A stretch of DNA of 62,236 bases from Diacronema lutheri. Taxonomy: Eukaryota; Haptophyta; Pavlovophyceae; Pavlovales; Pavlovaceae. A model generated the notes under the pieces. The model did no database searches. It was not told the origin of the DNA and worked only from the letters and a program-made list of their open reading frames with translations. The translations under genes and the position numbers were made by a program. The stretch's first letter is position 1, and each line of letters opens with the position of its first letter. Where the stretch lies: contig JAGTXO010000087.1 of the NCBI GenBank assembly GCA_019448385.1, positions 1 through 62,236 of the forward strand. The letters run 5' to 3'. Of the stretch, positions 1-62,236 are shown one piece after another.

Positions 1-290
1 CGTGCTGCGAGAGGTGCGGGTTGCCCGGCGAGCCGCCCCACGAGACCGACCCCACGACGAGCGGACCTGCACGTCCGTCGGGCGACTCGAGCAGTTTTTG
101 GATGTAGTCCTCCGCGTCGACGCGCAGGCCGTCAAGCCGTGGTACGTGTCGATTCCCCTGTTGATCGAGGAAGTTGGCGATGAACCCGCGCTCGCTGGTC
201 GTGCAGCTCGTTGAGGTAGTAGATCTGCGTCTGCCCCGCGCGTTGGAGCAAAAACTTGTCGAGAGCGGTCGTGCCGCGAGAGCGACATGG
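1..290 (-). CDS. Partial protein of unknown family, running off the left edge
   Basis: Read on the minus strand this gives a protein-like stretch, LDKFLLQRAGQTQIYYLNEL, in one frame. It continues as RGFIANFLDQQGN, then GLRVDAEDYIQKLLESPDG, in the next frame. The two halves join if a single base is removed around position 120-130, with no room for an intron, so this is either a real frameshift or a sequence error. The 3' end lies outside the window and no start codon is evident. I do not recognise the family. The biased but sensible composition (aromatics, balanced charge) sets it apart from the Arg/Ala-rich noise of the other frames. Confidence 0.4.
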
Positions 291-617
291 CGGGCGCGCC
301 GCGGACCGCGCTGACGCGTGCGCGGGCCGCGCGGGCCCGTCGTGGTGGCCGGCGCCGGTGCGAGTGCAACGCGGCGCGCGCGTCGAGCAGCCCGAGGAGC
401 CGGATCGGGATCATGCGGCCGTCGGCGCGGCGCGCGGCTGCATCTCGCTTCGAGGCTGGCGGACGGTATTTTTTCCGCCGGTTGAGCGCTTCACTTTGGC
501 GTCAGCTCAAAAAACCGCTCGGGCGGGAACTCGGGCGCCCCTTTTCCCGGGGACCTTCCGGCTTCCGGGCGGATGGACGAAGTCCGTGAGGATCATGGAA
601 AATTCAAGTATAGATGG
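291..617. other. Intergenic, 3' flank of the Fanzor gene
   Basis: No convincing coding frame. The stretch lies directly downstream of the Fanzor-encoding gene, which reads towards it, and includes a short imperfect inverted repeat (GGTTGAGC near 480 against GCTCAAAAAACC near 505). Fanzor and TnpB guide RNAs usually arise from the 3' flank of their gene, so this is where one would look for a guide RNA. Nothing in the sequence alone proves one. Confidence 0.25.
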
Positions 618-3600
618 TCAAGCCAATCCGATCAGGGGCACGATCGCGCCCCGAGTGCAGCGCGGGCCGTTCGGAAGGACGTCCTTGTGAGGGAGCTCTT
701 CGCTTTGGCGAGCGGGGGAGCACGGACGCGCAGCGTTGCTGCGGCGGCGTGCGGGCGGCGAGCAGCGGTCGGGCTGCTCGCGACGAGGCCGGAGCAGACG
801 GCGCCGTGGCCGCCGGGCGCAGGTGACGCGCGCCGACGAGCCGTAGCGAGCGTCCTGTGATCCGACGGCGGTTGGAGCGGGCCGGCTGGTGCGGCGCGCT
901 CGGCCACGGGTGGCGGCGTGCACGGTCGTGCCGCGCGCGGCACGCGTCGCCAGCCGCGCGCGACCTGGGCAGAGCCCGCAAAGCGTCGACCGCTGCGCGG
1001 CTCGGCCGTGCGTCAACGCCGGCCGCGCTTCGGCCCGCGCGCGCTGCCGCCGCCGGCACTGGCGCTGGCAGCTCCGCGGGCGGGGGTGCGGGCGCGAGAG
1101 CCGCCGCCGCCACCGCCGCCGCGCCCGCCGCCGTCGTCGCCACCGCCGTCCGCCGCCGCCGCCTCCCCCGCCGTCATCGTCGTCGTCGCCGCCGCCGCCT
1201 CCGTCGCCGTCGCCGTCGCCGTCGCCCTCGCCGCCGCCGCCGTCGCCGCTGCCATCGTCGTCGTCGTCGTCGTCGCCCTCGTCGTCGCCCTCGTCGTCGC
1301 CGTCGCACTCGTCGTCGCAGTCGTCGCCCTCGCCGTGCACCATGCGCTCCTCACGCTCCCACACCTCGCCGCGCGCCCACCAGGCGAGCACGAGGGCAAA
1401 GCGCTCAGGCGTCGACGTGGTGTCGCGCCCGGCCGCGTGCGCCGCCATGTCGTGCACGTCGTAGAAGATGTTGCGCGCGGCGTTGTAGTCGCGGTGCACG
1501 GGCTTCTTGCCGCCGTTGCACGCCGGGCAGATGACGAGCGCGTGCACCGTGCGCGTGCCGCCCTTTGCCACGGGCAGGCGCGGGTTCTGCGCGAGCTCCG
1601 CGCCGCAGCGCTGCAGCCTGCCGCCCTTGGCGAGCCGCGGCATCGAGCAGTGCATCGACGTGTACGGCTCGGGCACGAAGACGGCCGCGACGCCGCGCCG
1701 CCGCAGCTCGCGCAGCAGCCCCACCTGGAAGGCGGGCGGCGCGCCCTTGGGCTGCGCGCCCTTGTGGTCGCGCAGCCACTTGCCCACGCACACGAGCAGC
1801 CGGTCGCGCGTCACGCCGTCGACACAGTGCGCCGCGATGAGCGCCTCGGCGACGCGCGCCGCGTTGGACCGCCCGCCGCTGTCGCGCCGCCAGCGCTCCT
1901 TCCGGCGCGCCGGCGCGTCGTACACGTGCTCGGCGGCGCGCTCGCGCACCCGCGCGCTCTCGCGGTGGAAGGCGATGTATTTGCCCGCGTCGAGCACCTT
2001 GGCGCTGTGCGCCTCGCCAAGCCGCGCCTCGTCCGCCTCCACGCTGAACTCCTCGCCGCGCCCGTCGGTGCGCACGCGCCGCCGCGCCGCGTTGGTCTTG
2101 GCCGTCTCGCGCGCAAAGCCCGCGGCGCGCGCGCGCGCGCGCTGCGTGAACTGCCGCCAGACGGCCGCCCGCCCGACGTGCGCAGAGTAGGTGGTGATGT
2201 TGCCCATGTTCGGGTCGGCCGCGACGACGACCGCCGCCTCGACGTCGATCGCCCGCCGCAGCTCGGAGCCGAGCGCGACGGCGATGCGCCCGTCCGGCCG
2301 GCGCCAGCGGTGCAGGACGCCCGAGCCGCCGGCCGGCGCCTGCGCCTTCGGCACGAGGACGGTCCCGACGGCGTGCACGGCGACGCCATCTGTCACCACC
2401 GACTTGACGGGCTGCCGGCCCGGGAGCGGCACGCGCGGCAGCGGCGCGAGGCCAACCCACGAGCGCCGCGCGTGCCACGGCAGATCGGCCGGCGGCCGCT
2501 CGCGCCCGGCGTAGTCGAAGACGCGGTTGGAGATGTCGAAGCGCGTCGCAAAGACCGCGTACCTGACGCGCACGTCCGACATCGGCGGGTGTGTTGCCGT
2601 TTGTGCCTGTCCACTTGATCGGCTCGCCATCGTGGTCGCGCAGGTCCAGCGCCTTGAGCCGCGCGCGCAGCTCCTTGCGCTCGTCATCCGAAAGCGTCAC
2701 CCAGATGGCGCTCGCGGCGAGGCGCACGTTGCGCGGCACCTGCGCGCAGCGCGCGGCGCGCGAGCGCGCGGGCGCGTGACCAACCTGGCCGCGGGGCGGC
2801 GCGCACGGCGGCGGCGCGCGCGCTTGGGCGCTCGGCGGCGGCAGCGGCAGCCACGCCTCGCGCGCACATTGTGCGTGCGCAGCGGCGCCACATTGTACCG
2901 CGGCGGCCGTCCGGTCAGCTGCGTGTGGATGTGCGCGAGCCGGCAGAGCAGCGCCTGCCCCTCGGCCACGTGCTGCAGGGTGCGGATCTGCACGAGGAAG
3001 TAGCGCGTCGTGTGCCGGTCGTAGTTCCACCTTTTCGTGGGCGTGCACTTGTAGTCGATCTTGTGGAGGACCATGTCGGGCAGGTGGCGGTCGAGCGCGG
3101 CGGGGCAGCCGACGCGCGCGCCCTCCACGTCGCCGCGCAGCAGCCGCTCGCACAGCTCGCGCACGCGCGCGTTTCGCTGCATCTCGGGCAGCGCGACGAG
3201 CGCCTCGTCGCGCTCGACTGCCGCGCGGACGACGTCGCGGAGCAGCCCGTTCACGACGCGCGATGGATGCATCAGGCACGCGGTGGACACCTGCGTCGCC
3301 TCCGCCTCGAGGATCTCCGTGAGGCCCACCGCGCAGACGGGCTGGACGCCCTCGGCCATCTCGCCGACGGCGCGCGCCGTCGCCGCCTTGGTCTGCGCGG
3401 CGGCTTGCTCGGCGGGCTTGCCTCGGGGCGCTGCACCGTACGTGCTCTCGTCCTTGTGCCAGCCGATGGCCGAGAAGATCGCACGGACGGTTCCCTTGTC
3501 CATCGTGGTCGACGTGTGCACGCTGGTCGACGGGCCGCCCGACGCCGCGCCGACGGCCTGCGCGCTCGCCACCGCAGCCTCGTCGCGCACCACCTTGTTG

Positions 3601-6600
3601 ATGACGCGGTACGCCTGTGTCGTGAGCCTGTGCACGGCCGCCGCGATGCGCCGCAGCTCCTTCCGCGCACCGGGCTGCGCCGTCACCGCCTGCGGCCCCG
3701 CGTTGAGCGTCGAGCGCTTGACCACGAAGCCCGGGAGCACGCTGACGCGCGTGCGCGCCGTCGCGCCGCCGGCGGCGCGCGCGCTCGGCGCAGCGGGCTC
3801 GTCCACGCGCGCGCGCTCGACGCCGCGCGCGCGGGGAACGCTCGGCGCGCGCGCGCCCGCGGCGTCGCGCGCGCTCGCGGCGGCACCCGCCGCGGCGCGC
3901 TTGCCCGCGGCGCCCGACTCGCCGTGCGCGCGAAGCGGCGCCGACGCCAATGCCGACGCCGCGCCCGCGCCGCCGCTGCCGCTGCCCGATACGCCCGCGC
4001 GCCGCTTCTGCTCGTCGCGCGTCTTGCGGAACTGGGCGACGAGGTCGCTGCTCACGTTGGCCTCAGGCTCCCACGTGTCGGCGCTCTCGTCGTAGCCCCG
4101 CCACCTGATCCGGAACTGGAACGTCACCTTCTTGCCCGCCTTGCGGCGCTCGTCGACGACCGCCTCGACCTCGTACGTGCGCGCCTCCTCGTCGACGCTC
4201 GCGCCCGCCGCGCTCGCGCCCGTGTCCGGCCACCCAGCGACCGTGCCGCCCAGCCTCTCGGCGGCCGCGCGCAGCTGCCGCTCGCGCTGGGCGGCCGCGG
4301 CGCCTCGCGCGACCAGCGCGGGCAGCATGCCCGCGCCGCCCGCGAGGCCGTGCGCGCCGACGCTGGCGGTCATCAGCGCGTCGAGGCACGCGAACGTTGC
4401 GAGCGCACGCGCGCCATCGTCGCCGCCGCGCGGCTGCGAGCGCACGACGGGCGATGGCCGCGGCTCCCCCTCGGCCGCGAGCAGCGGCCAGATCGCACTG
4501 GCCAGCGCGACGGCATGCGCGCCGACCGCGACGGCCACGTCCGCGTCGAGCGGCGCAAAGTCGTAGCGCACGAGCGCGGCCGGGCGCGAGTCGTCCGTCG
4601 GCCGGTCGGCGACGAGCAGCCCGACCGGGCGCGGCGGCTCGCCGGACGGCGCGGCGACGGGCACGCAGAGGAGCACGACGAGCAGGCGCGGCGTGCCGCC
4701 GAGCAGCGCGCGCGCGGCATCCGCCCCGTCGGCTCCGCCGCGCGCGGCCGCGGCGAGCAGCTCGGCCGCGCGCGTCGGGCCCAGCGCCGTGCGCGCGTCC
4801 TTGCGCGCGCGTGCGCGGGCCGTGTACGCGGCGCAGGCGTCGTCGAGCACCGCCGCGCTGGGCGCGGTGCCAGTCGTCGCCCACGCGCGCAGCGCGTCGC
4901 GCACCCGCGTGACGATCGCCTGGTCGACCGCCGCCTCGCCGGCAGCGTGCGCCGGCGCGCACGCCGGCGGTGCGGCGGCAGGCGCGAGCGCGGGCGCGCC
5001 GTCGGCGCCGTCAACGCCGACGGCGCCGTCGGCGCGCCGCCACGCGAGCTTCGCCTCGATCTGCTGCCGGACGGCGTGGCAGTGCCGGTCGATGCCGCGC
5101 GCGTCGTCGAGCGCGGCCAGCGCGTCCTCAGCGGCGGGACGGCCGCTCGCGTCCGCGACGGCCTGCAGGCAGAGCAGCGCGGCCGCACGCGCGTTGCACG
5201 CGCTCTGCGGCTCGGGCGCGAGCGCGAGCTCGAGCTCGAGCGGCGACGCGCCTCGCGCCGCGGCGATCGCGTCCATCAGCACGTCCAACCGCTGCACCAG
5301 CGCCCTGTGCGCGTCGCGCGGCGCGCCCGTCGACGGCGCGCGCGAGCGCGTCGCCAGGAGCCCGAGCGCGCGCGCCGGCGCGCCCGCCGGCGTGTGCAGC
5401 ACGAGCAGCGCCGCGCCCGCCAAGCTCGCGTTGCGCGTGACGAGCGCGAAGATGCGCGTCGCCTCGTGCGCGCCCACCGACGCCCAGATCGCAGCGCGAT
5501 CGGCGTCCGTCTGCGCGTCGCACAGGTCGCGCACGTCGTCCGGCGCGAGCAGCGCGCCGCCGCCGGCGGAGCGCGCGACGATCGCCCGCGCCTCCGCCAC
5601 GAAGACGGCCTGCGGCAGGTCGGCGTGGCGCGCGTCGACGATGGCGCGCGTCGCGTGCACGCCGAGCTCCACGCCGCGGTAGAAGGCGCGCGCGTTGGCC
5701 GCGCGCGCGTGCGCCGGCCGTCCGTCCGCGTTGCGCCTCGCGCGCGCCTGCTTGCTCGTGCGCGCGAGGCCGTCGCGTGGCGGTGGCGGCAGCGTGGCGA
5801 GGAAGCGCGCGGCGGGCGGCGGCGCGCGCACGCCGCGCTGCCGCCGTGCGATGGCCGCGAGCCGCCGGCCCGCCGCGCTGCCGCCCGCGCCGACGTGCTG
5901 CCGGCGGCCGAGCGCCGCCGGTGGCGGCGGCGGCGGCGGCGCGGCGGCGGGCGGCGGCGCGGCGGCGGGCGGCGGCGCGACGGCGGGCGGCGGCGCGGCG
6001 GCGGGCGGCGGCGCGGCGGCGGGCGGCAGCGGCGGCGGCGCGGCGGCGACGGCAGCACCAGTCGGCTTGTCCGCCCACGCACCCGAGACGCTGTCCCAGG
6101 CCTTGCCCGGTGGCGCGCGCCCACGCGGCCGCGGGTGGCGGGCTCGAGCGGCGGGGGGCGGGCGGCCGGCGCGCCAGTCGAAGACAGGTGCAACCGTGGC
6201 GGCAGGCGCCGAGTGCAGCGCGTCGGTCACAGAGCGCGTGGTGCGCGCGGCGACCGTGGCGCGCATGGCGGGCGGGCGGTGAGCAGCGCCCGCCGGCGCG
6301 CCGGCGGGCGCGGCAGCCGGCGCGCCGGCGGGCGCGGCCGCCTCGAGCCCGGCGGAGGCGCCGCGCTTGCGCTTGCGCGTGCCGCCGCGCGTGCGCCTGC
6401 GCGCGCGCCCGCCGCGCGCCCGTGCGGCCTGCGCGTCGCCAGCCGCGTCGCCGGCCGCGTCGCCGCGCCGCACGTAGACGATCGCGAACGCCTCCTCGCC
6501 GGTCCCGTCGACGCCGCCGCGCGCGCGGCGTAGGACCGACCGCCACTGCAGCCGCCGCGCGCGGCCGGGCTCGCACGCAAACCAGCGCCCACCGCGCCTG

Positions 6601-9600
6601 ACGACGGCCACAAAGTCGTCGTCGCGCCGCCCGCGCCGGCGCGTGCGCAGCAGCACGCACTGCACGTCGAGCCAGCCCTCGTGCCAGTCGGCCGTGCTGG
6701 GGGCGACGCGAATCGACTGCGGGAGCTCGACGCCAAAGCCGGCGAGGCGCACGATGTGCGCGACGATGACGCTCGAAATGGCGGGGGCGCTCGACGGGTC
6801 GTCCGCTGCAGCGAGCACCGCCTCGCCCCAGTGCTCACGCGTGACGCAATCCGCGTCCTCGACGTGCACGTGCGCCACGCTCGCGCCGAGCTGGTGCACC
6901 AACGCGCAGATGTCGGCGTCGACCGTCCTCTCCTCCTCGGCCGCCTCGGCCGTGCCGCGGGCGGCGGCGTCGCCCGCCGGCTGCCCGAGGTACGCGATCG
7001 CCCGCTCGACGGCCGCGCCCTCCGCACGCGCTGCGCTGTCGATCGCCGCATTGCCGACGGGCGCGCGCAGCGCCGCGATCGCGTCTTGCAACGCCGTCGC
7101 GTCGCCCGTCGCCGCCGCCGCCGTCACCGCCGCCGCGCTCGCGGTGCCGTGCGCGACGGCGTGCAGCGCGGCGGCGCGCGCGGCGGGGATGCGCCCGTCC
7201 AGCGCGAGCACGAGCGGCGGCCCGGCCGGCGTCTGCTGCCGCCGGTGCCGCCGGCTCGCAGCCGGGTGGTCGGCGCGCGCGCGCTCGAGCCGCGCGCGCC
7301 GCTCGACGACGCGCGCCCAGAAGGCCTGCACCCTCGGCTGCGCGAATGCAAGCCAGCCGGCGCCGCGCGTCACGACGTGCACGACGATCCGGTCCTCGTG
7401 CCTGAGGTACTGCACGTAGAGCGCTTTGCTCACGCCGAGGACGTGCATGCCGAGCTGCAGCTGATCGCGGTGCGGCTGCGGCGGCCCGTCCTCGTGCGCC
7501 GTGGCGCCCGCCTTGGTGAGCGTCTTCACCTCGACGAGGACCTGCTCGTTGTTTTCGGGGAGGATGGCGAGCCCGTCCGGCGAGAAGGCGAACGGCGCGC
7601 TCTTGTCGTGCGGGTCCGCACGCACCATCGGCAGGTTGCACACGACGGTGATGCCGTACGCGGCCGCCAGCTTGCGCAGCGCGACGGCCTCGCCGAGGAT
7701 GCCCGCGGTCGTCGCCTTGGTCCGCACCTCGCGCCGCCGCCGGTGCACGTACTCGTCGGTGAGCGTCTCGTGCGCGACGCCGGCGTTGTCGTTCACGACG
7801 TCGCCAACCTTGCTGCCCGTGACCTCCTCCCATCGCTCGTCGTGCCAGCGCGGGCTGCGCTGCGCGGGCGCGCCCGCGCCGACGGCGTCGAGCACGCGGC
7901 GCAGCGCTGTGCCGTCGGGCGCAGCAGGCACGCGCGCGCGGTCCTGGGCCTCGCGAGCGTCGAGGACGCAGCCCGTAGTGGAATGTTGGGGTAGGTCGAG
8001 CTTGCTCGCCTCGCCGTAGCGGCTCTCCAGCTGGCGCGGTGCGTCGGCAGGGCCGCCGTCCGTGCGCGCACCCGACGCGCCCGCCAGTGCACGGGGCGCA
8101 GCGTCCGAGGCGCCCGCCGCGCCCGCGCCGCCGCCAATCGCGCCAGCGCACGCGCGCGCCGCGACCTGCGGACGGCCAGCCGCAGGGACCTCGTCCGCTC
8201 GGCCGGCCGCTGCGTCGGCCGTCCGCTTGGCCACCTCGCGCACGTCTCCGAGCGCGAGCGTGGCTGGCGCCGTCCAGCTCCCGTTGCGTTTGTCCCAAAA
8301 TTTGAGCAGCCCGCCAAGGAAGGGCGTGCCCGTCGGGCGGTCCTCGGGCACCTCCGCCAGGATCGCGTCGACGCGCAGCGCGGCCGCCACATCGCAGAAC
8401 GCGCGCGCGGCGCGCGCCATCCGCTCGGCGCGCGCGCCGCCGTCGTCCGCCGCGCGGCGGATGGCGTGGCTCACGTGCGCGACGCGGAGCGAGACGACGG
8501 CGTGCGCCGGCGCGTCGGCGCCCGTGCCGAGCGTGTGCCGCCGGATGGCCAGCTGCCCATCGCCCATGCGCGGCGGCAGCGACGCGCACGCCGCGACGGT
8601 CGTCGTGCCGGCCGCGCTGTCGCACAGCCAGCTCGCCTCGCCGCCGCCCGCAAACTCAAAGGTCGCGAAGCCCTCGCGGCCGAAAAGCGCGACGAAGTGG
8701 TCGAGCACCGCCTTGTTGATCGCGCGCGCCGCCGGCCGCGTCGATGCGCCGCGGGCAGCGCCACCCGCCGCGCCGCGCGCATCGCTGCACGTCGCAGGGC
8801 AGGTGCAGCCGGACGCGCGCACGCCGTCCGACCGCGTCCGCGGCAGCTCGAGCTCGCGCACCTTGGGGCAGAACCAGAGCGGGTTGGACGCCTCGAGGCA
8901 CAGCACGACGAGCCGCCCGTCCGTGCCGGCCAGCGCGCGCGCGTCGCGCAGCAGCTCGACGGCGAGCTCGGACGTCGCCGCGTGCACCGCCGGCTCGCCC
9001 GTCGCGCGGTCGGGCGGGAAGAGGCCGCCGCCGACGAGCGGGCTGGGGCAGCGGCCGAGCATCACGAGCAGCGGCGGCGGCGGCGTCTGCGGCGCCTGCT
9101 GCCCGACCGCAGCCGCCGTCAGCCCGGCCAGGTCGGAGCTCGTGCGGAGGGCCTTGAGCGCGACGCGCGAGCCGGTGCCCGCCTGCTCGGAAAACGTGGC
9201 GAGCATGGCGCACGTGCTCGCCCTCGCGCCGCACTGCCAGCTGACGCGCGCGAGGAGGCCTTCCAGCGTGTCGTTTTCGCGCGGCCGCGTGACCGCGTCG
9301 AGCGCCGCCGGGCCGAGCTGGAGGCTGCCGGGCGTGACGCACAGCACCGCCTCGTGGTAGGCGCGCAGCAGCTCCCTCGGCAGCTGCTCGGCGGGCGTCG
9401 CCGCCTGCTCGCCCACCCACCGTACACCGTGGCCGCCGTCGCCCGCGCCCGCGAGCCGGACCGCCGGCCCGCCCGTGATCGCCGAGGTCGGTGGCGTGCC
9501 GAGCGCGTCGACGAGCGCGCGCACGGGCGCGACACGCCTGCGCGCAGCGTCCGCGCCGACGGCGAGCGCGGCGATCTGAGCGCCCTCCCATGCGCGCTCC

Positions 9601-11556
9601 CTCGCGTCGTCCCGCGCGGCCGCCGGCGCGGCGCCCGGCCGCGCGCCGGGCGGCACCGCGCACGCCGCCGCGACGACCTCCGCGCGCGCGCCGGCGGCGT
9701 CGGGCGCGTGCAGCTGCGCGAGCGCGCCAAAGAGCGCGGCGGCCGAGCGGTAGCGGCCGTGCGCCGCGACGAGCGCGTAGAGCACGCGCAGCGCGGCCAC
9801 GCCCGCCTGGTCGGGCGCGTCGCCAGCGATGCGCCCGACCTCCCACGTGCGCGTGGGCGGCGGGCTGCCGTCGGCCGGGTCCGGACGCAGCGCCCACGCG
9901 CGCTCGACGATCGCGTTGAACACGTCGCGCGCGGCGCCCTCGTCAAACTCGGCGGCGCCCGCCGCGTGCGCGCACCACCCGTGCACGCGCGACGTGGGCG
10001 CATCCACGGCGCGCTGCACGACGAGCACCGCCGGCCGGTCGACGCAGCCGAGGCTCACCGCCGCGTGCTTGCCCTCGAGCAGCGCCGCCGCCGCAGCCTC
10101 GACCAAGGCGTCACCAGGCGCGTCGCCGACGACGACGGCACAGCCGTCGCCGTACTCGGCCTGCATCGCGGCGACGCACGACGCGACAAAGTCGCCGCCC
10201 GCGGCCGCCGCGTGTCGCGCCGCCAGCATCCGGCGCGCGATGGCAAGCCAGACGTACTCGGCCGGCGCGCGCGCGGCGCGCGCGCGAGGCGCGCCGGCCG
10301 CGCCGCGTGCGCCAGCGCGTGCGCCTCCAGCGGCCGCAACGGCCGAGGCGGCTGGAGCGGCGGTGAGCGTGCGCCGCGCGCGCTTCGCCGGCCGCGCGAT
10401 GGGCGATGCACCCGCCGTCGCACCGCCCGCAGCAGCCGGTGCGGCCGCCACAGCGCCCGCCGCGACGCCACTCGTCACGACGCCCGTGGCGGGCGGCGCG
10501 GCGTCGGACGCGGCCGCCTCGACGGGCGTCGCGCAACTACCGCCAGCGGTCGCGGACGCGCCCGGCGACGCGTCGGCGAGGAGGTGGCGCAGCACGCCGC
10601 GCGCGAGCGCGACTCGCACGGCGAGCGTCAGCGCGCGCAGGCGGTCGGAAGGCGAGGCGTCGCGCTCGGCGTCGGCGGACGTGGCGGCAGCAGGCGGGGC
10701 GGCGGGCGGCGCGGCGGCGGACTGGGCGGCCGCCGGCGCAACCTCGTCGGCCTTGGCCAGCCAGACGAGCCCGGCGACTGCGAGCACGACGCTGTACGCG
10801 CCGACATCGTCACCCGCAACGCGCGCCAGCCGGGCGTGGGCGTCGGCCTCGGACACGGCGACGCGGAAGAGCACGTCGTCGCGGGCAGCTTGCTCGGCAA
10901 ACTGACGCAGCTGCTTGGCCATCGTCACGCCGGCGACGCACGCCTCGCCCGCCTCTGCCTCGACCTGCTCGTCCTGGCCGATGGCGGACGCGCCGGCCTC
11001 GGCGCCACCGTCGAGTGTCCGGCGGCGCTCGAGGGCAAAGCCACGCACACAGACGCTCTGGAGGCCGCCGAGCGCGCCCGCCTTCTCGTGCAGCGCGCAC
11101 GACAGCTCGACCACCGAGTCCACGCGCGTCGCGGCGGCGCCCCCCCGCTCGCCGCGCGTGGGCGCGCGCACGACGAACACCGTGAATTGCGCGCGCTTCG
11201 CCGCGCGCGCCGACGCGCACGCGTGCTTCAGGAGCCGGCAAAGCGCGGGCCTTTGCGCCGCTGCGCCCCGCGTGCACAGCAGCAGTTGGCCGCGCTCGTC
11301 GCCCAGCTCCTGCTCGACGGCGGCCTCGAGCGCGTCGTCCGTCAAATCGCCGTGCTCCGTCGAGGCGAGCGCGCGCGCAGCCGCGAGCGCCAGCTCGCCT
11401 GCGCCCGCGCGCCGCCGGCGGCGCGCACCGGCGGGCGCGTGCGGCGCCGACGCGTATGACGACGCCGCCGCGTCCGCGCGCGCACACGCGGCGCGCAACG
11501 CCTCACGCGCCGAGGCGGCCGCGCGCGCCCTGGGCGCGAGCCTCAAGAACGTGCGC

Positions 11557-11643
<87 letters not shown>

Positions 11644-14600
11644 TCGCCCGCGTCGCCGGCCGGCGGCGGCGGTGGCGGCGGTGACGGCGCGGCCACGGCG
11701 GCGGCAGCAGCGGCGGCGGCGGCGGTGGCGGCGGCGGCGGCGCCCAGCGCGGGCGGCGGCGGCGTGGCGGCGGCGGTGGCGGCGGCGGTGACGCCAGCGG
11801 CGGCCTTGGCGACGCGCGTCTGCGGCGGCGCTTCGGCGCGATCGGGGCTGCCCCCGCCACGCACCGCGCTCGTGCCCGCGCAGACGCCGCCCGGCGCACG
11901 ATCGCTGGCCGCGCCGGTCAGCGCGACGCGGAGGCGCTCGCCGACAGCGTACATGTCCGCCACGCTGAACGTGCGCGGCGCGGACGAGCAGCCCGCCGCG
12001 GCGAGCGCGTCGTTGAGCGCGCCCACTATCGCGAGGCCGCACGTCGCGCCACGCTGCGCCGCCTCGTCGAGCAGCCGCGCGCGGCGCACGCGCGAAATGT
12101 CGAGACCCGCCGCGTGCAGCGTGGCAGTTATCGCCGTGGCGAGCACGAGCGCCCGCCTGCAGGGCGACGCGAGCGTGTCGACGAGCACCGCGTCGTAGCG
12201 ACGCTCGCCCGCGCGCGCGACGCGCACAAGGCGCAACGCGGTGAAATGGCCGGAGGCGAGCTGCGCGCCGTCGTCACCGCCCGCGCCGCCGCGCTCGTCC
12301 GACGGGCTCCACACGCCGATGACAGCCTGCGTCGTCGCCTCGCTGCGCAGGCGGTGCAGCAGCGCGGCGCGCTCGGCGCCGTCCTGGAACACCGCGGGTT
12401 GCGCGGCGAGCGGCACGTGGCAGACATGCCCGCCGCCGGCCTGCCCGTGCACGCGTAGCACGACCTCGCAGCACGCGTCGACGGTTGAGGCGAGCATGTC
12501 GCCGCTGGCGATGCGCTCCACCTCTGCCTGCGGGAGGCCGGCGCTCGCGGCGGCGGAGGCCAGCCGGCGCGCAGCCGCGTCGCCCGCCCACGCAAGCAGC
12601 GCCGAGTTGGCGGGTTGGAGGGGAAGCTCAAGGGCGGCTGGTTCGGTGGCGGTAGCCTCGTTGGCAACGGGCACGTTGGCGGTGCGCACGTTGGCGGCGG
12701 GCGCGGCGGCGATGGCTGGTGGGGCGGAGGACACGCCCGCGGCGGCAGGCGCGGACGCGACAGCGGCAGCGGCTAGCGGGGCGGGGAAAACGCCGTCGGT
12801 GGCTGGCGCGGAGGCGAGTGCAGGAGCAACTAGTGGGGCGGGAAAATCGGCGGCAGGCGCGAAGGCGGATGCAGCAGCGGCTAGTGCGGCGGGGAAAACA
12901 CCGTCGGCGGCAGGCGCGAAGGCGGATGCAGGAGCGCCCAGCGGGGCGCAGAAAACACCGTCGGCGGCAGGCGCGAAGGCGACAGCAGCAGTGGCCAGTG
13001 GAGCGGAGGCGCAGGGCCACGCGCGCGCCAGCCGTGCAAGCCCAAGCCGCGCGCGAGCGACGCACGCGCCGATGGCCGAGGCGGCGGCGCAGGCCACGAC
13101 GTGGCCTGGCACCGGTGTGGCCAGCCGCTCGCGGGTGTGCACGTCGAGCCGCGCCCCACGCCAAGAGCGGCGGCGCGCTGAACGGAGGCGCGCGACCCCG
13201 ATCGATCCGCCCGCGCACGCGCGCGCCGGCTCAGTGTGGCCAACGCGCGCCGCTATGCAAGGCGCGCGCGCGATAACGGCGGCTGTCGGCCGTGGCGTGC
13301 GCGTGGCGGCGCCGCGGCGACGGGCGCGGCACACGAGCCGCTCGGGCGCGCCGCCGCCGCGCGGCACGATGTCGAGCAGCACGGTCACGCCGCGCGCGCG
13401 CGCGACCGCCGTGCACGCGAGCCGCACGGGCAGCGGCGGCCCGTCCGGGCGCGCGAGCGCCGCCACCTCGGCGTCGGTGAGGCTGTGCAGCTCGCGGCGC
13501 GCGCGCGCGAACGCGGCGATGTCCGCGCGCAGCTCCGCGTCCGTGCCGAGCGCGGCACGCGCGTGCACGGGGAGCGACGCGCGCAGCGCGTGGAGCACGC
13601 CGCCGCGCGCGCCGCGCGGCGCCGGCGCGCGCTCGCGCTCAGCGCGCGCGGCGCGCGTGAGCTCGCGCACCGCGCGCGCGAGATTGCGCCGCGCGGCCGC
13701 GACGGGAGGGCTAGGTGCGCGCGCGCGCCGGTTGTAGCGCGGCCGCGCCGAGTCGAGGGGCGGCGGACGCGGTGCGTACGCCGCGGCGCGGCCCGCGCGC
13801 CAAAAGGCCGGCGGCGGGCGCAGCTCCGTCGCGTCGACCGCGGCCGCGAGCGCGCCGAGCGCGGCGTCGCTGTCGCCCGCCGCGTCGGCCGCGTCGACGA
13901 GCACGAAGAGCGCGCCGAGCGCGCGCGACGCGGCCGCCTGCGCGGCGGTGGGGCGGGCGCAGGCAGCGACGCATGCGGCCGCCATGCCGCGCGCCGCGGC
14001 GAACGCCGGTGACGTGACGGCCGCGCCGATGGCAACGGCGGCGGCGGCGACGGTCGAGGCGGCAGCGCCGGCGATGGAGGTGGCAGCGGCGGCGGCGCTT
14101 GCCATCGCGCGGCGCGCGAGACGCGAGGCGCCACCGACCGCCGCCGCCGCAGCGCGCGCTGCGCGCGCGCCGGTGGCGCGCATCGTCGCCGCGCCAGGCG
14201 CCGCCGCGCCGACGCCGCCGGCGCCCGCGCCGTCGCCGCTCTCGGCCGTGCAGGGCTCCGATGGCGAACCCGGCGTGCGCTGGCGCGTGATGCGCGCGCC
14301 GAGGCGCGCGCTCCGCGCCGCGCGGCCGGCGACGTCGAGGAAGCGCCGTGCGCGCGCCGCGCGCAGGCCACGCGCGCGCGGCGGCGCACCGACAGGCGCC
14401 GAGCGCCGCGGCGCGCACGCCGGCGCGTCGCTGTCGGGTTGCGCAGCGCGCGCGCGGGAACTCGGCGCGGCGTGTGCGGGCGGCGGGCGCGCGCCCGCGC
14501 GGCGCAGAGGCGCGAGGCGCCGGCCGCAGACGAGGCGTGTGCGCAACCAGGACGGCGAGGGCCGCAGGGCGCCGTCGACGTCGCGCATCGGCGGGCCGCG

Positions 14601-17600
14601 AGCCCGCCGCGCAGCCGTGCGGCGCGCGCGAGGCGCTCGGCGGCGCGCGCGCCGCACGGCGCGCGCGGCGGCGCGCACGCCAGCGACGGCTGCGGCCACG
14701 CCGCGCGCCAACACGGCCGCGGCGTGCGCCATCGCACCGAGCACGGCGCGTGGCGCGCCGAGCAAGCGCAGCAAGCGCGACGCCGTCGCGCGCGCCGGCG
14801 CACCGTGTGCAGGGGCCTCGCCAGCGCCAGCACCGACGCCGCCATCGCCGCAGCCGCAGGTGGCGTCGCCGCCGCCGCAGGCGTCGCGACGGACGCCGCC
14901 GCCGCCGAAACAATCGCCGCACACGTCGCCGCCGACGTTGCCACCCCAGCCGCCGTTGCGTGCGCAGGTGGCTGCGGCGCGTGCGTGCGGGAGGCGTGCC
15001 GTGCGGCGCGCATCACACGGGCTGCGCGACGCGAGCGACGCCGCCGGGGTCCCCGCTGCGCCAGGCGCGCCGTGCGCGCCAGCCTCGCCGGCCTCGCCGG
15101 CGCGCGGTCGCGCGCTCGCCTCGACGTGGCCGCCTCCGCCGCCATCGCCGCCGTCGAACCGGGCGGCGGAGGGCTGCCGCTCGAACCGCTCGTCGGCGTC
15201 GGCCGCCACCGCCGCCTCGCGCTCCGCCGCCGCGGCGGCCGCACGGCGCGCGTGGCGGAGCGCGCGGCCGCCGTCCGCTGCGCGGCGTGGCGGCGCGGGC
15301 GCCGCCTTCGGCGCGCGCGGCCCCTCGGCGCGCTCGCGGAGCACGGCGAGCGGCGTGCCCGTGGCGACGCTCGTGCAGACGCGCCGCAAGGCGGCGCTTA
15401 CGCACGCGTGGACGACGCGCGCCGTCCGCTTGTCGGCGGCGCGCGCGGCGCGGCGCGCGGCCTTGGCGGCGGCCTTTTTGGCGCGCCTCCGCTCCGCCTG
15501 CTCCGACAGCGCGCGCGCCTGGCGCTCGGCTGCGAGCGCGTCCTCGGGCGAAACGGTCGGCCTCGGCGGCCGCGCGCGCGCGCTGCGACGCTGCGCGCTG
15601 CGGCGGTCGGACGGCGGCTGCCGCGGCGGCGAGGACGGCGGGCGCGAGCTCGGCGTGGGCGACCAATCGCCGCTGACGGTTGCGAGCGGCGCAAACGGGT
15701 TGTCGTCCCCGCGCCCCGCGGCGTGCGACAGTGCACGCGGCGTCGGGCGCCGGCCGACCGCTGGCGGGCCCCACTCGGACGGCGGCTCCGAGGGCGAGCG
15801 CGCCGTCGGCGCCGCGCGTTGCGCGGCCGGCGGCGCCTCCCGGTCCAGCGCCGCCTGCTCTCTCGCCGCGGCCTGCTCGTCACCCTCCGGCACGCCACGC
15901 GGCGCGAGCACCGCGGTGGCGCAGCGCGTCGCGTTGAGCAACGCCGCCTCCATCTGCCGCACGCTGGCCTTGGCGCACGCCACACCCTGTCTCGCCCGGC
16001 GCAGCGCCTCGTGCGCGCGGCGCACTTCCGCGTCGGCATCTTCGCGCATGCCAAAGTGCGCCTGTTGCAGCCGCAGGTCCGCAGGGCGCCCCTGCGCGCG
16101 AGGGGCACGGGCGCGGCGGCGCGCAGGTGACGGAGCTGGCGCGCCGTTCTGCGCTGCGCGCACGCCAATCGACGGGCGCGCGCGCGGCGGGGCGCGCGCG
16201 CGCGCGCGCGCGCGCGCTGCCTACCCAGCCGCCGGCCGGCTCGCGCGAGCGCGCCAGCTGCTCCGCCGCCTCGGCGTCGAGCACGCGCTGCTGCGCCTCC
16301 TCCTCGCCCAGTGCAGCGAGGTGCAGCCGGCGGGCTGCCTTGCGGCAGTTGCCCTCCGCCTTGCCCACGGCCTTGCGCGCCGCGTCGACGGGGTCGTCGT
16401 TGGCTCTGGCGCGCCTGCGCTTGCCCTTGTCGGCGGGCGGCGGCTCGGCGCGCTGCAGCGTGCCGAGCGCGTCGTCGGCTCCGCGCGCGGCCGCCCGCGG
16501 GCGGCGGGCCCCAAAAAGCGCACCGGTCGCCGTGCGCGCCGCGCAAGCAACGACCAGCGCTGACATGCCGGCGAAGACCGCACCGCCCAGCGCCACGGTT
16601 GCCACGATGCGCAGCGTCCCGTGCGCAAGCTGCGCTGCCTCCGCCGCTTTGGCGGCCTCGCGCGCGCGCGCATCGGCGGCTCTCATCTCGTGCAGCAGCC
16701 CGGCCGCGCCGCTCGCGCCGTCGCGGCCGCGCGCGAGCTCGCACAGCACCGCCGCCGCGCGCCGCGTGGGCTCGCGCGCGAGCAGCTGCGCGCCGCCGTC
16801 GGGGCGCAGCTTCTCAACGAACTCGACAAACGTCGCGTCGCGCCAGAGGGACATGCGGAAGGCCCTGTGCACCGCCCCCTCCTGCTCGCGCATCCGCCGT
16901 GCCGCCCGCCTGCCGTCGCGCGCGTGCGCGTGCGCGGCCGCGTCGACTCCCGCGACGCCGCGCTGCGCGTCGCGCGCGGCCGACGACGGCGCCGCCGCGC
17001 TGCCCGCCAAGGGCGCCGCAGCGGCGACGCGCGCGTGCGGAGCGACGGGATCGCCGGCGGCCGGCGGCTCGGCGCGCTGCGGCGTGCCGTTTGCTCCGCG
17101 CGCGGCCGTCCCGGGGGAGGTGGCCGCGATGGCGCCGCCAGCCGCGCCGCGCGCCAGCCACGCGCATAGGCTGCCGACGAGCTCGCCGAGACCCCCGACG
17201 GTCGCCGCGGCGGCGAGTGCGCCGGGCTTGCCGGCCGACAGCGGCTCGCGAGCGTCGTCGTCGCAGCCGCCGGCACCCGTCTTGGCGAGTGCGTCGCGCT
17301 CGCCCTCGACGCCCGCCACGACCGCCGCCCCTCCGTCGTCCGCCGCGCCGGCCGCGCGCGCGGCCGGGCGCAGAGGAGGCGTGCCGGTGCAGCCGTCGCC
17401 GCTCGTCTTCGCCGTTTCCTCCACTTTGGTCACTTCGTCGCCACCTGCGCCATCTCCGACGCCGGGGCCCTTGGTCACGCTTGCCGCCATGCGCGCCGTG
17501 CCCGCCGGCCAGCCCGCCGACTGCTCGAGCGCGGCGGCGAGCGGCGCGACGCGCGTCGACTCGGGCGCGCTCTCGTCATCGGGCTCGAGCGCGTTGTGCA

Positions 17601-19899
17601 GGCGCGCGAGCGCGCGCTCGACGGCCGCGGCGCCACTGCCGGGGGCGCGGCTCGCCGCGCGCACCGCGCGCCGCCAGGCCGGCGCGAACATGAGCGCCGG
17701 CTCGAGCGCCGCGAGCGCGCGCGCCTCGCGCGCGTCGCTCGCGCCGAGGCGCGGCGGCACGCGCGCGGCTCCGCGCGGCGCGGTGCCTCGGAAGCGTGGG
17801 CTCAGCGTGTAGGCGAGGTGCTGCGGCACGCCGCGCGCCTCCGCGCGCGCGCGTCCGTCCTCGACCTCGCGCCGCGCCTTCGCGATCGCCGGCGTGGCGC
17901 GCGCGAGCCAGTCGGGGTCGGCGGGCAGGTGGATCACGACGAGAATCGGCGCCCAGTCCAGCCGCGGGTTCTTGTGACGGTCGGGCACGACCCACACGAG
18001 CAGCACCGTGCCCTCCGCGCCGCACGCCGCCTCGTAGATCCTGGGCTGCGAGCGCCAATCGGGCCTGACGCGCAGCGCCCGCGCGTGGTCGATGGCGGCG
18101 GCGCGGTCGCCATTGAAGTGAACCGTCGTCACCTCGCCGATGACGGACCGGCCGGACCGCCAGCAGAACACCGCGTCCGCCGACCCGCCGGCGATGGCCG
18201 CGAGCGATTCGGGCGCGGCGAGCCGCGGCAAGCCCTCGAAGGCGGCAAAGTCCTCGTGCGCATTGTACACGCCGCCCCAGCCGTCGTGCGCGTACGCGCG
18301 CGCGGCCGCTCGTACCGCGCGCGGCTGGTTCTCCACGCCCGACGTCATGTGCCATGTCGTCCCCGCGAAGCCGGGCTCGCCCAGCTCGGCCCGCACGACG
18401 GTACCGTACCCCGCGCCCTGCGTCGGGGCGGCGAGGTGGTGCATGCCCGCGCCGGTCACGCCCTCCGTGCGCTGCCGCGTGACGATCGTGCCCGTCGCGT
18501 GCGCGAAAAGCGTGTCGACCACGGCGGGCGCGCGCCCGCTGTTCGCCCGTGGCCGCGCCCTGCCCGCTTTTAGCTGCTCGGGGTCCTTGGCGTCGTACAC
18601 GCGCGCGTCCGCGTCGCCCTCATCAGGCGCAGTGTAGACGCAGCGGCGTTCGAGCGGCGCCGAGCCACCGCCGTCCGCCGCCGCCGGCGAGGTTGGCGCC
18701 GCGCCCGCCGCCACCGCGCTCGTCGCCGCCGTGCCCGTCGCCACCGCCGCAGCCGCCGCGCCCGCGGGGTCGTCGTCCCCGTCCTCCGCGCCCTCCCCGT
18801 CGTCAGCGGTGGTGGCGTCGCCATCGTCCCCGTCGCCCTCGCCCCCGCCGAGGCTGCTGAATGGTCGGGGCCCCCACGCCGAGGCGGCGCGCCGCTGCGG
18901 CGCACGCGGCGGTGGCGCTCGCGACGGCGGCCTTGGCGCCGCCGCGCCGCGCGGCCTGGCCGCCGTCGACAGCGCGCGGCCTGCAGCGCCCGTGAGCGCG
19001 TCGAGCGCGGCCGTGCGTGCGATGCGGTCGTCGGGCGCGCGCAGCGCCGCCTCGACGGCCTGCAGCAGCCCGTCGGGCGCGGATCCGCCGACACTGGCAT
19101 CGCACGCCTCGGCGAGCCGCGCGGCCTCGGCGAGCCGCGCGGCCTCGCGGGTGAACGGGCCGAAGCGCCTGGCGCGGTCGCCGAGCAGAGCGCCGATGGC
19201 GGCGCGGAGCGTGCGCGCGCGGGTCTCCTCGTACGCGGCCGTCGTGAGGCGCGCGAGGCGCGCGTCCAAAGCCTTCTTGATGTCGACAAGGACACTCGCG
19301 CGGCGGCCGTAGAGCGTCGATGCGCTCGCCACGACCTCGGCCGCGACTGTTGCCGCGGCGAAGCAACACGCGGCCCCACTCTGCGGGGGCGCCTTGAAGG
19401 CATCGATGGGCGGCGCTGTTCTGCCGATGCGCTGCGCAAGCTTCTTGATGAGCACGCCGGCCGCCGTGGCGTACGCCGATTCGCCGTTGCCCAAGGTGCG
19501 CGAATCGGCGAGCAGGGCGAGCGCGGCGCCGGGCGGCGCGCCGCGCTGCGCGGGCGGCGCGAGGAGCAGGTACGCCGCCGTCCAGTGCACGAGGCCGCTG
19601 GACGCGCGGAGGCAGAGCGGTAGCACGACCACGAGCACCTGCCCAAACCGGTCCGCATCCGCGCATGCTTTGCGCAGGTTGCGCAGCGCCACCTTGAGCG
19701 CATGCTGCGAGCACCCCGTGTCGCCCACCCTAACCCTGCTCGTGCCGAAATCCGCGTAACGCAGCAGGGCGATGAGGCAAGTGGATGGGACCACGTGGGG
19801 GTGGGTATCTCCCGGCGACAGAATGGTGCTGAGGGCCAGCGAGAAACTGTCCGAGCCGCCCCGCCCGCCGGGCAAAGCGTCCTTCACGGAGTCCTCCAT
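618..19899 (-). CDS. Giant mobile-element polyprotein: C48 protease(s), YqaJ nuclease, chromodomain, Fanzor
   Basis: The gene starts at the Met at 19899 and reads 1,225 codons to 16225. There a 133-bp intron (16092-16224, GTAGGC...GCGCAG) joins it in phase to a second open stretch of about 4,408 codons (16091-2868). A 128-bp intron (2740-2867, GTGCGC...GCGCAG) then leads into the Fanzor catalytic half. Domains in order: C48-like cysteine protease (first segment, residues 85-200), PD-(D/E)XK-like region (520-680), a hydrophobic helix and coiled coil near its end; then, in second-segment numbering, a C48-like protease (1230-1400), poly-Ala, YqaJ-type nuclease (2767-2935), chromodomain (3992-4047) and Fanzor. 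The total of about 6,000 residues suggests a polyprotein, perhaps self-processed. Further in-frame introns cannot be excluded because introns here often lack stops. One unexplained 1-nt shift near 2590 could make this copy inactive. Confidence 0.5.
1150..1345 (-). repeat. Low-complexity acidic tail (Asp/Gly-rich) after Fanzor
   Basis: GTC/GCC-type trinucleotide repeats on the plus strand encode runs of Asp, Glu and Gly on the minus strand, directly after the last conserved Fanzor residues. The frame then turns Arg-rich to the stop at 618, which is probably not meaningful sequence. The true end of the protein is uncertain. Confidence 0.6.
1323..3735 (-). CDS. fanzor: Fanzor (eukaryotic TnpB homologue), RNA-guided nuclease
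   Basis: The N-terminal half (about 3735-2868) contains helices such as HRLTTQAYRVINKVV and ends YNVAPLRTHN. The intron 2740-2867 leads to VPRNVRLAASAIWVTLSDDE. After a 1-nt shift near 2590 the catalytic half is open from 2687, numbered from that Met. RuvC-I Asp158 lies in VVAADPNMGNITTYS, RuvC-II Glu340 in VFVPEPYTSMHC, RuvC-III Asp400 in HRDYNAARNI. Zinc-ligand candidates are Cys347, Cys361, Cys387 and Cys390. The stretch GKWLRDHKGAQPKG before RuvC-II is also typical of Fanzors. Family role: a nuclease directed by a guide RNA made from the element. All three catalytic acids are kept, but the shift leaves it open whether this copy is functional. An Asp/Gly-rich tail follows. Confidence 0.8.
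2740..2867 (-). other. Intron in the Fanzor coding region
   Basis: The donor AAT|GTGCGC and acceptor GCGCAG|GTGCCG are both phase 0. Splicing gives PLRTHN-VPRNVRL, the expected continuation for a Fanzor. Unspliced, the upstream frame degenerates to Arg/Ala-rich sequence and stops at 2697. Confidence 0.6.
4023..4190 (-). other. Chromodomain with complete aromatic cage
   Basis: Second-segment residues about 3992-4047 read as a canonical chromodomain: TYEVEAVVDERR, then FQFRIRWRGYDES, then TWEPEANV. The three cage positions that bind methyl-lysine in HP1-type domains are Tyr3997, Trp4021 and Tyr4024. The closing Trp4031-Glu-Pro-Glu is also present. Chromodomains on transposon enzymes, as in chromoviral integrases, direct insertion to methylated histone H3 (family knowledge). 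Here it sits about 100-150 residues upstream of the Fanzor start with no stop codon between them. Confidence 0.85.
7359..7865 (-). other. YqaJ / lambda-exonuclease-type nuclease domain
   Basis: Second-segment residues about 2767-2935. The order of motifs is that of YqaJ-like recombinases: RSPRWHDERWEEVTGSKVGD at the start, Glu2825 in ILGEAVALRKL, Asp2863 in FSPDGLAIL, Glu2878-x-Lys2880 in LVEVKTLTK, and Gln2901/Gln2903 in HRDQLQLGMHVLG. All metal-binding residues of the PD-(D/E)XK core are present. The family comprises 5'-3' exonucleases of phages, large DNA viruses and mobile elements that prepare single-stranded ends for recombination. In the same gene as a Fanzor nuclease it could process the ends of a cut (inference). 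Confidence 0.8.
11556..11641. repeat. (GCG)n trinucleotide microsatellite
   Basis: About 28 uninterrupted GCG/GGC units. On the coding (minus) strand in the frame of the giant gene they encode poly-alanine. GGC-rich stretches continue to about 11800. Such a tract is prone to length change. Confidence 0.9.
12020..12475 (-). other. Ulp1/adenain-like (C48) cysteine protease domain 2
   Basis: In second-segment numbering the motifs are His1306 (ASGHFTALRLVRV), Asp1329 (YDAVLVDTLAS), Gln1370 and Cys1375 (AQRGATCGLAIVGALND). The hydrophobic strand before His, the aspartate strand and the Q-x(4)-C-G turn followed by a helix match C48 peptidases. The upstream stretch 12600-13010 holds imperfect repeats of about 20 residues (AFAPAADGVF...) and is probably a disordered linker. 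Together with domain 1 this gives two apparently intact protease modules in one gene. Confidence 0.5.
16092..16224 (-). other. Intron joining the two long open segments; contains a (GC)n tract
   Basis: On the minus strand the upstream segment ends ...GGC TGG, followed by GTAGGC. The acceptor is GCGCAG followed by GGGCGCCC. Both sites are phase 0 and their removal connects the two long frames exactly. The intron contains an alternating GC dinucleotide tract at about 16190-16217. Without this splice the coiled-coil stretches would lie in different frames. Confidence 0.5.
16540..16630 (-). other. Hydrophobic segment followed by coiled coil
   Basis: A run of about 25 hydrophobic residues (RIVATVALGGAVFAGM, then SALVVACAA) lies near the end of the first segment. 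A basic stretch and heptad-like helices (GEEEAQQRVLDAEAAEQLA) follow and continue across the 133-bp intron into a similar helical stretch (DADAEVRRAHEALRRAR). It could be a membrane anchor or a buried helix. The match of coiled coil on both sides supports the splice. Confidence 0.35.
17860..18340 (-). other. PD-(D/E)XK-nuclease-like region, possibly inactive
   Basis: Residues about 520-680 of the first segment contain GGSADAVFCW followed by RSVIGEVTTVHF, the pattern of an Asp strand and a Glu strand seen in YqaJ-like and other PD-(D/E)XK nucleases. A hydrophobic strand, ILVVIHLP, follows. The usual Lys of the E-x-K motif is Thr here (EVT), so catalysis is doubtful. The fold assignment is weak and could be a chance resemblance. 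It is reported because a clearer YqaJ domain lies downstream in the same gene. Confidence 0.25.
19300..19647 (-). other. Ulp1/adenain-like (C48) cysteine protease domain 1
   Basis: This is the N-terminal part of the giant gene. It shows the C48 order of catalytic residues: His105 in SGLVHWTAAYLLL, Asp132 in LLADSRTLG, Gln173 as the oxyanion residue and Cys178/179 in PPQSGAACCFAAA, followed by a helix. The His-to-Asp spacing (27) and Asp-to-Cys spacing (about 47) fit Ulp1-type proteases. Such enzymes cut SUMO/ubiquitin-like conjugates or viral and transposon polyproteins. Here the likely role is processing of the giant product (inference). The assignment rests only on motif order. Confidence 0.5.
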
Positions 19900-21801
19900 C
19901 TGCAGACTGTGGGCACGTCAGTGTCCGGATGGCGGCCCGGATGATACTTGGGAGAATTTACATGATGCCCTGGAGAATGCCCCGCTCTCCCACAACCAGG
20001 ACCCGCCAGCGCGCCGAGCCTACTCGTTTGCCCGCGCCGCCTCTCTTTGCGCGCCCGAGCGCGGCCTCCGAGCGCGGCCAACGTCCTCCGGGGGCGTGCA
20101 TCGTGGCTGCTCGGAGGGGCTGCGACGCGGCGAAAGCTCGCTGCGCGGCCGCAACGTGAGCGCGCGCGCGCGGCCGCGCGCCGGCCTGCGCTGCTCTGCA
20201 CGGCCGCGCGCCGGCCTGCGCAGCCTCGTCGCGCAGCGTGAGCGCGAGCGCGCGCGAGGTGAGCTCGGCGGATGGGTGCGCGGCGGCGTTGGCGGCGGGT
20301 GCGGCGGCAGGCTGGGCGGCGGGTTTGGACGGAGAGTGTCGGGGAAGAACGGGGCGCATCCTGGCTGGGAGTTGGACGGCGCCCACCACGCGCTGGCGGA
20401 TCCTGGTTGCCACCACCACCCCCCCCCCCCCCCGGAGACGAGGACCAGGGGCATGGCCGACTCGCTGCGCCGCACAGCGCGCGGCGCGCGGCATGCTGCG
20501 CGACCTCAAGCACATCCAGCCGCGCTCCGCCCACGCAACGCGCGCAATGCCGCGTTGCACTGCAGGTGTGCACGTGCGGCTCTCACGCGCACTGTGTTGC
20601 ACGAACGGCATCACGCCACCGAGCTGCGTCCGGACCACGCGCCGCGCGCAGGCGACCACACAGGGGCGCGCCGCGCGGCGCGTGCGCGCCCTCGCAACCG
20701 TTGCAGCACGCTCTGCCTTGCACTGCGCCGAGCCGCCGCGCGCTGTGCGCGTGCATGCAGGGCGCACGCGTGCGACGAAGCGCGCGCGCGGCGAGGCGCG
20801 CGGGCGGCTCGCTGCGCGGGCGGCAACGCGCCCAGCTGCGCCCAGGCCAGGCGCGCGCCCGCGAGTGCCACCGGGACGCACTGCCCCCGCCGGGGTCGCC
20901 GCGCGCTCTGTGTGTGCGCTCGCGCGCTGCGAGCGCGGCGGAACGTTCGTGCATGGCGCGAAGAGCGCGGCACCCGAAGACGGCTGCCCCGAGCCCGCGC
21001 CGGGTGGCAGCGAGCGGCGGCACCTCCTCGGCGAGCCCGCCCCGCGCCTTCCCCTCCACGTGGCGTTTTGAGGCAGACGGACACGCGCCCACACTGCGAC
21101 TGGGCACGCTGCTCGAGGCAGACACGCACCCAACGCGCGCGCACCACGCGCCCGCGTCGGCGGGCCGGTGTGAACGAGCGAGAGCTCGGTGTCGCCAACG
21201 GGGGCACGGGCGCGACTTCGGTCCGCCTCTCGACGGACGCAGGCGACGCTGCCGGGAACTTCCCCGACGCCTGCACATCCAGGGCTTCGAGGTACAGAGC
21301 TGGGCAACAGTGCCGCTCGTCACCGATGAGGCGGCCAAGCTCGCTATCCTTGCTGCCCTCGGCTCCACCAAACAGCCGGGCGACCCAACGGTTCGTGATC
21401 GCCTGGCCGCCAGGTGCGAACCGCGCCCGTGCAAGCGCTTCACCCGCATTCTCCGCCCCGCTGCGGACGTCCGCCTGCCGGCCGCGAACACGGCCGGTGC
21501 GCGTTGCCGCCTGGCCCAACACGAAAACCCGCCCGCCCCCGAGGCCGCAGGTCCTACCTGCCCAAGCGCAGCCCAACGGCACGCAGACAGCCCGCCTTGG
21601 CAACCGACTCGTGCGCGAGCGCTCCGCCCTCCACAAGAGCCTGCCCCACGCCACCGCCGACGCGGAGCCAGCGCAGCCGACGCCCCTCCGCGACGCTCGC
21701 GCCGCAAGGCGCAAGGGCCCCGGCGAGACGGCGTCAACCAAGCCCGCCGCTGGCACAGCGCCGGCACCCGGAGCCCACCCCAAGCCCCCGCGCACGCCTC
21801 G

Positions 21802-21832
<31 letters not shown>

Positions 21833-22234
21833 ATCGGCGGACCGATTGCGTTTTGGTGCGCCAGGCTCAATGCGCCATCGCAGTGGCGGGCCCGCAGACG
21901 CAGACGCTGACATGCCCAACGCTGGGCACTGAGGCCGCAGGCCGGCCCTCCTGGACCTGGCGGGCGAGCTGCCCGCGCAGCGGCCACGCGAGCCTCGCAC
22001 TGACCGTGGCGGTCGCTGCCACCGTGATAGCTGCGGGTGCGGCGGCCTTGGCCCCAACCCCATCATCCGTCTTCATCCCCGCCCTGCTCGCGCTCGCGGC
22101 CTACGTCGGCAATCCCTGCACCGGGATCCGCCCCGCGAAGTCCACACAAGACTTATCCGTGCTGCACGCCAGCCGCGCGCGCCGACGCGCGCCGCTCCCA
22201 CACGCTCACCTCCGTTTCCGCGGGCGGCCCAACG

Positions 22235-22272
<38 letters not shown>

Positions 22273-22629
22273 CCCCCCCCCCCCCCCCCCCGGCAGGCGG
22301 CCATCGAGCCGCATTAGCACACCCGCCCGGGGCCTCCCGCCGCACCCGCAGCGGCTCGGCGCCTTGAATCCTCCCGTCCCCCGGGGTGAGGCCTTCAACC
22401 CGGGCCCAGCGCGCTCCGACTGCCTCACGCGCGCCAGCGCCAACCTCGGCGGCATGGTAGACCCCGAGCGAAAAGCCGCACTTCTCGCCGTCCTCGTCAG
22501 GCGCAAGTACGTTATCCTGCTCCTACTGCCGACGCGGCTCCCGCGCGCGCGGACTACTACGCCGGGCAGATCGCCGCAGACGCACGTGAGTGCACACGTG
22601 CGGACAAGGCGCACACGCTCGACGTCCAG
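19900..22629 (+). other. Unresolved region, perhaps an intron-rich plus-strand membrane gene
   Basis: No single gene model can be supported. Plus-strand C tracts (about 20429-20445, 21802-21831, 22235-22269 and 22271-22291) resemble the poly-C pyrimidine tracts of plus-strand introns in the IPMS gene. Between them are protein-like plus-strand pieces: WATVPLVTDEAAKLAILAA (about 21300), two hydrophobic stretches (LALTVAVAATVIAAGAAAL and SVFIPALLALAAYV, about 21990-22110) and NLGGMVDPERKAALLAVLVR (about 22440). This fits a multi-exon membrane protein, but a minus-strand reading of 21250-21450 is also possible. The first 100 bp may hold the promoter of the giant gene. Confidence 0.25.
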
Positions 22630-22836
22630 TTAGCGCACGTGCACGTGCGCGCCACTGGTCACATTTGAGCGTCCGTGCTCGCCCACAGCGTCGCCATCCA
22701 CAAGATGCGCGCTGGAGCCATCCAAGCAGGGCTCTGCCTGCTCGGCTTCCGCAAGGCAATTTGGGCCGCGGACAGCGGACAGCGGACGGCGTGCGCGTGC
22801 GAGGTGCGAAAGGAGGAAGAAGGTAGGGAGAGTTGT

Positions 22837-22883
<47 letters not shown>

Positions 22884-24307
22884 CGGCCGCCGGAGACGAG
22901 GACGCACTCACCGCTGTTGGCAATGCGCGCGTCACGGAGACAACTTGGCGGGCCTCGCACGCAGCTGGGCCGATCGCCGCCGTAGAGATGTCTGCAGCCG
23001 TCTCCGCGATGCCGATCGTCGCATCTGTTGGCACCGCTGCCATCTGCCGCACCCGCGGCCAGGCTGCCGGCAAGGTCGGCGCGTCGGGCTCCGAGCTCGG
23101 CCACGCAGGCGATGCGGCCGACGGCGGTGACGCTGAGCCCAGCGCCGGGTCCAACGGCTCCACGTCGAGCCGGCTGTGAACGAGCATGCTCGCACCACTT
23201 GCCCACGCCAGCGCGTCGGACTCAGGCACGTTGTAGATCTGCGCGGGCAACGCGCGTGCGTGCGGCAGGCGCGCGCGCGAGCTTTCAGGCCACGCGCGCG
23301 TGCCGCGCGGGAGGACGGGGCGGTCGCGGCTGCGCTCGACCGCCGGTCGCGGCACCGAGCGACCGTGCGCGCCGCCGCACGTTGTAGTCGTCGCACGGAA
23401 ACCAAGCCTCGTTGCGGAGCACGATGGCGACAAGGTGCCCGCTCATCGGCCCCTCGCCCACGTGCACCACGCCGGCGACGGGGAGGTGGTCGCGCCCGCC
23501 GAGCAGCAGCCGCGGCGCGCACACGAGCGCGCGGTTGTTCTTGCACTGCGAGCCATTGCCGCGCGTCGTGCGCGGCGCCTCGACAGCAATGCTGGCTGGC
23601 GTGAGCACGCCCGAGTGGCCCGCGTTCGTGTGGCGATCCCGCGGCGGCCCAGCGGCGCCCCCCAGAGCGTGTGCAAGCGCGCGCGCCGCATCGCCGCCGA
23701 CGCTGACGAGTACGGCGATGCCCTCGCCGGCCTCTGAAGGCACGGCGATCTGCTCGAGCACTGGCCCGACGCGTGTGTCGGCTTCAAAGGCCGCAGCGAG
23801 CCCGGGCACTCGGCCGAGCAGCAACCGGAAGAACTCAGCGGCATCCTGCGGCGTCCTTCGCGCGCCACGGCCCGAGATGACGTCGATGACGGACACAAGA
23901 CACAGCCGTGTCGGCGCCCTGGTGTCCTCGATCAGCGTGCCAAAGTCCCGAAAACGCGCCCTCTCGACGCTGTTGGCACGGCGCGAAGCGGAGCGAAGCA
24001 TCGCACGGAGCATGTTCAGGGCGAAGAGCGATTGCATAAGGACGGTCGTGTAGCACGCGCTGCCCTCGTTTTTCGCGCCTGCGCCGCGCCGCGCAGCGCC
24101 GGGTGTGCGGGGTGCGCACGCACGGTTTGCGGCGGGATGGAGAGAGGCTGGCTGGGCGCGCGCCGAGCCCGGCAAGCCGTGCAGGCGCTCACCACGCGGC
24201 ACGCCGGGCACTCTCACCGGCCACATCGGGCCGTCAAACGCGTCTTCCACAGGCTGCCGACCGACGACGTAAAACTTGCTCAAGGCGCCGCGCCGTGCAC
24301 GCGCCAT
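22630..24307 (-). CDS. Ubiquitin-specific-protease-like (C19) cysteine protease
   Basis: Proposed exons on minus: 24307-24124, 24078-23381, 23238-22912, and a last short exon ending at 22630 or 22659. Introns: 24079-24123 (45 bp, GTGCGT), 23239-23380 (GTGCGG...GCGCAG) and one from 22911 (GTGAGT) that contains a 28-base G/C run. Joined, the catalytic signatures of USPs are in order: Cys box KNEGSACYTTVLMQSLF, QDA-type box TPQDAAEFFRLLL, His box GPMSGHLVAIVLRNEAWF with Asp in PCDDYN, and the closing strand ASMLVHSR of the domain after the splice. About 420 residues, close to a bare USP catalytic core. It lies between the Fanzor polyprotein and the Pif1 cluster; whether it is a host gene or element cargo is unknown. 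Confidence 0.65.
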
Positions 24308-25825
24308 GCGCGCGCTGTTGCGGGCTGCGCAGCAGGGACGACGGGGGAATTGGCGAGCGAGGGTTGGGCGCAGATCAGCGTGGTGGCGCGGCAAGACGAG
24401 CGCGCGCCGGGCGCCTGGCGCGGAGGCGCCCCGCGCGAGGACGCGAGCCGCTTCTCGCACCGGACGGGCGCCCACGCGCAAGCCGGCTTTCGAGGGCTGG
24501 TGGATGGTGGCAGATGCCGAAACGGACACATGGAATGATGCGTCGGCGGCGCGAGCGCGGGACGATCTTGCCCGGGCAATTTTGCGCACGCTGCCAGCGC
24601 GCGTATGCGTGCGCATGCAGCGGGCGGCGCGCACGTTGCGCGTGACGGGGCGCCGAGCGGCACACCGGCGGGGACGCGCTCGCCGCTGCCGTGGCATCGT
24701 ACGCTGCCTGCGTGCTGGCCCGCACGCACGTTGCCGGCGCGAGGGGACGGCGAGTGCGCCTCGGCCGAACAGGCGCGAACGTTACGCCCGAGCGCGTGGC
24801 CGGGCCCCGCCGACTGCACGCAGCGCCGGCCCAGGCGCGCATCCGCCCGACGCGGATTTGGACGACGCATCGACCGGCACGCCGAGCGTCTGCGCCCGCC
24901 TCGCGGCCGGTCGCGCCGGCCCCTCTTCGGCCCGAGGCCGCACGTCCGCCGCGCGCCGCTTTGGCGCGCGGCGCGGCGCTCCCGGAACGCGCATGGCACA
25001 CGCGCGGTGCGCGGGCACGCCCGCAACGCGCCATTCCAGCGCGAGCAGTTCGGCAAGCTTGCAGCGCGCGAGCAGCCGGGCATGTGCCGCGGAAACACAG
25101 TTCGCTGTGTGCGCCGGCCGCGACGACACGGCGTAGCGGCGCGAGGCTGGCCGCCGGGGCCACGGGCGTACTGCCGTGGCGCGACGCCATGGTATGAGCA
25201 ATAATTTCATCGGGGGGTGGGGTGGGGGGGGGGGGGGGGCGCGTTGTGCGCACTTGGCGCGCGAGTAGTGCGAGTGGCGGGCGAGCCTCGTCGCCCACGG
25301 AGCCCGCCCCCGGCTCGGCGGCGCGCCGCCTGCTCGCCGGGTCGCGCACCGCCGTCGCCGCCGCTGCGCACTTGCCCAGCTTGCCGGCAGGCGGCAGGCG
25401 GCGGCGACGGCGGCGGCGGCGGCTGCGGCTGCGGCGCGAGCGCGACGCCGGGCGGCGGCAGCGCCGACGGCACGCGCGCAGCGGCGACCCACGCGGCGGC
25501 GGGCAGCGCGCCAGCGTGAGGCCCCTGCGCGCCGGCCGCATTGGCGCCGCCCTGCGCGCCCTAGAAGGGCGCGCAGGTACGCGGGCCGGTCGCGCGGCGC
25601 GCGGTGCTGGCGAGCACCCGACGGCTGCGCGTCGGCGCGAGCGGCGCGGCGGGCGTCGCGCCGGCGGGTGCTGGCCAGCACCGCGCGCCGGCGGCGCGCC
25701 CGCCGCCAGCGCGCCGCCCGCCGCCGGCGCCGCGCGCGCCGTCCGCGCCCGCCGCCACCGCGCGCCGCCGCCGCGCATTCGCGCGCGGCGGCGACGGCGG
25801 CCGCGGCGAGCGCCGCCGCCGCCGC
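24308..25825. other. Intergenic, no supported gene
   Basis: GC-rich, simple-composition DNA with many open but Arg/Ala-rich frames and no recognisable domain. It contains a G-rich homopolymer region at about 25211-25240 and short inverted motifs around GGTGCTGGCGAGCACC (about 25609). The left half may hold the promoter of the USP-like gene. Confidence 0.4.
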
Positions 25826-28208
25826 CTCGCCACCGCTGACCGCGCGGAGCACCTCTTTGAAGACGACGCTGCGCGTCACGAGGTCCGCGCCGAGCGCAAA
25901 GCGGACGCGCGACGTGTGCCCGACGCGCGAAGCGGCCACGTGGAGCTGGCCGTGCGTGAAGCACGGCTCGGCGAGCCACACGCCCGCGCACCCGAGCGCT
26001 TGCCCCTGCGCCTCGTTACGCCGGCCGCACCGGGGAACTGGCGGCGCATCCGCACAAGCGCGAACGTGCCGTCGTCGGGCGAGTGGTGGTCGACACGCGC
26101 GACGAGCACGGTGCTGTCGCGCCCGGCGGCCGCGCCGGGGCGTGCGCACTCGAGCAGCCGGCCGCCGGCGCGCACGCCGCGCACGATCAGCCGCGTGCCG
26201 CCGCACAGCCCCTCGCCGGGCGAGAGGTTGCGCGGCAGCATCACCACCATCCCGGGCTTCAGGTCGAGGACGCGGTGCGGCATCTGCGCGTGCTCGAGCG
26301 AGTCGAGGAATTCGACCGACGCCCGCGCAATCTGCTTGCCCGCCCCGTCGTCGCGCCAGCTCGTCCGCCGACGCGCACCTCGCCGCCGCGCCCGGGAAGC
26401 GGCCGATCGCCAGCCAGTTGATCCGCGCCACGTCCGTCTGCTTGGCGCAGAGCACCGCGCGGTCGCACAGCGAGCCGTCGTCGGTCCAACACGTCGCGCC
26501 GTGGACAAAGTCGTCACGAGCTCCGTCGGGTAGGCCGAGCCCACGCGGATGGGGACGCCGCCGACGGCCTCGGGCAGCTGCACGGGATCGAGCGGGAATG
26601 CGCCGGGCATGGCCCCGGCCGCCGGCACCGCCGCGGGAACGGCGCCGTCGCCGGGGCTGCGCAGCAGCTCCGCCCACTCGCCCGCGCCGAGCGCGTCGCC
26701 CGTGTCGCGCGCCGCGCTCGAGGCGCGAACGTTCTCGACCAAGGCGTGCTGCCGATCGTGCTGCCACGGCGCCGAGTACTTGAGGCAGGAGCGCACGATC
26801 TGCGCGCGCGAGCCGCGCCGCACCACCGGCAAGCACTGGCGAAAGTCGCCGGCGAGCAGCAGCGTCTCGCCGCCGAAGCGCTCGTCGACGCCCGTCACGT
26901 CGCGCAAACACCGATCAGGCGAGTCGAGGTGGCACCGCGTCTGCATCGGCGCCTCGTCCCACACGACCAGCCGCCGCGGCGGCCAGGGAGCGCCCGCGCT
27001 CGGAGCGCGGCACGCCATTGAACGGCTTGCCCGTCGGAGTCGGCACCGCCGGGCACCTTGAAGGTCGAGTGGAAGGTGCGGCCGTCGGGCAGCAGCGTGG
27101 CGGCGACGCCCGAGGACGCGCCCACGACGACCGCGTGCCCATCCGCGCGCACGGCGGCGATAATGGCGCGCTCGACGAACGTCTTGCCCGTTCCGCCCGG
27201 CGCGTCGCAAAGATGCAGCCGGTTGCCCACGCCGCGCAGCGCCGATTTGACGACCGCGCCGTGGAGCGCGCACTGCTGGCCGCCCTCGGCCATCGCCGCG
27301 CGCGCCGCCGCCGCGCTCGCAGCCCGCTCGGCGCGATGGTAGCCCTGCGCGCGCGCGAGCTCGCGCCCGCCCGGCCCGGCCGGCGCGCGCGCCGTGCGCA
27401 GACCGGCCACCGCCGCGAGCGCCGCCGCGCGCTCGCGCTCGTCGGGCACGTACAGCCCCGTGGAGTCGAACGTGTCGGCCCAGGCGGGCACGCCGTACGA
27501 GGCGAAGGCGTCCGAGCCGGGCTGCGGCCGCTGCTCGGCGCGCTTCAGGAGCATGACCCCGCACACGTTCCACTTGGTGCCAAACATCGAGCCCGTGAGC
27601 CCCGTGTAGACGCGGTCGAGCTGCGTGGCGATGGCGCAGACGTCCTCGTGCCGGATCTCGTCGACCGGTTCGCGCCGCGCGTCGACGAGCGGCACGACGC
27701 GCTCGGAGCCCGCCCACGTGAACGTGCGCGTCGACATGTTCAGCCGCGTGTGCGCGAGCGTGTCGTCCTCGTACTTGGGCTTGACGGCGGGCGAGAGCTT
27801 GCCGCGCACCTCCTCCTTCGAGAGGCCGCGCGTGTTGAGCAGCTCCTTCTGGCGCGCGTGCACCGTCTCGACGCGCTGATCGTCGATGGCGCGCAGGGCG
27901 CCAAAGTAGGCGTCCATCTGCGCGAGCGGCGCGCCTTCAATCGGCAGCTCCTTGTCGGTCACGCCGGCCGTGTACGCCGCCTTGTCGACGTCCGTCGGCC
28001 CGTACATGGTGCCAAAGTTGCCGTCGCCCGTGAGCTCGGGCCAGTCGACGACGCAGGGCGGCGAGACGAAGGCGAGCGCGCGGCGCGACGGCCCGTAGCT
28101 CAGCTTGTCGACCGTGCGCGCCTGCTCGCTCGGCTTGACCGGCCGCGTGCTCACGATCTCGCAGTTGACGAGCGCCGCGTCGAAGGCGCGCAGGTCGATG
28201 GCGGCCAT
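25826..28208 (-). pseudogene. Pif1-type helicase with virus-like N-terminal domain, copy 1 (decayed)
   Basis: The start is Met at 28208. The first about 230 residues (FDAALVNCEIVSTRPVK ... YTGLTGSMFGTKWNVC) form a separate domain that resembles hypothetical or ssDNA-binding-type proteins of algal large DNA viruses (low certainty). Pif1 motifs follow: Walker A DAPGGTGKTF, GVAATLLPDGRTFHSTFKVP, Walker B VVWDEAPM, LAGDFRQCLPVV, and NEAQGQALGCAGVW ... FTHGQLHVAASRV. They lie in three frames. The shift before Walker B, and a small deletion between RRQFP and the AQGQ motif, also occur in the second copy near 49 kb, so they predate the duplication. One extra base near 26035 is private to this copy. 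Not expected to be functional. Confidence 0.7.
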
Positions 28209-28420
28209 GGTCGTTGTGCGCGGGAGATCACGCTGCAGGCGGGCTCCACAGTAGGTTCGAGAAAAAAAAAAGCTGGGCCAACGGTCAGTCGAGCGCCACA
28301 AGCAATCCTCGGGAGCCGGTGGCCCAACCCAACCCAACGATCTTCGTCGCCACCCTTCGCGCGTTTTCCGTTCGCGCCCAAGCAGACAATGAGACCACAA
28401 TCTCGGTGCTGCTCGGCGCG

Positions 28421-28684
28421 ATGATGGGCCTCAGCGGCTCGGTGGCGATCGTGCTCTACGTGCGCGCGCGACGTCGCGAGGTGCAGCACGGGCGCGTGGC
28501 GACGCCGCGCATCATCCAGCGCCAGCTCGAGCTGCAGCTGCCGTGGGGCCGGCCGGACGAGGCATCCGTCGCCTCGCGTGCCGAAACGCCGGGCGTCGAG
28601 GCCGCGTCGCGCTCGGTGCGCGACGCGGCGCCCGAGCCGGACCCGGACGAGGGCTACGTGCGCGTGGCGAGCGCGGCGTTCTGA
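28421..28684 (+). CDS. C-terminal fragment of a single-pass membrane protein
   Basis: An open stretch ends with TGA at 28682-28684. It encodes a transmembrane helix (TTISVLLGAMMGLSGSVAIV, then LYVRARRR) followed by an acidic cytoplasmic-type tail of about 65 residues. A possible acceptor (CCAAGCAG before ACAATGAG, about 28387) suggests a last exon. The upstream part of any such gene would be occupied by the Pif1 pseudogene reading the other way, so this may be the leftover 3' exon of an interrupted host gene (inference). The layout resembles the C-terminus of the RCC1-repeat protein at 52.8 kb. Confidence 0.4.
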   Translation: MMGLSGSVAIVLYVRARRREVQHGRVATPRIIQRQLELQLPWGRPDEASVASRAETPGVEAASRSVRDAAPEPDPDEGYVRVASAAF

Positions 28685-28766
28685 GGCGCGCACGACGTCG
28701 CCCAGCCAGAGCAGCCCGGGGCGGGGCGAGTCCGGCTGCGCGGAGGTCCGGCTCGAGCGGGCGGGC

Positions 28767-29114
28767 GCCATGCTCTGAGGCGCCGCCGCTTTCTAAAAGG
28801 GTGTAGGGTGTAGGGTGTAGGATGCAAAACAAGCCCTCCCCACATTTGGGCCCAACGTCATTCCTTCTTCGAAGCCGTGACGTTACTCACATACGAGTAC
28901 TTTTACTTAGTGTAGGATGTATCTATTCTCTAAGTATTTGCATAGTGTAGGGTGTAGGATACGTACGGTTACGAAAGTCCTACAGGGAGTGAAGGAATGA
29001 CGCTGTGACGAAAGAAGGAATGACGTCGGGCCCAGATGTGGGGAGGGCTTGTTTTGCATCCTACACCCTACACCCTACACCCTTTTGAAAAGCGGCGGCG
29101 CCTCAGAGCATGGC
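28767..29114. mobile_element. Foldback / MITE-like element, copy A
   Basis: 348 bp with terminal inverted repeats of about 103 bp (28767-28869 against 29012-29114) and only a handful of mismatches. The arms contain GCCATGCTCTGAGGCGCC at the tips, three GTGTAGG heptamers, and GATGCAAAACAAGCCCTCC. The AT-richer core (TATCTATTCTC, TACGAGTAC) has no coding capacity. A non-autonomous element is the natural reading. No clear target-site duplication is visible because the flanks join other repeats. Confidence 0.8.
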
Positions 29115-29317
29115 GGCTCGACAGCATGGCGCCTATACAGCATGGCGTCGTCCAGCGTCACGCCGCGTCGTGGTCCTGCCGCTCCTCCGTGGCGCACGGA
29201 TGGCGCTCCTCCGTGACGCAGCCGAACGACGTCGCGGCGTCACGGCCCGGGCGCAGTCGCCATCCTGGACGCCACGCTGGACGACGCCATGCTGTCGAGG
29301 CGCCATGCTGTCGAGCC
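29115..29317. repeat. Spacer repeat, present inverted at about 50124-50255
   Basis: This stretch between two foldback elements carries short repeats built around GCCATGCTGTCGAG and CAGCATGGCG. Its centre (about 29142-29276) is found in reverse orientation at 50124-50255, next to foldback copy C, so the segment was inverted in one of the two loci. Confidence 0.7.
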
Positions 29318-29650
29318 GCCATGCTCCGAGGCGCCGCCGCTTTCTAAAAGGGTGTAGGGTGTAGGGTGTAGGATGCAAAACAAGCCCTCCCCACATTTGG
29401 GCCCGACGTCATTCCTTCTTTCGTCACAGCGTCATTCCTTCTCCCCCCTATGGGACTTTCATAACCGTACGTATCCTACACCCTACACTATGCAAATACC
29501 TAGAGAATAGATACATCCTACACTAAGTAAAGGTACTCGTATGTGAGTAACGTCACGGCTTCGAAGAAGGAATGACGTCGGGCCCAAATGTGGGGAGGGC
29601 TTGTTTTGCATCCTACACCCTACACCCTACACCCTTTTAGAAAGCGGCGC
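29318..29650. mobile_element. Foldback / MITE-like element, copy B
   Basis: Same family as copy A, but the core is inverted relative to it. The left arm is complete. The right arm ends at about AGCGGCG, where it joins the 2-kb repeat unit. It is nearly identical to copy C at 50280-50611, differing by one length change in a C run and a few substitutions. Confidence 0.8.
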
Positions 29651-30899
29651 CGAAGGTGGGAGGATGCCACCCGTATGCGCGCGTTTGAACGTGCGCGGAC
29701 GGCCGTTGGCTTCGCGCCCTTTCGCCCACGGTTTGCGCGCCAACGGACCAGTCCTCCGCGGGCGCCGCGCATCGTCTCAGGGGCGGTCGGTGTGGTACGC
29801 CGCGCGCATCGTCAGCGCCGCGGCGTCGAGCTCGGCGAGCGAGGGCGCGTACGTGACGCCGCTCAGCACCTCGTCCGCGCCCGCCCTCGTCGCGCTCGCC
29901 GCCTCCGCAGTGCGCGCAGGCGGCTTCGTGACGGCACGCGAGGCCACGCCGCGCGCCGCAGGTGCCTTCGCGCGCTGCATCGTCTGTCTGCCGGTCCGAC
30001 GCGCTCTGCTCTGAACGAACGGACGGCACGCCCGACGAGATCTCGTCGCGTGCACGCTCGCACAGCATGTACCCCCAGAACGTCTCCGAGCTGCTGCCCG
30101 ACGAGATCTTCGGCGACGAGCTGCTCGTCGACCGGCACTACCGCGTGCGCATCCTTCAGCGCGTCGCCCGCCGCCGCGATGCGGCCGAGGCCAACTTTTG
30201 GCTCGACGGCGGGCCCGCCGACTCGGTCGTCGGCGCGTGCATGTGCGGCCGAATCTACGCGCTCAAGTGCATGGGCCGGCTCGTCCGCGGCGCCCGGATC
30301 CTCGCGCTGCTGCGCAAAAATGTGGCGCTCGCCACGTGCCGCGCACACCTCATGGGCCACATGCTCCAGCGCATCGTCGGCGACAGCGGCGTCGCGCGGC
30401 TGCTGCAGCTGGTTGCAGCTCGTTCGCGAGGATCACGACACGCTCAACGCCGAGCACCAGGCCTTGGAAGCACAGCATGACACCGGCCAAGTCATGCGAC
30501 GGCATGTGCGCGCGCGCCGACGCGCTCTCCAAGGACCTCGCACGGGCGCACGAGCACGCTCACAAGCTCGATGGCTATCTGGTGTGGTGCAGCGAGCGCC
30601 TCGGTGAGAGTGACTCTTTCAACGGAGCGCTCGAGAACCTGAACACGCGGTGCAGCATGAGATGTGCTGGCTCCACGCCGAGATGTCGTCGCTCGTTGCG
30701 AGTTCGCCCGAGGCTTACGCGAACGACAGCGAGGCCACCGACTTCAAGGACCACGGCGTGTGCGTCGAGTTCGATGTCTTCAACCGCGACGGGGTCGAGG
30801 GCGCGCCCGTGCCCGCGACCGCGCCCACGAAGGCAGAGCCGGGCATCGAGTCCGAGTGCATCGCGCCCGCACAGGCAGAGCCGGGCAGCGAGTCCGAAG

Positions 30900-30932
<33 letters not shown>

Positions 30933-31651
30933 GGCAGAGCCGCGCACCGAGCCCAAGTGAGCCAACGTGCCGCCGAACTCGCCCAAGCTCTCGTCGGTCG
31001 ACAGTCAGGCCACCGAGTACAAGACCTCCTACGCGAACTCACGTGCTCGCCACCTGCAACGCCTCGAGTTTACGCACGCGTTCGAGTCTGTGCAGGCCGA
31101 GGTCGCTTAGCCAAAGCGCGCCAAGGTTCCGGCCACCGGCGCATCCAGCCGCTGGCTGCGCAACACGGCGGTGCGCAACACCCGCAGCTCGGCCAACGGC
31201 AAGTAGCGCGCCGGCGCAGCGCACGGTATGCCGCGGCGAGCTCAGTCGCGAAGAGTGTCCGACTGGCCGCGCCCTCCACGGGGTGCACGCGCACTCGGCG
31301 CGGTCCGGTCAGTCAGGGGGCCTCAGCTTGCGCGATGCCAGTTGCGAGCCCCCCCGGAATCCGCCATTCTATTCTACTAGGCGTAAATCACCCAAGCCCT
31401 TCCGGTCGCCCGCATTCCGGGGTCGGACCCTCCGTCGGCCCGGCTCGGGCCCTCCGTCCGCCGCGCCCGCTCGACCCCGAATTCTACTCCAAATCGGCCG
31501 GTCAGGAGGGTGTCTCGGTCCTAGGCTCGTCATAAGCCTCGCCCCGACCCCTCGAGCGCTCATTGGCTGGCTTTTAACCATTGATTGTACGACCCGGGTC
31601 GTACTCTCAGCCTTACACTGGCCGGACCAGCCCGGACCGCGCCGTATATAG
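29651..31651. repeat. 2-kb repeat unit, copy 1
   Basis: Nearly identical to 50612-52612 at a constant offset of 20,961 bp, with no gaps and few substitutions (for example around 30317 against 51278). Identity stops within the TATATAG motif at the right end. With foldback copies B/C the duplicated block is about 2.3 kb. It contains a broken gene (30067 onward) and a perfect 18-bp palindrome, GTACGACCCGGGTCGTAC, at 31587-31604. Confidence 0.9.
30067..31000 (+). pseudogene. Broken gene of unknown family in the 2-kb unit, copy 1
   Basis: It starts at Met 30067 with a plausible sequence (MYPQNVSELLPDEIFGDELL ... FWLDGGPADSVVG), then moves through three frames: REDHDTLNAEHQALEAQHD, ADALSKDLARAHEHAHKLDG and HEMCWLHAEMSSLVAS. 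The first shift sits at a 10-bp tandem duplication (GCAGCTGGTTGCAGCTCGTT, about 30405-30424). The same lesions occur in the second copy, so the gene was already broken before duplication. The middle part looks like a coiled coil. The family is unknown. Confidence 0.5.
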
Positions 31652-31752
31652 TCGCGTGCCAACTGCCAACTGCCAAGAGTCGATAATTTTGGCACACGCT
31701 TTTGCTGGCGGCCTCGGCTCGCGAACGCGGCGAGCGTGGCGGCGGCGCGCGC

Positions 31753-34700
31753 TCACACGCGCCCGCCAAACTTGCCGTCGCGCGCGTACGCCTCGTGCAG
31801 CTCGCGGAAGCGCTCCTTCCCCGCGTCGTCGAGCGCGCCGAACAAGAAGTTGAGCTGCGGCGGCTCGCACGCGCCGATCAGCGCGTGCACGCCGGGCTGG
31901 AGCAGCGGCGCCGCGCCGGGCGCGAGCGCGCCGCGCGCGCTCGCGCACACGTAGTCCGAGAGCGCGTGCGGCGCGTGCCGGCGGAACATGTCCGGCTCGC
32001 GCGCCGCGACCTCGTACAGTCGGCCGAGCTGCCGCGCGCACGCGCGCACGCCGTCGGGCTCGAGCGCGGTGGGCAGCTGCAGCAGCGCGAGCAGCTGGCG
32101 CCACACGCCGACGATGGCCGGCGCGCAACGCCGCAGCGCGGGCGCGCGCACGCGCAGCAGCGCGTCCGCCACGCGGTACGCGCCGCCGACGAGCGCGACG
32201 AGCTCGACGTGCGCGAGCGCGCGCGCGTCCGCCGATGCGCGCGCGCGGCGGAGCGCGAGCGCGAGCGCGTGGAGCGCGGCGCTCGCCTCCTCCGTCGTCA
32301 GCGCGAGCGCGCCATTGGCGCACAGTGCGCAGAGCGCGCCGAGCGCGCCGCCGAGCTCTGCCGCCGTGCGGGCGCACGCGCATGCGAGGGTGAGCGCGTC
32401 GAGCACTTCCCCCTTCAGCGCGCCGAGCGCGCCGAGCTGCGCGTCGACGCTCGCGCCGCACGCGATCCCGAGCGCACGCACGCACGCGCCGCGCGCGCGC
32501 TCGCCCGCCTCGCCGCCCCCGACGGCGCCGTCGGCGCCGCCGCCGCGCACAAGCGTGAACGGCGCGTCGTTCGCCGACGCGGCGCAGCCGTCGAGCAGCG
32601 CACGCACGCACGCGTCGTAGCCGACGGCGTTCGCGCCGCGCAGCAACGCGCGCGCGCTCTGCCAGCCAACGCCGTCGCCTTCGCCGGCCGCGGCGCGCGT
32701 GCCGCCGCCGTCGTCGTCGCGCGCGGCGTCGGCGTCGCGCGCGGCGACGAAGAGCGCGAGCGCGAGGAGCTGCGCGCACGCGCGCGCCGATGGTGGCGGG
32801 CGGAGGCGATGCACCGCATCGCACGACGCACGGAGCAGGGCGAGCGCATCTCGGCGCGCAGCGCGCCGCTGCTCGGCGCCGGCGTCGGAGTCGGCATCCT
32901 GGTCGGCGACGACAACGCCGCGCAGCCGGGCGGACGCCATGTCGAGCAGCAAGGGCAGCGAGGCCGCGAGCGCGGCGCCACCGCCATCGCCCGGCGGCAC
33001 GTCCGCCGCCGGCGACACCGTGCGCTCGCGCCGCTTGCGCGAGCGCGCGGCCGCCTCGTCGGCCGGCGACGGCGACGGCGCGCCCATGTCTGCCCTCGTC
33101 ACAAGCCAACTCGCCCCTTCCGCGCGAAGGAGCACAGCGCCCGCGGCCAGCGCGCTCGCCGGCATCGGCTCGGCGCGCGCGCGCCACGCGCTGAGCGCGC
33201 TGCAGAGCGGCAACACACCCGCGCGCAGCGCAGCCAACGGCGGCGCGCCCGACCCGCGCGCGTGCGCGCGCGCCGCGTCGTCAGCGGCGTCCAGCGCGCC
33301 GCCGAGGAGCGCGGCCGCCATGGCAAGCGCGGGCGACGCATGGTTGCGACCCGGCGGCACGCCCGACCTCGCCTCGGCCAGGGCCGCAGCGGCGAGCTGC
33401 TCGGGAATCGGCGCGAGCTCGCGTGCAGGCGAGCCGTCGGCCCACGCGCGTCCGAGCGCGCGCGCGAGCGCGGCGCGCGCGTCCGCCTCGGCCGCGCAGT
33501 TCGCGGGCGCTCGCGCGAGCGCGAGGAGGAGGGCAGGCCCTGCGCTCGACGGCGCGTCGGCGGACGATCGATCGCGCGCGTCGGTCGACAGGGCGGCGCA
33601 CAGCGCGTGCGAGTGTGCGCGGCCTATGACAACCGCAGCACGCGTCCACGCCCGCGCCGCCGCCGCGCCGTCCGCGTGCGCGTCGCTGGCGTGTGCGCTG
33701 CTGTTCGCGCCGAGCGCGCACGCGCAGAGCAGCGCAAAGCCGACGGCCACGCGCGCGAGCAGCGCCGCCTCGGCCGCCGCCATCGCCGCGCTCGGCGCCG
33801 CCAGCAGCCGCGCGAGGCACGCGCGCGCCTGCCGCTCGCCGAGCGCGCGGGCGAGCGCGCAAAGCGCGGCGATGGCGGCGGCCTCCGCGCCGCGCGGCGC
33901 GGCGACGGCCAGGGCGGCGCGCGCGCGTCCGTGCTCGGCGTAGTGCGCGTGCACGGCCGCGAGGAGCTCCGCCCACTCGGTGCGATCCGTCACGGGTGAC
34001 GCCGTCACGCGTGACGCCGTGACGGGTGGCGCCGAATCGACGGCGCGCGCCGGCGCGCGGCCGTGTGCGACCTCGAGCCCGCCGACGACTGGACCGTCTT
34101 GCACCTCGACGCGCTCGTCGTCGGCGAGCGGGCGCGCGAGCCGCCTGCACAGCCCGAGCGCCGCGCGCACAACACGCACCAACCCGCCATCATCGCCGCC
34201 ATCGCCGCCGCCGCCATGCGCGTCCGCCACGCCGGCGCCGCGCAGCGCGCTGACGCCCGTCCGGCCGAGGAGGGCGATGAGCGCGCGCGTCGCCGCCGCG
34301 TGCGCGTCGGGCAGCTCGGCGAGCGACGCGTCGCACAAGAACGAGAGCGTGACGTCGCGCGCGGACGTGTGCGCCGCACGCGTCGGTCCCGCTCGCGCCG
34401 AGCGCGCGCGCGCCGCCGTCGGCGCCGGCGGCGGCGGTGCCACGGCCGCGCGCGCGACGGTCTCGTTGAACGAGGCGAGCGCGCCGCGCGGCGCGAGCGG
34501 GAGCCACACGTGGAGCGAGGACGTGGCGACGTCGAGGAGCGCCACGCGCACGGCCAGCGCCTCGCGCGCCTCGCCGCCGTCGTCGTCGTCGCCACCGGCG
34601 CCGCGCGCGCCGACGGCGACGGCTGCCACAAGCGCTGTCCACGCACTGCGCTCGTCCACGCCGGCGACGGCCCCGCTGTCGCCGAGCTCAAGCGCGCAGC

Positions 34701-37700
34701 CGCTCCACGCGACGGGCAGCGTCAGCTCGTCGTCGCGCACGGCGCCCGCGCTGTCCGCCGCGCGCGCGAGGACTCGAGCGCAAAGCGCCGCCAGCTCCGC
34801 ATCCGCCTCCGCCTCCGCCGCCGCTTCCGCCTCCGCCTCCGCCTCCGCCTCCGCCTCCGCCTCCGCCTCCGCCTCCGCCTCCGCGTCCACCTCCACGTCC
34901 GCGTCCGCCTCCACGTGCGCGTGCGCGTGCGCGGCGTCGAGCGACGACGCCCGCGGCGCGCGCGGCGGCGGCGCGCCGGGCGGCGGCGGCTGCTGCTGCT
35001 GCGCGCGCGCGCAGCTTCGCGTCACACTGAGCGCGGACGCGCGGCGCGCCGCTAGCTGCGCCAAGCCCACAGCAAGCACGCCGCCGGCGCGCGCGAGCGG
35101 CTCGGCCTCGCGCGCGCCTTGCGCGTCGCCGGCGCTGCGCAAGCCGCCGGACTGTCCGGTGCGCGCGCCGGAGTGTCCGGTACGCGCGGGTGCGGATTCC
35201 GCGTGCGCTGCTCCGAAGACCGCGCGCACCGCCACGTCAAAGCCATCGCACACGAGGCGCGAGCACGGCCACGCGCCATTGTCGAGTGCGCGCGGCGCGG
35301 TCGCGTCCAAGACGGCGCGCAGCGACGCGCACGGCGCCGAGTGCGCACCCACGCACGCCGCAGCGGGATCGCGTCGAGTCGTTTTCACGATGGCGTCGGC
35401 TGCGGCGCGCGACACCACCGCGCCCGCAGCCCCCGCCGGCGCGCGCGGCAGCGCGTAGCCAAGTTGCTCTGCGCAGCGCAGCGCGTCGTGCGCCGCTCGC
35501 CATAACTGCGCGCACGCCGCCCATGCTGCGCCGAGCGCCGCCGCGCGCGCGGACGCGTCCGCCGAGCCCGCCGCTTCGGCCGTCGCGTCGCCGTCGCGCA
35601 CCGCAGCCGCCGCGTCCATCGCCGCGCGCGCGAGCGCGTCGTGCGCGCGCGCGACGCGCGGCAGCAGCCGCGCGCTGGCCGCGCCGACGTGCGCGCAATT
35701 GGCAGCGTCCAGCGCGAGCCCATCCACGATGGCGGTGCCGACCACCGCTTGCGCCGCGCACCGCAGCGCCTCGCGCGCGCTCGCGCGCGGCGCGCGCGCG
35801 GCGAGGTCGCACAGCGAGGCGCACGCGCCGTCGTGATCGCCGCCATTTCCGCCGCAGCCATCGCCGCGAACGTCGGCGAACAGCGCGGGCGCATCGTCCA
35901 CGCCGTCCGCGTCGCCCGCGCCGATCGCGCGCTGCACGGCGGCGCACAGCGCCTTCGCCTGCGCACGCGGCGCGGCGCGCAGCTCACGCGGCAGTGCGGC
36001 AAACAGCCAGGAGAGCCCGCTCAAGCACGCGCCCGCCGACATGGGCGATGCGCCCTCCGAGCCGCGCGCGCCGGCGCCGGCAGCGGCAACGCCCGACACG
36101 ACGCGGCCGGAAGTTTCCGGGAACGAGCCTCCCGCTTCGACGAGCAGCTGCGAGCAGAGCGCAGGCAGCATGCGTCGCGCGCCAAAGTTGCGAAGCAGCT
36201 CCTCGCCGAGCGCGCGCGCCGCGCGCCGCGCGAGCGGCGGCAGCGCGGCGCGCCCCGCCTCGTTGAGCGTGCAGCCGCGTCGCGCGCGCACGCCGGACGC
36301 GCGCGCGCGCCCGTGCGCGCTCGCGTCGACGAGGGCGATGGTGGTGCGCAGCGTGGGCGGCGCATCGATCGCCGCAGGGCAGAGGCTCGACAGAGCGTGC
36401 GCGTGCGCGCACAGCGCCGCGCCGACGAGCGCCGCGAGCGCGCCGTCGTCGTCGTCGTCATCGCCGTCGTCGTCGCGAGCGCGCGTGACATGCCACCGCC
36501 ACCACTCCGCCGCGCGCGACGCCGCGCGCGCGTGCGCGCGGACCCGCTCGAGCTGCGCGCCTCCGCGGTCGGAATGCGGCTCGTACGCGCACGCGGCCAA
36601 ACCGCCACCCGCCGCGCCCGCGAGAGCCGCGGCACCCGCCCAGCCGCCACAGTCCACGCCGGCGGCCGCCGCGTGCTCGAGCGCGCGCGCGAGCGGCACG
36701 GGTCGGGCGGCGGCGCGCAGCAGCCGCGCGCACGCGACGAGCGCGCCCGCGCACGCCGCCGCGGCGCGCACGGCCGACTCGCCTTTCGCGCGCGCGTCCA
36801 CCACGCGCGCGGCGCCGCGCGTCGACAGGGCATGCAGCGCGAGCGCAAGTCGCGCCTCGCACATGCCGAGCGTCTTGTCGAGCATGGCGAACGCAAGCGA
36901 CGGCGCGCTCGCCGCGCCGCTCGCGTCCGCCGCGCCGGCCGCGCCGCCTGCCGCGTGCCGCCTGCGCTTGGCGCTCGGCTCGGCCGCCATGCTCGCCGAC
37001 GCCGCGCCAAGCGCACCGTCGCGCTGCGCGCGCAGCGCGACGTGCAGCGCGCGCCGGCTCGCCTCGGCGAGCGTGAACCACTCGACGACGCAGCACAGGC
37101 CGCCGTGCACGCCGCCGCCCGTGCGCGCGTCGCGCGCGCCCGCGCCGTCCGCGCGCGCCCCGCTGCCCCCGCGCCGACCGTCGCGCGGCGCGGCCGCGCG
37201 CGTCGCGCGCACCGCGCCGCCGCATGCGACGACGGCAAAGTCGGCGGCGCCAAAGTCGGCGGCGTCCGCGTCGGCCGCGAGCGCGTCGAGCGCCTCGGGC
37301 AACACCCTCTCGTAGCTCAGCGCCGCGGCGGCCGCCGCGCCCTTCTCCGCGCCGCCGGCGCGTGGCACCGCGCGCGCGGCGACTGAGTCGGAGTTGGAGG
37401 CCGCGGGCGCCGCCACCCGCCCGCTCTCGCCCTCGCGCGCGCTGCTGACGGCATGGCCCGCGAGCGCGCGCGCCTCGCCGTTCGGGCCGCCGCGCTCGCC
37501 GCCAACGCCGCCGCCACTGGCGCCACCGTTGGCGCCGAGCAGCTGCGCGTATGCGTGGATGTGCTCGGGATGGCAGAGAACAGCACCAAGCCGCGCGGCA
37601 CACAATCTCGCGAGCGCGCCGAGCGCGCGTCGCCTCTGCGCGCCAGTCACGCGCGTCGGCGGTTGCGGCTGTGCGCCGCGCTGCGCGTGCAAGCGCGCGC

Positions 37701-38847
37701 GCTCGTCCTTGCACGTCCCGCCCTCGCCCCCGCCACCGCACGTCCCGCCCTCGCCCCCGCCCCCGCCCCCGCTCCCGCCGTCGCGAGTGCCGTCGCCGTC
37801 GCCGTCGGCGTCGGCGTCGGCGTCGGCGTATTCCTCGCTCGCGACGACGGCGGCGCGTGCCAGCGCCCCGACCGCGCGCCAGCCGTGCCGCGCTGCCGCG
37901 TCTGCTACCGCGCCTACGGCCTCGAGCGGCGGCGCGAGCGGGCAGCCGACCGCAAGGGCGTCTTCGCCCGCATCCCCGCCGGGCCGCTCCTCGGTCGCCG
38001 CGTGCGCGTGCGCGAGCACCGCGAGGCACGGCCGGAGCAGGTGCGCGCACACAGCGGCGAAGATGACTCTCTGTGTCGGCGCATGCTCGGTCGCAGCCGC
38101 TACCGCCACGAGCGCGCACGCGGCGATGCGAGCGGCGCTGAGCTCCGCGGCGGCGGCGGCCATGGCGAGCGATGCAGCGTCGACCGAGCGCGCAACGCCC
38201 GCCTTCACGTCCGCGCCCGCCAGCGCCACGTCGGCCGCCTCGGCCGCCGCGCGCGCCGACGCGGCGACGTCGAGCGCGGTCTCGGCAAACGCGCAGAGTG
38301 AAGTGAGCGGCGGGCGGAAGCAGAGCGCGCAGCGCGCGGAGAAGAGGCGCGAAAGCGCGCCGTCAAGCGCGTCAAGCAGCGCCACGCGTACTGCCGCCGC
38401 CTCCGACTCGGCCAGCGGCGCGCCGCCGCCACCGTCCGCTCGCGCGGGTGCGCCGTCGCGCGGCGGCGAGCACGCGTGCGCGCCTGGCACGCACGCCTCG
38501 AGCGCGCGCGCGGCGGCGGTGAGGAGGAGGCGCGCCGAGGACGAGATGGCGCCTTGCAATCGATCGAGAGCTGGCGGTTCGGCGAGGCGCGCGAGCAGCA
38601 TCCACGCGCCGGGCAGCGCGTACGCGGGCGCCGCGTGCGCGGGCGCCGCTCGCGCGGGCGAGGCCGCGTCGGCGGGCCGATTCGCGGCGGTGCCCTTGAT
38701 CGAGCGGTGCAGCGTCGACGCGAGCCAGTCGAAGACTGCGCGCTCGCACATGGGCACCGTCGCCGCGTCCAGCATCCCGTGCGCCGCCGCGAGCTTGGCG
38801 CCGACGCCGAGCGCCGGATCGGCGAGCGGCGACGCCGGCGACGCCAT
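31753..38847 (-). CDS. URB2: Urb2/Npa2-like nucleolar 60S ribosome biogenesis protein
   Basis: One open frame of about 2,364 codons, starting at Met 38847 (another Met lies two codons upstream). The C-terminal about 230 residues match the Urb2/Npa2 domain: a helical repeat region ([20 protein letters not shown] ... [20 protein letters not shown]) and the family's terminal block [13 protein letters not shown] ... [21 protein letters not shown] ... GKFGG. Urb2 acts in the nucleolus on early pre-60S particles with Npa1 and Dbp6. The protein is longer than the yeast and animal forms because of Ala/Gly/Glu-rich insertions, including an (EA)n tract. Stop-free introns inside this frame cannot be ruled out. 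It is divergent from the IPMS gene. Confidence 0.75.
34800..34890. repeat. CTCCGC hexanucleotide repeat inside URB2
   Basis: About 15 units of CTCCGC (plus strand), with a few variant units extending to about 34920, encoding alternating Glu-Ala (and Asp) on the minus strand. It is a coding microsatellite and a likely length polymorphism. Confidence 0.85.
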
Positions 38848-38930
38848 GGGCACGCGCGCGGGTACAACTTAAATCGTTTGCCGCGTGGCGACCGCCATCC
38901 CCAGTCCATTTGGTCCCCAAGGACAAGGAC
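38848..38930. promoter_or_regulatory. Bidirectional promoter region, URB2 / IPMS
   Basis: Only about 83 bp separate the divergent start codons of URB2 (38847) and IPMS (38931). The stretch contains an AT-richer patch, CAACTTAAATCGTTTG (38866-38881), the obvious place for shared core promoter elements. No canonical TATA box is seen. Confidence 0.5.
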
Positions 38931-41900
38931 ATGCTCCTCTCGCGCGTGCACGCCGCCGGCTGCGCGCGCAGAGCAGGCGCGCGCGTCGCGCCCGCGCTCG
39001 CGCGGGCCTTCTCGGCCGCCGTGCCCGCGCGCGGTGACAAGGAGAAGCTCATCATCTTTGGTGCGCGCCACGCGCGGCCGCACCGCGCCGCGAGCGGCCG
39101 CGCCGTGCCGGCGCCGCGCCGACGGCGCGCCCCACGCGAGCCGCCTCTGCGCCGCGCCCGCCGCCGCGCCGCGCGCAGACACGACCCTCCGCGACGGCGA
39201 GCAGTCACCTGGCGCGACGCTGACGGGCAAGGAGAAGCTCCTCATCGCTCGCATGCTCTGGTGGGGCGCCTGCTCGCCCGGCGACGGCGCCGTGTGCCGA
39301 GCAGCGCGGCGCGCCGGCCGCGCGCGCCGGGCCGCGCGCGCGCGCTCTCGCTCGCGCGCTCGCGCCTGCGTGCGGGCTCATCGCGCCACCGCTCGCCGCG
39401 GCCGCGTCGTCCCGCGCCGCCGTGCGCCGCGCGGCGCCGCGCGCGCCGTCCGCCGCGCAGCCGCCTTGGCGTCGACGTGTGCGAGGCTGGCTTCCCGATT
39501 GCCTCGGACGGCGACTTTGAGGCCGTGCGCACAATCGCGCAGGAGGTCGGTGGGATCACCGAGGGCCGCGTTGCGCCCATGCGCATCTGTGGCCTCGCGC
39601 GCGCCAACGAGAAGGATCTCGATCGCTGTTACGACGCCGTGCGCCATGCGCCGCTCAACCGCATCCACACCTTCCTCGCGTCGTCTGACATCCACCTGCA
39701 GCACAAGCTCAACATCTCGCGCGCCGTCTGCATCGAGCGCGCCGTCAGCGCCGTGCGCCACGCGCGCAGCATGTACGCGCGCGCGCGCGTGCACACACGG
39801 CATCCGCCCATCCGCCCGGCCAACGCCCCTACCCCATCCATGGCTGTTTTAACCTCGGCGTGTGTGGCGTGTGTGGCATGCGGGCGTGAGCGAGCGCGGG
39901 CGGCGGCCGCGGGCAGCCTTGCGACTGGGGTCTTTTCGCGCCATCCGTGCAAGCCACGCGCGGACCCCCACACCGCGCCCGCCACCCGACTGCAGCGCGT
40001 GCATTCACGCCGCGGGCTGGGGTGCGGCCGAGTGGGCGGACAGCCGTTCCGGGCCGAGTGGGCGGACGGGAGGGTTGGTTCGCGCCCGGCGCGTGCGAAC
40101 CAACCCGCACCCTCCCGCGCACCAACCCCGCCACGCCCGTTCCGGCGTGCGCGCGCAGGTGCGACAACATTGAGTTCTCGCCCGAGGACGCTGGCCGCTC
40201 AGACCGCGACTTCCTCGTCGAGCTGCTCGACGCGGTGATTGAGGCGGGCGCGACGACGCTGAACATTCCCGACACTGTCGGTTACACCGTCCCCTTCGAG
40301 TGCGTCCGCTTTCTTCGCCCACCCCTTGCTGTCCCCCCCCCCCCCCCCCCTGCCCACCCCGCCTACCATCCCCCCTCCCCCTTTCCCACCCATCCCCCCC
40401 CCCCCCCCCCCCCTCCCCTGCCCACCCACCCCAAACCATCCCCCCCCCCCCCCCCCCCCCCACCCCACCCACTTACCAGATATGCATCGCTGATCGCGCA
40501 CCTCAAAGCGAAGTGCAAGGGTGGCGACGCCATCATCTGGTCAACCCACTGCCACAACGACCTCGGCCTCGCCACCGCCAACACGCTCGCCGCCGTCCAG
40601 GCCGGCGCGCGCCAGGTCGAGGTGACGCTCAACTCGCTCGGCGAGCGCGCGGGCAACACGTCGCTCGAGGAGGTCGTGATGGCCGTGCGCACGCGGCCCA
40701 ATCACTACCCGTACCACGTCGACATCGACACGACGCAGGTGCGCTAGCGGGCGTGCGCGATGTCCGGCGGCTGTGCGTGAGGGGATGTGCGGCAGCTGCG
40801 CGTGAGGGGATGTCAGGCAGCTGTGCGTGAGGGGATGTCCGGCAGCTGCGTGTGAGGGGATGTCCGGCAGCTGCGCGTGAGGGGAAGTCCGGCAGCTGTG
40901 CGTGAGGGGATGTCCGGCAGCTGTGCGTGAGGGGATGTCCGGCAGCTGCGCGTGAGGGGATGTCCGGCAGCTGCGCGTGAGGGGATGTCCGGCAGCTGTG
41001 CGTGAGGGGATGTCCGGCAGCTGCGCGTGAGGGGAAGTCCGGCAGCTGTGCGTGAGGGGAAGTCCGGCAGCTGTGCGTGAGGGGATGTCCGGCAGCTGCG
41101 CGTGAGGGGATGTCCGGCAGCTGCGCGTGAGGGGATGTGCGGCAGCTGCGTGTGAGGGGATGTCCGGCAGCTGCGCGTGTGTGCGGCAGAGGCGGCGCTA
41201 GCTTTGAGCGGTTCGTGTGCAGGCGGGGCGCCGCCCAGGGCGCGCGGCGCGTCTCCCGATCCCTCGCCCTTCCTTCCGAAAATAATTTCGATCCCGGCCA
41301 CAACCCCCCATTTCGCAGCCGATCCCACCCCCGATCCCATATGCCATGACCCCTGACCCCACCCCCCCCCCCCCCCCTCCATATCACACCTGCGCCGATC
41401 CCAACAATTCAACCTCCCATCCCTCACTCCCATTCAACACCGATCCCATCCCTCCAATCCCAAATGCCCCACCACCCCCCTCCCCCCTTCCCCTCTCCAT
41501 TTTCCCGCGCTTTTCAGATCATCCGCGCCTCAAAGATGGTCGCGCTCTACACGGGCATCCCCGTGCAGCCCAACAAGGCGATCGTCGGCGCGAACGCCTT
41601 TGCGCACGAGGCGGGCATCCACCAGCACGGCGTGCTCAAGCACGCGGCCACGTGCGCGCGTCTCGCGCCACCTCGCACCCACCCACCCACCCACTTACCC
41701 ACCCACCCAAGCACTTACACACCCGCCCACCCACTTGCCCACCCACCCAAGCACTTACCCACCCGCCCACACCTATCATAAAAGATCTCATTCGCCCGCC
41801 GTACCCACTTACCCACCGCCCCGCAGCTACGAGATCATGACGCCCGAGAGCGTCGGCGCCGACTCCGCGCTCATCCTGGGCAAGCACTCGGGCAAGGCCG

Positions 41901-43550
41901 CCTTCAAGCAGCGCCTTATCGCCGTGAGCACGCCGCTTCCCCCCCCCCCCCCTTTCCGCCCGGCGCGTCCCCTTCGTCCCCCGCCCCGCCCCCGCCCCCT
42001 TTCCACGCCCCACGCCCCCCTTCCGCGCCCCGCGTGTTAACCCCCCACCCCCCCACACACACCCCACCCCATCCACCCCCTGTTCCCTCCCCCACCCCCC
42101 CCCCCCCCCCCCCCCCGCAGCTCGGCTACCCCGAGATCGCCCAAGACGAGGCTCAACTCGAGAAGCTCGTCAGTGAGTTCAAGACAGTCGCAGACCAGAA
42201 GAAGCACGTGACTGACGCGGACATTGAAGCCATCCTCGTGCGATGCGCGGCGCGAGGCCGTGTCCCGCGCGGCGCGCGGCGTTCGATGCGGGGTGGGGCA
42301 GGGGCGGGGGGGGGGGGGGGGAATCTGGAATGCAAAGCATGCGGGACGTGCGTGTCTGCGTGTGTGTGTGTGTGTGTGTGCGGGAGGGAGGGGAGGGAGG
42401 GGAGGGAAGGGGAGGGAGGGCTTGGTACCCATCCTGCGACCCCCGCCTCTGTGCTCCCCCCCCCCCCCCCACCCCCCTCTCCCCCTCCCCAATTCCATCC
42501 CCATCTGCCCGCCCTCACACCGCGCGCCTCCCCCCTCGCTCGGCCGCGCCCCAGGCCGACCGCGTCGCCAACCCGGCCGAATCCGACTCCTGGACCTTCG
42601 AGTCGCTCCAGCTCACCGCCGGCACGGACGGCAAGGATCGCGTACGCGCGACAGCGACCATCGCGCTCGTCGACGCGCAGGGGACGGAGCACGTCGAGGC
42701 CGCGATCGGCAGCGGGCCCGTCGAGGCGACGTTCAAGGCGATCAACCGGATCATCAAGATGTGCGCGCGCAGCCGCAGCGGGCCGCGACTGGGCGACTGG
42801 CGCTTGGTGATCGCCCCCTTTTTTTTAAAAAGGGTGTTTTGATTGGCGCGCTGCCGATGGCGGCCTCAACGCGACTGCGAGCCGCGACTGCGCGACAGCG
42901 CGCCACTGCCGTGCAGTGCCGTGCGATGCGATCCGCATGCTGCCCCCTTCCCCCCCCCCCCCCCCCCCTCCTTCCACCCCTCCTTCCCCCCCCCCCCCTC
43001 TTCATCCCTTCCCTTCCCATCCCTTCCCCCGCCGCGTCCGCAGCCCTGTCAACCTCGTGCAGTACAACGTAAATGCCGTGACTGGCGGCAAGGACGCGCT
43101 CGGTGGCGTGCTCGTGCACATTCAGCCGAGGGACCCCGCCGACGCGGCGGAGGACGGCGAGTCGCACGATGGCGTCACGCGCTCTGACAAAGCCAAGGGT
43201 GTGCCCACATACACAGGCCATGGCACTTCGACCGACATCATCGTCGCAAGCGCGCTCTCGTGCGTTGCGCGCGCGAGTCGCACGCGCGCGCGCGTGCGCG
43301 CGCTTGCTCTCGCCCGTGCCCCACTTGTTCCATGCACGCTTCGTCACTAACGCCCTCATCGGACCATCTCCTGCCCCCCTCCCTCCCCCCCCCCCCCCCC
43401 ACCCGCCATTCTTGGCCGCATCCACGGTGCACGAGCAGTTACGTGAGCGCGCTCAACAAGCTGATCGCGCTCGGCTCGGTGGCCAACCCGATCAAGGTAA
43501 GCGTTGCTCTCAATTCGCCCGACCGCATCCTTGACGGCAAGGCGGTCTGA
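38931..43550 (+). CDS. IPMS: 2-isopropylmalate synthase (leucine biosynthesis), 11 exons
   Basis: Exons: 38931-39060, 39179-39260, 39461-39772, 40160-40299, 40480-40738, 41518-41651, 41827-41933, 42121-42237, 42555-42760, 43044-43259, 43439-43550. They sum to 1,815 nt, 604 residues plus stop, with every phase matching. An Arg-rich presequence (about residues 1-35) suggests import into mitochondrion or plastid. The catalytic barrel shows [46 protein letters not shown] and [10 protein letters not shown]. From exon 9 the C-terminal LeuA regulatory dimer domain follows ([28 protein letters not shown]), so leucine feedback is expected. The enzyme condenses acetyl-CoA with 2-oxoisovalerate. Donors are mostly GTGCGN. 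Confidence 0.92.
40300..40479 (+). other. IPMS intron 4 with long poly-C pyrimidine tracts
   Basis: The donor GTGCGT follows GA of a split Glu codon, and the acceptor is CTTACCAG. Three long C runs (from about 40331, 40396 and 40441) fill the intron. Introns 7-10 of the same gene also carry C runs (about 41940, 42090-42116, 42463, 42951 and 43385). They appear to serve as the polypyrimidine tract. Confidence 0.8.
40751..41181. repeat. 25-bp minisatellite in IPMS intron 5
   Basis: About 16 tandem copies of a 25-bp unit containing GTGAGGGGATGTCCGGCAGC, with variants at a few positions (TGT/TGC, ATG/AAG, TCC/TGC). It lies wholly inside the 779-bp intron 40739-41517. The absence of distinct spacers excludes a CRISPR array. 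Confidence 0.95.
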
Positions 43551-43748
43551 TCTGATCTCAGCACGAGGCGAGGCGGTAGAGCGCGCGCGCGCGGGGCGGG
43601 GAGCGGCGGTTGTGGTCGAGCGCGGCGGGCGGGAGGGGCGAGGCGTGATGCACTTTAATCGTCGACGATGTGCTCCCTGGCCGTGAACTGACTGCGAGAG
43701 TAGAACGGACAGGAGGGCGAGCACACAACCGACAACGTTTACGTCCGC

Positions 43749-44093
43749 TCAGCCGTGCATGCCACGGTGCAGGAGCGGCAGCATGACCAGCGCGGGAAGG
43801 CCGGCGGGGTCGGCGAAGAGGTCGTGCAGCACGTGCCCGTCCGACGTGATCGCAGTGTCGGCGATTGAGCTGCCGATGGCCACGAAGCGCATCGCGTCGT
43901 GGCTGCGCTGCAGCTCCTTCTCGGGCAGGTGCACCGGCGGTCCGCGGTGCATGTGCATGTCGGCGAGGGTCGCTTGCAGGATCGAGTCAGTCGCATCGGC
44001 CGCTCGGCCGACGGACTGCGCGCTGAGGTGCCCCGCGTCGCGCAGCGCGCAGCCGTGCGTGTGCTTGTTCAGCTCCACGTCCAGGGAGTTCAT
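43749..44093 (-). CDS. Small protein of unknown function
   Basis: A single open frame of 114 codons starting at Met 44093, beginning MNSLDVELNKHTHGCALRDA and containing DSILQATLADMHMH and HDAMRFVAIGSSIADTAI. Its amino-acid make-up is balanced, unlike the Arg/Ala-rich shadow frames. The length and helical pattern would suit a small subunit of a complex. It is convergent with IPMS (43550) and upstream of nothing in the same operon-like sense. No family recognised. Confidence 0.5.
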   Translation of the reverse strand: MNSLDVELNKHTHGCALRDAGHLSAQSVGRAADATDSILQATLADMHMHRGPPVHLPEKELQRSHDAMRFVAIGSSIADTAITSDGHVLHDLFADPAGLPALVMLPLLHRGMHG

Positions 44094-44601
44094 CGCGCCT
44101 GGTTTCCGCGCCTCGTTTGGAACGCCGCGAATCCCGGACGACTATTCTTTGCCTTCCGGACTGCGTTGACTGACACGCGGTTCGTCGTTCGTTCGCGCGC
44201 GTCGGCTCACTCGGCCGGGCCGGCCCGCACGCGAGCGCGGCATCGGCGCGCCAGCACATGCGGCGTGCAGTCGTCCAGTGCGGCCATCCGCATGCAAAGT
44301 GGTCGCAGATCAGCGGCCGGCCAACGCACTGATCACACTGACACCCGCGCGCGCGGCACGGCACGGGCCACGGGCCCGAGGCCCGAGCGCGCCAGCCCGG
44401 TGCAGGATAGGCAGCCCACCCACCCTGACGCGCGCCACCGCGGCTGCAGCGGCGACGGCAACGTCTGCGGCGCGCTCGCGCTGGCCAGCCGTGGCGGCGC
44501 TGCGCGCAGTGGTCGACCGGCGCGCGCGCGCGCGGCCACGCGCCACGGCGTTCTGCGCGGTGCGGTGCGCACGTACGTCGGCAGCGTGGGCGGCGTGGCG
44601 C
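44094..44601. other. Intergenic, between eL13 and the small gene
   Basis: No supported coding sequence. It should contain the 3' UTR of eL13 and the promoter of the small minus-strand gene. It includes moderately AT-richer DNA around 44100-44170. Confidence 0.5.
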
Positions 44602-45231
44602 CTACTTCTTCTCCGCCGCCGCCTCGTCCGCCTTCTCCTTGCGGCGCTTCGTGCGCAGGCCCTCGAGGCGCGTGTCGGACCGGATGACGCGGAGCGTGTG
44701 GTAGACCGACTCCTCCTTCGCCTCGACCGCACGGTACTGCACCTCGGCGGCGGGGCGGACGATGGGAAGCGGGTCGCCCTTCACCTGCTGCACGCCCTGC
44801 TCGATCTCCGCCGCGGTCGCCTTCTCGAGGCCGAGCAGGTTGCCCTTGCCCGGGAAGATGATGAGCTTCTCCTTGTACACCTTGAGCCGCTGCGTGTTCT
44901 CCTGCAGCGACTCGACCGAGTGGTTCTTGCGGCGGTGGTCGACGGCGATGCCAACCGAGCGCGCAACCTTCCTGGCGATGCCCGCCGCCTTGAGCTCCTC
45001 CAGCGTGAAGCCGCGCCCCTTGCGCACCTTCATGTTGTAGCGCACGGTCGGCGCGTGCACGATCGGGCGCAGCAGCCCGCCGGTCGGGCGCGGGTGCATC
45101 GCCGCATTCTTCGCCTGGCGAGCCACGCGACGGCGGTGCTTGCGCGCCGGCTGGTTGAACCAGGTCTTCACCCGGTCCATCCACCGCTTGTGGTAGTGCG
45201 CATTCGGCAGCTGGTTGTTGTGTGCCGGCAT
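44602..45231 (-). CDS. RPL13: 60S ribosomal protein eL13
   Basis: An intact single-exon frame of 209 residues, the usual size for eL13. Family signatures are plain: MPAHNNQLPNAHYHKRW at the N-terminus, VKTWFNQPARKHRRRVAR, GLLRPIVHAPTVRYNMKVR, GRGFTLEELKAAGI, RSVGIAVDHRRKNHS and LKVYKEKLIIFPGK. The Lys/Ala-rich tail ends AAAEKK. It is a basic cytosolic large-subunit protein located near the 28S rRNA (family knowledge). The start is fixed by the conserved N-terminus. The adjacent upstream region has the TATA-like AT-rich patch listed separately. Confidence 0.97.
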   Translation of the reverse strand: MPAHNNQLPNAHYHKRWMDRVKTWFNQPARKHRRRVARQAKNAAMHPRPTGGLLRPIVHAPTVRYNMKVRKGRGFTLEELKAAGIARKVARSVGIAVDHRRKNHSVESLQENTQRLKVYKEKLIIFPGKGNLLGLEKATAAEIEQGVQQVKGDPLPIVRPAAEVQYRAVEAKEESVYHTLRVIRSDTRLEGLRTKRRKEKADEAAAEKK

Positions 45232-45319
45232 CCTGCTGCGCCCTGCGCTGGGAGACCACGCGGCTGCTACGCGACGGCTTCCGGACTGTGGCGACCGGAT
45301 AGCATGGCGGCCTTTGCAA

Positions 45320-45365
45320 CCTTTTTCGCTTTTAATATACTCATAGGGCTTTTAAAGTTTTTGTA
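45320..45365 (-). promoter_or_regulatory. AT-rich promoter-like patch upstream of eL13
   Basis: In a very GC-rich setting, the stretch around TTTTAATATACTCATAGGGC (plus strand, about 45330-45350) lies about 100 bp upstream of the eL13 start and just beyond the PX gene stop. It could hold a TATA-type element (GTATATTAAAA on minus). Confidence 0.4.
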
Positions 45366-45484
45366 CACTGCCGCTGCAGGGCGTCCCGCGTCCGACGTCC
45401 ATCGGCGCTGCTGCGCCGACGCTGGCGCCGACGCCAGCGCCGCGGACGAGTACCCTCGCGCGCGCGCGCGCGCGCCGCGAGTGC

Positions 45485-46690
45485 TCACGGTACCTTGACG
45501 AGGAGGTCGGTCGGTGCGGAGAGCGCGCCGCTCTTGTTGAGGGCATCCGCGAGCGCGTCGGCCGCGAGCTTCGCGAGCAAGCGCTCCGCGGCGGACGGCG
45601 GCGGCCGCGCCGCGAGCGCTCCGAGCCTCTCCATCGCCGCTTCCAGACCCGCCGCGCCCGTGGCAGCCGACGGCGCGTCTGGAGCGCGCGACGAGAGCGG
45701 CACGCGCCGCGCGAGCGCGCGCGCGATCACCGGCGCGTGGCACGCCCGTCGGTGCTCCATCGCGACAGGCTCTAGCGGCTCGGAGCCGTCGCGCAAATCG
45801 ATGAACGCATCGGCGACGCGCTCGGCCATCTCCGAGTTGGTGCGCTGCTCGGAGGCCGCCGACGCGTCCGCGTGCTGCCCGCCGGCCTGCCGAGCGCGCG
45901 CCGCGCGGGCGGGAGGGTCGCATCAGGCGGTGGTTGGCTAGCCTCGAGGCCATCGTGCGCGATGCGCGGGCGGCGGTCGGTGCCCCGCATGGCGCGCGAC
46001 ACACGACGCACGCGCGCGCCTGCCCGTGGCGAGGCAGCGCGCGCCGCCGCGACGTGGCGCGCGGCGCGCGGCGCGGCGTTTTGGCGCGCGCGCCGTGGCG
46101 CGCCGTCGCGGCGCGCACGAGAGCAAACTCATGGAGGTCGTCCGCGAGCATCTGCAGGCCCTTGATCTCGCCCTCGTCGGCGAGGAAGGCGGCGAAGAGC
46201 TCGCTCGCGCGGATCTCCGCGTGCGCAAGGGACGCCTCGAGGAAGGCCTGTAGCCCGCGCGAGCGCGCGTCGACGACGGGCGGGCTCATGGGGCCAAAGA
46301 TGGAGAGCAGCGTCTTTGGCGGGATCGGGGGCACGTTGGTGTAGAGCGCAACGAGGCGCTCGTGCAGGCGGTGCCACTCGCGGTACCGCCGGAAGACAAG
46401 CCAGCGTCGCCCGTCACCCGCGACGCTGAGCACGTAAACCGTGTAGGTGCTGCGCGACAGCAACCGCGCAGCGCGCGGGGGGATGCGAGGGCAAGACGAA
46501 GGCGGCGGCCACGGCCAAGCTGCGGTCACGAGCTGGCCGCCACGCGCACGCGACGGCACGGGCGCGCGAGGCGCGAGGAGAAGCTCGAGGCGCAGGCTTT
46601 GACGCGCGCGTACACCACGCACCTCGTGGGCAGCTGGACCGTGCGCGCGCCCTGAAAGGTCGCGCCGAGCAGAGCGCTCTTCCTCGCCAT
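45485..46690 (-). CDS. PX-domain (sorting-nexin-like) protein
   Basis: Three exons on minus: 46690-46623, 46449-46119 and 45886-45485. The introns start GTGCGT and GTGCGC and end GCGCAG and GGCAG. The spliced product is 266 residues. The PX domain spans exons 1-2: ARTVQLPTSTYTVYVLSV, GRRWLVFRRYREWHRLHERL (the phosphoinositide-binding RRY motif), VPPIPPKTLL (the PPxPPK loop), then RGLQAFLEASLAH. The C-terminal exon (MAERVADAFIDLRDG ... LLAKLAADALADALNK) is helical and unassigned. PX domains bind PI3P on endosomes, so a trafficking role is likely. The start codon 46690 lies 38 bp from the divergent gene to the right. Confidence 0.8.
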
Positions 46691-46728
46691 GCTTGGCTTT
46701 CTGGGCTGTTGTTTCGTTCGATGGCAGG
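46691..46728. promoter_or_regulatory. Very short divergent intergenic region
   Basis: Only 38 bp lie between the proposed start codons of the PX gene (46690, minus) and the coiled-coil gene (46729, plus). The core promoters must overlap the opposite gene's 5' end, or one of the starts is mis-assigned. Confidence 0.35.
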
Positions 46729-48846
46729 ATGCGGCCGTCCGGGTGCGCCCTCTACTTCACGGGACTCGGCGGCACCCACCCGGCCCTGCGCTCAACGCTC
46801 GGCGCGGATGCTCCGAGGTTCGTGGTGAGCAGCGGCGGAATCCTCGTGCCCAAGCCGCCGGCGCCAGCCGGGCTCGCGGGATGCGCGGATGTGAGCTTCC
46901 TCGCCGAGGCCACGGCCGCGGCCTCGTCGGCGCGCTCGCCCTCGCCAACGTGCGCGCCTCCCGCGACGGCTCGCGCTGCTCGCGCGCGTTCACTGCTCAG
47001 CCCGCGCGCAGCCACGGCCGCGTCCGGCTCGCCGCGGCGCGCGCCAGCGACTGGCGCGCGCGCCGGCGAGTCCTCCCGGTTCGCCGCCGCGAGCGTCGCC
47101 GCCGCCGGCGACGCGCTCGGCGCGGACGAGCTGCTGCTCGGCGCGACGTCCGAAAGGCGCGCGCTCCCCGCCAGCCGCGCCGACGTTCTCGCGCTCGCGC
47201 ATCGCCTCGACGCCGCGCTCGGCCGCGCGGCGCACGACCGCAACCGCCAGCTCGCGCTGTGGAAGATCGCGCACGCCGAGCTCTTGAGTCAAGTGCGCGG
47301 GCAGTGCGTTGAGCGGGCCGAGCTGCTCGGCCGGAGCCACGCGGTGCTCGTCGGCGCGAGCGAGCAGCTCGAGGCGCAGATACGCGCGCTCCGCTCCGAG
47401 CACGCCGAGGCCTCCGAGGTTCGCCGCTTGGACGCAAGGCTTCGCAGCGCCGAAGCGGCGAACGCGCGCCTCGTACGCGCGAACGCGCGCCTTGAGGCCG
47501 AGATCGAGGCGGAGCGCGCGGCGGCGCGCGGTGAGGCGGCCGCTGCGGATGCGGCCAATCCCGCGCGCCGCCTCGCCTCCGGCGCCACGCTCGCGCACGC
47601 GCTCGTGCCGCCCGCGGCGCGCGCGGCGCCGCCCGCGGCAGCGCGCGCGCAGCGCGACCGCCCTGGCATGGTCGGCGGCCGCCGCGGCGATGCTGCGCGC
47701 GGCGGCGGCCATCTCTCGCTTGGCGCGCAGCTCGACTCGCTCGCCGCGATGGCGGCAGCAGCAGCACCGGCCGGCGCAAGCGCCAACGCCGAGCCCTTCG
47801 CGCCGCCTGGCGGGATCACAGCGCGCACGGCGGCTGCCGCTGCGGCCGCTCGCGCCGCCTCCATCGTGCGCAGCCCACCCGTGGGGCTCACGCCGCCACA
47901 CGCGCGCGCGACACTGCTTGCCAATGTCTCGAGCGCGCTCGCAGTCCTGCCCGAGCCGGACCGCCTCGACCTACTCCTCGAGCTGTGCGCGGAAGTGAGC
48001 ACGCCGGGCGGCGGGGACACGACGGGCGAGGTTGCGCAACACGGCAGCGGCGCGTCTGATGGCGGCGGCGGCGGCGGCGGCGATGGCGGCGGCTGCGGCG
48101 GCGGCGGCGATGGCGGCGGCTGCGGCGGCGGCGGCGATGGCGGCGGCGGCGCGAGCGGCGGCGGAGGCGGCGGCGGCGGCGGCGGCAGTGCCGATGCGCG
48201 CGGCGGCGTGGCGAGCCGTGTCGACGCGCTATGCTCGCTGTACGTTGCGGGCTTTGACGAAACCGAGCGCCGCGCCTTCGTCTCTCGCGCGCTCGCAGAC
48301 GCGAGCGCGCTGGAACGGCGCGGCATGCTCGAAAGTGCCTTCCAGGCGCTTTCAGCCCGTGCGGACGAGGGGCCAACAATGGCGTCGCGAGCGGCTGTCC
48401 ACGCGGGCGCGAGCGCGGGTACGGCGGCCATCGCGGGCGCGCAGGCTGCGGCGAACGCGGCGGATGTAACGGCCGAATGGCTTGAGTTGTTTGAAGTCCT
48501 TTTTTGGACGCCGGGCGAAACCCGATGGTGCGCGGCACCGGGCGGACCGGACGGATTGGGCGACCGGCTCGCCACCGCTGACCGCGCGGAGCACCTCTTT
48601 GAAGACGACGGTGCGCGTCACATGGTCCGGGCCAAGCGCAAAGCGGATGCGCGACGCGTGCCCGACGCGCGAAGCGGCCAAGTAGAGCTGGCCGTGCGTG
48701 AAGCACGGCTCGGCGAGCCACACGCCCGCGCACCCGAGCGCTTGACCCTGCGCCTTGTTACGCCGGCCGCACCGGGAACTGGCGGTGCAGCCATGCAAAC
48801 GCGAACGTGCCCTCGTCGGGCGAGTGGTGGTCGATGCGCGCGATGA
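46729..48846 (+). CDS. Coiled-coil protein, axonemal dynein light-chain-domain-like; 3' end replaced by repeat
   Basis: Open from Met 46729 (MRPSGCALYFTGLGG). The core (about 47180-47520) reads LALAHRLDAALG ... NRQLALWKIAHAELLSQV, RGQCVERAELLGRS, then a long coiled coil (EVRRLDARLRSAEAANARLV). This resembles the p28/axonemal dynein light chain domain (FDELIRQ-x-C-x-ERG pattern), though the match is distant. A Gly/Asp-rich stretch (48058-48190) follows, then a helical domain (VDALCSLYVAGFDETERRAF). From 48568 the frame enters the Pif1 repeat and is not native. The original C-terminus is therefore lost, moved or supplied by the insertion. A flagellate organism would fit. Confidence 0.5.
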   Translation: MRPSGCALYFTGLGGTHPALRSTLGADAPRFVVSSGGILVPKPPAPAGLAGCADVSFLAEATAAASSARSPSPTCAPPATARAARARSLLSPRAATAASGSPRRAPATGARAGESSRFAAASVAAAGDALGADELLLGATSERRALPASRADVLALAHRLDAALGRAAHDRNRQLALWKIAHAELLSQVRGQCVERAELLGRSHAVLVGASEQLEAQIRALRSEHAEASEVRRLDARLRSAEAANARLVRANARLEAEIEAERAAARGEAAAADAANPARRLASGATLAHALVPPAARAAPPAAARAQRDRPGMVGGRRGDAARGGGHLSLGAQLDSLAAMAAAAAPAGASANAEPFAPPGGITARTAAAAAAARAASIVRSPPVGLTPPHARATLLANVSSALAVLPEPDRLDLLLELCAEVSTPGGGDTTGEVAQHGSGASDGGGGGGGDGGGCGGGGDGGGCGGGGDGGGGASGGGGGGGGGGSADARGGVASRVDALCSLYVAGFDETERRAFVSRALADASALERRGMLESAFQALSARADEGPTMASRAAVHAGASAGTAAIAGAQAAANAADVTAEWLELFEVLFWTPGETRWCAAPGGPDGLGDRLATADRAEHLFEDDGARHMVRAKRKADARRVPDARSGQVELAVREARLGEPHARAPERLTLRLVTPAAPGTGGAAMQTRTCPRRASGGRCAR

Positions 48847-50112
48847 GCACGGTGCTGTCGCGCCCGGCGGCCGCGCCGGGGCGCGCGCACTCGAGCAGCC
48901 GGCCGCCGGCGCGCACGCCGCGCACGACCAGCCGCGTGCCGCTGCACAGCCCCTCGCCGAGCGAGAGGAGGCGAGTGGCTACGAGCTCCGCCGGGTAGGC
49001 CGAGACGCCTCGGGCAGCTGCACGGGATCGAGCGGGAATGCGCCGGGCATGGCCCCCGCAGGCGGCACCGCCGCGGGAAAGGCGCCGTCGCCGAGGCTGC
49101 GCGGCAGCTTCGCCCACTCGCCCGCGCCGAGCGCGTCGCCCGTGTCGCGCGCCGCGTTCGAGGCGCGAGAGTTCTCGACCAAGGCGTACGGCCGATCGTG
49201 CTGCCACGATGCCGAGTACTCGAGGCAGGAGCGCACGATCTGCGCGCGCGAGCCGCGCCGCACCACCGGCAAGCACTGGCAAAAGTCGCCGGCGAGCAGC
49301 AACGTCTTGCCGCCGAAGCGCTCGTCGACGCCCGTCACGTCGCGCAAACACCGATCGAGCGAGTCGAGGCGGCCCCGCTTCTGCATCGGCGCCTCGTCCC
49401 CCACGATCATTCGCCGCGGCGGCCACGGAGCGCCCGCGCTCGGAGCGCGGCACGCCATTGAACGGCTTGCCCGTCCGAGTCGGCGCCGACGGGCACCTTG
49501 AAGGTCGAGTGGAAGGTGCGGCCGTCGGGCAGCAGCGTGGCGGCGACGCCCGAGGACGCGCACACGACGACCGCGTGCCCATCCGCGCGCACGGCGGCGA
49601 TGATGGCGCGCTCGACGAACGTCTTGCCCGTGCCGCCCGGCGCGTCGCAAAAGTGCAGCCGGTCGCCCACGCCGCGCAGCGCCGAGTCGACGACCGCGCC
49701 GTGGAGCGCGCGCTGCTGGCCGGTCTCGGCCATCGCCGCGCGCGCCGCCGCCGCGCTCGCAGCCTGCTCGGCGCGATCGTAGCCCTGCGCGCGCGCGAGC
49801 TCGCGCCCGCCCGGCCCGGCCGGCGCGCGCGCCGTGCGCAGACCGGCCACCGCCGCGAGCGCCGCCGCGCGCTCGCGCTCGTCGGGCACGTACAGCCCCG
49901 TGGAGTCGAACGTGTCGGCCCAGGCGGCCACGCTGTACGAGGCGAAGGCGTCCGAGCCGGGCTGCGGCCGCTGCTCGGCGCGCTTCGGGAGCATGACCCC
50001 GCACACGTTCCACTTGGTGCCAAACATCGAGCCCGTGAGCCCCGTGTAGACGCAGTCGAGCTGCGTGGCGATGGCGCAGACGTCCTCGTGCCGGATCTCG
50101 TCGACCGGTTCG
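48568..50112 (-). pseudogene. Pif1-type helicase fragment, copy 2 (truncated)
   Basis: Closely related to 25826-27672 on the same strand. Compared with copy 1 it lacks about 300 bp (between about 48975 and 49005) and everything upstream of the GGTTCG at 50112, so the virus-like N-terminal domain is mostly gone. Walker A (DAPGGTGKTF), GDFCQCLPVV and LYLAASRVGH are visible; Walker B reads VGDEAPM instead of VWDEAPM. It shares the pre-Walker-B shift and the deletion after RQFPVRPA with copy 1. Clearly non-functional. Confidence 0.8.
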
Positions 50113-50279
50113 CCATCCGTGGCGTCCAGGATGGCGACTGCGCCCGGGCCGTGACGCCGCGGCGTCGTTCGGCTGCGTCACGGAGGAGCGCCATCCGTGC
50201 GCCACGGAGGAGCGGCAGGACCACGACGCGGCGTGACGCTGGACGACGCCATGCTGTCGAGGCGCCATGCTGTCGAGCC

Positions 50280-50611
50280 GCCATGCTCCGAGGCGCCGCC
50301 GCTTTCTAAAAGGGTGTAGGGTGTAGGGTGTAGGATGCAAAACAAGCCCTCCCCACATTTGGGCCCGACGTCACTCCTTCTTCCGTCACAGCGTCATTCC
50401 TTCTCCCCCTATGGGACTTTCATAACCGTACTTATCCTACACCCTACACTATGTAAATACTTAGAGAATAGATCCATCCTACACTAAGTAAAAGTACTCG
50501 TATGTGAGTAACGTCACGGCTTCGAAGAAGGAATGACGTCGGGCCCAAATGTGGGGAGGGCTTGTTTTGCATCCGACACCCTACACCCTACACCCTTTTG
50601 AAAAGCGGCGC
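50280..50611. mobile_element. Foldback / MITE-like element, copy C
   Basis: The third member of the family described at 28767 and 29318, in the same orientation and with the same right-hand junction as copy B. Its arms contain the GTGTAGG heptamers (one changed to ATCCGACACCC on the right side). To its left lies the inverted spacer (50124-50255), to its right the second 2-kb unit. Confidence 0.85.
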
Positions 50612-51860
50612 CGAAGGTGGGAGGAAGCCACCCGTATGCGCGCGTTTGAACGTGCGCGGACGGCCGTTGGCTTCGCGCCCTTTCGCCCACGGTTTGCGCG
50701 CCAACGGACCAGTCCTCCGCGGGCGCCGCGCATCGTCTCAGGGGCGGTCGGTGTGGTACGCCGCGCGCATCGTCAGCGCCGCGGCGTCGAGCTCGGCGAG
50801 CGAGGGCGCGTACGTGACGCCGCTCAGCACCTCGTCCGCGCCCGCCCTCGTCGCGCTCGCCGCCTCCGCAGTGCGCGCAGGCGGCTTCGTGACGGCACGC
50901 GAGGCCACGCCGCGCGCCGCAGGTGCCTTCGCGCGCTGCATCGTCTGTCTGCCGGTCCGACGCGCTCTGCTCTGAACGAACGGACGGCACGCCCGACGAG
51001 ATCTCGTCGCGTGCACGCTCGCACAGCATGTACCCCCAGAACGTCTCCGAGCTGCTGCCCGACGAGATCTTCGGCGACGAGCTGCTCGTCGACCGGCACT
51101 ACCGCGTGCGCATCCTTCAGCGCGTCGCCCGCCGCCGCGATGCGGCCGAGGCCAACTTTTGGCTCGACGGCGGGCCCGCCGACTCGGTCGTCGGCGCGTG
51201 CATGTGCGGCCGAATCTACGCGCTCAAGTGCATGGGCCGGCTCGTCCGCGGCGCCCGGATCCTCGCGCTGCTGCGCAAGAACGTCGCGCTCGCCACGTGC
51301 CGCGCACACCTCATGGGCCACATGCTCCAGCGCATCGTCGGCGACAGCGGCGTCGCGCGGCTGCTGCAGCTGGTTGCAGCTCGTTCGCGAGGATCACGAC
51401 ACGCTCAACGCCGAGCACCAGGCCTTGGAAGCACAGCATGACACCGGCCAAGTCATGCGACGGCATGTGCGCGCGCGCCGACGCGCTCTCCAAGGACCTC
51501 GCACGGGCGCACGAGCACGCTCACAAGCTCGATGGCTATCTGGTGTGGTGCAGCGAGCGCCTCGGTGAGAGTGACTCTTTCAACGGAGCGCTCGAGAACC
51601 TGAACACGCGGTGCAGCATGAGATGTGCTGGCTCCACGCCGAGATGTCGTCGCTCGTTGCGAGTTCGCCCGAGGCTTACGCGAACGACAGCGAGGCCACC
51701 GACTTCAAGGACCACGGCGTGTGCGTCGAGTTCGATGTCTTCAACCGCGACGGGGTCGAGGGCGCGCCCGTGCCCGCGACCGCGCCCACGAAGGCAGAGC
51801 CGGGCATCGAGTCCGAGTGCATCGCGCCCGCACAGGCAGAGCCGGGCAGCGAGTCCGAAG

Positions 51861-51893
<33 letters not shown>

Positions 51894-52612
51894 GGCAGAG
51901 CCGCGCACCGAGCCCAAGTGAGCCAACGTGCCGCCGAACTCGCCCAAGCTCTCGTCGGTCGACAGTCAGGCCACCGAGTACAAGACCTCCTACGCGAACT
52001 CACGTGCTCGCCACCTGCAACGCCTCGAGTTTACGCACGCGTTCGAGTCTGTGCAGGCCGAGGTCGCTTAGCCAAAGCGCGCCAAGGTTCCGGCCACCGG
52101 CGCATCCAGCCGCTGGCTGCGCAACACGGCGGTGCGCAACACCCGCAGCTCGGCCAACGGCAAGTAGCGCGCCGGCGCAGCGCACGGTATGCCGCGGCGA
52201 GCTCAGTCGCGAAGAGTGTCCGACTGGCCGCGCCCTCCACGGGGTGCACGCGCACTCGGCGCGGTCCGGTCAGTCAGGGGGCCTCAGCTTGCGCGATGCC
52301 AGTTGCGAGCCCCCCCGGAATCCGCCATTCTATTCTACTAGGCGTAAATCACCCAAGCCCTTCCGGTCGCCCGCATTCCGGGGTCGGACCCTCCGTCGGC
52401 CCGGCTCGGGCCCTCCGTCCGCCGCGCCCGCTCGACCCCGAATTCTACTCCAAATCGGCCGGTCAGGAGGGTGTCTCGGTCCTAGGCTCGTCATAAGCCT
52501 CGCCCCGACCCCTCGAGCGCTCATTGGCTGGCTTTTAACCATTGATTGTACGACCCGGGTCGTACTCTCAGCCTTACACTGGCCGGACCAGCCCGGACCG
52601 CGCCCTATATAG
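50612..52612. repeat. 2-kb repeat unit, copy 2
   Basis: Nearly identical to 29651-31651 (offset 20,961). It includes the palindrome at 52548-52565 and the broken gene. Identity ends at the TATATAG motif, after which this copy continues into the 3' flank of the RCC1-repeat gene. Confidence 0.9.
51028..51961 (+). pseudogene. Broken gene of unknown family in the 2-kb unit, copy 2
   Basis: The counterpart of the gene at 30067, with the same start (MYPQNVSELLPDEI), the same 10-bp duplication and the same later frame changes. It differs by a few substitutions only (for example KNVAL coded by AAGAACGTCGCG here against AAAAATGTGGCG in copy 1). Confidence 0.5.
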
Positions 52613-52812
52613 CGAAAGAACAGCCGGCGCGTGGGCTCGAGAGAGCGGGCAAGGCCACGGCCGACGACCGTCGGCCCGCGGCGCGCCAAGCTGCTGGCGC
52701 GCGCGTGCGCGCGCCCACGCAGCCGCCGCGTGTTGGGATGGCTGCGCGACTCTGCTGCCGCGCGAAAGAGAGGCGCGCTTAGACGCGGCGAACGGACACG
52801 GCGGCCTGCCCG

Positions 52813-55800
52813 TCATCTCTCCCCCCCCCTGAGAGGCGGCAGCTGACTTTTGGCCGCCAGCTGGCGGCGGCGCAGCACCCATAGCACGACCGGCAGCCCG
52901 ATGCAGAGCACGAGGCAGCCGATGACGCCGCCCACAATCGCGCCCGTGCGTGTATAGATCGTTCGGCCCTGTGCGCCCTCGCCCTCACTGTAGGCGGTGG
53001 CGCGCTGGACTTGAATGTCCGACTCGACGATGAACCCCGTGTCCTTGGCGACCTTTGCCTTGATCTGCTCGACGACAGACGGGTCGCGCAGCTTCGCACG
53101 GACCGAGACCTCCCCAGAGTCAGCGGTCGTCGTGTCGTAGATGACAAACCGGATGCGGACGGACCGGACGCGGTCGGACGCGGCCACGACACCAAGGACA
53201 ATGACGGGCGCGTCGAGCACGCTGCTCACCGCCGCGGCAAACTTGGCCTGCGTCGCGCTGTTCCACGACTTGAGCTCGCCGTCGACGATGACGCGCGCCT
53301 CGACCTCCGTGCGCGCAACGGTGCCGAAGGCAGTGATGGCGGGCGGCGGGGACGGGCTCGGCGGCGGCGGCCTCGGCGGCGGCGGGCTTGGCGGCGGGCT
53401 TGGCGGCGGGCTTGGCGGCGGGCTCGGCGGCGGGCTTGGCGGCGGGCTCGGCGGCGGGCTCGGCGGCGGGCTCGGCGGCGGGCTCGGCGGCGGGCTCGGC
53501 GGCGGGCTCGGCGGCGGGCTCGGCGGCGGGCTCGGCGGCGGGCTCGGCGGTGGGCTTGGCGGCGGGCTTGGCGGCGGGCTCGGCGGCGGGCTTGGCGGCG
53601 GGCTCGGCGGCGGGCTCGGCGGCAGGCTCGGCGGCGGGCTCGGCGGCGGGCTTGGCGGCGGGGTTGGCGGCGGGGTTGGCGGCGGGCTTGGCGGCGGGCT
53701 CGGCGGCGGGGTTGGCGGCGGAGTTGGCGGCGGGGTTGGCGGCGGGGTTGGCGGCGGGGTTGGCGGCGGGCTTGGCGGCGGGCTTGGCGGCGGGCTTGGC
53801 GGCGGGGTTGGCGGCGGGGTTGGCGGCGGGCTCGGCGGCGGGCTTGGCGGTTAGCTTGGCGGCGGGCTTGGCGGCGGCGGGCTCGGCGGCGGGGAGGGTG
53901 GCGGCGGCGGGCTCGGCGGCGGCGAGCTTGGCGGCGGCGGGCTCGGCGGCGGGCTTGGCGGCGGGCTTGGCGGCGGCGGGCTCGGCGGCGGGCTCGGCGG
54001 CGGGCTTGGCGGTGGCGGGCTCGGCGGCGGGCTCGGCGGCGGGCTTGGCGGCGGCGGGCTCGGCGGCGGGCTCGGCGGCGGGCTCGGCAGTGGGCCGAGG
54101 AGGACGGGAGCAAGGTCGTCGCCCATCTCGTTCGCGGTATCGCCGCGGTCGAGCTTGTCGCCCTGCCCGAGCTGGCCGTAGTCGTTGTCGCCCCAGTACT
54201 TGACGCTGCCGTTGTCGAGGAGCGCGCAGGTGCTGCAGGGCAGGTGGATTGAGGGGGCGCGAGCGAGGAACGGAGCGGTGCGCCGGGTAAGCCGCCGCGG
54301 GACAAACGGGCGACGCGCCGGGCGCTCTGCAGCGGGTGCATGGGGCTGAGCTGCAGCGCGCTGCGCGCGCACTGAGATGCACCCGCAGTGATCTTGACGG
54401 CCGTGCGGTTGGTGCCGAGGAGGATGGGAGCAAGGTCGTCGCCCATCTCGTTCGCGGCATCGCCGCGGGCGAGCACGTCGCCCTGCCCGAGCCGGCCCTT
54501 GCCGTTGCTGCCCCAGCACTTGGCGCTGCCGTCGTCGAGGAGCGCGCAGTTGCTGCAGGGCAGGTGGATTGAGGGGGCGCGAGCGAGGAACGGGGCGGTG
54601 CGCCGGGTAAGCCGCCGCGGGACGAACGGGCGACGCGCCGGACGCTCTGCAGCGGGTGCATGGGGCTTAGCTGCAGCGCGCTGCGCGCGCACTGAGATGC
54701 ACCCGCAGTGATCTTGACGGCCGTGCGGTTGGTGCCGAGGAGGATGGGAGCAAGGTCGTCGCCCATCTCGTTCACGCCATCGCCGCGGTCGAGCGCGTCG
54801 CCCTGCCCGAGCCGGCCCAGAAAGTTATTGCCCCAGCACTTGGCGCTGCCGTCGTCGAGGAGCGCGCAGTTGCTGCAGGGCAGGTGGACCGAGGAGGCGC
54901 GAGCGAGGAACGGGGCGGTGCGCCGGATAAGCCGCCGCAGGATGAACGGGCGACGCGCCGGGCGCTCTGCAGCGGATGCATGGGGCTGAGCCGGCGCGCA
55001 CTGAGATTCACCCGCAACGATCTCGACGGCCGTGCGGCCGGTGCCGAGGAGGACGGGAGCAAGGTCGTCGCCCATCTCGTTCACGCCATCGCCGCGGGCG
55101 AACGTGTTGCCCTGCCCGAGCTGGCCGAAACTGTTGTCGCCCCAGCACTTGGCGCTGCCGTCGTCGAGGAGCGCGCAGGTGCTGCAGGGCAGGTGGACCG
55201 AGGGGGCGCGAGCGAGGAACGGGGCGGTGCGCCGGATAAGCCGCCGCAGGATGAACGGTCGGCGCGCCGGGCGCTCTGCAGCGGGTGCATGGGGCTGAGC
55301 TGCAGCGCGCTGCGCGCGCACTGAGTTCCACCCGCAGCGATCTCGACGGCCGTGCGGTTGGTGCCGAGGAGGATGGGAGCAAGGTCGTCGCCCATCTCGT
55401 TCGCGCCATCGCCGCGGTCGATCCCGTCGCCCTGCCCGAGCTGGCCGTAGTCGTTGTCGCCCCAGCACTTGGCGCTGCCGTCGTCGAGGAGCGCGCAGGT
55501 GCTGCAGGGCAGGTGGACCGAGGGGGCGCGAGCGAGGAACGGGGCGGTGCGCCGGATAAGCCGCCGCGGGACGAACGGTCGGCGCGCCGGACGCTCTGCA
55601 GCGGATGCATGGGGCTGAGCTGCAGCGCGCTGCGCGCGCACTGAAATCCACCCGCAACGATCTCGACGGCCGTGCGGTTGGTGCCGAGGAGGACGGGAGC
55701 AAGGTTGTCGCCCATATCGTTCGCGCCATCGCCGCGGTCGAGCCCGTCGCCCTGCCCGAGCTGGCCGTAGCCGTTGTCGCCCCAGCACTTGACGCTGCCG

Positions 55801-56251
55801 TCGTTGAGGAGCGCGCAGGTGCTGCAGGGCAGGTGGACCGAGGGGGCGCGAGCGAGGAACGGGGCGGTGCGCCGGATGAGCCGCCGCGGGACGAACGGGC
55901 GACGCGCCGGGCGCTCTGCAGCGGATGCATGGGGCTGAGCCGCAGCGCGCTGCGCGCGCACTGAGCTTCACCCGCAGTGATCTTGACGGCCGTGCGGTTG
56001 GTGCCGAGGAGGATGGGAGCAAGGTCGTCGCCCATCTCGTTCGCGCCATCGCCGCGGTCGAGCGTGTCGCCCTGCCCGAGCTGGCCGTCGCTGTTCGATC
56101 CCCAGCACTTGACGCTGCCGTCGTCGAGCATGGCGCAGCTGTGTGCCGCTCCTGCGCCTATAGCTACTGTCGAGAGGGGAGTCGGGGTCGCCGCCAGGGG
56201 CCGGAGAAGGAGTAAGAACAATGCCCACGGCAGCGTCGGCATCAAGCTCAT
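52813..56251 (-). CDS. Surface protein: signal peptide, seven RCC1-type repeats, SPPP stalk, transmembrane helix
   Basis: The start is Met 56251 with signal peptide MSLMPTLPWALFLLLLRPLA. Exons on minus: 56251-55962, 55821-55642, 55501-55322, 55181-55002, 54872-54693, 54552-54373, then 54232 onward. Six introns all use CA|GTGCGC ... CTGCAG|C. Each 180-nt exon encodes one 60-residue RCC1-type repeat (HTCALLDDGSAKCWGDN, GQLGQG, DDLAPILLGTNRTAV); the seventh has Tyr for the second Cys. A long (SPPP)n stalk follows, interrupted by an in-frame TAA at 53851-53853. The same frame then continues as a compact domain (VIVDGELKSWNSATQAKF ... SVRIRFVIYDTTTADSGEVS), a transmembrane helix (AIVGGVIGCLVLCIGLPVVL) and a short basic tail to 52813. 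A hydroxyproline-rich cell-surface protein is likely if the TAA is an error or is spliced out. Confidence 0.75.
53340..54095 (-). repeat. SPPP/TPPP-coding 12-bp repeat array
   Basis: About 60 copies of a 12- to 15-bp unit (GGCGGCGGGCTC/TT on plus) encode Ser/Thr-Pro-Pro-Pro motifs in the frame that continues into the transmembrane domain. One unit at 53851 reads TAG in place of CGG on plus, giving TAA on the coding strand. Confidence 0.85.
54233..56100 (-). repeat. Tandem array of 320-bp exon-intron units
   Basis: Landmarks CCCATCTCG recur at 54121, 54441, 54761, 55071, 55391, 55711 (as CCCATATCG) and 56031: period 320, once 310. Each unit is a 180-bp exon plus a 140-bp intron (129 bp in the shortened unit). 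The introns 55822-55961, 55502-55641, 55182-55321, 54873-55001, 54553-54692 and 54233-54372 are nearly as similar to one another as the exons are. Confidence 0.9.
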
Positions 56252-56542
56252 CGGTCGCAGCGACGACGAGCTCGAAGGTGCGACGACGCTCTCGACGCTC
56301 TCGAAGGTGCGAGCGGTGTCGGCGAGGGCCACTGTAGGACGCAGGGCAAAAGAGAAGCGGTGATGGCACCGGGCGTGAAAGAGGCTGCGTGTGCGCATGA
56401 ACGCCGCGCGCTGCGCGCCCGCGCGCGCTCGCGCTCGGTCGTGGTCACCCTTGGTCAAAGGCGGGCTCGGCGTATTTTGGTACAACGGGTCGTCTCCTCT
56501 CTGAACAAAAGAGGAGACGTTTCTATCTCTAGGTGTTTTCAA

Positions 56543-56945
56543 AATCGATCAGGACCGCTAAACCTAAACATATGATCCGCATTAAACCAAAGGGATGTTG
56601 TTTTTAAGGAAAAAAAAATTACACACCCTAACCCTAATATCTTTTTCTGTTGAACCGTCGGAAAGCGTCGTTAGTATATCTTTTTCATTCGACGACATGT
56701 AGTATCTACAGCACTGATCGACGACATTGGTGGCTACTCGATCCCCTCGCAGCTGGTGCTGACCCCGCTGTCCTGACGTAAGCGCCGTTAGTATATAGCA
56801 CCAGACTGTCTGGAACTAGAGTCATCGCCGGACTGCCGCGACCAGCCTTGCGCGAGGTGCAAGCCTGCGGGTCGCCCCCCCCCCCCCCCCCCCCCCCGGG
56901 CCGGACGGGGGTGACTTTACGAAGTTTTCGACAGCCCCCACAACT
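56543..56945. other. AT-richer intergenic region
   Basis: No coding sequence seen. It contains two CCCTAA units (56624-56636), repeated GTTAGTATAT motifs (about 56671 and 56788), and a 23-base C run at 56875-56897. The composition is clearly less GC-rich than the flanks. Confidence 0.5.
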
Positions 56946-57380
56946 CTAACCTATGTTCGAATACGCCCCCCATATGACGTGGGGTAGATATACTAACGAC
57001 GTGCGCGCTTTGCATGCGCTCTCGCCCTCAATGTTCGTCTCGCCATCCCCGTCGCCATCGCCTGGGATTTGGCTCTCGCCCTCGCCAATCCCGCGTGCGA
57101 GCGCAGCTTTGATGTCGACTTTGAGCTTGAGGAGGGGCAGCCCTTGTTTGACCTTCAGAGCCTTCGCCAGGACGCGCGCGTCGTCTTTGTTGAGCGCATT
57201 GACGAAGCTCTCCCCCTGGGACTTGGCCGCAGCCACCAGAGGATCCACGATGTGCCCCTCAGGGAATGAAGGAGGCGGCGCGTGCTGGCAAGCGCGAGCG
57301 CCGTGGAAGGCGGCGAAGGGGAGCGAGTGAGCGCTCGGCAAAATGCCAACGCAATGTTGCGGACCTGCGCAGAGCGCCAC
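56946..57380 (-). CDS. Possible short protein or exon next to the transposase-like gene
   Basis: An open frame of 144 codons. Its middle (about 57250-57080) reads like real protein: PLVAAAKSQGESFVNALNKD, then ARVLAKALKVKQGLPLLKLK. A Gly/Asp/Glu stretch of simple sequence follows. It lies just downstream of the transposase-like gene on the same strand and might be its last exon. No family recognised, and the N-terminal half is unconvincing. Confidence 0.3.
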   Translation of the reverse strand: MALCAGPQHCVGILPSAHSLPFAAFHGARACQHAPPPSFPEGHIVDPLVAAAKSQGESFVNALNKDDARVLAKALKVKQGLPLLKLKVDIKAALARGIGEGESQIPGDGDGDGETNIEGESACKARTSLVYLPHVIWGAYSNIG

Positions 57381-57401
57381 GCGGGCCCACAGGCAGCCAC
57401 A

Positions 57402-60400
57402 TCAGCACGCTCGCGCGGAGCGCGGTGTACGCGCCGCGAAGAAGAGGTAGCGTCGAGGGTTCGGCAGCGGTGCAGGCGCACCCGATGAAGCACGTGCGTT
57501 TGCCGCGTCAAAAGGAGCTGCCGAGGACCACGGCTGGGCCACGAAGGCGGGCACGGCAGGCTGCGCGCAGGCGAAGTGTGCGCCTAACAGGGTAATTTGA
57601 ATTCGCGCGGGGAATATGGGGAGGGAGCGGAGGGTCGGAGAGTGAGACGCTGCAACGCTGTGCATGCGGCGGCAGCAGCGCAGCCGCGCGAAAGGAGGCG
57701 CAGCCGACAGCGCACCGGCAGGTGAGGCTCGCACGGGTTGCGCGAGCGCGCGTGCGGCGTTGAGCTGGACGAGCCCCGCCTCGTACGCAGTGGCTGCTTG
57801 GCGCAATGCCTCTTCTTCGTCTGAGCGTGCATGTGAACGCGCAGGGCGGCAAATAAGAAACGGTCGCGTTGTGGCATGCGGCGGCAGAGGGACGGGAGAC
57901 GGGAGAGGGAGCACGCTCGCAGGTCGCGCGAGCGCGCAGGCGCGCGCCGTACTTTCGGCCGACAGGGCGGCTGCCTCACCAGACGATGCCCGCCGCATGC
58001 AATCATCCACGGTCGCCGCCGCGTGTCGCTGCCCAGCTCTGCGCGAGATGTCCTCGAAGGCCTTGAGTGTCGGCGTCCGGAGCACGCGCTCATCGGCCGA
58101 CGTTTGCACGCCGGGCGTGAAGCTGTTTTGCACCAGGCTCTTGTACACAGCTTGTGCCGCCGAGAAGACATTGTCGCCCGACGTCTTTCCGCCCTGTGCC
58201 ACGGCCATCGCGAGGCACCTCCCTGCGAGCGCACGCTCGGATGGCGAGAGGTGCTGCAAGGCCATGCCCCTGGTCTGAAAGCAGTGCGTCGGAGTTGCCT
58301 TCTTCGACAAACTCTGCTTGAGGTCGGTCCGCTGTGCGGTGGATCGCGGACGAGGCGGCGACGGCGGCGGCGGCTGGGAGGGCGCGGCGTGGGCTGCTGC
58401 GGAGGCGTCGCCCGACACGAGCTGGCGCGGCTGCTCCTGCTGGCAGTGCTGGTGCTGCAACGGCCGCTGCGAAGGTGCGGGCTGCGGTGAGCGCTGCATC
58501 GCAGGTGAAGCAGGCAGAGTCCTCGCCGACTGTTGCATCCGCGGCTGCTGCGGCTGCTGCGTTTGTCGCCGCAGCTGTGCGGACTGCAGCGGCGGTGGCG
58601 GCGATGGCGGTGGCGGACATGGTGGCGATGGTTGCCTTGGCAGTTGCAGCCTCGATGGCGAAAGAGTCGGCTGCGAGGTGAATGCTGCGAGCGCGTCGCC
58701 AGCTGCGGACGAGCCGTCTGCCCATGCGAGGCGGGGCAGCTGCTGCTGCTGCGGCCGCGGCGGCGGCGGCAGTGGCAGCGTCGGCGGCGGCGATGGCCAG
58801 TGCTCGAGCTGCGTTTGCGGCGAGCTCGCGCGCCCTGTAAGCGAGAGCGCTAAGGCTGCCCTCTGCTCGGGCGACAGCGACCGCGGCACGCGCGTCTGAA
58901 CCAAACTCGGCGACAAAGGCGGCGGCTGCCGCGGGGGCGACGGAACGGATCGTGAGGCGCGTTCTGCTGCCAGCGCGCTCACGAGCTGCGCGTACTCCTC
59001 TTGCGCCTTCTCAATGTCAGGCTCGTAGGCCCAGCCCATCGGCTCGTAGAGAGCGTGCTTCGAGCCGATGCCGCCGGTCGGATTGTCGAAGAAGGACTTG
59101 CGCAGCATGGCAAATGTCTCGCCGAGGCTGCGCTCCGAGAGCAGAGCAGGTGTAAGCCAGAATGGCTCACCGTCGGCGTTCGTAGATCGGCCGAATGCGT
59201 CGCGCATCTCCGCAGCGCGCGCATGCCCCACGAGCCGGAAAAAGATGCGGCACTGCAGCACGTTCCTGTCCACCGTCGAGACACCTTCCACGAGCGGATT
59301 GAGGAGCGAGTTCAGATCCTCGACAAGCGAATCCCCTCGCATGGCCACAAATTTGCGCAGCGTGCTGTTATGGTACACGCGCCCGGCCTGCAGGTACATC
59401 TCGTCGAGAGGAAGCGGGTCGTTCAAGCAGCCGTTAGCCACGTGGACTCCGACAAAGTCGATCACCTCGCCGGTGCCCGCAACACGCTCGCCAGTCCTGC
59501 TCGCTGGGCGCATCGGCGACTGTGTCGGGCTCGACCGCGCAAACGCTTCCCACTTTTCCTTGACCTCAGTCAGTCGCGCGAGCGCAATCTCGGGTGCAGG
59601 TGTCGTCGATCGAATCGCGCCATCTGCCTTGTACCGAGCGAGGTCTTCGCGCACGCGCGCGAGCGCCGCTTGTGCAGTGAGCGACTTGTTTTGCGCCTGC
59701 AGATAGGACGCAACCGCGCGGATGTCCTCCTCGACCGGCTGAAGGAGTGCACTGGACAAATTGCGCTTGAGCTCGGTCGCAAAGGCCTGGCTGGAGGCCT
59801 TGCACGTGTCGCCGATACGCTTGAGCGCGTGGAAGTGGTCGAGATACGGGCGGCGGGAGATGGTCGGGAAGAGGTTGACGAGCACATGCTTGGAGAGCAT
59901 CTCAGGCCTGCACTTGCCGCAGCAGGTGTCTGTGTACCACGCGACGACGCCTGACAAAGTCCCCATGCGCTCAAACCGCGCGCGCAGCCGGAGCAGCGCG
60001 GGGAGGAGATGCTTGTCAAAGCTCTCCGACGCGGTGACTCCCCACCAGAGCGTCTCCCCGCGTGCTCCCTGGATGATGACCAGCACCTTGCCATCACCAG
60101 TAGACCTGATTGCAAGGGAGCGCGTGCCATCCGAGCGGATGATTCTCCCGGGCGAAGACTGGAGCAAGCGCTCGAGCAGAAAGGGCTCGAGGATAGCGCC
60201 AATGTGGCAAAAGATCGTGCGAATGTTGTCAGCAGAGGGCACGAGCAGCGAGTTGAACACGTTAAGGAAGGCAAATGGCGGCCAATCAGCGACGCGAGCA
60301 GCTGGCTCCGTCTCTTGCTCGCGCTGCGCATCGCCCCAGTACGAGTGGAGAGTCTGCTGCGCACGCGCGCGACTTGAATGCCCCTGCTCCTCGACGAAGC

Positions 60401-62210
60401 GAGCGTAGGCATCGTGCATGAGCGATTGGTTCAGAAGGTGCGGAGCGGCAATCTGCTCGGCGAGCTTGGCCATCGGGATAGTCGAGATGAAGATGTGCTG
60501 CGCAAGTGACCACGTCATGGCTCCGACTTTCATGAGCACAAGGTCTGCATACTTGGTGCGCACAGACACGGGCAAGTACTCCGGGTCAGCGATGAGCGTG
60601 CTTATCGCCGTGGTCTTGCTGCAGCCCTTGCAGAAGATGGTCTCGCTCATGACGCAGATAACGCCAGCGAGGTCGTAGGCATAGCGGATTGGCGCCCATC
60701 CGGCGCGGCAGATGAGGTTGTTGCTCTTGCACTTGGGGCACGGGCAGATGATGCGAGTAGGGTCGTCGTTGACGCGAAAGCGCGGGTCGGCGGATAGCTC
60801 CCGTCGAATAAGGAGGTGTGGCGCGACCACCGCAACCTTTGGACGCATCACAAACGCACCGCGCGCTGCGAGCATCGATGCAGCGTCCCACTGCCCACTA
60901 GGCGGCTTGCAATGCCTCGCCATGAGCGCAGAGCCGGGCGGCTCATAGAAGGGCGCACAAGGTAGGCGCTCCTCGAGGAGCTGCATCACCTCAGCGCCGC
61001 AAAGCGCCACGCCGCCGCGCGTGAGGACAAGCATCCCTCGGGCGGCAGAGTCGCTCAGCTCGATGCGTGGCATGCTGCCGCCGAGCGAGCGAATGAGGGC
61101 GCGGACTACACCGTCGCCCAGTCGCCGCTCGTCCTCATGCGAAAGCAGCGGGCGCGCGGCAGCTGCAGGCGCAGCAGCGCTGGCAGCAGCGTGCTCAGAG
61201 CGCATCGCACCTGCTGCGCCCGAGGGGCTGACACCTACCGCCCCGACGCATGTGCTCCGTGAGCGAGAGGCACGATGCAAGCCGAGAGTCGGGAGCGGCG
61301 GCGCTTCCACACCTCGCAGCGAGCCGCTGCAACTCGCATCTGCAAAGCGACCGCCAAGGCTGCTCGCGCGCGCAGACTGTGGGGCAGGGCTCGCGACAAG
61401 AAGAGGGGCCGAGCTGGGCACAGACTGTGCCGAGTCAGTCGCGCCGAGCAGAGCGTCGAGCGCGGCGCCCGGCTCGCGGCCGCCGAGCGCGCCGACGCAC
61501 GCGCCGCCAGCGCGCCCGCCGTCGCGCCCGCTCGCGCCAAGCGCGCCTCCGTACACGCCGCCGCCGGGCCAGGCGCCGGGCTCGCCTTCGCGCTGCTGCG
61601 GCGCAGCAGATTCTGCGCGCTGCAGCGGCGGCGCGCCAAGCGGCCAGCCTTGCAAGCCTTGCAAGCAAGCTGTCAAGGCGAGCGGCGAGCGCGCAGCCAA
61701 CGCCGGCGCGTCGAGCTGCTCGGCGGCCACGGCTGCGCGATCGCGCGCGCGTGCGCAGAGTCGTCGCGGCCGCTCGCTGGGCTGGGCGCGTGCAGCCCGT
61801 TGAGCTCCGGGCCGGGCGTCGAGCGCGGCGCCCGGCTCGCGGCCACCGAGCGCGCCGACGCCCGCGCCGCCAGCGCGCCCGCCGTTCGCGCCCGCCCGCG
61901 CCAAAGCGCGCCTCCCGTACACGCCGCCGCCGGGCCAGGCGCCGGGCTCGCCATCGCGCTGCTGCGACGCAGTGCAGATTCTGCGCGCTGCAGCGGCGGC
62001 GCGCCAAGCGGCAAGCCTTGCAAGCAAGCCGCCGCGAGGAGCGACGGACACGTCTGGCACGCCTGCGCCTCCGCATGTTGCCTCTCGGACGCAATGGGTG
62101 CGCGCAGCCGGCGCCGCGGGCGCACGAGCCGCGGTCACCGTCATCGCGCGAGAGGCAGGAGCAGCCGTGTCGGACGGTGGCGGCGGATGCTGCTCGTGCG
62201 TCGTGTGCAC
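57402..62210 (-). mobile_element. DDE-type transposase-like protein with zinc ribbon
   Basis: Open for 1,602 codons from Met 62210. After a low-complexity N-terminus with an internal duplication, the conserved part spans about 61150-58950. It has a zinc-ribbon-like block with two CxxC pairs (CPCPKCKSNNLICRAGW, ETIFCKGCSK), then RIIRSDGTRSLAI, LVIIQGARGETLWWG, AWYTDTCCGKCRPEML and YLDHFHALKRIGD. The spacing of Asp (about 60130), Asp (about 59928) and Asp-x-x-His (about 59841) resembles RNase H-fold transposases of large eukaryotic DNA transposons that keep a T-D-x-C-C motif. A Pro/Gln-rich tail and a short helical block (ALQHLSPSERALAGRCLAM) follow. The superfamily cannot be fixed by eye and no terminal repeats were found in the window. 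Confidence 0.55.
61449..62020. repeat. Direct duplication of about 200 bp, period about 366 bp
   Basis: 61449-61660 and 61816-62020 are similar, both carrying GCGTCGAGCGCGGCGCCCGG and CCGGGCCAGGCGCCGGGCTC. In the transposase-like frame they give two copies of GEPGAWPGGGVYG ... GALGGREPGAALDA. Confidence 0.8.
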
Positions 62211-62236
62211 GGTGTGCGACGGCGTCTCGTGCTGCT

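What the first reader, a model, noticed from the sequence alone, without database searches (positions are those of the whole stretch)
1323..4190. Chromodomain joined to a Fanzor RNA-guided nuclease
A chromodomain with all three methyl-lysine cage residues (Tyr3997, Trp4021, Tyr4024) is followed, with no stop codon, by a Fanzor whose RuvC residues (Asp158, Glu340, Asp400 in local numbering) are intact. If it is one polypeptide, an RNA-guided nuclease is tethered to a histone-mark reader. This would couple guide-directed cutting to chromatin context, by analogy with chromoviral integrases. I am not aware of such a fusion being described.
Basis: partly seen in the sequence, partly recalled or inferred. 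Interest (0 to 1): 0.95.

Follow-up and report, generated by a model that had tools for sequence, protein, structure and literature searches.

The report
Chromodomain–Fanzor fusion in giant transposon
In an alga's genome, a 31-kilobase mobile element present in over a hundred near-identical copies carries one gene that appears to join a histone-reading module to an RNA-guided DNA cutter, a pairing that could let a jumping element read chromatin when it chooses where to cut.

Summary
The window is contig 94 of a 43.5-Mb, 103-contig genome whose statistics match the haptophyte Diacronema (Pavlova) lutheri. The chromodomain is real (Pfam E 1e-12, all three cage aromatics). The Fanzor-like nuclease is real (TNB domain above cut-off, D-E-D triad, TDG motif). 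They are not in one uninterrupted frame. A giant open frame holds chromodomain, linker and Fanzor N-half; the RuvC half lies in another frame behind a predicted 128-nt GT–AG intron. A further frame break near 2590 is absent from 31 of 31 compared copies and is probably error at a contig end. The other copies read chromodomain–linker–FanzorN / intron / FanzorC. Codon signal is continuous across the junction, no in-frame ATG lies between the domains, and part of the N-half aligns with another Fanzor family. The gene is the 3' end of a 31-kb element (607–31651) with CTATA-bounded ends (199 5' and 196 3' termini genome-wide), encoding also a PIF1 helicase, a RecE-like nuclease and a ubiquitin hydrolase-like domain; no transposase was recognised. 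Gene-level fusion is well supported. One uncleaved polypeptide, histone binding and RNA-guided cutting are untested; selection is not shown. I found no such fusion in the papers searched or in another species.

The parts
607..31651 (-). Mobile element, 31.0 kb; 5' end at 31651 (CTATATA-C/G-GGCGCGG), 3' end at 607 (GGCTTGACCATCTATAC)
   Evidence: 38 of 40 scored copies start matching at 594-607; the other two are the window and contig 93, which shares the flank; 24 other copies stop matching at 31646-31657; junctions; 199 5' and 196 3' termini genome-wide, 0 for the patterns read backwards; 56 end pairs on contigs 1-45
2697..16220 (-). Giant open frame (4507 aa stop to stop) holding RecE/YqaJ-like nuclease, chromodomain, linker and Fanzor N-half
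   Evidence: GC3 0.91; 102 of 146 element-type chromodomain frames open for 4000 aa or more
4023..4175 (-). Chromodomain with complete aromatic cage
3741..4022 (-). Low-complexity linker, coding in the same frame, no ATG
   Evidence: codon log-odds 0.36-0.46 in frame 0 in the four windows centred on it; 0 Met in the 173 aa from chromodomain end to the next Met
2868..3740 (-). Fanzor N-terminal half (exon 1)
   Evidence: local profile alignment to a second Fanzor family of this genome covers residues 193-720 of the spliced protein, E 2.6e-15; exon 1 ends at about residue 291. Residues 1-192 are aligned only in a forced global alignment.
2740..2867 (-). Predicted intron, 128 nt, GT...GCAG, phase 0
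   Evidence: codon signal changes frame here; 2-nt length variants lie in it in L021, L030 and L083. An 83-nt alternative with another acceptor also stays open.
1013..2739 (-). Fanzor C-terminal half (exon 2: wedge end, RuvC, TNB), broken in this copy by one-base differences
2214..2216 (-). RuvC Asp (AADPN)
   Evidence: coordinates, alignment to DPG of the second family
1668..1670 (-). RuvC Glu (PEPYTS)
1488..1490 (-). RuvC Asp (HRDYNAAR)
1467..1706 (-). TNB domain match PF07282
608..1012 (-). Non-coding 3' end between Fanzor stop and element end; candidate omega/right-end RNA region (by position only)
   Evidence: Position; fold z-score -1.07, not significant; no Rfam match in window 1-32500
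7296..7871 (-). RecE/YqaJ/lambda-exonuclease-like nuclease domain
   Evidence: phrog_434 E 1.8e-16; TIGR03033 E 2.2e-6, below its cut-off; PF09588 E 0.0022, below its cut-off
23813..24079 (-). Ubiquitin carboxyl-terminal hydrolase-like domain (partial)
   Evidence: PF00443, E 4.3e-8, above its cut-off
26182..27275 (-). PIF1-like helicase in two open frames (27039-27275; 26632-27078; 2B domain 26182-26313)
   Evidence: E 1.9e-15; E 1.8e-24; Pif1_2B E 6.2e-13

Best explanation
This is the 3' end of a giant DNA-type mobile element, recently amplified in a haptophyte genome. Its last gene encodes, after one splice, a (poly)protein ending in chromodomain - flexible linker - Fanzor. SHOWN by sequence: both domains; one continuous coding frame from chromodomain into the Fanzor N-half; element boundaries; high copy number. 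INFERRED: the 128-nt intron is spliced; the chromodomain binds a methylated histone tail and tethers the nuclease (and perhaps the whole element-encoded complex) to chromatin carrying that mark; the Fanzor is guided by an RNA read from the element's 3' end into the flank, recognises the CTATA insertion motif as its target-adjacent motif, and cuts element-free sites so that repair copies the element back. The chromodomain would play the part it is thought to play in chromovirus integrases: choosing or holding a chromatin environment.
For: Chromodomain and cage. Fanzor identity: TNB above cut-off; TDG motif (VTDG), which PMC10711439 gives as the Fanzor1 wedge motif (passage seen); D-E-D aligned to a second Fanzor family of the same genome, E 2.6e-15, an alignment that takes in about 99 residues of exon 1. 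One gene: codon-usage log-odds positive in the chromodomain frame through linker and Fanzor N-half, then changing frame at the predicted intron (trained on a non-overlapping part of the same giant frame); 0 in-frame Met in the 173 residues after the chromodomain; exon-2 residues before its first ATG are conserved in P0002 (48% identity) and P0004 (39%), so they are probably translated, which in this family asks for an upstream exon or a non-ATG start; frame-breaking 2-nt variants in the intron of L021, L030, L083. Recurrence: 90 of 148 listed TNB hits (90 of the 114 that score 31.3-31.5 bits) have a listed chromodomain on the same strand at a constant distance upstream (start to start 2468-2563 nt, two groups by strand). 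More diverged copies L077 (97%) and L075 (94%) keep the order (chromodomain of L077 also by Pfam). Specificity: the stretches scanned of two other Fanzor lineages (L079 with L002; L071) have no chromodomain. Mobility: precise ends and discrete lengths near 31.0, 29.2, 26.3 and 21.5 kb.
Against: No transcript or protein evidence. No clear purifying selection between subfamilies: 47 replacement to 20 silent changes in L081 versus L031 over 4.4 kb, about what neutrality gives; every chromodomain change seen was a replacement (2, 3, 1, 1 and 4 in L081, L082, L083, L077, L075), none in the cage. L082 has a frame-breaking 2-nt insertion in exon 2, L042 a one-base loss there and L075 two stops. 44 of 146 listed chromodomain frames are shorter than 4000 aa. 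No homologue with both domains elsewhere; P0002 begins with M just at the start of exon 2, so a separate start in that species is not excluded. The nuclease has DPN where Fanzors have DPG. NCBIfam's TnpB model matches P0001 only at E 0.023, far below its cut-off. No significant RNA fold at the 3' end. The model of the Fanzor C-half was of no use (mean pLDDT 41).
Confidence: 0.55

Rival explanations
1. Polyprotein reading: chromodomain and Fanzor are translated together but separated by proteolysis (the element also encodes a ubiquitin-hydrolase-like domain and, by eye, protease-like segments), so the nuclease that acts is not tethered.
For: The frame is over 4500 aa long and multidomain; a UCH-like domain is in the element; the linker is low-complexity, as cleavage regions often are (recall).
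Against: No cleavage site known; no protease family matched in the pieces of the giant frame that were scanned. The protease-like motifs there are my reading by eye.
Confidence: 0.25
2. Two genes: the chromodomain ends an upstream gene and the Fanzor is a separate downstream gene with its own start.
For: Giant gene models are often wrong; the three homologues found begin at or within four residues of the start of exon 2 (P0001, P0002, P0004), P0002 with M.
Against: No stop, no ATG and no loss of codon signal between them; part of the Fanzor N-half is in the chromodomain frame; the database proteins may start there because frame callers do not splice (inference).
Confidence: 0.12
3. Dead cargo: the fusion is a by-product of element growth, without function, carried by the transposition of the rest.
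For: Near-neutral change between subfamilies; frame-breaking differences in some copies (L042, L075, L082); a deletion copy without chromodomain and Fanzor N-half, L072.
Against: 102 of 146 listed chromodomain frames stay open for 4000 aa or more; indels between L031 and L081 are net in frame; the catalytic residues are kept in P0002 at 48% identity. Recent amplification alone could also explain open frames.
Confidence: 0.2

Closest known systems
Fanzor1 proteins in eukaryotic transposons (Bao and Jurka 2013, PMC3627910; Saito et al. 2023, PMC10432273; PMC10711439; passages seen)
   Same: TNB/RuvC nuclease with TDG motif, carried at one end of a mobile element, next to the element's end where the guide RNA is expected
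   Different: The passages name Mariner, hAT, Crypton, Helitron, Sola2, MuDr and viral carriers and 400-700 aa proteins; here the Fanzor is the end of a multi-thousand-residue frame, preceded by a chromodomain, in an element without recognised transposase; DPN instead of DPG
Chromodomains in LTR-retrotransposon polyproteins (chromoviruses; PMC6338049, passage seen)
   Same: A mobile-element enzyme with a chromodomain in the same polyprotein
   Different: There a DDE integrase of a retrotransposon with the chromodomain at its C-terminus (position recalled); here an RNA-guided RuvC nuclease of a DNA-type element with the chromodomain on its N-terminal side
Helitrons / Helentrons (PMC6431247, passages seen)
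   Same: A helicase of PIF1 type (type recalled for Helitrons), no terminal inverted repeats, no clear target-site duplication, large size, extra protease domains
   Different: No Rep/HUH domain found (one match in the whole genome, on contig 63); ends are not TC...CTRR (end motif recalled)
Cryptons (short terminal direct repeats, PMC3627910 passage)
   Same: Short direct repeats at both ends (CTATA), no inverted repeats
   Different: No tyrosine recombinase found in the window's element

Membership tests
Fanzor (Fanzor1) | TNB / zinc-ribbon domain | tested here: met
   PF07282 28.7 bits vs cut-off 26.3. Cysteine spacing atypical (one CxxC plus two separate Cys). The homologue P0002 is below the cut-off (11.4 bits).
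Fanzor (Fanzor1) | RuvC D-E-D triad | tested here: met
   Asp161, Glu343, Asp403, aligned to the second family's triad
Fanzor (Fanzor1) | Repositioned glutamate (E-alt) before the zinc finger, none at the canonical place | tested here: inconclusive
   Glu in PEPYTSMHCS; canonical place reads CVGKW; the exact positions of E-alt and E-can are recalled, the paper's figure was not seen
Fanzor (Fanzor1) | DPG signature at the first Asp | tested here: not met
   DPN in this family, DTG in P0002, DPG in P0004 and in the second family. So I call it Fanzor1-related rather than a canonical member.
Fanzor (Fanzor1) | TDG motif in the wedge domain | tested here: met
   VTDG here and in P0004, TDG in the second family, SDG in P0002
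Fanzor (Fanzor1) | Guide RNA from the element's end | tested here: inconclusive
   About 405 non-coding nt between stop and element end; fold z -1.07, no Rfam match
Fanzor (Fanzor1) | RNA-guided cleavage | not testable with these tools
   Needs biochemistry
Chromodomain | Profile match over the whole domain | tested here: met
   PF00385 positions 1-52 of 53
Chromodomain | Three-aromatic methyl-lysine cage | tested here: met
   Tyr, Trp, Tyr aligned to HP1 1kna and CDYL 2dnt; that these are the cage residues is recalled
Chromodomain | Methyl-histone binding | not testable with these tools
   Needs peptide binding; the structure job was not accepted
Helitron | Rep (HUH) domain | tested here: not met
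   (E up to 1): 1 match genome-wide, not in the window
Helitron | PIF1-like helicase | tested here: met
Crypton | Tyrosine recombinase | tested here: not met
   (E up to 1): 16 matches genome-wide, none in the window. I did not map all 16 against the copies; one (C69:95472) lies about 20 kb upstream of a chromodomain hit on the same strand and may be inside a copy, but an element gene should match in over a hundred places.
Crypton | Short terminal direct repeats, no TIR | tested here: met

The most novel reading that the evidence does not exclude
A chromatin-aimed, RNA-guided 'cut-and-copy' mega-element: a chromodomain holds the nuclease at marked nucleosomes, the Fanzor cuts CTATA sites, and the element's own RecE-like exonuclease and PIF1 helicase process the break and drive copying of 21-32 kb of DNA, so that no conventional transposase is needed.
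Probability: 0.1. Interest if true: 0.95.

Novelty: new variant of a known kind. Interest (0 to 1): 0.78.

Why it matters
The biological role of Fanzors is called unknown in PMC10432273 (discussion passage seen). A natural fusion to a histone-mark reader, in a recently amplified element with over a hundred copies in a culturable alga that has RNA-seq (PMC8379373), would be a direct clue that RNA-guided cutting is tied to chromatin, and would make it testable: where do new copies land, and does the chromodomain matter? It is also a natural template for chromatin-directed genome editors. The element, giant and without a recognised transposase, is of interest by itself.

Tried and rejected
Rejected: 'no stop codon between the domains' as written. 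Rejected: the frame break near 2590 as programmed frameshift or pseudogene mark. It is absent from 31 of 31 compared copies, and eight one-base length differences to L083 lie between 626 and 2590 (seven of the eight were checked against that one copy only). In window 2591-5789, 26 of the 30 copies L021-L050 show no length difference to the window; L021 and L030 have two extra bases in the intron, L022 and L048 have one-base differences of their own. The flank 1-606 is 97% like contig 93, so the contig end itself may be chimeric. Set aside for lack of a domain: Helitron, Crypton.

Led nowhere: structure of the Fanzor C-half (pLDDT 41, so no fold search was made). PDB sequence searches: the window's frame gave no nuclease, the P0001/P0002 profile gave Cas12f1 at E 0.087, the second Fanzor family gave Spizellomyces Fanzor at E 0.51. 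Viral contig scans with the Fanzor, the PIF1 frame and the RecE frame found no relative. RNA fold; Rfam. A database search for chromodomain plus Fanzor N-half gave only a retrotransposon chromodomain (E 9.4e-4). L073 (86%) was too decayed to test the intron. Eleven of 17 stretches fetched at the expected 5' end held no element 25-mer, probably because many copies are shorter.
Full report
WHERE IT IS. The window is contig 94, bases 1-62236, of a genome of 43,492,796 bases in 103 contigs. Published figures for Diacronema (Pavlova) lutheri NIVA-4/92 are 43,502,671 bp, 103 contigs, longest contig 3.042 Mb, half-size contig 852.26 kb and 73.25% GC (PMC8379373, passages seen); contig 9 here has 3,042,068 bases and contig 11 has 852,258. 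The match is by statistics, not by name; the totals differ by about 10 kb.

THE OBSERVATION. On the minus strand a frame open from 16220 to 2697 (4507 aa, GC3 0.91) holds a chromodomain at 4175-4023 (Pfam E 1.2e-12). Its three cage aromatics line up with HP1 and CDYL. The TNB/RuvC part of a Fanzor-like nuclease is in a different frame (618-2696; PF07282 E 1.5e-6), and a stretch between them in a third frame.

WHY THE FRAMES DISAGREE. (a) The second frame change, near 2590, is absent from all 30 fetched copies L021-L050 and from L083. Against L083 the window shows eight one-base length differences between 626 and 2590. This is the end of a contig and most likely error. (b) The first change is shared by the copies and fits a 128-nt intron, GT...GCAG, phase 0. 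Splicing it gives an unbroken frame which in L083 ends in the same C-part as database protein P0001. Support: the codon signal changes frame there; copies L021, L030 and L083 carry two extra bases inside it while their TNB frames stay open (633 aa); exon-2 residues upstream of its first ATG are conserved in P0002 and P0004, homologues at 48% and 39% identity. Caution: P0002 begins with M at this very point, and an 83-nt alternative intron would also keep the frame open. The copy L073, at 86%, keeps the bases at both splice sites but is too decayed to decide.

IS THE FANZOR N-HALF REALLY IN THE CHROMODOMAIN FRAME? A profile of the spliced protein (L031, L077, L075, P0002) was compared with a profile of chromodomain-free Fanzors of the same genome (L002, L016, L019, L071). 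The local alignment covers residues 193-720, probability 98.5, E 2.6e-15, crossing the exon junction at about residue 291. Residues 1-192 are covered only in a forced global alignment. Codon log-odds, trained on a non-overlapping part of the giant frame, are 0.36-0.69 in the chromodomain frame in every window that ends before the intron, and negative in the other two; in the windows running into the intron they fall to 0.32 and 0.08 and then the other frame leads. No in-frame Met lies in the 173 residues after the chromodomain.

RECURRENCE AND CONTROLS. A TNB search of the genome listed 148 matches (150 of 306 candidates scored), a chromodomain search 150 (150 of 260 scored). Of the 148 TNB hits, 90 have a listed chromodomain upstream on the same strand, start to start 2468-2563 nt, in two groups by strand; all 90 are among the 114 hits that score 31.3-31.5 bits. 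The other 24 of these 114, and all 34 with other scores, have none listed, in part because both lists are capped: L077 and L075, among the 34, do have one. Four of the 150 chromodomain hits look like other genes; of the other 146, which I count as element copies by score, 90 are confirmed by pairing and 102 have frames of 4000 aa or more. Of eight more diverged TNB loci fetched, L077 and L075 keep chromodomain and Fanzor N-half together; L072 is a deletion without chromodomain, Fanzor N-half and parts of the C-half; L073 and L078 align only in the Fanzor part; L071, L074 and L076 belong, by their translations, to another Fanzor family. The scanned N-terminal extensions of the two other Fanzor lineages show no Pfam domain besides TNB; about 98 residues further upstream of L071 were read but not scanned.

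SELECTION. Against my reading: between L031 and L081 I count 20 silent and 47 replacement changes over upstream part, chromodomain, linker and both Fanzor parts; with L077 and L075 the ratios by part range, where defined, from 0.42 to 2.49 on very small numbers. All chromodomain changes seen are replacements, none in the cage. L081's indels are net in frame; L082 has in addition a frame-breaking 2-nt insertion in exon 2. This does not show constraint; the copies are too young or too relaxed.

THE ELEMENT. On the 3' side 38 of 40 scored copies begin to match at window 594-607; the other two are the window and contig 93, which shares the flank at 97%. On the 5' side 24 other copies stop at about 31651. 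Junctions: 5' host-CTATATA-C/G-GGCGCGG in 8 of the 10 ends found (variants GTATATA in L107 and TATTAA in L070); 3' GGCTTGACCATCTATAC-host in 20 of 20 of the second sample, the next base T 14, G 5, C 1, and in 9 of 10 of the first (the tenth, TATAA, is at a contig end). I see no inverted repeats or target duplication beyond CTATA. Exact-pattern counts are 199 for the 5' end and 196 for the 3' end, 0 for the patterns read backwards. On contigs 1-45, 56 ends pair up, of 98 and 90, leaving 42 5' and 34 3' ends alone; 24 pairs span 30.5-31.8 kb, and others cluster near 29.2, 26.3 and 21.5 kb. Several contigs begin or end at element ends, as expected where an assembler stops at repeats. The element also encodes a PIF1-like helicase, a RecE-like nuclease and a ubiquitin-hydrolase-like domain. 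Neither a Helitron Rep nor a tyrosine recombinase was found in the window's copy. Two further protease-like segments and an ssDNA-binding-like segment before the helicase are my reading by eye, from no call.

HOW IT MAY WORK. The Fanzor gene is last in the element, its stop about 400 nt from the element's end, where known Fanzors and TnpBs read their guide RNA into the flank (PMC10711439, passages seen). The invariant CTATA(C) would be part of RNA scaffold or target-adjacent motif. A chromodomain on this nuclease would hold it, or the whole polyprotein, on nucleosomes with a given mark. I commit to this at 0.55 for the whole, and about 0.85 for gene-level fusion alone. The main rival is cleavage of the polyprotein.

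LITERATURE. Searches in the held library for Fanzor with chromodomain (3 papers, one then seen in passages, two in the listing only), Fanzor/TnpB/eukaryot/domain fusion, at least three of the four (40 of 55 listed), Fanzor with haptophyte (one paper, listing only) and Fanzor with transpos and chromatin (15 of 32 listed) showed no title, abstract or passage describing such a fusion. A search on giant transposons in algae was seen as a listing, one paper then in passages. PMC3627910, PMC10711439 and PMC10432273 were seen in passages, not in full. The library holds no preprint server and few subscription journals.

Noticed in passing
window 48564-52612: A second, partial or related copy of the element's 5' part (PIF1 region and 5' end, 93-99% identical) in the same orientation, ending in the same terminus at 52612.
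   Followed up: partly
window 28781-29652: An 872-nt stretch near the element's 5' end that matches its own reverse complement at about 90%; the same holds for the 24 other copies listed.
   Followed up: no
L002, L012, L016, L019, L071, L079: Further multi-copy Fanzor lineages in the same genome (13 TNB hits at 43.9 bits and others near, frames up to 1779 aa), with long low-complexity N-terminal extensions and no chromodomain in the stretches scanned.
   Followed up: partly
window 1-2590: Contig end with eight one-base length differences to copy L083 and a 3' flank 97% identical to that of contig 93: probably low-quality or chimeric assembly.
   Followed up: partly
window 31756-38868: An open frame with an Urb2/Npa2 domain near its end stops about 100 bp beyond the element's 5' end.
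   Followed up: no
window 53120-56548: Open frame with RCC1 repeats, spanning a 320-nt tandem array of 6.4 copies and a 12-nt array of 57 copies.
   Followed up: no
L056 and L118: Two element copies (contigs 39 and 45) share the same 5' host flank but have different 3' flanks; contigs 93 and 94 share a 3' flank. Assembly duplication at contig ends or element-mediated exchange.
   Followed up: no
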